Positions 1-64,000 of a DNA stretch of 64,000 bases are shown here, one piece after another (the stretch's first letter is position 1; every line of letters starts with the position of its first letter). The stretch comes from Antitrichia curtipendula (taxonomy: Eukaryota; Streptophyta; Bryopsida; Hypnales; Leucodontaceae). The notes beneath the pieces were generated by a model. It was not told the DNA's origin, made no database searches, and saw only the letters and a program-made list of their open reading frames with translations. A program made the translations under genes and the position numbers. Location of the stretch: assembly GCA_951230915.1 (NCBI GenBank), contig OX579642.1:8246001-8310000 (forward strand), read 5' to 3'.

Positions 1-2330
1 TTCCTTCTCTCTCTCTCACCTTTTGTTGACCTCTTGCAACAACACCAGCACCTGGCATGGGGCAATGAGCCCACTCGCTTTGAGCAGCATTCAGTTAGAA
101 CGTTTGGTACGTAATTTTCCCACGAAGTTTTTAAAAAAAAATCCCCGCTGCCTGCCACGCCCTCCAAATCTTCGAAAATGTCATGATAAAAAAACAGAAC
201 ATTCGACCTGGGCAAAGCCATACTTTTGACCTGGTAATCTTTGCCCCCTCCCTTTCTGCTGTCAAAGTCCAGGCTCGTAAGACTGGGGAGTCAAAAGTAA
301 TGGAATGCTTTTTGTAAGTTCGCATGGACCGACGACGACAGGAGTCATCAGATATGTTTCATAAAAAATAATTTAGAGGTAGTCTAAAAACCTCCAGGGA
401 TACAGTACTACTTGACCGTTCCCTCAGCCATGTGCAGTGGAGTGGTACTTCAAATTCTTATAATCCCGGGTTCTGTTGACACTGCACCTTTAGCAGCGAC
501 AGGCCCCATCTCTCCCTTGAATGCGGAAAACTTGCACAAGGAAAAAAAACAAAAGCCACAATCTTCTTTGCAATGAAAGTATGTTTCATTTGTTTCAAAA
601 AAGAAAAAGAAAAAGGGAAAGCACGTGATTTAATCTGCAGGATCTAACAGTTACTAAGGTAGGGGGCTGTTAAACCCTAAACACTTTAAGAGCTGATTGC
701 ATTTTCAGGGAAGCTAAACTCATTGAAACAATTTTCAGTAAATTCTACTAGGAAGAGAAATGGAATTGGCAGCTAATCCAAGTCGTTTCATATTTTCTGG
801 ACCTTCGCGGAATTAGTTACAAATTTTTTAAATTGAAACGCAGTGGTTTCTAAAAGCACACCCCCCCTCCTGAAATGTCCAACGCTGGTACATTAAATGT
901 ACAGAGTTGGTACATTGAAGAAAGTAAAATGTACCTCTGTGTTAGAGGCCGCTTTTACAGACCCCTACCTTAACGTAGTTGATACAATTATGTCCATGAA
1001 TCCTATCTAAAGCTTTGAGGACATACGTAATCGCAACATCTGATTTTGTGATGAAATCAGCATAAAGCACAGAACCCCTGTTTTGCACACCCAAAAAAAA
1101 CAAGCCATGAGCCCTTTCAGGTGGTTCCGCACATGCCAATGATACGGTGCCCCTGCAGCGGGGCTGTCGCACACTCAACCCTCTCTTATGTCTCTGCCCC
1201 TAGGGACAAATGAGCTTCTAAATTCGCACATGTGTGCACCACTTGACACGTAGATTTGTAGATTTGTAGATTTGTACATATCATGGCATATATTCTCAAA
1301 ATAACCTACATAACATTACCAATCAACCTGAACCATTATTTGTTATAGATTGGGATAATTCTTTACTAGATTCTTGGGAGTGAATTTAGTTTAATCACAT
1401 GTGTTCTAAATCACTAAGGAAAATAAAATATTATCACATGCAGATGAAAAGATTATAATGTTTGATCTCAAAAGGTTTAAAAATCTAAAAGTGAATCAAA
1501 GTCTTTCATCCTTTTTTTATATGTCAAACCTATAATCATGGTCATGAAAAAAAACCCGAGGTTAAGCTATATACCATGGTGTAAAATCATCCTCAAATGA
1601 ATGATTCCATCCATGCACATGTACAAAACCCAACAATGGTACAGTCAAAATGAGATTATCTTGTAATATGTTATCCATTTATACAACTCTTATCAATCAT
1701 CCCTTCTAAAAACACCTTCAAATTAGCATACAAGCATACCATCCAATCCATTGAATTCAAATTTTGTAACGACACATTATTGATTGACAAACTCATAATT
1801 CATAAATATGCACCCTTAACTATGAAAAGCCTATAGATCCCGGTGGGACACAAAAAACACTCACTATTATCATTGTAAGAAATCTAGGTACAATCCATGT
1901 AACCTCCTCATCTATAGTAAGCCTTGAAATCCTCAAATCACACATATTCCAAAAAAATTCTAACATTAACAACATTGTTATCAAATTCACCACATATATT
2001 TTGCTCTATCAACACAAAATAGAAAACAACCTTGTATTACTCCCCTTACTTGACCTAAGCTAGAACCATTTTGCCCTCTTCTCCCTTTCTCCATCTATAG
2101 GCAGAATTTAGATGAAAAATTTAGAAAAAGGTCTTCCTTCTCATAGAGTTGCATATTGTGCAAACTTTTCAAAGTCAATTGTGGGATTTTAAATGAGCTA
2201 ATTCTTCATTTACACCAATGCCCTTCTTGATTGAAGTTTCTCTTTTTTCTCTTGATTCATTTTAAGAAAATAAAAATTCATAAACTGAATCCAATTCAAC
2301 TTACTTTATAAGTTATCCTTGCATACAAAA
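1..2330. other. gene-free spacer, no element recognised
   Basis: Only short open frames without recognisable domains occur here, and no exon-like run with splice signals was found. The first 1.2 kb is less AT-rich than what follows and could hold the edge of a neighbouring gene or its untranslated region, but nothing supports a specific call. From about 1.25 kb the sequence takes on the AT-rich character of the dispersed repeats seen across the rest of the window. Confidence 0.5.
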
Positions 2331-2525
2331 GGCATTCGTGGCCTTGGCTTAGTGGCTTTGGCCTTGGAACCCCAATGAGGAGGTCATGAGTTCAAACCTA
2401 GGCAATGGTAGGGTGCTTACTGCTATACATTAGTCCATCCAACTATGGTAGGATTAAATGACGCTGTCTTTATATGGAGACCTGAGAATGTGTCAATTCA
2501 TTACAAGGTCTATTTCCTAAAGGAG
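2331..2525 (+). mobile_element. tRNA-derived SINE-like element
   Basis: A short non-coding segment shows both halves of an internal RNA polymerase III promoter. The A box TGGCTTAGTGG is at 2345-2355 and a B-box-like GAGTTCAAACC starts at 2388, about 33 bp downstream, which is the usual tRNA-type spacing. The body then runs into unrelated sequence ending near CTAAAGGAGACC. It does not fold as a functional tRNA that I can see and has no anticodon arm I could place, so a tRNA-derived SINE fits better than a tRNA gene. The ends are estimated. A second copy was not found in the window. Confidence 0.55.
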
Positions 2526-2532
2526 ACCTTTG

Positions 2533-3473
2533 TTAACCATAAAGTTCTTTCATATTAGAGGCCCAAAACTGCTTTAAAATACTAGTCTCCAAAGCAAGGC
2601 TAAAAATTCATCTATATTTATTTTTTAACAAATACAACCATAGGATCCTTTAGCTAACTTGTCAAAATACACTTTACTGAAATTTTAGAATAAAAAACTA
2701 TCTTACCAATTGCAAGATCGTAATGCTTGGATTTCAAAAAGAAGTCTTTTCAATTCTTTCCAAATGCTTAGATTTCATCTTTCAAACTTTTTATCCAAAA
2801 ATGTGTAGATCCCACAACTTTCACTCTCGAGTTCACTCTCAATAATATATTGAAGAAATAAGTTGAGAATACATATAAAAATTTCCCAAAAAATTTCATA
2901 TCCATATGTGAACTAAATAGTAAGTAGAAAGAAGTAGAGAATGATTCAAGATACTAAATTGTTAAGAATTTAGTTATGGAATTGAAAAATGCCAATTCCA
3001 ATGGTTGTAATGTTGTAATAAACAATGTACATCATATGGTTTTATTTTATTTTCAAAAATTTCAAAAATTGAGTTAAAGGAAGGACTTTAAAGTTTATTT
3101 TAGAGTAGAGATTCATGTTTGCTTGCAAACTAAAACTCTTCATAACTTTCATATCATTAATCAAAATAGAATGATTATAAACTTTTTACGTGTATAGAAA
3201 AAGAGAAAGAAAAAAAACAATTTCAAATTTTTATTTTTTAATAAAGTGATTTTTTCACTTGCCCGAACTACCCAAGTTGAGATAGAAATTGCATATCATA
3301 CAATAAATTTTTAACCATGTAGTCAAAAGTTACAAAAAGGTTGCCTCTTAAAGCTACTCCTCGACCACATGTTGAATGAAAATTTCAAAGGAGAAAAATA
3401 AAAATTCCATTCTTAGTGAGCTACCCAAATTTTGTATTTGTCAAAAAATGTTGTTTGGTCCTTTAGGGATTAA
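2533..3473 (+). repeat. TTAA-bounded non-autonomous element, family A
   Basis: The segment starts TTAACCATAAAG and ends CTTTAGGGATTAA, so its termini are degenerate inverted repeats flanked by TTAA. The interior has no coding capacity. A longer direct relative starts at 49471 and ends at 50925; the first 160 bp of the two are clearly alignable (both contain CTCCAAAGCAAGG). Inverted relatives occur at about 25155-25760 and 56870-58165. Recurrence in both orientations together with the shared termini supports a transposed unit rather than chance similarity. Confidence 0.6.
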
Positions 3474-3619
3474 CCTTCCTTTGTGTCACACATCCTTATT
3501 TAATTATGCAAAATTAAATATGCCAACCTATATAAACTTGGTTATTTTACAATGTAAACATTCTCACTGTGGTAACTTCATGTCACACTCACTAATAGAA
3601 CAAATCAATGTAATATGGT

Positions 3620-3883
3620 ATATTTAACTACTCCTGGACTATTCAATGAATTTGGACTAAGCATGATCTATACAAACATTAGGAGATCTCCTGATGTTTG
3701 TATAGATCAAGAAATCCCCCGATACTTCTATAGATAACCTGATGTTTTGGATTGATCCTCTGATGAAAATTTAGATCTCCCAATGATTTAGATAGATCCC
3801 CCAATGCTCAATCAAGAGATCTCCCAATGACTAGTACGGAGTATGAATTATGGACTTTCAAAAGTCCAAAAGTAGTTAAATAT
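3620..3883. repeat. MITE with internal 46-bp palindrome, copy 1
   Basis: The left end reads ATATTTAACTACT and the right end AGTAGTTAAATAT, followed inward by GGACT-type sequence on both sides, giving terminal inverted repeats of about 20 bp. Inside, 3664-3709 is a near-perfect palindrome centred on GGAGATCTCC, followed by degenerate repeats of GATCTCC-AATG. A shorter relative with the same ends is at 24888-25103. No protein is encoded. Confidence 0.6.
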
Positions 3884-6800
3884 GTCATTAATGTAGAATA
3901 ATTCCAATTTTATCCATGTAATATTTGATTAAAAAATTATGATTCTTCATGCAAATTTAGACTCTCCAAAGAGTGGGTTATCTAAATTATCTCTCTACTA
4001 TCAAATTGCAAGTTACTACTTCAAACTTCAAACACACTTGGCCTCTTAGTTAGTCTTACTTCTTGGCTCCTTCGGCAACTAGTTGAGTTCGCTAATGTGG
4101 CTTCTTGGGATTGGCTGCAATCTTGGGTCTGCTTTCGTTTTGTTTGTTCTTTGGTTTGCATTGGTTTTTAGTGAAAAGGAAAAGAAAAGAAAAAAATTTC
4201 GCCAGACATAAGTGGTCCCTTTGTGTGTACTGTTTCCCCTTGCAATGGAAATTGTCCATGTGTTTTAAAAATAAAAATAGAACTTCAAACACACAAGAGA
4301 ACTGATCAAATTTGATACCACATAGCAAGTTTGTCTGAAAAGAAGTTCCTCAAAAAATAATTGACACATGTCATTTCTTGATTGTTTGGAACTCTCGCAA
4401 GAAGAGATGTGTACACACAAATAGTCATGGTCTGGTCAAGTAAGGAAGTGCATGCTGCAGTTTTCTTATTTCACGTATATTAGGTAGAGCAGAAAAAAAC
4501 TTATTCTTCAGGAGATACGGATGAAACATGAAAATATAGATAAAAGTTCATAAAAGTTTATATTTAATCATCCAAAATTGTGTACATTGATCCAAAATAT
4601 GAAAATATCTGAAACCTTGGCCTACTGTGTTGTACTACCTGCATTATTACAACTTGAATGCTTTATGTGAAAGGGATGATCACTTGTAAAAAAACCCATT
4701 CAAATCAACAAACTTTGTTGATTTGGTCAACTTGATTTGGACGTTTGTATAATAGAGTTGTATTTGTAGAAAACAACATTAAATTTTTTTGGATGAAATA
4801 AGAATCTATCCATTATGGATACATTTAATCATCTAAATGCTGATTTGCGATTGCTCCAACATTTTGGAGTTAGCTATGTGACGTTTGCAGTGGCCACTAA
4901 ATGTCGAATGGATGACAAAGAATCCTACTACATAAGACAAAAGTGAAGATATTCATCCTTGGATATTTTGTGTGAAAAGGGGAGGTCTTTGACAATAGTT
5001 TGACCTCTAGTGAGTACTCTTGATGGATTTTTTTCCAGCAAATGATTTCCAAGGTACCAAAAAAGGATGATTTCCACAGTGACCAACCCCCAACATTCCA
5101 AGGTTAAGCATCTCATTCCTCCGATGTGGACAATGGACAAAAGATCGATGTTAGAAATGGCCGTCAAGTCACTTCACCGGGACAACCCCTGTCGATGCAT
5201 GGACGATCCATTCCGGGTGAGTGGCAATCCATTAATGGTGACAAAAACTTGCAGCTTTTTTTTTTCTGATGGCTATGGTGACGGAAAGCTTTTGCAAAAC
5301 GTACTAAATGGAATTGGGTGGCCCAGCAGCAATCAGTGTGTTTACTTTCTGTCTGAAACTCAGAGTTTTCTGAATGGCAAGTTCGACAAAGCCAAGAATC
5401 CAGTCCTTTCGTTTGCGCAACATTTTCAAGGCTTTGGCAGATGGGGTGGGATGGTACCAGAGGGTTTTTTTTATTCATTTTTTAAGAAGGGCCAAGGTGG
5501 CCATATAAAATGTTACTAGTGTCCCCTGAGCCATTTTCACAACCAAAAATAAAAGTTAAAAATAAAATAAAATAAAATTCATAAAAAAATTGAAATTCAA
5601 TAACTTTCACACCATAGGTGCTCACGTTATGAAACAAAGCCCATGCACCCCTCTTTGGAGAGAGCTTTCCGATGGTACCAAAAACACCACTAGGGGACCT
5701 ATGGTTCATAAGATATCACCGTAACAAACAAAACAACAACCTAACCTAAGATATGAATAGTGGTGCTCCAAATTTCAACATTCATCCACATATTTGATAA
5801 AAAAAATATCACATGAGCACATAGCACACATCCATAATTTAATTTTCATCCACAATTTGGCAATTTTTTTAATTTGAAGTTTTTTGCCATAAAACTTCAC
5901 GGTTTGTTGTCATTTTCTAGCCAAATTATTATTTGGGGGTGGTGGTGGTGGTTTGCAATCTAGCACTAATTTGACCCCCCCAAAAAGCTATGGATGGTAT
6001 TCAAAGATTTTAAAAGAGCGTAAATATATATTTAGGTGAATACAATTGGTATTTCATTCATGCTAGTGTGTCCTATGCTATTGCCACTACCAAAATAAAA
6101 GTAAAAGTAATTTTCTAATTTTGCAATTCATAAAGACTTTGAAATCTAATAACTTTCACACCATAGGTCTAAATGTCACAAGACACAATCCGTGCACCTT
6201 TCTTTGCAGATAGCTTTCCGATGATATCAAAAAGGCAATTAAGAGACGCATGGTTTAGAAAATCTCATTGTAACAAGCAGACAAACAAAAACAACCTTAT
6301 TTAAGGTATATAACTCATATATCCTATGCCATTGGCAAAGTCAAAATAATGTTTAATGAATAGTTTTTTAATTATTTAATTCATAAAACTTCAAAATCCA
6401 TAGGTCCAAACGCCACATAACAAAGCCTGCGCACCCCTCCTTGTAGAGAGCTTTTTGAAGGTACCAAGAACGCAACTAAAAGATGCACAGTTTGGTAGAC
6501 CTCATCGATTCAAAACAAACAAACAACCTCACTTAAAGGATAAACTTGAGATACATCCATAACAAATTCACAATTAGTCAATTTTCTATCAATACATAGT
6601 TTAAATATGCCTATTAGCCCCTAAAAGACCCATGCATTCAAAATTTTGAACAATGGATGAACACAAACACATCCCAAGCACACAAAAATGCATTGTTTCA
6701 TCCATTTATTTTATTAAAGATTCTTGTGTGAATTCTTCAACATTTGTATAATATAGATTTTGAAGATTTTATTTTGCAAATATTCTACAATTCAAAAGGT

Positions 6801-7156
6801 ATATGTAGGTTTGACCTTAAAAAATAACTTTTATAGTTTAAAAAATGGACAAAGAAATGACTCAAATAAATATTTTAAAAATCTTCCTAAATCACTATGA
6901 TTAAAACTTAACATTTTGATCTACTAGGGAAGTTTTTTTTGTAAAAGTCACATACATACAATCTATAATCAATTTTTGACTTCAAAATATTAATGAAAGA
7001 TATTGGTTTGTGATTAAATTGTACGGATATGAACTACGGGTCATATTTTACAACTATTGTTTAATAGTCACACAATCAATTTCCTCTTCTAGGAAGCCTT
7101 TCATAATACACCTTTACAATTTTCAAAATTTTGACTATCCCTTGGTCCTTCAGGAA
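3884..7156. other. AT-rich spacer with three diverged repeat copies
   Basis: No gene is supported. Three diverged copies of one sequence of roughly 220-240 bp lie at about 5545-5765, 6080-6305 and 6340-6545. Each contains a variant of AACTTTCACACCATAGGT followed about 50 bp later by GAGAGAGCTTTCCGATGGTACC. A separate short segment near 4200-4270 (CTGTTTCCCCTTGCAATGG) has a relative near 60530-60570, so it is another dispersed repeat. An open frame at 5067-5519 has no recognisable domain and is not called. Confidence 0.45.
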
Positions 7157-7811
7157 TTAAGAAGCTTTGGAACTAAACAATGATAGCCTTTTATTAGTGT
7201 ATCTTGGTTGAATCTTTTGCAAATTTTATACACAACTTTAAGGTGAAGTTGATTGAAAGTATAAATTTTGAGAGTTAAAATCAAAACATAACAATAACAC
7301 TTGTGGAGAGAAAACACAACAATATCACTTGCGGATTGAAAGATGATAATGTTTGATCTTGAGGTAGTTAAAACTACAAAAATGATTTGAAGTCTTTCAA
7401 TCTTCTTTTCACATGTCAAATCTAAAAAGTTGGTCACAAAAGAAATATGAGGATAAAGGGCCAAACAAGCATAACTCCAATCAATTTATGGCTACTCAAA
7501 ATCTACTCTATAATTTTTTTAAATGAATTATTAATGTGTTTTTTCTCCAAGATCTAGTGTATTGAGGCTTAATTTAAAGAGCCCTCAACACTACGGAAAG
7601 TCAAGATTGCAATGGACACCTTTGCACAAAATCTTCAATAGAAAAATCATAATCAATCATTTTCAAAGTCGGATTTTTGATGCTAAAATTAGACTTCAAG
7701 AAGAATTTTTCAAAAATATAAACTAATAAAAATAACAAATTGATTAGGTTTTATTTAACTTCAAAGTATTTTCAACATCAAAATTTGATGCTTTGGGCAT
7801 TAAGGGGTTAA
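7157..7811 (+). repeat. TTAA-bounded element, family B, copy 1
   Basis: This non-coding unit ends GGGCATTAAGGGGTTAA. It aligns over about 450 bp with the better-preserved copy at 45705-46354; shared landmarks include CTCCAAGATCTAGTGTATT and GTCAAGATTGCAATGG. An inverted copy occupies about 24292-24840. The left end is degraded (TTAAGAAGCTTTGG). The terminal TTAA is immediately followed by CTCCTAAA, as if another element of the same superfamily abuts it. Confidence 0.6.
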
Positions 7812-8903
7812 CTCCTAAAATACCAAAGGTGTTTGAGCATGGTCCTTGTTTTCTTGACTAGCTCTTGTAACAAGCATAATTCTTCATTTATGTGGAATAA
7901 TTTTCATGATCACCACCATTGAAATAAAACAAGAATTATTTAGCTTTCCTTGTAAAAAAAATAAACATAATCGCACAATTTTGAGAAAATGCCACTATTG
8001 ACAAGATTGATGAAAGATGTTTGATTAGGTAGTACTTTATATGTACACTGAAATCAAAATGTTGAAATTGGATTGCTTAAAAGTTCTCCTAAAATTCTGG
8101 TTTTTTTCCACATAAGCTCATCATCATAATATTGGTGTGTAATTTTTTTCAAATCATTTTGAGGTGTAAAAAAATAGATATGAAAATGTGAAGTAGCAGT
8201 CCACAATGCCATTGCCATATTGAAAATTTTACCAAAAATTGCACACTCAATCATTTTTCAATTGGATTGCACTGATGGATTTAGCAAAGAAAATCATCTA
8301 GGGTCTCTTTGTTGCTTACAAACTGTTAGTGAAGTTCACATATCAATTTTTTTACAAATGTAGTTGTAGAAGCCCTGTGGTGGCCTTATAATTCTGTAGG
8401 GGTTACTTACCCTCTTCTTTTTAAAATAGCCATGACCACAATTTGTTCAAATCAATAAAATCCTACCAACCCATTTTTTTTAATCATTTTTTTATAAAAT
8501 TTCAAGGTTTAATAGAGGTTTGATATCATATACCTTGTTGCAATGATTATTTAGTCCTTTACAATGCAAGCTTGATGTTCATTTCTAATTTACAAAGATT
8601 TACACTTGACGTGCTTTCATTTCACACAAGCAATCGCATAATTCTTATTTATCTTAATAATCTCTAAAACTTGTGTACAAACCATGATTGTACTAATAAT
8701 TATATGTCTAAAATATATAAACTATATCAATGTATATTATGAAATTAAATCATTATCAAATTATATCTAATAAATTTTCTCATGCTATTCATTTTTACAT
8801 TTAGAATCTAGTTATGACAAGTATATATTTGAAATCTAGTATGTATGATAAATGTATAATATTTGAGATGATTGAACATACTAACAATGACAAACTTTAG
8901 GAT
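7812..8903. other. AT-rich spacer, nothing recognised
   Basis: No open frame with domain features, RNA gene or clean inverted repeat was found. The first bases (CTCCTAAAATACC after the shared TTAA) resemble the left terminus of another TTAA-bounded element whose right end I could not place. Confidence 0.4.
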
Positions 8904-9486
8904 TTAATCCTTAAAGCCCCAAGGGTGTTTTGTGTCAAAAATCACTCAAAATTGCTACTTCTATTGTGTTCATTTAAGGAAACCAAAATAACAATAATTT
9001 TTTGAATTTAACCGTAAGATCTTGTACTTAACTTGTTTGAGACCACGTAGTAAAATTTCATCAAATTTGACCGTATGGATTGGAAGGTATTAGCATTCAA
9101 AGTTGGACAAAAAGGATTTTTTTGGAGATACTTAGATTGCCCAAAAAACTAAGATTGTCCATAACTTTCTCATCCCTAGTCCAAATAGAATGAATCAAAG
9201 TTTCACATATAGGCAAAAACATAATATATTTGATTTTCGATTTTTGATTTTTTTTTTACTTCTGGTGATTTTTTGGGGGCTGCTCGCCAATATCCATTTC
9301 TTGTTTATTGGGCCATAACTTTTTCATCGGGCACATGATTGAAATAAAAATTATATATCCACAAAGATCTCACAAAACTACACAACCTCAAAAAATCTCA
9401 AAGAAATTCACTACAAATTGAGACAATAGGAACCTACCCATACCCAAATTGTCTCCTGAGGAGACAAACAATCCTTTAGGGATTAA
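8904..9486 (+). repeat. TTAA-bounded element, family C, copy 1
   Basis: The unit starts TTAATCCTTAAAGCCCC and ends ATCCTTTAGGGATTAA, inverted relatives of one another. The interior is non-coding. Diverged relatives lie inverted at about 26172-27131, and direct and partial at 35967-36200 and about 55967-56180; all keep the phrases TCTAACCGTA-GATCTTG and GATTG-AAGATATTAGCATT. The copy at 35967 lies inside the Mutator-like element. Confidence 0.6.
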
Positions 9487-11100
9487 TGAGTGTAGTGATG
9501 TATCACATTTGAGTAGATTGAATATATTGACAAGTGCATATCCAAAATTTAGTTAATGTAACAACACAAAATCTCAAATAAGGTTTGCCAATGCCTTAAA
9601 ATGATCACATTTAGAATCTAATAATTATAGCAATTTATAATAAAATGAGAAGGTTGAATGTGAAAATGATAAATATTTATATTTAGAATCTAATGAAGGT
9701 CAATGCCCTAACAAGTATAAATTGACTATCTAGTCATTTTAATAATCTAATAATAATATACAACATTGAAAAGATTGAATATACTATCAACAAGTATATA
9801 TTTAATGCCTAATGTATTTGACAACATACACTATATGACAAAATTAAGAATATTGATAAGGGCGTATTTGGAGGTTATTTTAACAATTGACAATGAAGAA
9901 CCTTGGATTGATCTAATGTCTAATCAAGTACAAAATATAGAACCTAATATACTTGACAAGATCCAATTTTTGACAAAATTGAGTGACTTGATAAGAACAT
10001 ATTTATAATCTATTACTTCCAATGAACAACAAGTCATAATGTATGTGCCCAATAATTAATAGTTTTCAATAAATTTATTTGATATTTCTCTCTCTATATA
10101 TATTCAATTCCTAATTATAGGATTTTTTATGAACTTGCTATTTCCTCTGACCTGAAATAAATCCTTGGTTTTCAAATATTCCTTGTTTCAAATTAAATTC
10201 AATGGTTCATAGAAATGAAACTTTGGTTTGGCTTGATGGTGTCCATGATCTAATTGGGATCATCGAAGTTGATCAAAGTTCAATCACCGAGACTAGATTG
10301 CAATTGAATTGCAAGAGTTGATTAGAGTTGAGCTGCAAGTTCTTGATAACAATTTCATGACAAGAGCTCATCGAAGTTCATTGACATCAACAATTCTAAG
10401 TTGAATCACAGGAAACCCTCAAAGTTGAATGCACAAAATCTTTCCAAAATTCACCTCACTAGAGTAGGTAGTACATTGACCGGAATTCATTGCATTGGAG
10501 CTAGTTGTAAAATAGGAGAAAATTGACAATTTTGGTGCCTACTTTCAACATGTTTTGCTTGACTTTTTAACTTCACAACTTTCACTCCTACTAGGATTGA
10601 CAAGAATACGCATTCCCGTGCAAATAGGAGCACCTTGCGTTCTAATTTATTCCTTTTCAAGAAACCATGGATTAATTTATGGATAAAAGGAGTATTTAAC
10701 TACAATAATTATAACAATTGATAATAATTGGAAAAGTTGGATGCATCAATAATTATATATTTAGAATTTAAAAAATATGACAATGTACTATAGTCAAAAC
10801 TAAAGTAAACTAATAAATATTTTCTAATTGAAACTTTCAAAATTTAAAATATATTCATATAATTTCAATCAATACATATCATAAATTAGGCTATTTGTTT
10901 TATTTGTTATGATAAGATCTCCTGAACTTTGCATCCTTTGGTTGCAGTCTTGATATCATCAAAAAGCCTTCACTAAGTAAGGGTGCATAGGTTTTGTTTT
11001 GTGGCGTTTGGATTGATAGTATGAGAAGTATTGAATTTCAAAGTTTTTATGAATTAAAAAGTTATAAAATTATTTTTATTTTGACTGTGGTAATGGCACA
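9487..11100. repeat. AT-rich degenerate repeats
   Basis: From about 9590 to 10010 a loose unit recurs, containing variants of AGAATCTAATAATTATGACAA and GATTGAATATACTA-CAACAAGTATATATTTA. Similar phrases occur at 8800-8880 and 10690-10900. The short open frame at 9766-10008 is a by-product of this repeat and encodes low-complexity protein, so it is not called. No gene is supported. Confidence 0.4.
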
Positions 11101-11112
11101 TCATCACAAAAT

Positions 11113-11268
11113 TCAATGCATGCCAATATGGTGCCAATATGGTGCATTGAAACGCTATCAAGCTAATTTGGTACCAACCTCCATGCTAGGTTTGATGCTG
11201 AGTTTGCATGGAGGTTGGTACCAAATTAGCTTGATAGCATTTCAATGCACCATATTGGCATGCATTGA
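11113..11268. repeat. long hairpin (imperfect palindrome)
   Basis: The left arm beginning TCAATGCATGCC and the right arm ending GGCATGCATTGA pair over about 60 bp around a loop of about 20-25 bp. The left arm carries an extra 11-bp tandem copy of CCAATATGGTG absent from the right arm, and there is a single mismatch (ACGCTATC versus GATAGCAT). Ends lack obvious target duplications. It could be a foldback MITE or a small-RNA hairpin precursor; sequence alone does not decide. Confidence 0.6.
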
Positions 11269-11659
11269 CTTTCCTGATGATGGTACACTTATATTCATTA
11301 TTTCAAGATTTAAATCATGTTTTTAAAATAATGAATGTATTCGACAATTTATAGAATTCAATATACCTTCCTAGACTACATAAACACACTAAAAGAAACT
11401 TTGTACCATGTACCATTGATTGAGTTTTTGAATAAGAGTCCTTTCACACTATGTCTCAAGTTTTAACTTCTAAATTTTGGTTCAAGGTTAAATCCCTACT
11501 TTCTTTATACATTACATGGTACTTTTTCCTTCATTTTATTGATTCAAAATTTTTGTTGAGACTTGAAAGTCATGATTGGTTTCCATTTTGGCTAGACCTA
11601 ATCTGGCCTCCAAGTCCATCTTTCTTAACACCCCAATTCTTCCAAAGTGTTGTCATGTA

Positions 11660-12150
11660 GGCATTCTAAAATGATGTGGGACTTGGGGCGTAGTATGAAG
11701 TTCCAAGTCCCAATTTTTAGCTCTCCACCAATTACATTTTAAGAATTTACACGGACTTGGAATGTAGTGTGAAAATTCCAAATCCTAGTTTTCAATTCTC
11801 AAACGATCACATTTATAGGATTTAAAAGGACTTGGTATGTAGTATAAAGTTCTAAGCCTCAATTTTCAGCTCCTTACTAGTTACATTGGGTAAATTCACA
11901 TGGACTTGGGATTTTATGTAGAAATTATAGATTTTAAATTTTAGCTCTCCACAAATCACATTTTGAGAATTAAGAGGGACTTGGGACATAGCGTGAAAGT
12001 TCCAAGTTCCAATTTTTAGCTCTCTATCCATCACACTTTGAGAATTCAGAGGGACAAGGGATATAGTGTAAAGTCCAATTTTCAGCTCTCTACCAATCAT
12101 GTTTTGAGAATTTAGAGAGACTTAGGACATAGTGTGAAAATTCCAAGTCC
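11660..12150. repeat. 75-bp minisatellite, about seven units
   Basis: Variants of GGACTTGGGACATAGTGTGAAAGTTCC recur at about 72-76 bp spacing (near 11682, 11754, 11829, 11903, 11979, 12053 and 12119). Each is followed by CCAATTTTCAGCTCTC and ACCAATCACATTTTGAG. The short antisense open frame across it is repeat-derived (repeated LNSQ-type peptide). A further partial unit resumes at about 12475-12515, after an interrupting segment. Confidence 0.75.
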
Positions 12151-12154
12151 CAAT

Positions 12155-12475
12155 TTTCATTGCTCCCATTACAAAAAATTTCAGCCTTCTACAATGCTGT
12201 TTAGAAAGTTTTTTCGGCACTCCCTGCGGTGCAGTTACAGAAAAATAATTTATTTTTTAAAAAAATTTTAAAAATAAAAAATAAATAAAAAATATTAAAA
12301 ATATTAAAAAATTCTCCAGTCTGATGTGGCACAAGTAGTGCCACGTCAGATTTCCCCCAAAAAAATTTAAAAAAATTAAAAACAAAACAAAACAAAAAAC
12401 TTTTTTTTTCCCTAATTGCACCACAACCTTGCAAAACTCGCGGCACTCCTGAGGGCTGAATTTTTTTGTGATGAC
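12155..12475. mobile_element. insertion interrupting the minisatellite
   Basis: The 75-bp repeat pattern stops after CCAATTTTCAT and resumes with ACCAATCACCACATTTTGAG. The roughly 320 bp between has a central palindrome (CTGATGTGGCAC, spacer, GTGCCACGTCAG, near 12321-12349) flanked by A-rich and T-rich tracts. It ends with AACTCGCGGCACTCCTGAGGGC. A related unit near 26520-26880 has the same layout: TCTGATGTGGCC palindrome, long T tract, ACTCGCGGCCCCTTGGAGGGC. No target duplication was confirmed. Confidence 0.45.
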
Positions 12476-12499
12476 CAATCACCACATTTTGAGGTTTCG

Positions 12500-14070
12500 A
12501 AATGGACCTGAAACATATATAGGGTAATGCTCAAGTATGAGGGCTTTTCGCGAGAAAAGGGACCAAAGTGAGGAAGGCGGAGCCCAACAAGGAGGTCCGT
12601 TTTTCCAGGGAATGCCCGAAGGACGAGGGCGTTACCTGGCATAAACCATTACTGGGCAACAAATATTTTTTGAATGAGATAGCAGTTTTGGATGAAAAAT
12701 TCATAACTTCCAATTATGCGGTTTTGCCCACATAATTAGGCATTACGACTCCTTGCGACTCAGAATGCGCCTGCCAAATGAAGGGGACAAATCCCAGCAG
12801 TGGTTTACATAGTGTGAATTGGTCCTCAAATAGCTACTCGTCAAACTTTCTCAAAGCTGTGCAAAGCCTCCTCCCCCTACCGTCCACGCATCTTTCACCG
12901 AATATTCCACCCCCATTTAAATTTCTTTTTTAATTGCAAATTTGGCACACCCCCCCGGTCCTCCTTCTGCCTGTGGGTCGGACTGACACAGCCAATAAAA
13001 TCAGGCCCCCAGAAAGCGCACTACAATTGCGTTTTCTGACAGATCCCCAAATCCAAACGCCCAACAATTTGGCGTCAAAGGCGACTCCAAAACCGTGTGA
13101 ACGGCGGGTGCGCTCCCCGGCCCTCAATCACCCCCGCCAAATTAGCCAACCAGATAGCCCCTATCCCGCAACTACCGCCCCCCGATTCCCCGGGTGACCC
13201 CGAGCATCGCCCAGGTACAACCCAGACCTCAACCCAACTCTCGCAGGGTCCTCAACCCAGCCTACTCCTGTGCACCGCCGGTCCTCCACCCGCTAGGGGC
13301 TTTCCGCGCAATTCAAGGCCTCACCTACACCGAACCCCGAGCGAGCTCCCCCTCCTGGCTCTCCGTCCGTCGTCCCCCATCAACTCCTCCCTCCCACTCA
13401 TCATGGCGATGGCCCAGAAGAAGACGCCGCGATACGAGACGATCACGGCTTGCAGGATTCGCACCCTCTTCGCCATCGTCGGTAATAATCCCTTCCAATT
13501 CGTCTATCCCGAACCTACCAGCTCGAAATCGGGACGTGGGACGACGAGGACGGGGACGACGACGACGACGACGCCCGGAGGAAGAAGCGGAATCGGTCAG
13601 CGATCACTCGTGGTTGCGCCGCGAGTTCAGTCCATGGCGGTTGACTAATGCGACCCACCTCTGACACGACTCGGAGGGCAGCACAGAGGGAGCGCGTCGA
13701 GCGCAATGGCTGTGATGGGAGACAGCATTCGAAGCGCAGGTGGTCGCGATGGCGGTGGGAAACAGAGGATTCGAACGACGAGAGGGTGAGTTCGTGGGGA
13801 TGGATGGGAGCGGAGATTGTTGTGGACGGATTCAAGGGTGAGGGACGCATTCGAAGCGAGTGTGAGATTGGGGTGGTGGAGGAGAGGATTTGAAGCTTGG
13901 TGATGGAAGAGAGAGCATTCGGCGCTTGGGTGGAGAGATGGTGGTGAGGAGGAGGGTTAGGGTGCAGAGCGATGGTGGGGTTGGGAAGAAGAAGGAGGCA
14001 AGGCGTGGCTATGTCGATGAGGACGTAGCATGAGAGAATGGGCGTTTGGTAGTGTTGGGAGTAGCCAGCC
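12500..14070 (+). promoter_or_regulatory. GC-rich upstream region of the LRR-RLK gene
   Basis: Base composition rises sharply from about 12.84 kb. The stretch probably holds the promoter and 5' leader of the receptor kinase, but no TATA box or start site can be assigned with confidence. A possible small first exon starts with ATG at 13403 and runs to a GT donor after 13481 (encoding MAMAQKKTPRYET...). Whether it belongs to an upstream gene, a leader peptide or nothing is open. Long open frames on both strands here are mainly composition artefacts. Confidence 0.35.
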
Positions 14071-17000
14071 ATGGGGGAGCAGGAGCAGCGGTGGTGGTGG
14101 TGGTGGTGGCTTCCCTTGGTGGCGTTGGTTTTGCATCCCGTGTTGGGGTTGTCCCCCGATGGCGTGGCGTTGCTGAAGGTGAAGGCAAGCTTGGGTGACC
14201 CAGACGGGGCGCTTTGGAACTGGGACCCTGACGATGCGTATCCGTGCAAGTGGAAGGGGGTGTACTGCCCCAACCCGCAGGGGCGCGTCTGGGACTTGGA
14301 TCTCGGGAACATGAACCTTACGGGCACCATTTCTTCGAGCATTGGCAATTTGGTGGCGCTTCGTTACTTGAACATTTCCTCGAACTCGTTGACAGGAGAG
14401 ATTCCGCCCGGAATCGGGCTGTTAACACGGTTAGTCATTCTGGATTTGAGCACGAACAGCCTCTCGGGTCCTATTCCTAGAGAGATTGGGAAGCTGCGCG
14501 CGTTGCAGCATCTGTTGCTGATGAACAACAACCTAGAGGGGGCGATTCCCTCGGAAATTGGGCGCTTGACCGCGCTCGTGGAGTTGCTGGGGTACACGAA
14601 CAAGCTGAGTGGCAATTTGCCGGCGTCGCTGGGGAGGCTGAAGCAGTTGCAAACGCTGCGAATCGGGCAGAACTTCATCGACGGGCCGATCCCGCCGGAG
14701 ATTGTGGGCTGCGAAAGTTTGCAGTTCCTCGGGCTGGCGCAGAACAAGCTCTCGGGGACCATCCCGGCGGTCATCGGCCAAATGATTAACCTCACGTCGG
14801 TCGTGCTCTGGGACAACCTCTTCGTGGGGACCATCCCGCCGGAGCTTGGGAAGCTCCAGAACTTGAACCTGCTCGCACTCTACCGAAACGCGCTGTGGGG
14901 GACCATCCCACCCGAGCTTGGAACCCTAACTTTGCTGGAGAAGCTCTACATCTATGCCAACAACTTCACGGGCGGCATCCCGGAGAGCTTGGGTAACCTA
15001 ACATCCGCCATCGAGATCGATCTCTCGGAGAATTACCTCTCCGGTGGGATCCCGGAGAATCTCTTCCGGTTGCCCAATTTGCAGCTCTTGCATCTGTTCG
15101 AGAATCAGTTAACGGGGCCGATACCGTCGATTGCAGGGTTAGCTCCCAGCTTGATGTATCTCGATCTGTCTCTCAACACCCTCTCGGGCAGCCTTCCCAC
15201 TTCCCTTCAAGAGGCCCCGTATCTGGCTCGCCTGCAGATGTTTAGCAACAATTTGACGGGGGATATCCCTCGCTTACTGGGGACAGTTGGCAACCTCACC
15301 ATCTTGGAGCTTTCACACAACGCGCTCACGGGCGTCATCCCCCCTCAAGTGTGTGCGCGCGGCGCGCTCTCGCTCCTCCATCTCGCGTTTAACAACTTCA
15401 CAGGCACGCTCCCGAAGGGCTTACTGGTCTGCCAGTCGCTCCAGCAGCTCGATCTCGAAGCGAACCACATGATGGGTGAGATTCTCTCCGACGTCTGGCC
15501 ACTCCGGAAGCTCCGTCAGCTGGAGCTTCGAAGCAACGGCTTCAGCGGCGTCATTCCACCCGAGATCGGCGAGCTTTCAGATCTTCAAGTCTTTTCAATC
15601 GCCGACAACTTCTTCCATGGCACACTCCCCACGGAAATCGGCAAGCTCAACGCGCTCGTCTACTTGAACGTCTCCGGAAACGACCTCGAGGGCCCCATCC
15701 CTCCGGAAATCGGCAACTGCAGCCTCCTTCAACGCCTCGACTTGAGCTTCAACGCCTTCACGGGCGGCTTTCCTCCGGAGTTCGGCAACTTACTCGGAGT
15801 CTCCGAGATTCTCGTTTCGGAGAATCAGCTCGAAGGCTCAATTCCAGACAGCCTCACCAAGTGTCGCCGCTTGCAGTACCTTCACGTCGGCGGCAACAAC
15901 TTCTCGGGATACATCCCCGCTTCCCTCAGTCAAATCACTTCTCTTCAATACGGCTTAAACCTCAGCAACAACGCCCTCATCGGCCGCATCCCGGACGAGC
16001 TAGGCCGACTCCAAATGCTTGAAATGCTAGACTTATCTCACAACCGCCTCACAGGCCAAATCCCAGCTTCTCTCTCAAACCTCACAAGCATCGTCTTCTT
16101 CAACGTCTCCAACAATCAATTGTCCGGGGAGCTTCCCCAAGGCGGATTGTTTCTTCGTTTGAACGAGTCCAGCTTCTACAACACTTCTGTCTGCGGCTCC
16201 CCATTTCTCACCCCTTGCCCTCCCACCGTCACGCTCCCAGCGCCTGTCCCACCCGTATGGCAAGACGGCGCAGTCTCTCCCGGAGCTTTAGTCGGCATCA
16301 TCGCCGTCGTAATCGTCTGCGCCTTGATCGTCATCTTCATCGGCGCATGCTGGTTCTGTCGACGACCTAAAACTCCTATCCACGTCGCATCGGATAAGGA
16401 ATTCGAAGACACGACCTTTCTGCCCAGGTCGGGTGTGACACTAGCTGACATTGTCGCTGCAACTGAAAACTTCAGTGATAGCACGGAGATTGGGTTTGGG
16501 GCTTGTGGGCGTGTGTACAAAGCGAAGATGCCGTCGGGGCAAATCATAGCCGTGAAGAAGATGACGACGCACTTGGACTCGGGGATGGCGCTCTATGACA
16601 GCTTCACTGCGGAGATTAAGACGTTGGGGAAGATCCGGCATCGGAACATCGTGAAGCTCATGGGGTTCTGCTCCCACCAAGGCTATAATCTGTTGATGTA
16701 TGATTATATGCCGAAGGGGAGCCTGGGGGAGCATTTGCTGAAGGAGGATTGTGAATTGGATTGGGATCTGAGGTATAAGATTGCCGTGGGGGCGGCGGAA
16801 GGGTTGGAGTATCTGCACCATGATTGTAAGCCGCTGATTATTCATCGGGATATCAAGTCGAATAATATTCTGCTGGATGATCACTACGAGGCGCACGTGG
16901 GGGATTTTGGGTTGGCCAAGTTGTTTGATTTGGCGGATACCAAGTCGATGTCCGGGGTGGCGGGGTCGTATGGTTACATTGCGCCTGGTATGAAATCAAA

Positions 17001-18852
17001 CCCTAGCCCTTGGGAAGCTCTAGTTGGTGATGGTGAAATTATTAGGGTTTGTCGAAGTGGGGCGTCTGTGGGAGTTTGGTCTGCGTGTGTTTGGAAAAGG
17101 TTTTGTTGTTGCTGCATGTTTTGTTTTGTGGAGGGGTAATGGATTGCATTCTACTCTTTGCGCTCCTGTATTTGCAAGGAAGAAATTAGGAATAAAATGG
17201 GGGTTGTGATGGTGACCTTTTGGGAACGTAGTTCTTTATGTATTCACGTAGTTCTAGAAAAGGGTTTTGTACTTACTGTCTGTTTTGTTTGTGAAGGGGT
17301 GATGGATCAAATTTTAGACATTGAGAACCTTTATTTGGACTGACGAAATTAGGGTGTTGTTAAAGTGACCTCAGTTCTTCGTGTAATCACTGTTCCAATA
17401 AGCTTTTCGCTGTTTCATCCTGGTTTGTTTCGTGAGAGTCTATGCATGGAATCCTCCATATTGCAGAGTTGCATTTGCAATGAAGAAAGAACAGATTGTT
17501 GTCAAAGTGACCTTTTTGAAACTGATTTGTTCACATAATCAGTGTTCTGATAACCTGTTGCAGTTGCTGCTTGTTTTGTTTCGTGAAGGGTCGATGAGTG
17601 ACATGCTACAGGTTGCAAATTTCCAATTGGGGGATGTCAAATTGACCTTTTTAAAACCGTCTACTTCACTTTGTTAGTGTACTAAATCAACCTGTTCCAG
17701 TTTCTGCCTGTTCTATTTCGTGAAGGGTCGATGAGTCAAATCCTACTGATTGCAAAGTTCCACAAGAGTGTTGTCAAAGTGACCTTTTTGAAACTGATTT
17801 ATTCACATAGTCAGTGTTTTTAAATCAACCAGTACAGTTCCTTCCTGTTTTGTTTCGTGAAGGGACTTCGAGTGAACTCCTACAGATTATAAAGGGTGTT
17901 CCAATAGGGTGTTGTCAAAGTGACTTATTCGAACTGATCTCTTCTTGTAATCACTGTTAAAGAAACAACACTATTGCAGTTTCTTCCTGTTTTTTTTCCT
18001 GAATATGGGATGCCAGTCTCTATATCCAAGACATGAGAATGAATATAAAATACTTGTGCAGAGTACGCCTACACCATGAACGTGACCGAGAAGTGCGACA
18101 TCTACAGCTTCGGCGTGGTCCTCCTGGAGCTCCTCACGGGCCGTCGCCCCATCCAGCCCGTGGATGATGGCGGCGACCTGGTGACTTGGGTGAAAGTGGC
18201 CATGCAGACGCACAAGTCCGTGAGCGTGGTGTTGGACACGCGCCTGGACCTGTCGGACGTGGTGGTGATCGAGGAGATGCTGCTGGTGCTCAAGGTGGCG
18301 CTCTTCTGCACCAGCAGCACGCCCCTCGACCGGCCCACCATGCGCGAGGTTGTAAGAATGCTCATGGAGGCCAGTACAAGAAAGGCCAGGGACTCCACAG
18401 ATGGGCAGTCCGTGGGGGAAGAAGGCTCCTTGGAGAATGGGGAGAATGGCCTGGTGGAGGTGGCACTGGCTTTGGGCTCCGGGGAGGAGCTACTCACGGT
18501 GGGGGCTGTCACAAGAGAGACTGTTGTTATGGACATGAGCTCGGAGCTCGAGGACGAAGAGGAAGACACTGGTGCTGTTGAGGAAACCGCTTCTGATAAG
18601 GGGGACCCCGTTTCTGATAAGCCGCGGGTGGAGCCTGTTTTTGAGCAGGGGGAGCCTGTTTCTGATAAGCAGGTGGATCCTGATTCTAATAAGCAGCGGG
18701 AGGAGCCTGTTTCCCATAAACCTGAGGAGCCTGTTTATGATGAGCCACTGGAGGAGCATGTTTCCCATAAGCCTGAGGAGCCTGTTTACGATGAGCCACT
18801 GGAGGAGCCTGTTTCCCATAAGCGGGAGGAGCCTGTTTCTGAAAAGCCTTAG
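14071..18852 (+). CDS. LRR receptor-like serine/threonine kinase, subfamily XI-like
   Basis: A membrane receptor kinase of about 1235 aa in two exons: 14071-16987 and 18062-18852. The intron, 16988-18061, has a GT donor and AG acceptor and joins APG to EYAYT through a split Glu codon. Order: signal peptide after a Trp run (residues about 1-28), LRRNT domain with WKGVYC, more than 20 plant-type LRRs (LxGxIPxxIG), one transmembrane helix at about 738-763, then the kinase. The kinase shows glycine loop GFGACG (about 808), AVKK lysine, HRD at 925-927, DFG at 945-947 and GSYGYIAPEY, so it is an RD kinase with all key residues. After the kinase fold (about 1077) comes an unusual acidic, repetitive tail. 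Similarity to the At1g17230/At5g63930 type is from recall of the family; ligand unknown. The intron position matches that common in this subfamily. Confidence 0.9.
17045..17985 (+). repeat. intronic tandem repeat, about 140-bp units
   Basis: The LRR-RLK intron is almost entirely a degenerate tandem array. The phrase TTGTCAAAGTGACCTTTTTGAAACTG or a variant recurs near 17211, 17366, 17507, 17641, 17778 and 17919, spaced 134-155 bp apart. Each is followed by a CTGTTxCAGTTxCTGCCTGTTxTGTTTCGTGAAGGG-type segment. Every unit carries an acceptor-like pyrimidine stretch ending CAG, yet the joined reading frame uses only the acceptor at 18060-18061. The open frames reported across it have no domains. 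Confidence 0.75.
18590..18849 (+). repeat. tandem repeat encoding the kinase C-terminal tail
   Basis: Within exon 2 a short unit based on GAGGAGCCTGTTTCTGATAA or CCTGTTTATGATGAGCCACTG repeats. It encodes alternating EEPVSHKP and EEPVYDEPLEE blocks over the last 85 or so residues. The frame stays open to the TAG at 18850-18852 and no unit breaks it, so length variation among alleles would be expected. Confidence 0.8.
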
Positions 18853-20459
18853 CGCTTCTACCTGTGCTTGCAACGAGCAATCGGTGTGAAAGGGGCCCTT
18901 CCCCTAATCATATGTGGTTGCTGAAACGTCATGTTATTGTAACACTTGCTTCACAGCGGTTATGACATGCATTTCAGCGACTGCTATTGGTTTCTTTTTC
19001 TACCCATGCTATTTGTATGATTCTCGGACATGCTGCGTCTTGGCGAAAGAGGGGGGAAGGATTTGCTTCATGGAGAGTTGGAAGAACAATCCGTAAGGCA
19101 TTGTTTACCACTGTTGTGGAGTCCAACGAGAGGCAGGCAGCGAACAACACGAGTGTATTCTCACAGTGAGAAAGAGAGAACGAGAGAGAGAGAGAGGTTC
19201 CCCATTTGTGGAGCAATAATTCACCCGAAGAGAGAGAGTCCTTCTGCAGATCGTGGAGCTTCTGCCATTCTAGCAAATACGAGGAGACGAAATTCTTTGG
19301 GTCGACATCAACTGGTGGCCATGGAGCTGGAATTTCCTTCAAGCCCCACTTCAAGCTGAGCATTGGCTAGTGCGCGAAACGCCGCTCATTTGCTTCTGCT
19401 TGGAGAGGGGGAAGTGTCTCTTTGTTGCTCTTGTGAAGACAGGAGCAGCAGGGGATACTTCCAAGTTTCAGTACATGATGCACCTGTTTTTTGTTGGCTT
19501 TTTTTCTTCACCTGTACAAAGCATGTTCGGTTTATGATGCTGTCTGGTTGGTTTTTTTTATCAGAAACTGCACTCTCTAGAGAAAGGCTCTGTCTCTAGG
19601 TTAGTCCTGCAATGCATGGCTTAGTTGTGAGACTAGGCTTTCACCCGGGCTCTGGGAGCCTGTGTTTGTTCCATTGTAGTACCCCCATGAAGTATGTCTT
19701 CATTTTGAATGAAAGAAAAACTTTCCTCCAGGATGTGCTTAGCTGTTTGATGGGAAGTGCGTTTGTTGCTGTATTTGGTGTTTATGTAACCAGTATGGTT
19801 CCTATCATCAGACTGACCAATTTTCCTCCCGTGGGCAGTCCAAAGACTATGATGCAGCCAAAAAATGCCCTTGAAGGACCTGGCCCTGATGCTCCAATTA
19901 TTGGATCAAAACTATAGGTGCATTCTTTGTTTCTACAATGAAGAATGAAGTCATCCATTGGCCACTTTTGGTCACTTTTGGTCCTCAATATCCTTCAAGG
20001 GTTAAAAAATATGTAGAAGTTTCTCAGCATCCTTCAAAGGCTATAAAATATGTAGAAATTATCACTTTTGTTGAAAAGCATCCTTCAAAGGTTACAAAAG
20101 ATGTAGAAATTATCACTTATGTTGAAAAGTATAAAAAGTAAGGTAAAACATGCCTATGATAGGCAAATCAACCATGATAGGTACTTAGGGAACGACCCAT
20201 TAGAATCTTGCATCAATCCATGTCAAGCTTTTTCTAATAAATGAGATTACGAGGGTCCAAATGAGGTGTAGGAGCCAACTTTGATGTAACCATTGCTTTT
20301 TTTGAACCATTATTGAATGTCTATCTCAAATTGTTTTAGATTTTTTCAAATAAACCATGCCTCATTAATCATAAATGTCATAATGTCATGTTTGAGTATT
20401 TTATAGCTTATGATGTTATCATTTAATTTAAATTAAATAGAAAAATAGGAATGTAACTA
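18853..20459. other. 3' flank of the LRR-RLK gene
   Basis: Immediately downstream of the stop the composition remains moderate for about 1 kb, consistent with a 3' untranslated region. Several open frames of 60-130 aa lack domain features and overlap each other on both strands. From about 19.9 kb the sequence becomes AT-rich, with a short tandem repeat near 19995-20130 (CATCCTTCAAAGGTTAAAA-ATGTAGAAATTATCAC units). No separate gene is supported. Confidence 0.45.
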
Positions 20460-20908
20460 CACTAAAGATGATATTTAGTGTTGAGTGACATTTAGTGTTT
20501 TTACCCCCCTACTAGCTACAACACTAAATCTGAACTTGTCCACAATTAGTGTTAGACTTGAATGTGCCGGCTGCAAACTTCAGAGCCTTGTAACTTTTGC
20601 AAAAATTCTTCAAATCAGGAAAATGAGATGTTTTTCGGCATCTACAAAAACTGTAGATACCGAAAAACATCTCATTTTCCTGATTTGAAGAATTTTTGCA
20701 AAAGTTACAAGGCTCTGAAGTTTGCAGCCGCCTAGCCCTAATCGGTCCGATTCTGTCCGTGAACAGTGATATTCCGTCTGATATGACAACTCTGGTTCAC
20801 ATTTAGTGTTTGAATTGACATTTAATGTTACTTACTTTCATAGGGTAATTGGTTTTTAGTGTATGCCTTTGTATTTAGTGTACAAGACACTAAATATCAT
20901 CTTTAGTG
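20460..20908. mobile_element. CACTA-like MITE with subterminal repeats
   Basis: The left end CACTAAAGATG... and the right end ...CATCTTTAGTG are perfect inverted repeats of 22 bp, and the symmetry extends 4 bp outward on each side (26 bp, 20456-20912). TTTAGTGT or its complement recurs at least eight times near both ends, like the subterminal motifs that En/Spm (CACTA) transposases bind. The interior is non-coding and contains a long hairpin. The 3-bp target duplication expected for CACTA elements is not visible because the outward bases are themselves complementary. I place it in the CACTA group on termini only. Confidence 0.65.
20569..20729. repeat. 161-bp hairpin inside the CACTA-like MITE
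   Basis: Arms of about 77 bp starting GGCTGCAAACTT and ending AAGTTTGCAGCC pair almost perfectly; I see one mismatch (CGGCATC versus GATACCG) around a loop of a few bases. The open frame on the plus strand reads straight through it and has no domain. A transcript would form a long duplex suited to Dicer-type processing, but there is no evidence it is expressed. Confidence 0.7.
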
Positions 20909-23280
20909 TAGTGCTTTTTATTCCTTTGTTGAATTTGAAATTAGATTATATAGAAACTTTTCCTTTGAAAGTGATGATATTTTGAATAGAACTTGTCATT
21001 GTTGACATCTTTGAATAATTTTCAGAATTAGTTTAGATGAAATTGTTGAAGTTTTTGAATAAAACATTTTGTTAAATTTTTTTTTAATTAAAATTAAAAT
21101 CAAAATTTCAAAAAGGACTCCAAAAAGACCCTTTACACAGTCGCAATGGATTCCTAACAGCTCATTTGTACCCAGGATTACATTACGTTGTTAGTGGTCA
21201 AAATCAATGGCTTGGTGATGGTGATGGAGTTATTAGTGATTGCTTTAGGAACTTCTGCTTGTTCAGTGCAAATTCATCACAAGAAGTGATTTTTTAATTT
21301 CTTTATGTTGTGGTCATGTTAGGAAATATTGTGACTCCTTTAGGTGGTAGAATGACCATTATGTATATACTTTTTGTTGGTTTTAAGGTGGTCTAGAGAC
21401 TCTTTGGGTCTATCAGACATGACACTTCAAAAATTCATAAGAAATTCATACTTTGTCAAAAATAAAATAAAATATATCACTCTCTTCATTTCTCACATTT
21501 ACCTTCTATTGAAAAAAAATCTGATTATTTTGCTAATTGCAACAGGGCAAAACACTTGGGACAAAACACTTAGGACAAAACACTCATTTTATATATTATA
21601 GGCTAGTTTAATATATTTTGAGTAAGGATTTTTGAAACGAATTTAGGTACTTTTTTGTATTGGATAAACTTTTCTTACATCACCCTAAACCTTGAAGAAA
21701 TTTGTAGTTCATATAATAGATAATGAACAAAGTGCAATAGGAAGATGTTTTGTCCAAGTAACTTTTCATTCATCAAAAGTGATGCTTGAATTTTTCAAAG
21801 ACAAACTTTTATTATGATTAATTTGATGAAATCAAGATAAATGTTTTACATGCACACAAATGAAGGAATAATATGCAAAAAAATAACAATGCATCTAAGC
21901 CTCAAAGGATTAACATGTGTAAACATACCTTTATCCACAATTATGCACACAACAAGACCTATGACCAGAGTAGTCAATCAAAAATCAATTCAATTATTAG
22001 ATGAATAGGTGCATTCTTCATTCTTCATTTTAGTAGGAATAACAACCTATGGATTGAACATCTTCTTGTGTAGAAAAGTCAAAATATACCACAATAAAGG
22101 AAGATCTAATTCCATTCACTCAAAATGCATTCAAGTACTCTCCAAAAATTCAATGAAAAAATATTTTTTCCATCCAATAGCCTTCCTTGAAATCATCTAA
22201 AAGACTTAGGATGTCTTCTTACACTTATTAAGGTTAAAAATAGTCCCAAACAAAAGTTATTTGGAACAAAATCATACCAAATGAAATCAAGTAAAATTAC
22301 CCTTCAAACACCTTTGAGGATGTTGTGTCCTTCATATGACTTCAAAAAAAGCTTTAGGATGGAAAAAAATAAAAATTCATCTAATTTTTTAGAGAGAGTT
22401 GCTTGAATGGACTTTCAATGAATAGTTGTTTGGAAGACAGTGTAATTCATATACTTTGTCCCGTATTTAAAACTTTTTTTGAAAATTCATTTTTAAAATC
22501 ATATACATGAATATGGATGAGCAAGTTCAGAGCTACAAAAGCTAGGGGACAACATTTATTATTGCATTTGTATATAAAATCACATACCAACATATCCATG
22601 ATTTGTAAATTGCACTATTTTATTGTATTCATATATGGTAAAAGGACAAGATATGGCCCCCCATATGGTTCTATCACTATAGTATTGTATATTCCCTCAT
22701 TATGGTATTATTGATTTTTCTTAAAGAAGAAAATGCTTAATTCATAGATTGCCCTTGTAGTGTATTTTGGTCAATTCCTACTATTTACTCTTGATGTGAA
22801 TTTTAGCCATAAAAATGTTGTGTTTGGAATTTTATCCTACTTATAAAAGGACGTTTATCAAATACAATTACTACTCTAACTGATTATTTTGAAAAAATTA
22901 TTAAAATTCAATGTTTTATTGCAATATAAACTTAAGACCTATAACCATGGGTTTTCAATTTTTAAACTAAAAATGACATACCAAGTTTAATTTATACCAT
23001 AATATTCTACACTATAATATACACTTGTGGTGAGAATTCACATTTTTGGAGCATATTTTGTATTTGATATGAATTTTCTTTACTTTTACCTAAATAAAAT
23101 CACAATAATTCCATAATTTCACAAAAAAATGAAAATTTGGTGACTAATAGAAGACATGTAATTTCAATTCTGAAAAATAAATGTAGGAAACTTCATTCAT
23201 ATAAAGTTGCAAAATGACAACAAGCAAAGTGAAGGATTCTAAAGCTAGAATCCATGGTTATAGATTTGTTCTTCTCAAGG
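20909..23280. other. AT-rich spacer including a paralogous empty site
   Basis: No gene is supported. The segment from 22756 onward (TGTAGTGTATTTTGGTCAA, then TTACTCTTGATGTGAA) is a diverged paralogue of the sequence that flanks the 15-kb Mutator-like element on both sides, and similarity to the right flank continues to about 23040. It therefore serves as an unfilled version of that insertion site. Confidence 0.5.
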
Positions 23281-23850
23281 TTAACCCCTAAAGGTCTAAA
23301 GTCTTTTTCAAAATTGATGATTTGAAAAAAATCATTATAAAATATTATTGGAATTGATGAACAAATGAAAGATGTAGACTTTGAGTTTTAGATTCCATAT
23401 ATACGGTTAGAATCACTAGTGCTATCACCAATATTTTCTATAAATTTTTAAAGGAAAATTTCAAAATTCCTTTGAAATTCAATTACAAGCAAAATATTGT
23501 CATTTTTGAGTAAAACTTATTGGAATGGATTTGAAATGAGGTTCTCTTGGTATGGTGATTTCTTGAAATTTTTCTATTCTTTAAATCTATGACCTCATTT
23601 TAGCAAATCCAGTTTTGAACTACAGTGAATGCAATTTTGGCTTGGTCAACCACTTGACACACTTCCACATTTATAATTTTAGAACAATATGTAATCTAGT
23701 AACACCAAATCCAAACATTAGATAGGAGAAGAACTTGATAAAGTATCTCTATAAATTAGGATGCCTTCTATCCAAGCAACATTCTGAAAGAAAGTGATTT
23801 TCAATCTGTTCATCGTCTGAAAATTGGACGTTGGAGCACTTTAGGGTTAA
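23281..23850 (+). repeat. TTAA-bounded element, family D, copy 1
   Basis: Starts TTAACCCCTAAAGG and ends CACTTTAGGGTTAA, giving an inverted CCC(C)TAAAG terminus inside a TTAA duplication. The interior is non-coding. A direct relative runs from about 59790 to 60331, sharing TTTGAATTTTAGATTCCAT and TTCCTTTGAAATTCAATTAC. A second TTAACCC begins 2 bp downstream (23853), so another element may abut. Confidence 0.7.
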
Positions 23851-24291
23851 AGTTAACCCAATCATTCACATGTGCAGACAATAGGGGGTGTCAAAGATGG
23901 TTGCTAGTGGTACGGGTTGAAATTCAAGTTTCACTTACTTTCAAGGAGATCCTCCATGTCACAAAATTATATTTTCCAAAGATTCTCAAAATCCATCATT
24001 AGGTTCCGGGTTTTGACAAAACCTAGAAAATGGGCTGAGGAATAAAGTTTTGTGACAAGGTCTCTTTGAAAGTAAGCAAAAATTGAATTTCAAACAATAA
24101 CCAGCTTCTAAGGGTGGATTTCCATGTGGATTTGGGGGCCAGTGGAGCATGTTGATCATCAATCAAATGGGCATTCTAGAAAAATGGGATGCCTATTGAC
24201 CGATGATCAACAAGCTCTACCGGAATCCAACTCCACGCAAAAGCCTGCCCTAATGCGCCCTAATATCTCATTTGGCTTCAACAACTGTTTG

Positions 24292-24840
24292 TTAGCCCCT
24301 AAAATGCCTGAGTCATCAAATTTTGTTGTCAACAATACTTTGAAGTTAATGAAAACATAATCAAGTTGCGATTTTTAGTAGTTTATATTTTTGAAAAATT
24401 CTTTTTGAAGTCTAGTTTTAGCATCAAAAATCTGATTTTGAAAATGATTGATTATGATTTTTCTATTCAAGATTTTGTGCAAGGATGTCCATTGCAATCT
24501 TAACTTTCCATAGAGGGCTCTTGGAAATGAGCCTCAAATGCACTAGATCTTGGAGAAAAAATCACATTAGAAATTCATTTAAAAAGATTGTAGAGTAGTT
24601 TTTGAGAAGCCATAAAATTGATTGGGATTATACATGTTAGGCACTTTATCCTCATATTTTTTTGGTGACCAAATTTTAGATTTGACATGTGAAAAGAGGA
24701 TGGATTGAAGGACTTTTGCAATATTTACATCTTCATAATCAACAATATAATCTTTCAATCTGTAAGTGATATTATTGTGTTTTCTTTTTCAATGTGATCT
24801 GTAACATGTTTAGTTTAAATTTATACAATTATTATCTAAA
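24292..24840 (-). repeat. TTAA-type element, family B, inverted copy
   Basis: The reverse complement of this stretch aligns with 7157-7811 and 45705-46354; shared phrases on this strand include CATTGCAATCTTAACTTTCC and TAGATCTTGGAGAAAAAATCAC. The left end reads TTAGCCCCTAAAATGCC, a one-base change from a TTAA terminus. The right end is eroded and cannot be fixed exactly. Confidence 0.6.
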
Positions 24841-24887
24841 AAATTGATACAATTTATCAAAATTTTGGCTTTTCTTCAATTTATGCC

Positions 24888-25103
24888 ATGTTTAACTACT
24901 TTTGGACTATTCAATGAATTTCGGACTAAACATCCAAAGATTACAGGATACTAACATTGTGAGATCTCCAATGTTTGTATATATCTCTCAATGTTTCTAC
25001 TGATCTCTCGATGTTTTAGATTATCTTCTGATGACCATCGTGAGATTTCATGATGACCATTATTAATTATGGACTTTCAAAAGTCTAGAAGTAGTTAAAT
25101 ATG
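24888..25103. repeat. MITE with internal palindrome, copy 2
   Basis: The ends GTTTAACTACTTTTGGACT and AAGTCTAGAAGTAGTTAAATATG match those of the element at 3620-3883, and the interior keeps GAGATCTCCAATGTTTGTATA. The central palindrome seen in copy 1 is broken down here, leaving degenerate direct repeats of TCTC-AATGTTT. Confidence 0.55.
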
Positions 25104-25154
25104 TTATATGTAGAGCAAACTCCTAGAAGCTCAAAAAAGGCCTTGGATATTTAG

Positions 25155-25760
25155 AGATTAACCCCTAAAGCCCTAAATTGCATTTTTTTGGCAACATAGC
25201 GATTTTGGGCAACTCACTATGAATAAAATTTTCATTGTTTTCTTTGAATTTTCACACAATATGTGCCCAAAGTATAGCTTTAAGGTGTAACAATTTTTGT
25301 AACTTTTGACTACATGATTAAAAAGCTTTTGCATGATATGTAATTTTTATTGCTCAATGGGTAGCTTAAAATAATCAAATTTTTAAGAAATAATAATTTG
25401 AAATTAGATTCCTAGATTTATATATACGTGGAAACCTTTGAAACATTCCATTTTAATTAATGAGATCGATGAAAGATATGAGGAATTTTGGATTTGCGGT
25501 AAATTATGGATTCTCTATTCTAAAACAAAACTTTGAAGTCCTTTATTTTATTCAATTTTCAATATTTTTGAAAAAAAATAAAAATTTAGGATGTAGATTG
25601 TTTATACAACATGATAACCATTGGGATTGGCATTTTTCAATTTCATAACTAAATATGAACAATTTCATATTTTGAATCATTCTCTATTTCTTTCTATTTA
25701 TTATTTTTTTCCTATATATTGTACAATTCCAAATGATTTGAAAATTCAAGCATGTAGTCA
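25155..25760 (-). repeat. family A element, inverted copy
   Basis: Begins ATTAACCCCTAAAGCCC and continues as the reverse complement of about 2850-3470. Matching landmarks are AACTCACTATGAATAAAATTTTC, TTTTGACTACATGATTAAAA and ATTGGGATTGGCATTTTTCAA. Small open frames across it are by-products. This copy is uninterrupted at the point where the related copy near 57200 carries an insertion. Confidence 0.55.
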
Positions 25761-26171
25761 AATTGCCTTGGAAGATGAATCCATAAAAGCACTTCCATTT
25801 TGAACATTTTTTCATACAAATGTGACCTTGTGAAGTATAGCTGCCAGTTTTTTGCAAAGCCAAAAAAATATTTTTGTCTATTCAAACACTAATATCTTGC
25901 AATCAACATGGTGGAAATTTTTGAATTTTTTGTACATCTTTTCAAACCAATGTAATACAAGATTCTATAGTTACATATCTCAAAAATAATAATAATAATA
26001 ATAAATTTGGTGTATATATTAGAAATGGCAGATTGAGAATGTTTTTGGTGAAAACATTGTAAAAAAACTTTAGGAATTAAAATTGAGTTCAACTTTGCAA
26101 AGTAATTTTTTGAATACTTTTTATACCAATTCAAAGGGTATAATAAACTACACCTACTTCAAAAAGCTACC

Positions 26172-26688
26172 TTGACTCCTAAAGGATCATTTGTTACCTC
26201 CGTGAACAATTTGGGTCCAAGTAGGTTCCTATTGTCTCAATTTGTAGTGAATGTTCTTAAATTTTTTTGAAGACATTTAATTCTATGAGAGTGTAATGGA
26301 TATATAATTTTTATTTCAATCTGTGCTTGGGAGTAAAAATATGGCATAAGAAGCCAAAAATAGTGGTTGGCATGCAACACAAAAAAAGTCAAAAAAGTCA
26401 AAATATATTTATTTTTTAAATTCCTAGAATATTATATTTTTGTCTATATGTGAAGCTTTGATTCATTCTATTTGAATTGGGGATGAGAAAGTTATGCATT
26501 AGAAGGGATTTGGGGCCAAGAAGGGGCTGTTTCAAGCCCGTTCCCCAATCTGTCCCCATGCTGTGAACAGTGGTATGGGCTGCCAGAAAAATATATTTAT
26601 AAATAAAAAAATAAAAAAATAAAAAATAAAAATAAAAATAAAAAAAATAAAAAAAATTTCTTTACCAAATTTCATTTTAAGAAGAAAA

Positions 26689-26749
<61 letters not shown>

Positions 26750-27131
26750 TGATGTGGCCGAAGTTCGGCCATGTCACCCTGCTGCAGTGGCGCAGTTTCA
26801 GCAGTCAGGAACTGCGCAAAACTTGTGGAGAACTTATGGGAACTCGCGGCCCCTTGGAGGGCCCAAATTTTTTCTAATGGACAATCTTGTTTTTGGGCAA
26901 TCTAAGCATTTTCTTGAAAAAATCACATTTTGTCCAACTTTGAATGCTAATATCTTTCAATCCATATGGTCAAGTTTAATGAAATTTTTACTAAACAATT
27001 TCAGACAAGTTAAATACAAGATCTTACAGTTAGATTCTATAAAAAAAATTGGTTTTCGTGAATGAACGCAGCAAAAGTGGTAGTTTTGATTGGTTTTTGA
27101 CAGAAAATGGCCTCAGTCCTTCAGGGATACA
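26172..27131 (-). repeat. family C element, inverted copy, with poly-T insert
   Basis: Starts TTGACTCCTAAAGGATC and ends CCTCAGTCCTTCAGGGAT, the degenerate inverse of the termini of 8904-9486. The inner parts align inverted, including TCCAACTTTGAATGCTAATATC. It is interrupted by about 350 bp at roughly 26520-26880. The interruption holds A/T homopolymer runs, a T tract at 26691-26744 and the palindrome TCTGATGTGGCC-GGCCATGTCA, and is related to the segment at 12155-12475. Confidence 0.5.
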
Positions 27132-27275
27132 TGGACACGAGGACATTTTTTTTGATATTGAATACATATTGAATTTGAGAATTTGAGAATTAACATCAGA
27201 ATTCACAACTTGTCTCCAACTTAATCTTAAGTTTTGTCACAAAAGATGTGTCTAATGAATGACTTTCTTGGTGTA

Positions 27276-27288
27276 GCATATTTTGACA
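27276..27288. repeat. target-site direct repeat, left copy
   Basis: GCATATTTTGACA is repeated exactly at 42423-42435, directly outside the inverted termini of the 15.1-kb element. Thirteen bases is slightly longer than the usual 8-11 bp of Mutator-like elements, so the true duplication may be a subset. Confidence 0.75.
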
Positions 27289-27853
27289 GGGTTGCTAGCG
27301 TGCGAGCCTGTGAGCCCGTGAGTCTGTGAGCGGGAACTTTCTTTTGCATAAAAAAAAGGTAAGGGACCTATGACCGTGGATTCTTTACATTCAGAATTAT
27401 AGAATTGTGAAGTCATTTAACCCTTGAAGGACGGATTGACAGCCGTGGAAATCATGCATTTTGGTACCATGTGGCATCATCTAATTTGAATAAGCCAAAT
27501 ATACTTATTAGAAGTCAAAATACTCTAGAAGATTTTTCATTTTCATCCCTAATACTGAGGATGAATAATTGTACTTCTATCCTGAATGGAGAGATTTTTT
27601 TTCATTCTTTGGACAAAAGACGTCCTTTGTGGTGTTTAAGGGTTAAATAAAATTTGATTTACTTGCAATAGTAATTTGAAGTGTTTTTTTGCAATATATT
27701 AATGTATTCATATTTGATAGACATCATGATATACAAATTGCAAATGGAAATATCAAATGTCCAGGATGTACTTAGCCATAAAACACACAAATCCAATCAA
27801 ATTAGAAATCCAATACAATAGTTCGACTCCTGAGATGTGTCAATCTCAAGAAT

Positions 27854-30800
27854 CTAAGTGGCAGTGGACTCAGTAGCGGAACCTTCAATAGAAGATGATG
27901 ATGACTCTGATGTCTCTCTACCCTCTGACGCACTACCATCTATAAACTCTAGAACATTCAAAGCATACGTATCTTTGCGGCGTTTTGGATTAGAGCTGTC
28001 AAATTCCACAAACGCAGATGCCATCTGCTCGGCATATACGGGAAGATGAAAAGGCTTTTCTGGACTTAAGAGAAGACTTCGCCTCTTCATAATCTCATTT
28101 GCTGATGTCAATCGTTGATGACTACAAACAGAAGTGAAACAATGTTAGACTTGCAAAACAAAAGATTTTTCTTAGAATTAAAAAAATACTAAAAAATCTC
28201 AAACTTACTTACTGAATGGTGTCTGTTGAGAGAACTTTTGAGGCACGATGGTCATGCCGTCCGGATCTTGGGATTCCTGAACTGCTGGTGGTGCTTGTGT
28301 TGTCTCCACGACTGGAGTAGACTTCTTCATGGGCTCAAGGATGGCTTTGAAAATATCTCCATCCTCCTCCAATGCAACAATGTGGCGGCCCGTGCCACGA
28401 CAAGCAGTAATGGAGGCCCCTAAAATGAACAACCTCACATACATTAATTAAATGACATAATTTGAAACAATACAGATGTAGTCAACATAATTAAATTAAA
28501 TTTATACCTGTAGCTGCAGTACAATCTAAAACTACATCTCCTTCGCCTGTTGTTGCTTCCAAGAGGAGTTGAAAAAAACGGGGGTCTTTTTCATGAGCCC
28601 ACGCCATGGTTTAGGACCGTCCATTGCCAAGTCACTCTCCTTCGTGAAGTTCATCAAAATGTCATCACGTCCGATGTCCAAGCCTGCATTCTTCATAGTT
28701 TGTGTGAATTTGAAAGAAAAATTGGATTTCCCTTTTGAGCCAAAATCCTTCACAAGTAGGGTGATTGAAAACTTCTGCGTCTGCAAGAAATTAAACCAAA
28801 CATATGTAAGAATTTAATGACAAAATGAATGATAAAATGACATGATTTTCAAAAGAAGTTCAATTATATTTACCGTGGTTTTGTTGTCTAATGCCGAAGT
28901 CAAGTGCAATCGATTCATGCCCAACCACTCCTTCTTCTTCTTCAACATCGGATAAATCTCGCACAGCCCTAGAATAGAGCTCTTTGAGTCCACGGAGAAT
29001 GAATGAATAATAATCAAACATCCATGATCTTGTAGATGCCTTTCTGCAAAGACAAATACCGCATGCATTGCCTCGTACTCTGTATCTTTGTTCCACTGTG
29101 GAATCTCATTTGTTGGCACCAACATTCCAGGCACGGGCAAATTCTCCGGACAGTCAAAGAAGATGAGGTCCACTACTGGCCTTCGGTTTATTACACCATC
29201 CAAAAATCGAGGCTTCCCTGCTGATACCTACAAACATACCGTATTCCACAAAATAAATTATGAACTCACAAAATCATCATGTCATTCAATTAAAAAAAGG
29301 GTTTACAATAACAAATCAAATATATTACTTTTGTAAAAAATTCCATAATCTCAGGATACCATGATGGTTCCGTCGAGCGCATGTCATCCACAAGGTCTAC
29401 AATAGAGATATTGAAGACCAAATCCTCCGTGTTGTCTCCCTCATTATCTTGAATCATAAGAGCTTGAGTGCCATGCGTTAGGACATCCTCGGTCAACTGC
29501 GACAATGCCTTCCTCTTCAATCCACCTTGAGACCCACCTTGCATCTGTGAGCCTTGGTCGACGGTAGAAGATGCTGGAATTGGATTTCTGTCATTCACCT
29601 TCTTCTTGCCTTTGGCCTTAGCCTTCTCTTCCTTCTCCTTCTCCTTCTCTTGCTCCTTCTCTGCTAACTTCGCAATGCGCTCCACTTCTTTTTTCTCTTT
29701 TGCGATGATGGTAAGTTTCTCCTTAGCTTCCTTTTTCCTATCATTGTGTTCCCTCCTTGCAATGGCCCTCTTCTTTTGTTTATCACTCAATCCTATAAAC
29801 TCATCAACGTCCAAATCAATGGCACCTAAACCCTCAAAAGACTTCCGGTATTGCATCTCAGACGGAGGCGTGAAGGTGATGTGGCACTCCAAATACCACC
29901 CTCCTCCACTGAGATGAGCTGTCGTGAACGTACGGAGCTGATTTAGGGTGTACATGCAATCTGCTGAACTTCGATCAAGCCAAGTAGACAAGAACGGAGG
30001 AAGATCCTTTTCTGCAATTGCATCCTTTGGAAGAAGTTCCAACTTGAAATACTTGCGGTGTAATTCAAATGTGTCATTGCATACAAGTTTCAAAATACAA
30101 TACACTAAAAACAAATCAATACATTCTTTTATGCAACACCAAGAAAACAGTGAGTATTAGCCACATAAAGAAGAATTTACTAGTGCATTTTATGGTTGCT
30201 ATGTTGAAGCAAATAAGCCAAATATTCAAGAAAAGGAAGAAAACCAAATTAAAAATCCATTTCATGCAAAAAGTTGGGGCTTCACATGGTATCTACAAAA
30301 CCATAGTCAAATTATTGTATTTACATGGGAAACTATCATACACAAAAATCTATTTGAAAGACAATGGTACCACTAATTGGAGGTGAATCTGGTAACTCCT
30401 AGAGCTTAGTCAGATCCGACTAAGCTCTTTGAGGTACCAGATTCACCTCCAATTCCTGTTACCCCTCACCATTTCAAACAATTTTTTAATTATACGCACA
30501 GATTTCTGTAAAAGTATAAAATTGAAATATGTACTCTTCATCGCTTATTCTAACAAAAAATAAAGGGGTCTATGAACAAACCGAAATAGAACTCTTCGAA
30601 CCGCCTGGTTTGAGCCTTCATAATTCATGAAGGAGTCACTCTTCTTAAAATAATTTGCTCCCTTCAATTGGGCCTGAAACCCGTGCTCCCACATCCTCCT
30701 TCTCCAACCTTCTATGTAATCCGCAAGGAACTCTGGCCTCTGTGGGACTTCCATATTGATGGTGATGTTATCATCTTTGATCACACCATCAAAGTATTCA

Positions 30801-32562
30801 ATAGCTGCATCTTCAATCTAAAATAAAGCAAAAATAAGATTGTTTATTCAACAAAGTGACAATGTGACATACATGTCCAAAAAAATAAAAAATTAGTCAC
30901 ATGCAAATTCATGAATACTAAGGAACTTTATTCAATGAAAAATAGCAACTACAAAAAACATTAGAAAGGTTAATACAATATCACTTACCCCAGCATACCA
31001 AACACATTTGTTCAAGAATGGCCCAAGGTGGGTCTCAGATACTAGTTTAGCAGGAAACTTCCTAGCATCGCGGGATGGCACAGAAGAATTCCACCACTTC
31101 AAAAACTTTGTCTTGTGATGAGAAGTTGTGTTGCATGTAGCAATCAGTTGCAGCTTCTCGAGGGTCATCTCTGGAACTTCGTTATTACAATAGTGCCTCT
31201 CAACCTGCATAATTAAAACAACATCATTTCACATGAAAAAAAAACCCTGAAAGTAAAAGTATGTCAATAAATTATTTTGGAAAATATACAAATACCTCTT
31301 CCAAGAATTCAGGACCATTTGCCGGATTAGCCACTGCTACTAACTTCATCATCTTCATGTACAACTTGTTCACTTTCTCTTTAGCTCCCATTCTCATAGC
31401 ATTTGCGATGCCAGCCTCGCTTTTATCAACCTCCACAGTTGTCTCACTGTACTTTCGTCCCGCCGCATACGCTGCTAGTGAAATCTCTTGCTGAAAGAAA
31501 CCAAAAGCTTCTTAATAGTAGTGTTGTATAATAAATCAACACAAGTGACCAACATAGCAATGTAAATGAAATTTCAAAATCAAAATCATACCCGAAACAT
31601 GAAAGCTATGAATACATCAGCTGGCATGGAGTACCAGGTTTTCCTAGTACTGGAGGCCATACATTTTTTCACCTCTGACGGCCTTAACATCTCCAAAAAC
31701 TTTGGCAAAGATAAAAGACCATACTTCTGCACACGATGCAATGTGTGGACCAAGTTGGTCTTCACATGAGAGTCTTCCGTTGATCTGAATTTCAAAAATT
31801 AGAATTAGAATTTCATTTTCCTACTTTTCTCATGAAAAAAAAGGCTAAATCCAATTAAAACATTAAAACATGTACTACCAAAATATGTATGATAACAATC
31901 ACTTACTTGTTTATGTCATGCATGACTTCCATGGCCAATTCAATTTTTCCTTTTGTATCAAGAACGATGCAATCTACTACAATGTGCCATGCCTCGTCTG
32001 CTGAATAGAGTCTAGAAATGTGACTCATCCATGCTAGCAAACAGTGGTTTTCATCACACACAAAAAACTTTGTCCTCCTCAAAAAATGCAATGCCTCATG
32101 TGAATTAACATGATCCATGAACTCATTGTTTGCTTTTTGCCAAACTGACCCCCAATTGCGCATTTCTTGCTCTGTAAATTCCATGTTTTCACCTGCCTCG
32201 TTTGTAGTGGAAACGTAGAAAGCGGCAGACCCTGGTCGATACCCATGAGAAAATTCTTGCTCCAGCTTCTTCACATCAGAAGACAAGGTAGGTCGTGCCA
32301 TGGGCATGGACACCAATCTGCACAAGGGGATAAAAAAACAAAAAAGTTTTTCTGGTTGCAGTCTTAACGAAGCAATTGTGGCAACTGAATCGACCTTTTG
32401 CAATCGGCGGAGCTCATCTTCAAGAAGCTCCTTTTCTTCATCATCAATGCCATCCTCTTCCATATGACTTCCTTCATCTTCCTCCTCAATTTCAGGCTGA
32501 GTGGTGTCATCCGTCCCAGGAGTCCGCTCGAATTGTGTCTCTTTTATTGGAGACTCCTCCAT
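27854..32562 (-). CDS. transposon-borne gene with DNA-methyltransferase-like C-terminal region
   Basis: Exons read on the minus strand: 32562-31907, 31784-31592, 31490-31296, 31204-30989, 30817-30582, 30104-29329, 29227-28874, 28780-28508, 28419-28209, 28121-27854. All have AG/GT borders, and phases agree except at the fifth-sixth junction, where one base is unaccounted for. About 1125 aa. N-terminus: acidic (MEESPIKE). Middle: a Lys/Glu coiled coil in exon 6. Exon 7 has DLIFFDCPENL, at the place of catalytic motif IV. Exon 8 has KPWRGLMKKTPVFF (motif X-like), then after a 7-T run the frame must shift to read EGDVVLDCTAATGASITA (motif I), and exon 9 has GRHIVALEED (motif II). The order IV-X-I is that of beta-class N6A/N4C methyltransferases. 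DCPE replaces the usual DPPY, so catalysis is doubtful. The domain assignment is by eye. Confidence 0.6.
30375..30454. repeat. core-palindrome hairpin 1
   Basis: Arms AATTGGAGGTGAATCTGG and its complement flank the centre TTAGTCAGATCCGACTAA (one base off perfect). It lies between exons 5 and 6 of the minus-strand gene, so in an intron. The spacer sequences between arm and centre differ from those in the other four hairpins. Confidence 0.75.
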
Positions 32563-32759
32563 CTGCAATGACAAACCAAATAAACTCAAAATTATAATTG
32601 AATGGAATCATAAGACATCATGAACTTCTGAATTAATGATAAATGTAAACATAAAACTTTAATGCCAATGCCATGTCATATTACAATGGATGGATGAAAA
32701 TAAATAATTAATCAAATAACCACCCTCACTGGGCTTTACATAAAGAGTTAATGATCTAC

Positions 32760-33241
32760 CAACTCTCATAGGATGTAAACCGAATCAAAGGGCTATCAAC
32801 ATCCACATCCTCATCTGAGCTATAATGGAGTAAGACCACTCTGGAACCATTCACATGAGCGCTAGTTGCATTGTCCCCAGTTTCTTCAAAATTGGGACTA
32901 GTAACCGTAGCAAGAGACTCCTCCTCTGAGCTATACTCAGTCTCTGAGCTCTCCTCAGAGAACATTGGTTGCCTTCCTTTCCGGAAACGCATATGGTCTG
33001 AGAAACGACTAGCTACTGGCTCTTTCTCAAACTCATCTGCTGCATGATCGGCAGCATCCATAATATCATTGAAGCTTACCAAGTCTTCTTCGTCAGCATC
33101 ATCATCTGAAATGTCGATGTTGGAAGGAGAAGGGAGCATTTCCATTGCCTGCGATGGACCACCAATATCTGCTACCGTGACAATGTCCTGCTGCACAATG
33201 AAGGCTAAGGTTGGTCCTTTTTTTCCTCGTTTTACTTGGAC
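32760..33241 (-). CDS. acidic exon upstream of the methyltransferase-like gene
   Basis: An open stretch beginning after a plausible acceptor (TTTTCTCATATAG) reads VQVKRGKKGPTLAFIVQQD and continues as a Ser/Asp/Glu-rich protein (SDDDADEED, SSEEESL) to TSYESW and a TAG. A GT donor overlaps the stop, but it leaves a phase that does not fit the next exon. Either this is the 5' part of the same gene with a disturbed junction, or a separate short protein. No domain is recognised. Three of the five hairpins lie between this exon and the next open stretch upstream (36471), so that gap may be a long first intron. Confidence 0.45.
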
Positions 33242-33537
33242 CTATATGAGAAAACAATAATATTTGAGTATGTGTACAATTGACCTAAAGTAAAGAAGTG
33301 ATCACATTTGACATATGCTATTATAAAAAAAAAGTTAGAATCTGTATAAAAAAAATTAATCTCAAGAAATCAACCGAAAATGATAAAAGAAGTGGTTTAG
33401 GTGGAAAGGTGCCCAAGTTTTATAATGAATGCTTTTAAAGCTAATTACCTTAAGATTACACCCCCCTACACAAAGATAGTTCATATACAAGTAAAAGCCA
33501 TGAGAAAAGAATTTAAAGTTTTGATGTGCTTATTGGG

Positions 33538-33637
33538 TGTAACCATTTTTTTGGGATGAAGCTAGTGCTCTCAAGACCCTAGTCGGATCCGACTAGGGTC
33601 TAGAGAGCACTAGCTTCACCCCCCAAAAATGGTTACA
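33538..33637. repeat. core-palindrome hairpin 2
   Basis: A 100-bp inverted repeat whose arms read TGTAACCATTTTT, GATGAAGCTAGTGCTCT and their complements. The centre is a 26-bp perfect palindrome, 33575-33600, built on CTAGTCGGATCCGACTAG. It lies upstream of the acidic exon. Confidence 0.85.
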
Positions 33638-34006
33638 TCCACTTGTAAAAAATATTCATATGAATTAATTTAATACATGTCATTATACTCTAAGCCATAG
33701 ATCCAATCAATTTAAATGTGCAAACAAAAAATGCACGTTTGTTTAATTAAATATTATTTTCATATTTCATCGTTGAACTTCAAATACCACAAATTTATAT
33801 AAAACATGACCCTAAAACCAAAATTATGTAAGACTCAAGTTAGATAATCTTTGCATAATTATTGCTCCTATCATTTTTCATTATATATTATATTCAATTT
33901 TTTCAAAGGAAAGATGAAATTGTATGTTTTTTTAATTACTTTAAAACTTTTAATCTTTCACATGAGAATAATTAAAAAAGAAACTAAATTATAAGGTAAA
34001 TCCTCA

Positions 34007-34114
34007 TGCTAGTACCAGTTTAGGGGGTGTGAAGGAAATCCTCACCAATCCCTAGTCGGATCCGACTAGGTCTTGGTAAGGATCTCCTTCACCCTCTCTA
34101 AATTGGTACTAGCA
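34007..34114. repeat. core-palindrome hairpin 3
   Basis: Arms TGCTAGTACCA-TTTAG and GTGAAGGA-ATCCT pair with their complements around CCTAGTCGGATCCGACTAGG (34051-34070). Several mismatches and small gaps make it older or less constrained than hairpin 4. Confidence 0.8.
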
Positions 34115-34609
34115 CGGGGACATGAGCTTCAGCTACATAAGTATATCATTTAGTAATTTAATATTCAGTCTCTCAACACATCCAACCCTTTTTCAACCTT
34201 ATTTATAACCAACTAGAAGATCAATTAAAATGACTAAAATTAAATATTTGAGGACCAATAGTCCAATACCCTTATGAGCACCAACGTCACCAACTTGTTG
34301 GACAATCAACTACTAACATTTTTCACAGAAAATCATCACTCCATCTTTGACACATTCCAAGGACCTCTGTGAATTTAATCTACAGGTTACACAAGAAAGT
34401 TGGGGACTGATTCGTGTGCTTCAGACTTCCTAATTGCATTCTACAAATTGACTTAAAGTTCACCTGGACATTTACACATGATTCAATTAACACGTTTAGA
34501 CATTATTTAGTTAACCCATTATTTATTTAGACTATGCACGACTAAGCGGTTTAGCATCCTGAGAGACTGAATGGTTTGAGAGACTAAGCACACTGAGAAC
34601 TAACCGACT

Positions 34610-35720
34610 CAAAGAAATGAACGAACTAAGCAAAATCAACCAGCCAGCCAGCCTTGATGAACCCTGATCAACCAGCAAAATCAACCAGCCTTGATGAACC
34701 CTGATTAGCCGTGCTACAGACTGAGAAATTTTGAAGAAAACAAGTGATCCCCGTCAAGGTACCGATTTCGGGGGGTGAAGCAAAGCTTCACCGAGCCCTA
34801 GTCGGATCCGACTAGGGCTAGGTGAAGCTTTGCTTCACCCCCCGAAATCGGTACCTTGACGGGGAAGCACAAAGTCACCGAAGCGCACAGAAGTCACTTG
34901 ACGGGGAAGTACAGAAGTCACCGAAGCGATCGCACATCACGTACAGAAGTCACCGATCAGAATTTCTGTACAGAAAGTCACCGAAGCCTTTGTTCCAAAC
35001 AGAACGGCTAAGGACGGAACAGCTACGGATGGAATGGATTGAACGGACTACGAATGACTTCCCGAGAAAACACGATGCCGATGCCGATGTCAACTAGCAA
35101 ACACGATGCCGATGAGCAAACACAATGCCGAGCAAACTTCCTGAGCAAACACGATGCCGACAACCAACTAGAAAACACGATGCCGATGCCGATGCTAGTC
35201 AGGAAAAAAAATTCACCTTTTCGGAGGGACGCGCTTCGTGCTGACCCGAATCCTGCAAGTCGTCCTCCTGAGCAAGACGATGCCTAGCGCTGCGCCTCGT
35301 TGCGGTGGTCTGCATGATGAGAGATTAATTATCAGATTTCTGAATGCAAGTGAAGCCACGCAAAATGTAGAAGTTCAACAGTTGGGGCCTTGCTTGCTCG
35401 ACTTGAAGTTGCTCGACTTGGAGGAGCCCAGTGAAGCTGCCGGATTTCTAGGTGGTCAGCCTTATCGTGATCAGGCATCCGGGATCGTGATCAACCAACC
35501 AGTCTTGATTAGCCAACCAGCCTTATCGTCATCAGCCAGCCGTGATCAACCATATGTCAACTTCTTGCTTCATCTTTCCCTGCGAGAAAAGCTCACCCTC
35601 GTGGTGGGATATTTGCAGACATCATAAATTGCAGTCTTGAAACATGCGGAGAGCAATGGCTACAGGGTTGTCCAGATGTAAAAATCAGGCCAGCAGGTCA
35701 GTTTGATCAGCCAACAGGCC
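34610..35720. other. GC-richer tract with short direct repeats
   Basis: Inside the Mutator-like element this tract is richer in GC than its surroundings. It contains short repeats: CAACCAGCCAGCC/TTGATGAACCCTGAT near 34640-34710, AGTCACCGAAGCG near 34870-34990, and AACACGATGCCGATGCCGATG near 35070-35190. Open frames here (for example 35238-35627) have no recognised domain. It may be host sequence picked up by the transposon, as in Pack-MULEs, or subterminal-type regulatory repeats. Confidence 0.4.
34749..34864. repeat. core-palindrome hairpin 4, nearly perfect
   Basis: A 116-bp palindrome with 58-bp arms that differ at one position (CACCGAGCCC versus CACCTAGCCC). Order from outside: CCCCGTCAAGGTACC, GATTTCGGGGGGTGAAGC, AAAGCTTCACC, then the centre CTAGTCGGATCCGACTAG. 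The near-identity of its arms suggests recent formation or ongoing arm homogenisation. Confidence 0.9.
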
Positions 35721-35966
35721 TTGTAAAATCCACAGAAGCACAGCCTGGAGAACGGTATGACTTGACCAATAACGAGCACTTGGCATTTAAAAAGTAATAC
35801 ACAAGATTCCTAAGTTTGACATTTATTCAACTTAAAGAGATCCTACATTCTCTTAAAACTTGTAAGAAGGCTATCTGATCAATGGACATTCAATTTCCAT
35901 TTAGAAAAAGTAAATGATCACACCCTGGATTTTAAAGTAGACCCTTTTTGGCTCCTATTCCATCCA

Positions 35967-36200
35967 TTAATCCCTAAATAACCAAGATCATTTTTCGATC
36001 AAAAACCACTCAAACTGCCACTTGTGCTCTGTTCATTAATGAAAACAAAAGAAACTATTTTTTTAAGAATCTAACCGTAGGATTTTGTACCTTATTTATC
36101 TAAGATCATTTGATAAAAAATTCCTGAAATTTGACCTTACAGATTTAAAGATATTAGCATTCAAAGCTGGAAAAATAATTTTTTTTGAACTGTGGCCTAC
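35967..36200 (+). repeat. family C fragment inside the Mutator-like element
   Basis: Begins TTAATCCCTAAATAACC and matches the left part of 8904-9486 (AAAACCACTCAAACTGCCA, TCTAACCGTAGGATTTTG). The right terminus is missing or too diverged. Its presence shows that TTAA-type elements were active after this Mutator-like lineage formed, unless it was captured. Confidence 0.5.
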
Positions 36201-36470
36201 AATTTCAGATGACTTTGACCACAATTTGTAGAATTTCTTTGCACTGTGAACTTTGAATTAAATTGTTGTAACACTTATACATCTCTAGAAGATTTATGAC
36301 ATTACACAGAAAAAATCAATATACAAACCCTAAACGTAGTAGTTATAAAATAAAGCAAGACCTAGCCCCAATACCTTTTAAATTTGTTTTATTATATTCT
36401 AATTAAATTTTAAAAAATTATAGAAGATAATCATCTTACAAGGAACATAAAGAACATTTAGTCGTACAAT

Positions 36471-37269
36471 TTATACTGGCACAAGGAAAAAGTTTTGTCT
36501 ATGAAATAGTTTTGCATGCACAAACTCAATATCCTTCAGAACATGAGAATTGAACACTGAGGATTCATGTCTTATAATATATGGACAATAATAAAGAATT
36601 CGAGTCTCTACAGATTGTAGTGGCCTTAGTCTTGATTTTGGAATGCAAGTATGAATGTTGGAAAAGAGATCCTTGAAGTTCAAAGTGTGACAGTGTAGGA
36701 AGTTGGACTTGTAATATCCATTGAACTTGCACTGCATAAACTATGACGAAGATTAACTACATTAAAATATAGAAAAAGGTTCAAAACATTCTTACATTTG
36801 CAGGAATTTCGAGTGCTACTTCATGTTGTTCTCCAGTCGTGTCCTCCGACATTTCTTGCATTGCATGACGGACTTGCTATCCACCTTCGTCCTCGCCACC
36901 ACTCCCACCAGTTTTGAATTGTAGAACTTTGCGCAGCTCTCCAGCAGTCACCCCATCTGTCTTTGACATGATTTTCCTTCCTCGACTCATCCTAGATCTC
37001 GTAAGTGCCTTTCGGGATGAATAATACAAGGAACTAGGCCTCTTCCTTCTCTTTCTATACTACAAACTAGAAGTTGGAGCGTCCCAAGTCTCTACTAACA
37101 TGAGGTGAGAGTCTACTACATAAAAGTGTTTGCTTTCAACTACACACGGTCTTAGCACATAACCAAATAGAAATGGCTCTAGCTTACACACCGTCTTGTA
37201 CTTATGTTGTGGAAGCTTGAACCTTCAAGCTTTGGATGCCACATCAAGGAGTAAACTGATGTCAGAAGC
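36471..37269 (-). pseudogene. broken two-exon reading frame left of the transposase
   Basis: On the minus strand an exon-like stretch starts after TTTAG at 37269 and runs to a GT donor after 36796, in one frame of 158 codons containing three stops: TGA 37225-37227, TAG 37060-37062, TAG 36877-36879. It reads ASDISLLLDVASKA, then KYKTVCKLEPFLFGYVLRPC, later MSKTDGVTAGELRKVLQFK and a Glu-rich end. It splices in phase to 36731-36471 (CKFNGYYKSNFLHC... to LVPV and a stop). No family is recognised. It could be the original 5' part of the methyltransferase-like gene or a third gene. Each stop is one C-to-T change from a sense codon (CGA or CAG). Confidence 0.5.
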
Positions 37270-37861
37270 CTAAAGTGACATTGAAAGATGTTTTAGAAAA
37301 TAGGTTGTTGAATGCGCCGTCAGTATTTCAGATATAAATCGTGGGAATCCCTAAATGACTCTGACACTCTCAAATAAGGTCATAAATAAGATATGGACGG
37401 TGATTGCACAGTCGTTTCCGTCCACACCATCAATGACAGACAACGCATCAACGCATTGTTTGTTGAGCCGTCAGTATTTAAAGTATGAATCGTGGAAATC
37501 CTTAAATGACTCTGACACTTTGCTTTTACTGACTCCTGCAAAATAATACGGGAATCTACTTGAAAATCCTTTTATGTGCCGACATCTCAGGTTCATGAAC
37601 GAACTCTGACAACGCCGCCTACTGGCATTAATTTCCTTCCTAAAATCTGATTATAGGGAAGTCAGACGAGTATGGCGGCTTCCATGGCGGTTGCAGAATT
37701 GTTTCCATCTACGCCATCAATGATCAACACCAACTTTCCATCATATTCATGTCTTGAATTATAGGTATTGGCATCTCTTCATATGAAGGTGTTTGTTTCC
37801 CTCTTCCCATACGTTGGATTGTGTATTCCCCCTTGCAGTACTTCATACTTGCATTACAACC
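37270..37861. promoter_or_regulatory. spacer between divergent transposon genes
   Basis: Two direct repeats occur here. GCCGTCAGTATTT...AATGACTCTGACACT is found at 37316-37368 and 37467-37519 (period 151 bp), and a 37-38-bp segment ending CCATCAATGA is found at 37397-37434 and 37687-37723. The second repeat encodes IDGVDGN on the minus strand in both copies, so part of this region may be duplicated 5' exon of the minus-strand gene rather than promoter only. No TATA box was assigned. Confidence 0.4.
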
Positions 37862-40800
37862 ATGGCTTGTATTAGAGTTGATGGTCACGAGGTTCCACTT
37901 GTTTTTCCGGTAGATGAAGGAAGTAGGGCTAGAGTCTTCAATCACCTCCTCCATGTTCGCTTTAAATTTGTAGAGTCATCTATCTATGTAGAAGAAGAGA
38001 GAAAGTCCGAATCCGGTGAGTTGCAACAATCCATTCCCATTGTCAAGTCTATTGAAGAAGAAGGTCATTGTTGGTACCTTCCTATAGGAAATTACAGAGC
38101 CTATGGACTTCTTTTGTCCATGCTAGGTGCCTCCACCGAGATTATTAGTCGTCAGTCAGATAATTCCACAGTGGATATGCCATACATAGTTCACGGAGTT
38201 TCGTCTAGCCCACCTCGCAAAGTGTTTACGGTGCTACCAAGGACTGGTATTCTCCAAAAAGTGAAAGTCGAGAAGCTAGATCCAATCATAGAGTTGTCTA
38301 GTGAATCGGAAGGAGAGTCCCCTGATGTGACACTTGTGAAACAACAATGCGCAGTTGCATCCAAGTCAAATGAGATCTCAATGGATAGTCCATTATTTTT
38401 GGAAACTCCATGCAATAGTCTTGTGCAGTCGTCACTTTTGTGTCCACCTTTGCATCCTATTCCAGGCGACCGTGTAAGCATTATGGAGTGTTTGAAGAGA
38501 CTAGCTACTGTTCAACGTTCTCGGAACGAGTTGTCAACAATGGATTTGAACGTCATTAAGCACCATCTTGTGCAGTATTTGCCTGTTGTTTTCAATGGAG
38601 ATGTTGTCTTTGAGTTGCCTCCGTGTCGATCTTCTTCATCTTCATCAGCTACACGCAACTTAGAGGGAATGGACAAGCGATACGACGGACACCCGTGGTG
38701 CAAGGTAGTGACTACTAACATACACAATACTAACAACTTGAGGTTCCGTAAGTCATATTGTGCTGGTCACCTCACTTGTGAAATTCCGCACTGTAATTAC
38801 TTGAAGAGAGCTAGTAGGAAGAATGAAACAGAGTGGATGGAATATACAATGTTTCCTTTTGCCGTAGGAAATAGTCCCCCTAAAGATTCTACTGTAGTTT
38901 GCAAAGTCTGCAAAGTTACACCTAGGTGTCTCAACACATGTGAGGCTAGAATTTACTACTGCTATAGTGAAAATCCAAAAATGAGTAGAGCAGCTATTCA
39001 CTTTGGAGATCACAATCATCCAGTGGCAAAAGGCATGTATAGAGATTCAACAGAAAAAATTTGTGATCTCATCGCGGAGCAAGTGGCAAAAACACCAACG
39101 GCCACTAATTCTGCCATTGCTCTATCTGCTAGCAAAGACTTTCTAAATGATTATTTATTTCATGACGGAGAGGCAGAGAAAAAAATATTGAAGGGTGAAG
39201 AACTAGAGGAGGTAATGGATCGTTTTCAGTATTTGAGTAGTCCAAACATCCGGAATGTAATCTCTTCATTTCGCTCAAGCAACCGAGGGGGGGTTATCGA
39301 CAATATAATGACTATGAAGAAGGAGTCGAAGTTTGAATTTATACACGAGAGCGTCTTTCCAGGCCAAGGCAAAGAGAAGGTGTACGTCTTCAAGATGCTC
39401 ACGGAAGGACCTGGTAGTAGAGTGGACCTCGTGCAACGCATGCAACCCGGAGGTGATCTTCAAAACGCGTGGATGATGCTTGACCATGTCAAGCGAGTGA
39501 AGGAGTGGACCACAATGGCTTGCCACGTGTATGATCCGGAATACAAGAAGGTCATGACTATTTCAACATGTGATATGCAATCTGAAGATACGGAGATCCA
39601 GATGTTGTTTTGGAGGTGCTTGAATGATGTGATGTCACGGAACGGTGTAGATCACCCAAACTTTAAGGGGTTCATGGCAGATAGCGCTATGGCCAATTGG
39701 AATGCAGTGCGAATTGTCTACGGTAGCGGCTCACCCAATGAAAAGATGGAGAATCGTGAGAGGACATGTTTGTTGCATTGGACTACTTCACTTCATAAGC
39801 ACACACAGAAGCACATCAAAGATGTATTTCAGCATCAACACAACAAAATGTGCAAACAATACAAAGATTCTGAGACTATGGAGCAGGCCGAGACCCGTTA
39901 CCTTGCGATTCGGTCGTGGTGGTTATCATCAGGGGCTGCAAGTGAAGAAGCACTTCATCACCTGGACCACTGGTTGGCATTTTGGCATTTTTGTTACCGC
40001 CAGTGGGGCGGTTTCATGCAAATGGTAAGTGGCCTTTAAATTTGGACATGTGTATTGTTTTTAAACATTGATAAATGTGTTGAGTGAAATTAAAGAATGG
40101 AAGTTTGGGTTCCATGTATACATTTTATAAATCACATGTAGAGTTATCAGAAATCAGAACTTTTGTCAAATTTTTTTTAAAATTATAAGGAATCGGTAGA
40201 AGGTTTTTGAAAGAGGAGGTGAAGCTGGAACCACTTAGGCATTAGTCGGATCCGACTAGTGTTTTGTGGTACTAGATTGACCTCCTGTTTTTGATAGATT
40301 GGAGTGAATGATAACAAAAAATGGGAATGAAATTGTTTAGTTATATGTAATAGAAAAGAAGGAATTTTTAGCAGTGAGCGTTTATTTGGGGGCGTTATAG
40401 TTTTAAATTTTGTTTTGGGGAATGTCTTTCATATTTTTGAAGTTTTCTTAACCTCTAACATTTTTGAATGTTGAAAAATAGTTTTGGGTTTGAAGGAACA
40501 TATAATTTCACATAATAACTGATGTATCATTTTGTTGGATTTTGCAGGGATTAAGTTTGGAGGAGATGGCTGACATGCCTTCATGCAATTTGTCCGAAAC
40601 TATTCACAACAAGTGGCTTCAAATGTCCGGAAATCGAGGAAATAATTTGTTTGACGCCACTTGCGATGATAGCATCCGGGCATGGATGCAAATGACTAAT
40701 TGTCGTGCATATTTGAGAGGTCATGCATGTGGATCCGGTCCATCAAAAGGGGAATTGAGATTGAGAGCAGCGAGATGAAGCGGAGATCCAAAGAAAATTG

Positions 40801-41936
40801 CAGAGGCATTGAATACACTTCCTGGATCAGAAGGTGTTGGAACTCAAGTACCACATTTGGAAGGAGAGGAGATTTTTGGAAGCACTAAGAGGAAATTGGA
40901 CGTGCCCATTGGAGATGCAGGAGACTCACATCGACCTGATAAGGTGAATTTTTCACAACCACGTGTTCGAACAAGGTCAAAGTCGACTTCTGTAGAGTCT
41001 TCTGAAGGGAAAAATAGAGAAATTGCAACAAACAATTTCCACCATGTCCCCATTGCATTTGAAAGTGACTGCAACACATCCAAGTGGCACATTGCACGAA
41101 TTAGCCACAAATCAAACGCAAAATGTCAAGCTCAGCAACGAGGTTCAAACATGAAGTGTACGGCAAAAATATCAAAGGGATAGAAAGGAACTCCAGCTCC
41201 CACCTACCGCGGAAGAAAAGAAGATTACGGAAGTAAGCGTGAGGTTGTGGTGGACTTTTGGTTCTGCTGGGATGACATTGAACGATGTGTGAAAGGCACA
41301 AAGCGGAAGTGGGTCATTGATTGGCCAGAGGTGCCTGAGATTTGGCCTATTTTGACTGGAACTCATCTTAATAGGGATGAAACTGTGCTACTGCAGCATG
41401 CGGGCTTCCGTCTTCAAGAAAGCCTTATATTATCACCACGTCGACTTTTCAGCATGTCAAAAGTATTCAAAAGCATTCTCTATGATCAACCGCCACCACC
41501 AAATCCGACTCAATATCCAACGGTTCGGAACAATCGAAACATACGTCGAATTGCAAATGCACCAACACCAGAACAGAGGAACAAGTGGGAGAGCGCAAGC
41601 AATGTTAGAGGACAAATTGTAGGAGTGACATTGCTTCCTTTTCCTGGCCTAGGTGCAATAGTGTCACTAGAGACAGGGGCAAATACTAACAGAAATGTAT
41701 ATCGAATTACAGTGGGTATGTATCCCACATGCACATGTCCAGACTTCGTTAACATGATTGTTTCCGCAATCGGAGGTCGCCAGCAATACGCAAATTGCAA
41801 GCACTTGTATTATTTGTTTAGGTACTTCTGCAAGATGGATGTTCATAATGATGTATTCATTCATGCACCAAGTTACAGCTTCAATGAATTGAAGCTACTC
41901 CTAGTTCGAGCAGGGATCATTACAATCTTGGAATAG
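37862..41936 (+). pseudogene. Mutator-like transposase with SWIM finger, two nonsense codons
   Basis: Exons 37862-40024 and 40548-41936 join in phase 0 (ATG|GTAAGT donor, TTTTGCAG acceptor) for about 1183 codons. The start is the ATG of MACIRVDGHEVP. Domains: Cys/His-rich GCM or FLYWCH-like DNA-binding region at about 272-390 ending HFGDHNHPV; RNase-H-like core with YDPEYKK (D558), MADSA (D607) and a CLLHW motif (C636, H639), matching the D...D...CxxH layout of MULE transposases; and a C-terminal SWIM finger CTCPDF...CKH (C1116, C1118, C1138, H1140). Exon 2 is interrupted in frame by TGA at 40776-40778 and TAG at 41181-41183, with coding sequence continuing in the same frame after each. The third catalytic acidic residue is not assigned. 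The protein would recognise the terminal repeats and cut and paste the element. Confidence 0.8.
40214..40286. repeat. core-palindrome hairpin 5
   Basis: Arms AGGAGGTGAAGCTGG and CTAGATTGACCTCCT pair imperfectly around ATTAGTCGGATCCGACTAGT. It lies inside the only intron of the transposase gene (40025-40547). Confidence 0.75.
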
Positions 41937-42422
41937 AAGAATGAACATTTTGTTGGATACTGTATTTACAATGTATTAATTTACATTTATTTTAAATTGG
42001 AATTGAAATTGAAGAACATTTTCGTCTTCTTTTTTTCATTTATTTTCTAGTTTTGATTTTATCTTTGTCACTTTTTTTATTTTTTTTTGGTAAGCCCAAT
42101 TTTGTTTTCATCTTTTTTGTTGTTTATTTAATTTCCTTATATTATATTTTTCCTTCCTTTTTCCTTATTTCTATTTCAATTTTTGACCATGTTTTGACCA
42201 TTGACATTGAAAAATGAAAACTGGAAGACCTGCCAAAAATTAATTCATATCCACGGTTATAGGGTTAGCGGTCATAGGTACCTAGAACTTACTAAATATA
42301 GCATTTTTTTTTTAATTTTTTTCAGTTGAAAATTTTTTAGGGGGATTTTTTAATTCTTTTTAAGTTTTCAAGGCTCACAAGCTCACAAGCTCGCCGCTCC
42401 AGGCTCGCACGCTAGCGTCGTT

Positions 42423-42435
42423 GCATATTTTGACA
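42423..42435. repeat. target-site direct repeat, right copy
   Basis: Exact copy of GCATATTTTGACA found at 27276-27288. The sequence beyond (TTACTCTTGATGTGAAATTG) continues the paralogy with 22790 onward, as expected for the right flank of an insertion. Confidence 0.75.
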
Positions 42436-44417
42436 ACTTCAAGCTCCTTACTCTTGATGTGAAATTGAACTATAAAAATAATTTTTTTGAATTGAAATCC
42501 AACAAATGAAATAAAGCTAATGAAGTATGTTTTTTTATTGCAACTTAAAAATTTGAAAAATTACTAAAAATGAATATTTTATTGCAAATTGAACTTTGGA
42601 CCTAGTACCGTGGACTATTTATTTTTAGTTATAGAAAGACAAGATAGATAATCTCACTTCATGATATTTTACTCTATTATATACACCCATGAAAAAAATT
42701 CAAAATTTTTGAACTAATTTTTTATTTGATATGAATTTATTTATTTATTTATATTTTAAAGATCATTATAAAAATTTTAAACAATTATTTCAAATTTGAA
42801 TGTTTAAAGACAACATAGTTTCATGATCTATAGGAGACCCGTGATATTTCATCTTTGAAAAATAAATACAAAATATTGTAAGAATATATAGTTACAAAAT
42901 GGCAACATATAAACTTAAAGCATTTTGAAGTTCATTTGTATGGTCATAAGTCATTTAATGAAAGATTGTTGAATGATTTTGGGTAATAATATTGGGCAAA
43001 AAAAATTCCTTTTGTATAAATTTTTTTCTATACAAACTATGTTCAAAACTAAGATTTCTATAGTAAAACCAAACTTCTAAGGATATACCATAAAATGTTT
43101 AATATTTGTTTATTTTTATAAAATTTACTATTTGAAAAAAAATTGTTATTATCTTCATTAAATATTAGGCCTTTTTTCACAATTCAATTGAAACTTCAAT
43201 TTTGACCAATAAGAAGAAGTTTTTAAATGCTAAAAATAGAATCATTTTGTAGTTTTGACAAATTTTTGAAATTAACTCTTTAAACTCATTTAAAGGAAAT
43301 TTGTAAATTACTTAAATTATTTGATAGTAAGGATGCTTTCAACTCTTAATGCTTAACATTGTTGCCTTTGATGCAAACTTGAAAAAAACTGTGGAAGTTA
43401 TATTTAATAACAAATTTGTATTTTGCTCAAGCCCTTAATCTTTAGGAGTTAAAATTCTTTAATCCATATAAAGGGTTACTAGGAACTTGAGCCCATGAGT
43501 CTAGGAGTTGAAGCACCTATAGGTGTCTATGTTAATACATTGTAGGCACTTTTAATGGTTGTAGGATACCTACTTATGACTAGGCTCAAGGCTTGCATTT
43601 CTAGGTTATGTACTAGCATCATTGACTTATGTCATTATTAAATGAGTGAATATTTTCTTGTAGGAGTCATTTTGCCAAAAGTATAATACAAACCAAAGGT
43701 CATAGGTAAAAAAAATTCTTACAACTTCAAACACTATAATCTTCCATTTTGTATGGTTAGGATTTTTGAAATTTTTCCAACAAATTTCTAAAGTGGTATG
43801 ATACAATCTTGTCTACTTAAGATTTTTTTAAATTCATTTTTTTCTCACTACCTTAAAAAGTAACAATTTTGGTAATTTTTGTCCAAAATGTACACTGGTC
43901 CTAAGAAGAAAATGCATCTATATAGCTAAATTTCAATGTTGTAAATGAAAGTAAATTATATCATATATATTAAAAGAACAAAAAAAACTTTATTCAAAAC
44001 TTTATAAAATTAATAGAGGCAAATGAAAAATAAAAATGAATGGCTAGATAGGTCACAATAGGCTATAATGGTTCTATAATTGTGGAATTTAGTGAATGTG
44101 ACAAAATACAACTCAAAAGTAAATACAATCCAATGTCTTGGGTGATATATGGTAGGTCCACGTAGTTCATTTCTAGATATAATTATTTTGAAATTGTGGT
44201 CTTAAACTAAAGTGGGTCTTATTCATACAATATTTAGTAATCTAAATATTAATATACTAAAACATACTTAAGAATAAAAATAAAGACAACACCTAATTAA
44301 AATAGCTTTATTCAATCAAAAATAAAAATAAAAAAGAACTATGATTCTAAATTAGAATTGGCATAATTTAGGAGTCTATTTTTCTCAAGATTCCACATCA
44401 ATGTCCATAAGAAAAAC
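42436..44417. other. AT-rich spacer, paralogous to 22.8-23.1 kb
   Basis: No gene is supported. The first 400 bp match 22800-23040 loosely (CTCTTGATGTGAA, TTCAATGTTTTATTGCAA versus TGAATATTTTATTGCAA, ATAATATACAC). The rest is unassigned AT-rich sequence without clear inverted repeats. Confidence 0.4.
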
Positions 44418-45704
44418 TTAACCCCTCACCACCCAAGGGGATCAAAAATCGGTCCTCATGTAGTCTAGAAGTCCAATTCAAAGTGTTGTGATTTTTGCAT
44501 CCAATGTCAAAATTCAATAAAACTTGTTGGAAAATTTGCACTCTTTTTCCTAATATGTGGTAAAATTTTCAGATCAATTCAAGATGCATTGGTTTTTTGG
44601 AAGCCATTCAAAGTCCACGGCGTCAATTTTAGTTCACCAAATTGCATTTTGATGATTGCAACTTTGGGGGCTTGCATCTCCTGCATCCAATGTTTTTTTT
44701 CAACTAAAATTTGTTAAATTATGTTCCCCTTCAACTATAATTATTGTGGTAAAATTTTCATGTCAATTCAAATTGTTTTGAATGTTAGGGAGCAACTCAA
44801 AGTTCAAAATTTGGACATTTTTGGATTATGGTGAACTTTGGTGGCTTGTTTTTTCTTCATACAGTGTTCAATTCCAATAAAAAAATTTGAGAAAGATGCC
44901 CATACTAATCTAGTTTAAGTGCTTAATATTTCATATCAATCTAAGAAATTATGAGTAACAAAGAAGCATTTTAGTAGAAGCAGGTTTAGCCTTAGATTTG
45001 TTTTTTGCAACTTTTCTTGCTATTTTTTTGACATTTCAAAGCCATTATATAGACACAATGAGTTAATTCAATGATATTTTCTTTCACTAATGTGTTTGTA
45101 TGCTAATTTTAAAGCACTTTATAATTTAAATCTTTTTCATTTGAGTAGGGTTTGAAATCAAATTTCGCCTCTAAATGTGTTGCTAGGAAAATTTTAGCAT
45201 CTTTTTTCTACACTAAAACATTATTCCCTTTGTTTTACTAAAAGCTTCCAAATCAAGCACAATTTTTGTCCCACTAAAAAACTCTGTATATTGTAAATTG
45301 GATTTTTCCTATCCTAGGACAAAATCCAAGGATACTAGTATAGGGGTTCATTTTGGGAAAAGGTCAATTTGTCTATCGTTTTAAGTGTCTATCGTTCTAA
45401 GGTTATTTGATTCGTAGATGGATTTCCAAAATGATTTTCAGGAATAAAATGCCAAACTGCTTAAAAATCAATTCTTTCATTATTTTCTCAATTTAGACTT
45501 AACTAGTTCAAATCAATTTGTTACAAGAATTATAGCGTTTCAATAATCAACTAGTTATACAGATGACACTACTTAATCAATTCAATCCAATAATTAACGA
45601 CAACAAATTTGACAATTTGATTTTAGAAATATTAGACGTTGTTTTAAATTGTTCATTTCCACAATTAAATCACAATTTGGGCAATTTGACTTAAACTGCA
45701 ATAT

Positions 45705-46354
45705 TTAACCCCTAAATGCCCAAGGCTTGTTTTGAGTTGATTGAAATTTGCTCTAAATTGAACAAAATGCCAACATTTTGATAAGTTGTATCAGGGTTTT
45801 TTGAATTGTAACCGTACAAATTCAAACTAGACATGTTAGAGATCTCATAGGAAAAGAAAACACAACAATATCACTTATGGAGTGAAAGATTATAATGTTT
45901 GACCATGAGGGTGTTAAAACTGCACAAATCTTTTGATCCTCTTTTCACAAGCCAAATCTAAAAAGTTGGTGACCAAAAAAATATGATGTTAAAGGGCCTA
46001 ACATGTATGACCTCAATCAATTTATGGCTTCTTAAAATCTACTCTATAACTTTTTTAAATGAATTTTGAATGTGATTTTTTCTCCAAGATCTAGTGTATT
46101 TGAGGCTCATTTCCAAGAGCTCTCAATTCTACGGGAAGTCAAGATTGCAATGGGTACCCTTGCACAAAATCTTGAGTAGAAAAATCACTATCATTTATTT
46201 TCAAGATCGTATTTTTAATGCTAAAACTAGACTTCAAGAAGAACTTTCCAAAAATATAAACTACTAAAAATAGCAACTTGGTTAGGTTTTATTTAACTTC
46301 AAAGTTTTGCAAACACCAGATTTGGGTGCCTCGGGCATTTACAATAGGGGTTAA
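45705..46354 (+). repeat. TTAA-bounded element, family B, best copy
   Basis: TTAACCCCTAAATGCCCAAGGC at the left pairs with GGGCATTTACAATAGGGGTTAA at the right, giving interrupted inverted ends inside a TTAA duplication. The unit is 650 bp, non-coding, nested in the mariner-like insertion, and is the reference for the copies at 7157-7811 and 24292-24840. Confidence 0.7.
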
Positions 46355-46443
46355 CATGCTCAGTATAATTCATGCAATTTGACAACTCTTCTCACACAAT
46401 TTATTCATCCTATGGACAACTTGACTATTCCATGTACAATCAT

Positions 46444-47403
46444 TTAACCCCTCACCGCCAAAGCTCTAACCATGTCAAAAAACAGCCTTGCTTTTCAAGT
46501 GTTATAAGTCTAAATTTAAGTAAGGTATGAAAATCTCAACCGTACAATCTTGTAGTGTGCATGTTGTAGATGGTGTAAGTAAAATTTGGGGTCATTTGAC
46601 CGTATAGATTGAATGATTATAATGTTTTAGTGTTGAAAAAAGATGCTGAAATTTTCCTAAAAACACATTTCGAGGTGGAATTCGATTTCTAAACCTACTC
46701 AAATGAAAAAACTTTAAACTACAAAGTGATTCTAAACCAAAAGACAAACACTTTGGTGGAAAAAAACAACTTTTAATTGATTCATTGCATATGCAAAATT
46801 GTTTTGAAATGTCAAAAATAGTGAAAAAAGTAGCAAAAAAATACATCTATGGCTGAACCTACCTCTACTAAAATGCTTCTCAGTGAATCATAACTTCTTC
46901 TATTGATGTGAAATTTCTGACAAAATAACTAGATTAGTATGCGCAACTTTTCCAACAAAAATTATTGAAACGAAACCGTTTCTAAAGAAGTTATAAGCCG
47001 CCGAAGTTCACTGTAATGCAAAATTGTTTGGATTTTGAACTTTGAATTGCTCCCAAGCATTCAAAACAACTTGGGTTGACATGAAAATTTAATCACAACT
47101 TAAAGGGGAACATAACACAACAAATTTTATTGAAAACGAACATTGGATGGAGGAGATACAAGCCCCCGAAGTTGCAGCCTTCAAATGCAGTTTGGTGAAT
47201 TCAAATAGAAACTATGAACTTCGATTGGCTTTCAAGAAATCAATAAATCTTGTATTGATCTGAAAATTGTACCACATAAACTAGAAGAGAGAGAGCAACT
47301 TTATCAATAAGTTTTATTGAATTTGGACATCGGATGCAAAAGGTACAACACTTTGAATTTTCTGTGAGGACGCTTTTGGTCCCCTGCGGCAATGAGGGGT
47401 TAA
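46444..47403 (+). repeat. TTAA-bounded element, family E, intact copy
   Basis: TTAACCCCTCACCGCC at the left and GCGGCAATGAGGGGTTAA at the right define a 960-bp unit. The interior is non-coding and has recurrent CATCCAATGT-type and AAACTTATTGAA phrases in inverse order. It is the uninterrupted relative of the outer element 44418-49474 and lies within the insertion that split that element. Confidence 0.7.
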
Positions 47404-49470
47404 GACCGTGTACATAGTATGTTTGACAATTTGATTCTATCAACCTATTATACTATGTAGGGATTTAGGCAATTTGTCTTTCAACCACACATTCTAGCTT
47501 TGGATTTCAACAATGACGCAAATACAAAACTACAGTGATTGGTCTATAATTTTGCCACACAAAGACTTATAATTTATTAACTTATGATAAGTACATTTAT
47601 TAACTTTTGATAAGTACATTTATTAACTTACAATAATACATGATACTATCAAATAGACAACATATAGTCTTGCCGTAGACCACAATGTCACAACAGAATC
47701 ATTTTTTTTGTTACATAGGCAATTTGACTTTCAATTAATTTAGCAATCTATATCCATAATACAAAAGGCAATTTGACTTTATTTTAGACACAATTTATCC
47801 AATACAATATGATGGTTTGACATTCATGATTTTGCATCTGAATTAAATTTTGTTCTCACAAATTGATCTCAATATACCCAACAAATCTAAATGAAATATT
47901 CCACATTTAATTTGAAAAACCAACTATGGTGATGGAATTATTTCATACATCTTCTTTGACAAATAGACAACAATTAATCTTGCAGCAAGTTGTAGACCAC
48001 ACGGCAAGGCTAATTGCTTAGACACAACAACTTGACATTAATACAACTAGCATAAACACAATTAATCATAAACTTATAACAACAATCACTGCACTTTCAA
48101 TTAGTTTCCTCTTTAATCGTTTTAAATAAGCAAGGAAATTCATCTTCCCAAATAATTTGTTTTTGAAACTTGCCTCAACCTCCTCTTTGATCCCACAAGC
48201 CTATCCACAATTCCTCCTGGACTCACTACATTCTCCCGATCAATTTGCCTCACATCTCACACAACTTACAATTTTCAAGGATTGCACTCTTGGACAAATT
48301 CTCCGTCCAAGGCCTCACAAATAAACTTAATCGACAATTTGACAATAAACTATAATTTCCACTTTTACAAACTCATTACACAACAACAATTTGGCCATCG
48401 CACAAAAGCCAATTCGATACACAAGATCACAAATTCACAATTACAATAATTTGATAAGAGGAATCGATTGAAAGAATATATTAACACAAATCATCAATGA
48501 GCCATATACGACAAATAGACTTTGATATGAACTAAAAACTAAAAACATTTGACCTTGGCTAAATAGACTCAAAGGCTACATGACAACTCATCCAAGTTTT
48601 GATTTAAAAAGACATTAAGCCTATTTGCCACCCTTCTAATCCAATGGAGTTATCTTCTTTTAAATCTACCTTTATACCCTTTTTACATTTACATGGATTG
48701 TTTATCAATTTGATACTTCAAAACTGAAAGGAAATAACTTGTCTAATGCAAAAGCGAGTGAAAAGACAAAAAGACAAATTGTTAAAAACTCAGTTGTCTA
48801 CATTTACTAACTTCAATTGTTGAGTAAGTGTTGGCCGTATTGAATGACCTTGTGAGAGTTAGTGGCAAGCAATGAAAGAGCATTCCTCTCCTAGCAAGCT
48901 TTGCCTTGCCTCTCCAAGTGCTTTCTCAAAATAGTTGTGTTGATGATGGATTCAGTGACCATTTGGGCGCTACGCATATTTGTTCATGAAGGGGGCCAAG
49001 GTTTCCTAGTTGCAGGATTTAGTTTGGGAGCATATGTTTCTATAATCCCATTGTTGCCACCAAGCTTTGAATCATTAGGAATGACAAGTTGGAAGCATTC
49101 ATAAACAATGCTCAAATTTGATACTTTCCGCATAGATTTTAGGTGCCTAAGCGACGGCGCCTAAGCTAGAGATTTTGCTTAGATCTAGGGGATGGGATAC
49201 TAGTTCATGAATGTATGTACACTAACACAAAGACTAAAAATATAGTTAATCCTTTGTGAGGCAGGTTTTTGGAGTTTTTTAGTGGGACATAGGGAGTATA
49301 ATCTTGCAATTTAAGTGGTCAAATGACTCCAAATTTGATTCACGTCATCTACAACATGTACACTACAAGATTGTACAATTGAGATTTTTTTACTTTTAGT
49401 GAGATTTTGGACTATAATACTTCAAAAGTAATGATGTTTCTAAACCCCCAAAGCCTTGGGCATTGAGGTA

Positions 49471-50925
49471 TTAACCCTTAAAGGACTAACATGTTTAGTG
49501 GCCAAAAATTGCTTCAAAATAGTCATCTCCAAAGCAAGGGCAAAATCTTCATCAATATTTATTTTTTAAAACAATCAATCATATGATCTTATGATTAACT
49601 TGCTCATATGCATTGTACCAAAATTTTAGAGTAGATATCCCCACTAATTGCAAGTTCAATGTACCTAACCTTCAAAATGTAGATTTTTCTAGCCCTTCCA
49701 AAAGGTGAAGTTTTGTCTTTCCACGTTTTAAGGAAAAAAACATGTATGTCCTATAACTTGTTTATTTTAGTGAATATGTTGAAAGATGGGTTGAAATATT
49801 AAAAAAATCTAACCAAAAAAACTTTTACATTCATTTTTTTGGTAATATTGTAAAGTGGAAGGTGTTGCAAAATGCCAAATAAATTTAATATGCTAATAGA
49901 TTTTGGAATAATTTTAAAATTGTTAATCTTAATGGTGAGAATGTTCTAGTCTTGGGGAGTTCACTTAGAATATCCATTAGAAACCATGTGCAAACAAAAC
50001 TTTGGACCCCTATATACTTTTTGAATTTTAAATATAAAACAAAAATAAAAATATGAATAGATTTTTCTACTTTGAAAGTTTATGTTTTGAATTACTGATA
50101 TTTTTATTTGTTAATAATAATTAGTTACAAATTTTTGAAGTAAAAAGATACACTATAAAACTGAAAAAATAACTTTCACACCTCTATATTTTATAGAAAA
50201 AAAATTGTCTAAAAAATGAACAAAAAATTCCTAAAAATAATTCTCTATTGAAATCTCATTTCGAGTTGAACATTGATTCAATGGTCATCTAAATGTGTTC
50301 TCTATAATTATTTGAGTTGAAAAACATGTCATTTTAGTTCATTTTCGACCTCTTCTAGAAATCATTTCATATTTTATTTGAGTTGGAAATTTTGGCAATA
50401 GAAACCTATAGTCATTATTAAACAATGTTCAAAATTTTAGGTTGAAATTATAGTTTATTGGAAACCACTTGTTTGCATGTGGTTTGTTGTAGCAAAACTA
50501 AGTGTACTCCCCGAGGTTCTAATAAGAAATTAATATCCTCTATTTTTTTTTTTGAAAATTTTGAAAATCAAGAGCAAAAGACAACTTCATATGTTTTACC
50601 TAGCTTCATTGTTTGCAAAAAAACAAATACTCATAACAATTACCTCATCATTTTGAATTGAATGGTTCAAATGTTTTTGAATAGCTATCCATCTATAAAA
50701 TCCTCCCAAAAAATTAATATTTTTTTTAGAATATATTTTTGCTCCTTTGTTTGATACTGAAATCAAAAATACTATTGCAATAATAACTTTTGCAATATCT
50801 TCACACGGTGATGAGTAGCATTTGTCCTAGAAAATTTATGCAAAAATTCAAAATTATGAAGTCAGTAGAGGTTGCCCAAGTTCTCAAACAATCCAAAGTG
50901 GGCTCTTTGGTCCATTAGGGATTAA
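49471..50925 (+). repeat. TTAA-bounded element, family A, long copy
   Basis: Starts TTAACCCTTAAAGGACTAAC and ends CTTTGGTCCATTAGGGATTAA. The first 160 bp and the last 60 bp match the shorter element 2533-3473; the middle differs in length (1455 versus 941 bp), implying deletion or insertion in one of them. Non-coding. Confidence 0.6.
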
Positions 50926-53585
50926 AACAATTGAATGCCAATGGAATGTTTCTATAAATAATCCTAATATTTTTGGAAACTACATAGTAGATTATGATTT
51001 CAAATTTTAGTGTTTTTCTATTAAACATTTGGAGGAGGTGTACTTACTTGACTCCAATATTTTTTAATTTTTATTACTAAATAGAAATTATAGAATATAT
51101 ATTTTAAAAATCTCAAATGTGGAACTAAAAACTTATGTACATTTAACCTATAAAGACCAATTTGTTTGTTGAATAAACAATTGAAAATCCGGATAGGTTT
51201 CCATGAAGTCAATTTAGGTTGGATGTTCACACAAAATTTTGATACAAGGTGTAAGTATGTACCCCCTTAGTGGGAACATAATTTCTTTTGATTGAATGTC
51301 CAAATCACAAAAGTTATGCTACCCTAAATTTTTTTTGCAGCATATTATAATTTGAGAATCTCTTGCAAAAATGCTCATCAACTTTTGAAATTTGACATGT
51401 ATGTAATTTAATAAAAACTTGTAATACAATTGCCCCCCAAAAAAACAATTTTTAGTTTTCAAATCACATTCAAAGAGGATGTTCACAAAATTTTCCTCTA
51501 ACTTCAAGTTCCATTGTCTTGCAATATGTGCAAGTCAAAATTCTTGAAATTTTTCCCTTATATTCCAAATTTTTGTCTCTAATTTTTCATTGTTTGGATT
51601 CCAATTTAAAAATTCTTTATTGCACAAGAAATCATCAAAAAATAACTAGTATATTGCCAATTCACCTCATTGCATTGCAAAGTGATTTAGAATAAGCTAG
51701 ACTCCATATTTTTCTTTTAAAATATGCCATGAGTAAACCTAACATCATATACTTATGAATGGTCAAAATTCTCATTTTTGTGTGGAGCAGAAAATTTACT
51801 GCAAGAGGGCTCATAGTCTAATGACCTTGTTTAGTAGGAATGAAAAAAAAAATTCTCACTTCAAATGTTAAAATCTTTCAATCCACAGAATGGGCTAAAA
51901 TTATTTCCACACATTTCCTTCTTTATTTAATATAATTTTGTGCGGTTGTATATATTAAACATATAAAAGATATAAAAGATAATAAGATATAAAAGATATA
52001 AATCAATTTTGGACAATGCATTGAAAATTGACAATTTTGGATGTTTCGTCTTCCAAAACATCCTCCAGTCTTTAGAAGTTACCTCCCAAAGGCCCACACA
52101 ATCATGTCATAGTGTCATAGATCATAGTCATAACCAACACCAAATTTTGCCTAGATCCCATAAAAAATATTTATATATATATTTTTTTTGTGTAGTTTGT
52201 CAAGCTGTTTTTCCATAGCCAAAAAATACTCTTAACTTGGACAAAGAATCCAACTTTGATGATTTCTAACTCAAACACTTAAAAAAATGCTTACTACAAA
52301 TTGTCTTGGGAGGAAAACCTAGCCAATGAGAGGTCATCTGAGGAAAAAATATTCCATGGTTAGTGCAAGCGGGCTTGGGCCTAGGGCTAATTGATTGGAG
52401 CAAATATTGCATGGGCTTGGTCACATGGAATTCTAAGCTTCTCTATTGCAATTCTATTGATTACAAGACTTTATAAATAACCTTTCATTGATCCAATACT
52501 TGTAAAAATTATGCATGGATGTTTTCAGCTAGTCATTATTGCATTTGATAAAAATAAATAAAAAATTTCATTTGTGAAATTTTTGAAAGATGTCCCCTTG
52601 ACGTCATTCAATCCAGTAAATTCCCCTAATGTTTTTTCAAAAACCAAACTTTGATTGCAAATATCTCAAAAATTTATGGTCAAATTCTTTAAAAAATTAA
52701 GATTTTACTAATTTGATAATAATGATCAAAATCTTATGATAAAATATTTGAATATATGACTCTAAGAAAAAAAATTATTGCTGATTTTTAGAAATGGCAA
52801 TTTAGAGGTGATTTTGGATTAAAAAAACCCTAGGATCTTAAGTGGTTAAATAGAAAAATTATAGGGTTCAATATTATATTTAATATTTTTTTTGATTTCA
52901 TTTACAACTTTAGATCTTGTGAAATAGTCAATATCAAATGAGATATAAGTGTTTCAAAAGGGAGTACAAGAATGAACAAGACTTTGACCATCTAGAAATC
53001 TATAATTTTTCTTCAATTATCATGGTTATTCATTTTAAGTATTTGGATTGAATTCTTCTATGGATATGAATTAAAATAATCTGAATTTAAATTCACCTTG
53101 TCATTCAAAACCATGAAAATTTGAAACAAATTATATTATCAATTTTAATGACTTATTTGAATGAATGAGAAAATCCAATCATTTGCTCAATTAAAAGTAA
53201 CATTACATTTTGGTTTTAATTTGATACGAATTCCAATATTCAAATGAAATTTTTGTAAAAATTCAAACTAAAGAAGAAACCAAAGAATTTAAACTTTTAG
53301 ATCTGAGTTATAAACAAAGGAAATAATGACTTCAAAGAAATTTCTAACCTCTTGCAATGAAACATATTGATAATAATCTTTCAATCCATACATGATCTTG
53401 TTTTTGTTTTTGTTTGCATGTGATTTATGACCCATCTAGTTTTAAATCCAACAAATGTAATTTGGAACTTTTGCTTAAACTTATCAAACCTTTTCAATAT
53501 TTTTTTTGTATTGAACTTGTTTCTAGAAGCTTAAAAAAAGGATTTGGGCATAAAGGGGTTAAGCAAGATAAGACATCATTCACAT
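50926..53585. other. AT-rich spacer, nothing recognised
   Basis: No open frame with domain features and no RNA gene. Fragments of the TTAA-type vocabulary appear (for example GGCATAAAGGGGTTAA ending at 53562), pointing to a right terminus whose left partner I could not place. Confidence 0.4.
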
Positions 53586-54425
53586 TTAACCCCTAAAGAA
53601 TTGTGGATGTTTTTCAACAAAAATTGTCAAAAATTGTTGTTCAATCCATTTGGTCGTTTGCATTGAAAGATTATAACATTTGAAGTGAGAAAAAAATTTC
53701 TTTTCATTTGTGTGAAATAGGGTCAATAGACTGTGAACCTTCTTAGAGTCAAATTTTAAATTTAATTAAAGTTAAGCATCTACACCATTCATTTGAGTTC
53801 TACATTTGGTTAGATACACACATGCAAATCAAGGCTCTATCTTACTCAAAATCACCTTGCAATATGAGGAGGTCAAATAAATTGAAAATATACCAGCAAT
53901 TTTTTAATGATTTCTTGCACATTGGAATTTTTTTAATATAGGAATTTAAAAGAAGAAAAAAATAGAATCAAACATTAGAATATGTAGAAAAAAATTTAAA
54001 AACTTTGAGAGAATTTTTTTTCAAATGATTGCATTTGTAGTTAGGAAAAAATATTTTTTCTTTTTCAAAGTTATCAAGTGTTGTTAGTAGAGTTTTGACT
54101 CCTTTTAGAATGATGATTTTGCACTAAAAGTTGTATTTCTCTTTAAATTTTTTTATTACATCATGTTAGTCACATACATGGCAAATTTTAGAAGTAGATC
54201 AAGAGTTTAGCAAAAGATGTCCAAACTGCCCACATTTTTTTGAAATTTTTTAGGCAACATAACTTTTGATAAAAAAATCCAATAATTTTTTTCTTAATAC
54301 CATGATGAAGGTTCACATATCCATCTTGTGTTATACTTTCAAAAACATTCATTCATTTTTTACTTCATCATCAATTGCCTAAATTACAATTGTCCATGGA
54401 TGGTTCATTGGTCTATTAGGGATCA
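53586..54425 (+). repeat. TTAA-type element, eroded
   Basis: The left end TTAACCCCTAAAGAATTG is intact. The right end reads TTGGTCTATTAGGGATCAA, one base from a TTAA terminus, and matches the right ends of the family A elements. About 840 bp, non-coding. Confidence 0.5.
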
Positions 54426-55227
54426 ACAGCTAGAGGCAAAATATTTTGCACTACAAACTATTAAAAATGCTCCAAATTCACAACATTCTTGAACTTCAAT
54501 GGTAGGGGTCCCCATACCTTCCATGCATTGCAAAATCCTTTATTGTTGAAAATTATAGTTAAATCTTTTTATATCACCATTTAGCAATGAGCTTGGTGTG
54601 GTGTGTCTTTGGAAGCCTTAATGATATCACACGAACAAAAGAGTAATTTGTTGTGGTCTAATGTCAGTCTGTAGTTCCATAAACCTATAATCTACAACCT
54701 ACAAGGACCTACAACCTATGAAACCTACAATAGCTAGTTTCTTAAACTACATAAAAACCTATTTGTTGAATTTTTAGCCACTTTCTACTTCTATTTTTTT
54801 ACTCTTGGGAACACTCAATTGTTGAATTGAAACTTTTCATGGCACTAGTTCCATCTACAATGCTATTATAGATAGAACGTCTTAACCTTCATATTCAAAA
54901 GTATAATTATATATATACTAATGCATGTGATACTAAATCATCAAAGTCACAATTATACTCATAACATTAATAAACACCTAACTTAGAGAAAATATGAAGC
55001 CTCTGGAGGGCCGCTCCGCAACCCTCCAAGGACCCCAAAGTTTAGTTTAGTTTAGTTTTGGTTTAGGATTCCTCCCCCCCTCCCCCCCCTCCTCCCCCCC
55101 CCCCCCCCCCCCCTATATCCTACTGCCCAACTTGTATAAAATGCTTCTCTTCTCATCTTCAATCTCACAAATTAGCTAAGTGGCCATTGAAGCTAGTTGT
55201 CTAGTTTCAGTAGCCACTTAATTTGGC
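54426..55227. other. spacer with poly-C tract
   Basis: No gene. A pyrimidine tract that is almost pure C runs from 55071 to 55113 and would be an assembly-risk homopolymer. A short palindromic GGAGGGCCGCTCCGCAACCCTCC lies near 54995-55020. Confidence 0.5.
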
Positions 55228-55640
55228 TTAACCCATTAAGGACCGGTCGACCATTCTATGGTCGATTTGGGTCCTTTTTGGTTTGTAGAGAGAGCATATC
55301 AATGAATTTGATGACGTGGCAAAGGGGACGGGTCTGGGGAATTGGGGAGTGAAGAGTTTAGGGCAATAACTAGGCCAATTTGAGGTGGCATGTGGCCAGA
55401 GGGTTGAAAAAACCAAGACAACAGGGGCTGAAATCACACCAAGATTTGCTAAAAATTCCTGCTTTACAATGCACCTTCACCAAAAATTTCAATGCTAAAT
55501 CCTATATCATACGCAACACTTCCATCCATACGGTTAGATCTCCGATAGGCACTTGCATTCAAAAGTTTTAAAATTGCTCCCAATTGGTTATACAAAGGAT
55601 TGCCCACCCCACAAATCAACCACGGTCCTTAATGGGTTAA
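55228..55640. mobile_element. 413-bp TTAA-flanked MITE with perfect 14-bp termini
   Basis: This is the best-preserved member of the TTAA class. TTAA at 55228-55231 and 55637-55640 flank perfect inverted termini CCCATTAAGGACCG. The interior is less AT-rich than the surroundings and carries no domain-bearing frame. A TTAA target and CCC-initial termini are the hallmarks of piggyBac-group elements, so I place it there on structure only. Confidence 0.75.
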
Positions 55641-56869
55641 TTGGACATATATGGAACAAATAAGTTTGAATTGTCAATAAAACACCATGATGCCCTGCTT
55701 TGTACCATGATTATTATATAAATAACTTTCACAAAAGTTAGGTTGTCTGACAATGCACTTTAAGCACTTTAGATAGGCTCCCTATTGGACTTTTAATAGC
55801 TTCATTGGTCACTTTGGAGCGACCCTCTAGATGCCCCAAAATTTCTCTAATAAAGGACCAATTAGCATTTTTTGGCAATATAGCATTTTCAGGCATCCAT
55901 TTATGAATAAAATTTTCATTTTTTTTGGAAATTTTCACACAACATGTAGGCAAGGGGTAGCTTTAAGCCCTATAGTCCGAAGGCCTTTTATCCATCAAAA
56001 AACACTCAAAACTGCCATTTCAATAGCAAAGAGCAAAAAATTTAAAAATTGTTTTTTTTCCCCTACATATCTAACCGTAGGATCTTGCACCAGCCTAGTG
56101 TAAGAATGCGTGAAAGAAATTTCAAAAATTTGACCACATGGATTGCAAGATATTTGCATTTAAAGTGAAGAAAACAAGTCTTTTTACACCTTGCTCAACT
56201 AGATTCTTTGACTTTAAATCTTCTTAACTTAAAAGTTTTGCACTACTAATTTTGATTTTCTAACTATCAATCATGAAGAATTGAGTTCAAAATATAATCA
56301 ACAAAAAAATACTCAATTTTCACTCATTAAAAAATTATTAAGTAGAAGTACATTCAAGATTGAAGGAAAAACTAAACCATTAATAGCTCTAAGATGGAAT
56401 TGAAATACAATAATTCCAATGGTGAGATTGTTCTAGCAAGAAAAATTAACCATGTCGAATAATATTTTTTGAATAAATTATAAAATTTGCATTCAAAAAT
56501 GAAATTTATAAGTTATTTTTTCAAAAAGGTGCTCATATTGCCCCCCCCCCCCCCCCCCCCCCGATTGTCCATAACTTTCTTATCTTAATCCATTTAAAAT
56601 GAATCAAAGCTTCAGATGTAGAAAAAAAAAATCTTTAAGGGAAAAAATAAGAATTCTAAAAAAAAAAATTTATGATTTTTTGGGGGCTTCCGCTTGAGCT
56701 ATTTTTGGACTTAGAATGGCATAACTTTTGCTATTAGACACCGATTGGAAAAAAAGTTATAATCCCCAAAAGTCAATTTGATTTCCTATATTCAATTTTT
56801 TTTTTTAAATCATGTCAAATTGAATTCCACAAGCTTATCCAAAATTCCAAAAGTACTCCACATAGACTA
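55641..56869. other. spacer with repeat fragments and poly-C
   Basis: Fragments of family A (about 55855-55960) and family C (about 55967-56180, CTAACCGTAGGATCTTGCACC) are recognisable but lack clean ends. A C tract of 22 bases lies at 56541-56562. No gene. Confidence 0.45.
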
Positions 56870-56960
56870 TGGAACTTTAGGAGTAAAGGTGCAACAATTT
56901 GCATAACTTTTGACTACAAAGTTAAAAGTAATCTTTTTAACAACTAAAATCTTAAAATTG

Positions 56961-56962
<2 letters not shown>

Positions 56963-57017
<55 letters not shown>
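56963..57017. repeat. (TA)n microsatellite
   Basis: About 27 uninterrupted TA dinucleotides within the inverted family A copy. The related copy near 25410 has only TATATATAC at the equivalent place, so this is a local expansion. Confidence 0.95.
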
Positions 57018-57020
<3 letters not shown>

Positions 57021-57200
57021 AAATTTGAATCATTCCATCTTGATTAATGAAATGAAAGTTATGAAGAGTTTTAGTTTGCAAGCAATTATTAAACCTCTAC
57101 TCTAAAATAAGCTTTCAAGTCCTTTTATTTAATTTAATTTTTAATATTTTTGAAAAATAAAATAAAATCATAGGATAAAGACGCTTTATTGCAACATTAC

Positions 57201-57714
57201 TCTATGCACCCCAAAGATGTGAATAGCTCCTATTCCTACAATTTTCCCCAGGTGAAAAAATCTAGTGTGGATCTGAATACCACCCCCCCCAATGATGTTG
57301 ATCTCCAATTAAAAAAATAAACAATCATTGTTGATTGCATTGTCATGAGAGACAATTCTTGACAGTCGAGGAGATTAGAGCTTGGCGCTATAGGATATAA
57401 ATTACATTAATGGAACATAAATACGGAATATGAAATACATATGGAAATATAAAAATAATATGTAGCCACATAAAATACAAATGCAAATTCATACAAATAT
57501 ATACTAAATACTTCTAGCATTCAATATCCCATATCAATTGTAGGTCAAACAACTTTCAAAATATACAAATATAGGGTGGGGTGGATATCTTACAAGCACA
57601 CATCTCATTTTCACAACCAATCAAAAAATGGTATATATCCCCCCCCTCAAATATTCATATGTGGTTTTCACAAAAATCAATACTTTGTCATTATACACCC
57701 AAATTCTTTATTAC
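57201..57714. mobile_element. 514-bp insertion in a family A copy
   Basis: Family A copies at about 3010 and 25610 read continuously across this point. Here the sequence breaks after GCAACATTAC and resumes with AACCACTGGGATTGGC, preceded by a second ATTAC. This gives a candidate 5-bp target duplication ATTAC. The inserted DNA is non-coding and has no obvious inverted ends or TG...CA termini, so its class is undetermined. Confidence 0.5.
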
Positions 57715-58165
57715 AACCACTGGGATTGGCATTTTTCAATTCCATTACTAAATTTTAGTATTGTAAACTATTCTCAACTTCTTTCTACATATTATTTTTT
57801 TCAAGTATGCATATGAAATATATTTTGTTGAAATTTGTAATATGTACTTCTAATTCATTTCTTCACCTTATTATGGAGAGTTGCAAGTTGTAGGATCTAC
57901 ACATTTTTGTATAGATGAAAGATGAAATCTAACCATTTGGGAAGAGTTGAAAATATTCCTTTTTGAAATACAAACATTATGATCTTTCAATTGGTAACTT
58001 TTTTTTCAAAAACTTTAGGAGGTTATATTCTAATAAATTAACTAAAGGATCCTATCAGATTGGATATGTTAAAAAATAAATATAGATGAAGACTTTAGCT
58101 TTGCTTTTGGAGATTGTTTTTTTGAATCAAATTTGAGCCTCTAAATATGAAAGAACTTTAGTGGT

Positions 58166-59789
58166 TAAAATAATGTATACTAAAATATTATTCTATTATA
58201 TCAATTTTGAAGAAATGAAATTTTATGGTATCACTAAATTTTTTACATGGATGATGCTAATTTTGCATCCCCGCTAATCTAACAAAATAATATACTGTGG
58301 CTCTTAGAGTAACCTTGGTCCACTCTCAAACTTGCCTCTTCTGAATGAATTTCTAAATTTTGAGTGGATTATAATTAGAACTCAAAATTTTGTATCATTG
58401 GAAGAACATTCAAAAGTACTTTGAATAGGTACAGTGAAGTGCCAAATTTGGGAGTGCAAAGTACTTTGGTAATTGTGATTTGTTGAAACCTTAATAATTT
58501 TTTCGTCTTTTTAGCTAAAACTAGCGGTTGGCGCTTGCTATGCTACGCATTCATCATTAGAATTTTATTAGAATTTTTATGTATTAGATAAAATGCAGGA
58601 CAAAAATTTCAATAAATCTTCAAATAAAAATTACTAAATCTTTGTGTAATTTTGTTTGTAAGTAAGCATATATTGAAATGTACAATAGAAATTTATTGAA
58701 TGATGAATGAAATATATGCAATGGTGAATATTGTAAAAGATACACATTTATTGTAAAGCATTCAAAAGTTGACTCAATTGTTACGAACAATGGCAACCCA
58801 AAAACTTGGTGAATTGAAAAGAAAAACTTGTAAATTTCCAAAACTTCATGAACAACTTAATTGTTGTGAAATTCAAAATCGCTTCAATTGAATAAATTTC
58901 TCAAATCATTTGGTAGTAGCAATAGAATTTTGACATCATAAAAGTTGTAAAAGTGATATTACAGAGGTGATTGCAAACTACTATTCTATTTCTGTAATAT
59001 ATCATAGTGTGAAATATTATTTTTATGTATGCATGATTGAAAATATTTTTAAAAAATATTAAAATGAATTATTTCAAAGACTTATTGAAATCATTATCAT
59101 GCATTCTATTCAAATATATCAAAATTTTACTAATATGTGATACAATGAATGGGTAGCATAGCAAGCATAAGCCCCTATTATTAATGGTAGCATTTGTGAT
59201 ATTAAAAAGGGAGTTATGATTTTAGTAGTATGACTGAGGTGGTTTATTTTCATTGTCCAATCCCTAAATTTAAATTTTATTGTACCTAATCAAAATACTT
59301 TTGAATGCGCTTCTGGTGATACGAAATTTCAAGTTCCAATTATAATCCACTCAAAAGTTAGAAGTTCATTTTGGATGGGCAAATTCTCCATGACCGACAT
59401 GATAGGCTCTGAATCTTTTTTAAATAAATTTTGTTTTTTGACACAAACGAAATGAGCTCTGAATTTGAGAATTTGAGAATTAGAGCCCAATGAGTGAGAT
59501 GAGTTGAACAAGTTTTCTTTTGTGGGGGGATGTGCACCAATGATATAAAATCATCTGCGCCACTGCCACCTGCCATCCCACTCCTCCACTCAGGCCTATC
59601 CCACCAATAGGGTGGCGAAAACATTTACCACTTCTGACATTTGCAAATTTCTAGGGTCGGTGAGCCGTTTAGGAATCTGCAAAAGCTCAAAATTTGAACT
59701 CTACTAAAAAAATTGTTTTTAGAGCTTTCTCATAAGTGTTTAAAAAGTTGAAAACTGGGCTGTATTGATTTAAAATTATTCTATTGTCA
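58166..59789. other. AT-rich spacer, nothing recognised
   Basis: No gene is supported. Short direct similarity exists between 58290-58450 and the inverse of 59200-59350 (ATTATAATTAGAACT, CAAGTTCCAATTATAATCCACTC), suggesting the ends of another inverted-repeat element whose limits I cannot fix. Confidence 0.4.
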
Positions 59790-60331
59790 TTGAACCCCTA
59801 AACGTTTCAGAGTCTTCTCCAGAATTGACGATTTGGAATTGATATACAAAATGAAAGTTGTAGGTTTTTGAATTTTAGATTCCATCTGTACAGTTGGATT
59901 CACCAATGCTATCATTAGTATTTTTTTATGAATTTTGAAAGGAAAATTTTAAATTCCTTTGAAATTCAATTACAACCAAAATATTATCAATTTTTGAGTG
60001 AAACTTGTTGAAATGGGTTTGAAAGGAGTTTCTCTTGGCCTGGTGGTTTTTTAAAATTTTGGTGTTCTTTAAATCTATGACTTCATTTTTGCAAATCCAT
60101 TTTTGAACTAGAGTCAATGCAATTTTAGCTTGGCATACTTTCACATTTGTATTTTTAGAAAAATATGTACTCTAGTAACACCAAATCCAACTGATGGATA
60201 GGACAAGAACTTGATAATGTATCTCTACAAATTAGAATGACTTTCATCCAAGCAACAACAAGTAAGAAAGAAGGGTAACTATGAATCTTTTCATCGTCCA
60301 AATATTGGACGTCAGAGCGCTCCACGGTTAA
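59790..60331 (+). repeat. TTAA-type element, family D, copy 2
   Basis: Begins TTGAACCCCTAAACG (TTAA changed to TTGA) and ends GAGCGCTCCACGGTTAA. The interior follows 23281-23850 closely, including CTCTTGGTATGGTG/CTCTTGGCCTGGTG and TATCTCTACAAATTAG. Non-coding; antisense open frames are by-products. Confidence 0.6.
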
Positions 60332-62762
60332 AGGTGGCACCCCAAATGTGCCACTAACTCAAAAGTGCCATCATCTCAACTCTGGCTAGATTCATGACCG
60401 TGCTTGTTTTGTTTGTTTTGTGTTTCTTATGTAAAAAGACAAAAGATATTGGAAATTAGTGATAATTTTTTTTGAAAAGTCATACTCTGCTTGAGTTCGC
60501 CGGGGACCTACTCCTCTGGTTTATTGTATTGTTTCCCCTATCAATGGAAATGGTCCATGTGTTTCAAGAAAAGAAAAAAGAAAAAAAGTGTCATCATCAC
60601 TTTGGGTACATCTCCAAAATCAATACATACCTATGTGGAAGAAACAATTCACCAAAATCAATATAGTAACCACATCTAAAATCGCACAACTAAGCAATTC
60701 AACATGGTTGTTGTTATTATATTTAAAAACTTTTGGTGGGATCTTATTGGAATTCAAAAGGGGATCCTAGATTCTCTAAGAATGCATTTTTAAGACACCA
60801 TATGAATAAACTACAAATTTTCAAAGTGTTGAAAATAGGGTTTAGGATAACCAATCATAGACTCTCATAAATAGTGAAAGTACATTTTAGGTAAGAATCT
60901 AGCCTATGGAGTTTTAGAAAGTATGTGATTTAAGGTGCAATTATCTTATGTACCTATGGAAGAAACAATTTTAGAACAATATCCAAATGTTGCATTCTTT
61001 GGTGCATCGGAACTTCCTTTCACTTGCCAATAAGAAAATATGAAAAATTGACAAATCTAATAATAGAACTATGTACAATAGCAAAAAGTGATCATTTGGG
61101 AAGTAATCGCCTTATAGATGACTTCAATCTCATTTCCCTATTCACTACTTCCCATTGTCACATCCAACAAAATAGGGTACCACTAAATTCAAGAAGCTAA
61201 TCCCTTATTATGATCTTAGTGCATTATCCCCACCACCTCAAACTTACCTCCCCTAAAGACAAGCAAGTCACCATGAAAATCATCTTTTTTGATACTATGT
61301 GAATCATTTGCTTAAGAAAGCACTCATTGGAAGTCAAATTGTTGTGCAAGACCTTCACACAAAATTACAAGAATTAACATCTTCCAATTTCTATCCTACA
61401 TAGAAGGATTCTCTGTCATACATTTGACACCATGCCATTGTTCCAAGGTTACCCCCCCCCCCCCAAAAAAAAAACCACAAACCCATCACTATAACTATAA
61501 TCATCAGCTGTAAAATTAACCCCTGATAAGATGAATTTTTGCACTTCTCAAATTCTCATTTCCACAGCCCCCCTGATGTCGTTCATGGGGCGCTTCTCGA
61601 GTTATTTCATTAATTGAGACCAGAGAGGGGATACGTGGCAGCAGGTGAGAGGTTCATCAGTTTTTAATAAGCTTAATCATAAGACCCCATTAACAGCAAT
61701 GCAAAAATGAAGAGAAAGTGATTTGCTATGCCCTCTGAGTGGTTGTAGTCTGCAATTATACTGATCAACGGATTTGGTGAATCTTCCATTAAATTTGAGC
61801 GTCTCGTAAGGTAAAGTCTGTTTCTTTCATTCATTCCATTCACGCAGTCAATGAGCAATCTTTTTCATATCCTAAATAAACTTTGTCTACTTAACTTTAA
61901 AAAATATATATATATATTATTTTTGTAATCTATATCTCTCAGACAGTCCTTTTCGCTTCTGCTAATTGTTTTTCCCTCCTGCCAGTCACATTCACATTCA
62001 GACTTAAGACATAATTGCGGCAAGAAGTACCAAAAATAAAATGACACATCTTCATAAACTGGAGCCTGATTTGTACCATTTCATTTTAAAAAAGAAATGA
62101 CATTTTCAGAGAGTACCGGTAGTTGCAGTGAAATAAATTCGATATGAAGGGTACTCTCTCCTGGTGTAAATGTTCCAGCATCACCCTCTTGCACCCCCAG
62201 TGATGTCATTCATAAAACGAATGACAAGACATATTAATGAGTGTCTGCTGTAAAGTCTGTAAAAAAAGATCCTAAGCGATTCGAAGTCCTGGCAAAACCA
62301 GTTGCAGCATCGGCCAATCAGTTACCAACTTCCTAAATGATCAAAGTGGAAGTTGGAAACAAACAAAAAGAGAGAGAGAAGTAAAAGAAGAAAAAAATGG
62401 GATGCTGTCTTCGAACTTCGGCTCCTCCTCCAAAACTGTAGTCTTGTCATTCGTAGCTTAAGCCTGTAGTAGTAATAAAAAAAAATTCTGTGAAAAAAAC
62501 TAACTAGAGCCTGTAGTATTGTCCGAGTTTTCGCCGTCCCCCTCCCCCTTTCAAAAAAACACAAAACAAGTCTGATGTGTTACTTAACTTGCACCTCAAT
62601 CCCTGCCCATATATTACATCTACCTAAAGGAGTGTCTGGCTGACAAGAGAGATAAAAGCGCAGAGTCCGTGCAGCACAGACAGAATAACAAGAATGAGCA
62701 GTCACAGCAGTTATGAGTGGGATTCTCTCTCCACCAAATTGGAGTCGAATTCTTCACTTCGT
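60332..62762. other. spacer and probable 3' flank of the SAP30-like gene
   Basis: To about 61.5 kb this is AT-rich, with a repeat fragment shared with 4200-4270 and a C12/A10 homopolymer junction near 61453. From about 61.5 kb the composition is more balanced, consistent with gene-flanking or 3' untranslated sequence of the minus-strand gene that ends at 62763. No further exon was identified. Confidence 0.4.
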
Positions 62763-64000
62763 CTATGGATGTGCAACCTGCGGCTGTGTCATGTTGGAGC
62801 TTGGAAACGATTGCTGCTTCTTCAGGAAAAAGGCGAAGGAAAGTAGAGTCTCATTCTCCTCCACAACCTGGGGAAAAAATAATTGGTTTCATGTGAGAGA
62901 CGGTTTAATTGTATACCAACATTCAATTGCGGTGTGTACTGTCCAATTATTAGACAAAAAAACAACAGTGCGAATGGTGTGTGCAAAGGAGACGTACCTG
63001 AGCTGCAAAATGCTGTGCAACAGCTGGAACAAGCTCCTCCTAAGACACAGCAAGTAAACATTCCAATTAGAAAGTACAAACAAGAATCAGGAAGCTAATT
63101 CTAATTCCTTAGACAGTTCGAGAATTTGCGAGGTGAGATTCCAGGAATTACTTATAGCTTCTTAGTGTCGAAACTGAAAATAGAAAGTCTACATTGGAAG
63201 CTCAGAACCTATTATTGCAACCTCCAAGACATTACTTTTACTGTACAAAAATGATTCATGTCTACTGCAATGAATATGGAAGTAGACAATTTTAGACAAT
63301 TAAACAGGTAGAGGCTAGATTATTCCTGAATACCTTGCAGCTGCTTGACACTTCCCTTAAATTGTACACACGACGGTACTTCTTCAACGAAGATGTCTGT
63401 CCACAAAACAAAAAGAGTACGATGTTCAGATCACAAACAGAGACCAACATTATCAAGACGATATCAAAAAGTAAAAAACAAGGCAATGGACTGACCTCAA
63501 GTTTAGAAAGATCAACTTGCAGAGGTCGTCTTGTGCTTCTCAAAGACGGTGGCATCTTCGACTTTTGTTCAATCTCCTGCAGAATAATCTTAAACCAGTT
63601 AATTCAACCATTCATTAAAAAAAGAGAGTCCTGTAGTGCCAAGAGAATTGAAACTAAATGTAAAGGAGCCGCTCACCGATGAACTGTTATCGACGTATGT
63701 CTGACCGGAAGCAGGAACAGGCTGCTGCTCTTGAACAGGCAAGCGGCCACAGCGAGGCTTTTTCTCCCCAAATTCATGCGCATTCTGAATATCAATGTAT
63801 GGATTCAATGCAAATCCACATTTCATTAACAACATCACTCTAATTTATTTATTTTCAAACCATACAACACATCCTCTACCTAAAACGAAACATGAACATT
63901 TGCAACAGAACATTGAGACAGGAAAAGGACAAACCTCTCTGCAGCTGGGACAGAGATAATACGCCGTAGAATCCACTTGATTTCCTGCATTAATTTCGCA
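62763..64000 (-). CDS. SAP30-like subunit of a Sin3 histone deacetylase complex, 3' part
   Basis: Six exons on the minus strand, all phase 0 with AG/GT borders: 64000-63935 (continues off the window), 63784-63677, 63576-63496, 63396-63334, 63039-62998, 62867-62763 (TAG). About 154 residues are visible. The first exon has a Cys-rich segment (CEINAG...LCPSCRE). Later exons give PLQVDLSKLE, TSSLKKYRRVYNL, EELVPAVAQHFAAQ and VVEENETLLSFAFFLKK. This series matches the SAP30 C-terminal Sin3-binding domain known as DLSKLE...L.RY...NL...eLv..v..HF..Q, and in plants the AFR1/AFR2 proteins. Such proteins bridge Sin3-type corepressors to histone deacetylases in the nucleus. The aromatic WRYWRHF-type segment is replaced by KKYRRVY. 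The start lies outside the window. Confidence 0.65.

Follow-up and report, generated by a model that had tools for sequence, protein, structure and literature searches.

A putative Mutator-like transposon of the moss Antitrichia curtipendula carries a gene with a beta-class DNA methyltransferase-like domain and element-associated palindromes

A 15.1-kb DNA transposon of Antitrichia curtipendula carries two divergent genes, one for a transposase and the other for an accessory protein whose C-terminal domain is homologous to the permuted (beta-class) DNA amino-methyltransferases. The borders of the element are defined, the gene pair is co-mobile, the catalytic motif of the domain is changed, the domain is under purifying selection, and noncoding copies of the 12-bp palindrome GTCGGATCCGAC are tied to the element. 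We propose, with a probability of about 0.45, that the D-x-P-E protein, which is likely non-methylating, would bind these palindromes to counter silencing.

All coordinates are positions in the window, the whole stretch of 64,000 nt that was analysed. The single transposon occupies positions 27287–42423. The left terminal inverted repeat (TIR) is CAGGGTTGCTAGCGTGCGAGCCTG (27287–27310, plus strand), and the right TIR is CAACGACGCTAGCGTGCGAGCCTG as read on the minus strand (42400–42423). The two 24-bp ends have a 17-bp core in common, and the 10-bp target-site duplication (TSD) CATATTTTGA is located on both sides of the element (27277–27286 and 42424–42433). TIRs and 10-bp TSDs were detected in the window element and in all ten other chosen elements; nine of the 11 are perfect, and two have one mismatch. 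For Mutator-like elements a TSD range of 8–11 bp is described (PMC6446971), and the 10-bp TSD of 11 out of 11 elements agrees with it; the TIRs are likewise a feature of Mutator-like elements. The inner 17-mer of the TIR, with up to two mismatches, is present at 282 places in the genome, against 13 for the reversed control.

The first long exon of the transposase gene (37862–40024, plus strand; the frame is open to 40039) starts at a predicted ATG and ends at a predicted donor site, and the region 37865–40036 was used as the query in the transposase searches. By eye, HNHP, D and CxxH-like motifs are seen in this exon. The later coding part (40548–41936, plus strand) contains CTCPDF..NCKHL, which we take to be SWIM-like; like the HNHP and CxxH-like motifs, it was assigned by eye. 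No match to the transposase was obtained in Pfam up to an E value of 10, nor in the PDB. The assignment to Mutator is based on the element ends, with their TIRs and 10-bp TSD, and on transposase motifs judged by eye. The window copy of the element is broken: the methyltransferase-like gene has a frameshift and, barring an unseen intron, the later transposase part is interrupted by in-frame stops (40776 and 41181).

The methyltransferase-like accessory gene is located on the minus strand at 27854–32562 and has about ten predicted exons. Splice sites were placed by eye, with uncertainty where exons 5 and 6 join and over a 51-nt intron within exon 1. Exons 1–6 show weak Pfam matches, all under the cut-offs. 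Exon 6 (29329–30051, start uncertain) contains the YFKLELL..WLDRS..WYLEC region and a charged linker, and a region resembling it is also located upstream of the domain in the database relative P0039. Exon 7 (28874–29227) holds the motif IV region VDLIFFDCPENLPVPG, with DLIFFDCPENL, and the next strands. Exon 8 (28508–28780) holds the motif X-like KPWRG..EK and the start of motif I, and exon 9 (28209–28419, end approximate) completes motif I and continues into motif II (ASITACRGTGRHIVALEED), with GRHIVALEED. The peptides quoted in the initial annotation are therefore present in exons 7, 8 and 9. KPWRGL and VVLDCTAATG both lie in exon 8 as annotated, but a 1-nt frameshift between them places them in different reading frames in the window copy. 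As the two regions are matched in one frame at 38 of 43 other genomic loci, the frameshift is damage of the window copy. Exons 7–9 are stop-free and nearly gap-free at 24 of the 44 compared loci.

The two genes recur together as a family in the genome. At least 259 matches to the methyltransferase-like exon were found in the moss genome, and many of them are stop-free. Among the matches listed, a divergent methyltransferase-like copy is located within 15 kb of 48 of the 62 transposase copies, compared with a random mean of 0.17 and a maximum of 2. The identities of the linked partners are correlated (rho 0.64, n = 48), and the spacing of the pair is stable at 7.5–11.4 kb. These results bear out the earlier claim that a plant transposon carries the methyltransferase-like gene, and further copies, too, show the gene linked to the transposase, which had been set beforehand as a test.

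The homology to beta-class methyltransferases is shown by profile and structure searches. The read-through domain of the window copy matched the CcrM family model at 4.1e-6 and the sequence of the CcrM structure at 0.0022, collinearly over query residues 19–246. In the profile search, DpnA and CcrM were matched at 1.4e-6 and 9.6e-6, respectively. PF01555 was matched by ten of 11 family members at E ≤ 1 (best 1.5e-5), and PHROG methyltransferases by all 11 (best 1.7e-8); the window copy itself reached 14.8 and 18.6 bits against PF01555, for which the Pfam cut-off is 26.7. The database relative P0004 carries a precomputed PF01555 label. When the structure model of the relative P0014 was searched with Foldseek, all eight matches at E ≤ 0.001 were beta-class DNA amino-methyltransferases, including 8urk (6.9e-5, probability 1.00, query TM 0.42). 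A second model, of the C-terminal half (P0004, pLDDT 59.6), gave no Foldseek match at E ≤ 0.001. According to these matches, the domain has the SAM-dependent Rossmann fold of the PF01555 enzymes, as the initial annotation had anticipated from motifs, and a chance resemblance of motifs is ruled out by the profile and CcrM matches and by the PF01555 and PHROG matches of the relatives.

The motif order IV, X, I, II within one domain is the same as in CcrM, DpnA/M1.HpyAVI and M.BceJIV, and the profile alignments are collinear. The permuted order previously read from the peptides thus stands, whereas its motif IV is D-C-P-E and not [DNS]PP[YFW]. The transposon domain differs from the PF01555 enzymes in this D-x-P-E tetrapeptide, in a motif I that is mostly DC[TS]A[AS]TG and in being part of a protein of about 1100 aa. 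Using the alignment as the query, 153 database relatives were found at E ≤ 10, the best 120 of the 153 at E ≤ 1.6e-16; the domain alone retrieved seven. The full 1089-aa gene (residues 700–1000) retrieved none at E ≤ 10, probably because the database relatives are single-exon fragments outside the query length range. The PF01555 model found no place in the genome at E ≤ 0.001, and as the transposon copies were missed too, the moss may still have a host enzyme of this class. In viral and prokaryotic contigs, scans using the alignment with two short patterns each gave 57 and 21 pattern matches, none of which was confirmed.

The fourth residue of motif IV is Glu in 42 of 43 genomic copies (Lys in one) and in 47 of 49 database relatives (Lys and Gln in one each), and an aromatic residue is found in none of them. 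D-C-P-E is thus not damage of the window copy. Because this residue is nearly always Glu and never aromatic, the earlier suggestion that the gene modifies DNA is not supported, and the protein probably does not act as a conventional DNA methylase. The Asp and the last Gly of motif I, the Glu of motif II and the Lys of the motif X-like region are conserved in the genomic copies and the relatives, and with these residues activity could be retained. The first glycine of motif I is Ala or Ser in 58 of 68 relatives. The dN/dS of the domain is 0.07–0.29 in 62 of 66 pairs, mostly 0.1–0.2, and the domain is under purifying selection.

The element-associated 12-bp palindrome is a new observation. GTCGGATCCGAC is present at 379 places in the genome, against three for the reversed control. 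Among the first 50 cores listed, 35 have a listed copy no more than 16 kb away (mean of the null 0.56, maximum 5), and the other 15 are away from listed copies; in the fully listed stretch, the exact core is absent from the span of nine of 22 copies. Five palindromes are present in the window element. Palindrome 1 (30366–30463, core TAGTCAGATCCGACTA) is located in intron 5 of the accessory gene, palindromes 2 (33534–33641), 3 (34001–34120) and 4 (34748–34865) are intergenic, and palindrome 5 (40215–40285, core TAGTCGGATCCGACTA) is located in the transposase intron and has short ungapped arms only. In each of the other four, arms of 49–60 nt form a long inverted repeat. Mean identity of the arms between copies is 0.41–0.47, and seven of nine stay 0.77–0.97 self-complementary. 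With up to two mismatches, the core is found at almost the same position in 30 of 30 transposase introns, and the reversed core in none. In L062 and L064–L066 the site has two mismatches and lacks good palindromic arms, and the intron of L039 shows no alignment with those of L059, L063 or L067 outside the palindrome site. Among 30 close domain loci, 28 have the palindrome in intron 5, the window copy being one of them (control, 0). The TIRs contain no copy of the palindrome, which points away from a transposase bound at the ends as its reader.

By enrichment and position, the palindrome is an element-enriched motif of noncoding regions, as in the VANDAL/VANC system, where the motif bound by VANC21 is enriched in noncoding sequence of its own transposon (PMC5735166). 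Palindromes tied to the element in noncoding DNA give a new reason to consider a VANC-like role, and it is by analogy with the Arabidopsis VANC proteins, which have element-specific motifs of their own, that we propose a self-recognising anti-silencing factor built on a methyltransferase fold. In the proposed mechanism, the methyltransferase-derived domain likely no longer methylates bases, and its cofactor pocket may still bind SAM. The accessory protein, and not the transposase or a host factor, would read the GTCGGATCCGAC palindromes, and the binding would shield the element against DNA methylation by the host, in the way that VANC shields VANDAL elements. To this anti-silencing reading we tentatively add a wider, somewhat less probable one: a bacterial-type methyltransferase may have been turned into a self-recognition and anti-silencing factor whose D-x-P-E fold would read GTCGGATCCGAC palindromes kept in the introns and promoter region of the element, in which case VANC-type immunity would have arisen independently of VANDAL.

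It is also conceivable, at rather low probability, that the accessory protein is a transposition cofactor, comparable to the second genes of some Mutator-like elements, and that the palindromes are regulatory sites recognised by the transposase or a host factor. The co-mobile pair with its stable spacing is consistent with a cofactor, and sites between divergent genes and in the transposase intron are where regulatory sites might be; however, the palindrome is lacking from the TIRs, the expected place of transposase binding, and the conserved methyltransferase domain and pocket residues are left unexplained. We regard it as unlikely that the protein is still a methyltransferase which, with altered chemistry or target, marks element DNA or a protein. 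The conserved motif I, II and X-like residues and the low dN/dS would suit an enzyme, and so would the GATC inside the palindrome, an adenine-methylase-like site. Against this, the base-stacking fourth position is aromatic in none of the copies and relatives, the first motif I glycine is mostly replaced, and METTL14, in which the tetrapeptide is EPPL, lacks activity (PMC5023411).

It is improbable that the palindromes are separate structure-forming insertions, such as MITE-like or hairpin elements, that have no connection with the protein. The long arms of four of the five window palindromes and the 15 cores away from listed copies point in this direction, but the arms differ between copies and yet are mostly self-complementary, unlike copies of one MITE, and the transposase-intron site keeps its place in 30 of 30 copies though some introns are otherwise unalignable. 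The idea that the gene is a fragment taken up from the host or a bacterium and now degenerating in a single element, to which the frameshift of the window copy might point, has almost no probability left and is refuted by the number of exon matches, the tight transposase linkage and the low dN/dS.

METTL14, which belongs to the MT-A70 class, differs from the moss domain in class, in its RNA role and in not being transposon-borne. The two are alike in a methyltransferase fold whose catalytic tetrapeptide has lost the aromatic residue (EPPL in METTL14; PMC5023411). The moss element resembles Arabidopsis VANDAL/VANC in combining a transposon, an accessory gene and a short element-enriched noncoding motif, and it is set apart by description, since the passages on VANC describe no likeness to methyltransferases (PMC5735166, PMC10398659). 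The VANDAL motif is 9 bp long and arrayed in one orientation, whereas the moss site is a dispersed palindrome; anti-silencing was shown for VANC and is proposed for the moss protein. Other transposons bear epigenetic-type enzyme domains as the moss element does: DIRS1-like retroelements a methyltransferase domain, MuDR and Harbinger SET, and fungal transposons TET/JBP (PMC3266345, PMC12730594, PMC6446971). They differ from the moss element in the class of the element or in that of the enzyme. Among the literature matches listed (titles, abstract openings and passages, with few subscription journals), no Mutator-like element with a beta-class methyltransferase was found. Bdelloid N4CMT and the Marchantia 4mC methyltransferase are likewise bacterial-type amino-methyltransferases in eukaryotes; they are described as host enzymes, whereas the moss gene is transposon-carried, and N4CMT, in which SPPY is retained, is an active enzyme that places 4mC at transposons (PMC8885841).

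How plant transposons escape silencing by the host has been worked out in detail for very few elements. The moss family supplies a defined protein, a defined active-site change that has persisted through deep divergence and a defined 12-bp site, so that binding and methylation assays can directly address whether a methyltransferase fold can be reused for anti-silencing or self-marking. Should the domain still have enzymatic activity, it would represent a transposon-borne modification system whose catalytic motif is new.

The element corresponds to 27287-42423 (15137 bp) and encloses both the accessory gene and the transposase gene. Its borders follow from two features found in the flanks of ten further elements, picked as near-complete pairs: the ends are CA...TG, and a 10-bp target duplication is present in 11 of 11 elements including that of the window (nine perfect, two with one mismatch). 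The outermost seven bases differ between the ends: apart from occasional changes, the accessory-gene side has CAGGGTT and the transposase side has CAACGAC. In the window, the 13-mer GCATATTTTGACA occurs exactly twice, at 27276 and 42423, and a 17-bp inverted repeat is located at 27294-27310 and 42400-42416. At up to two mismatches, 282 genomic places match this 17-mer, and 13 match its reversed control. The 100 places listed include 23 pairs that face each other at a distance of 3-45 kb, and in 14 of these pairs both genes, as taken from the listed copies, lie in between. The duplication length and the ends fit the Mutator-like identity given by the initial annotation, whereas Pfam recognised no family for the transposase.

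Inverted repeats of 82% identity (24290-24883 and 45754-46356), about 21 kb apart, bracket the whole element. A third copy at 7309-7812 suggests that they are a dispersed repeat and not element ends. Another dispersed repeat, with copies 74-78% alike, is located just beyond the left end (26917-27135), within the element (35963-36184) and elsewhere (8904-9126). A leucine-rich-repeat receptor-like kinase gene was recognised by eye at 14065-18852 (+), with apparently intronic tandem repeats around 17095-18003 and EEPVSHKPEEPVYDEP-type repeats in the C-terminal tail.

The accessory gene is predicted to have about ten exons from 32562 to 27854 on the minus strand, with splice sites assigned by eye. 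The gene and peptides quoted in the initial annotation are present in the window sequence, but in the window copy KPWRGL is read in one frame and VVLDCTAATG in another. At 38 of 43 other genomic loci, the two are matched through in a single frame. Directly upstream, an acidic open frame of 161 aa (32756-33241, minus strand) has a splice-acceptor-like AG before it and a stop at its end, and may be the final exon of a third element gene.

In the 400-Mb plant genome searched, at least 259 exon matches to the domain encoded by exons 7-9 were obtained at E <= 0.001. Identity ranges from 52 to 93% in the matches listed, and many of these are free of stops. For the first transposase exon, 62 matches were scored, at 74-100% identity with the window's own counted. 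The two genes are linked in other copies: a divergent domain match lies within 15 kb of 48 of the 62 copies, and within 60 kb of 54. Over 1000 random placements at 15 kb, the mean is 0.17 and the maximum 2. Within pairs, the identities of the two copies are correlated (Spearman 0.64, n = 48). The accessory gene belongs to the element as a stable component. Three transposase copies (L063, L067 and L068), 77-78% identical, have no nearby domain copy among the domain matches listed.

At 43 genomic loci, leaving out the degenerate L035, the motif IV positions are D in 42, C in 41, P in 36 and E in 42, and N follows directly in all 43. The one organism named among the 120 database relatives listed is a moss, Ceratodon purpureus (P0004 and P0014), from which a moss is the likely source of the window too. 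Of these 120, 49 cover motif IV (46 under a stricter rule). The first D is present in 49 of 49, the third-position P in 41, and the fourth position is E in 47, K in one and Q in one. In none of the 43 loci or the 49 relatives is the fourth residue aromatic. In covering relatives, motif I keeps D in 66 of 68 and the last G in 64; at the position of its first G, 58 have A or S and 7 have G. The W of PWRG is invariant in the 70 relatives that cover it, the motif X-like K is kept in 69 of 70, and the motif II E in 10 of 11. For exons 7-9, dN/dS is 0.07-0.29 in 62 of the 66 pairs formed by 12 loci; two close pairs give 0.44 and 0.48, and two pairs give no defined value. In many pairs dS is above 1 and rough. 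Against the window copy, the transposase ratio is 0.08-0.10 in ten distant copies and 0.21-0.64 in close ones. The conservation and the low dN/dS mark the motif IV change as old and selected rather than as decay. By sequence comparison, the domain is homologous to the beta-class methyltransferases, as the initial annotation held, yet fails their catalytic motif, and so is not classed as a beta-class enzyme. According to passages of a published account, METTL14 has EPPL, with no aromatic residue, a case of such loss alongside inactivity (PMC5023411).

The window's element contains five sites with TAGTC[AG]GATCCGACTA, and the 12-bp core, at up to one mismatch, has no other place in the window. 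Inverted repeats with 49-60 nt arms are centred on four of the sites; the arms of the fifth are short and ungapped. Separately, a nearly perfect palindrome without this core is located at 20568-20730 (79-nt arms, 5-nt spacer).

Across the genome, the 16-mer TAGTCGGATCCGACTA is found at 144 places and its control at 0; for the 12-mer core GTCGGATCCGAC the numbers are 379 and 3. Of the first 50 places listed for each, 37 and 35, respectively, are no more than 16 kb from a listed gene copy, where random means are 0.58 and 0.56; several of the listed places away from gene copies cluster as elements do. The sites recur at three positions: some 1.03-1.27 kb ahead of exon 7, some 4.3-5.9 kb ahead of it in the stretch between both genes, and about 0.2 kb past the first transposase exon. 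The first of these is present at 28 of the 30 best domain loci, mostly close copies, and the reversed core at none.

In the transposase intron, a perfect palindrome of at least 16 bp is present in 17 of 30 copies: 13 match the 16-mer exactly, one is a variant, and three have the core between different arms. The core with up to two mismatches is found in 30 of 30 copies (reversed core 0 of 30), 171-220 nt past the matched exon in 29 and 374 nt in one. In the distant copies L063, L067 and L068, the palindrome keeps the 12-bp core with arms unlike the window's. Across the rest of the intron, L039 gave no local alignment with L059, L063 or L067; the copies compared have a coding dS of 1.2-1.5 relative to the window copy. 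At least 25 introns were reached by 2 of 200 half-site shuffles, close to how many should, by expectation, recreate the original half-site. The arms vary between copies; seven of nine examined are 77-97% self-complementary, and those of w40251 (the window's intron palindrome, 40215-40285) and L067 are not by a gapless measure. The exact core is absent from 9 of 22 copies on a fully listed stretch, which counts against generality.

According to passages of two reports, the VANDAL21 accessory protein binds a short motif enriched in the element's noncoding DNA, and DNA methylation is lost (PMC5735166; PMC10398659). The window's element likewise has an accessory protein and a short element-enriched noncoding motif, and here we infer that the protein would bind the palindrome. 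In the present element, the candidate protein has a DNA-methyltransferase-like domain with the base-stacking residue replaced, and the site is palindromic. The likeness to the VANC system is one of anatomy rather than of established kinship. The transposase or a host factor may possibly read the palindrome; however, the terminal repeats, to which a transposase would be expected to bind, do not contain it. The accessory protein may also be an altered enzyme. From the VANDAL21-like anatomy, the replaced residue, the palindromic site and its position outside the terminal repeats, we propose that the accessory protein would be a DNA-recognition factor, which likely counters silencing of the element.
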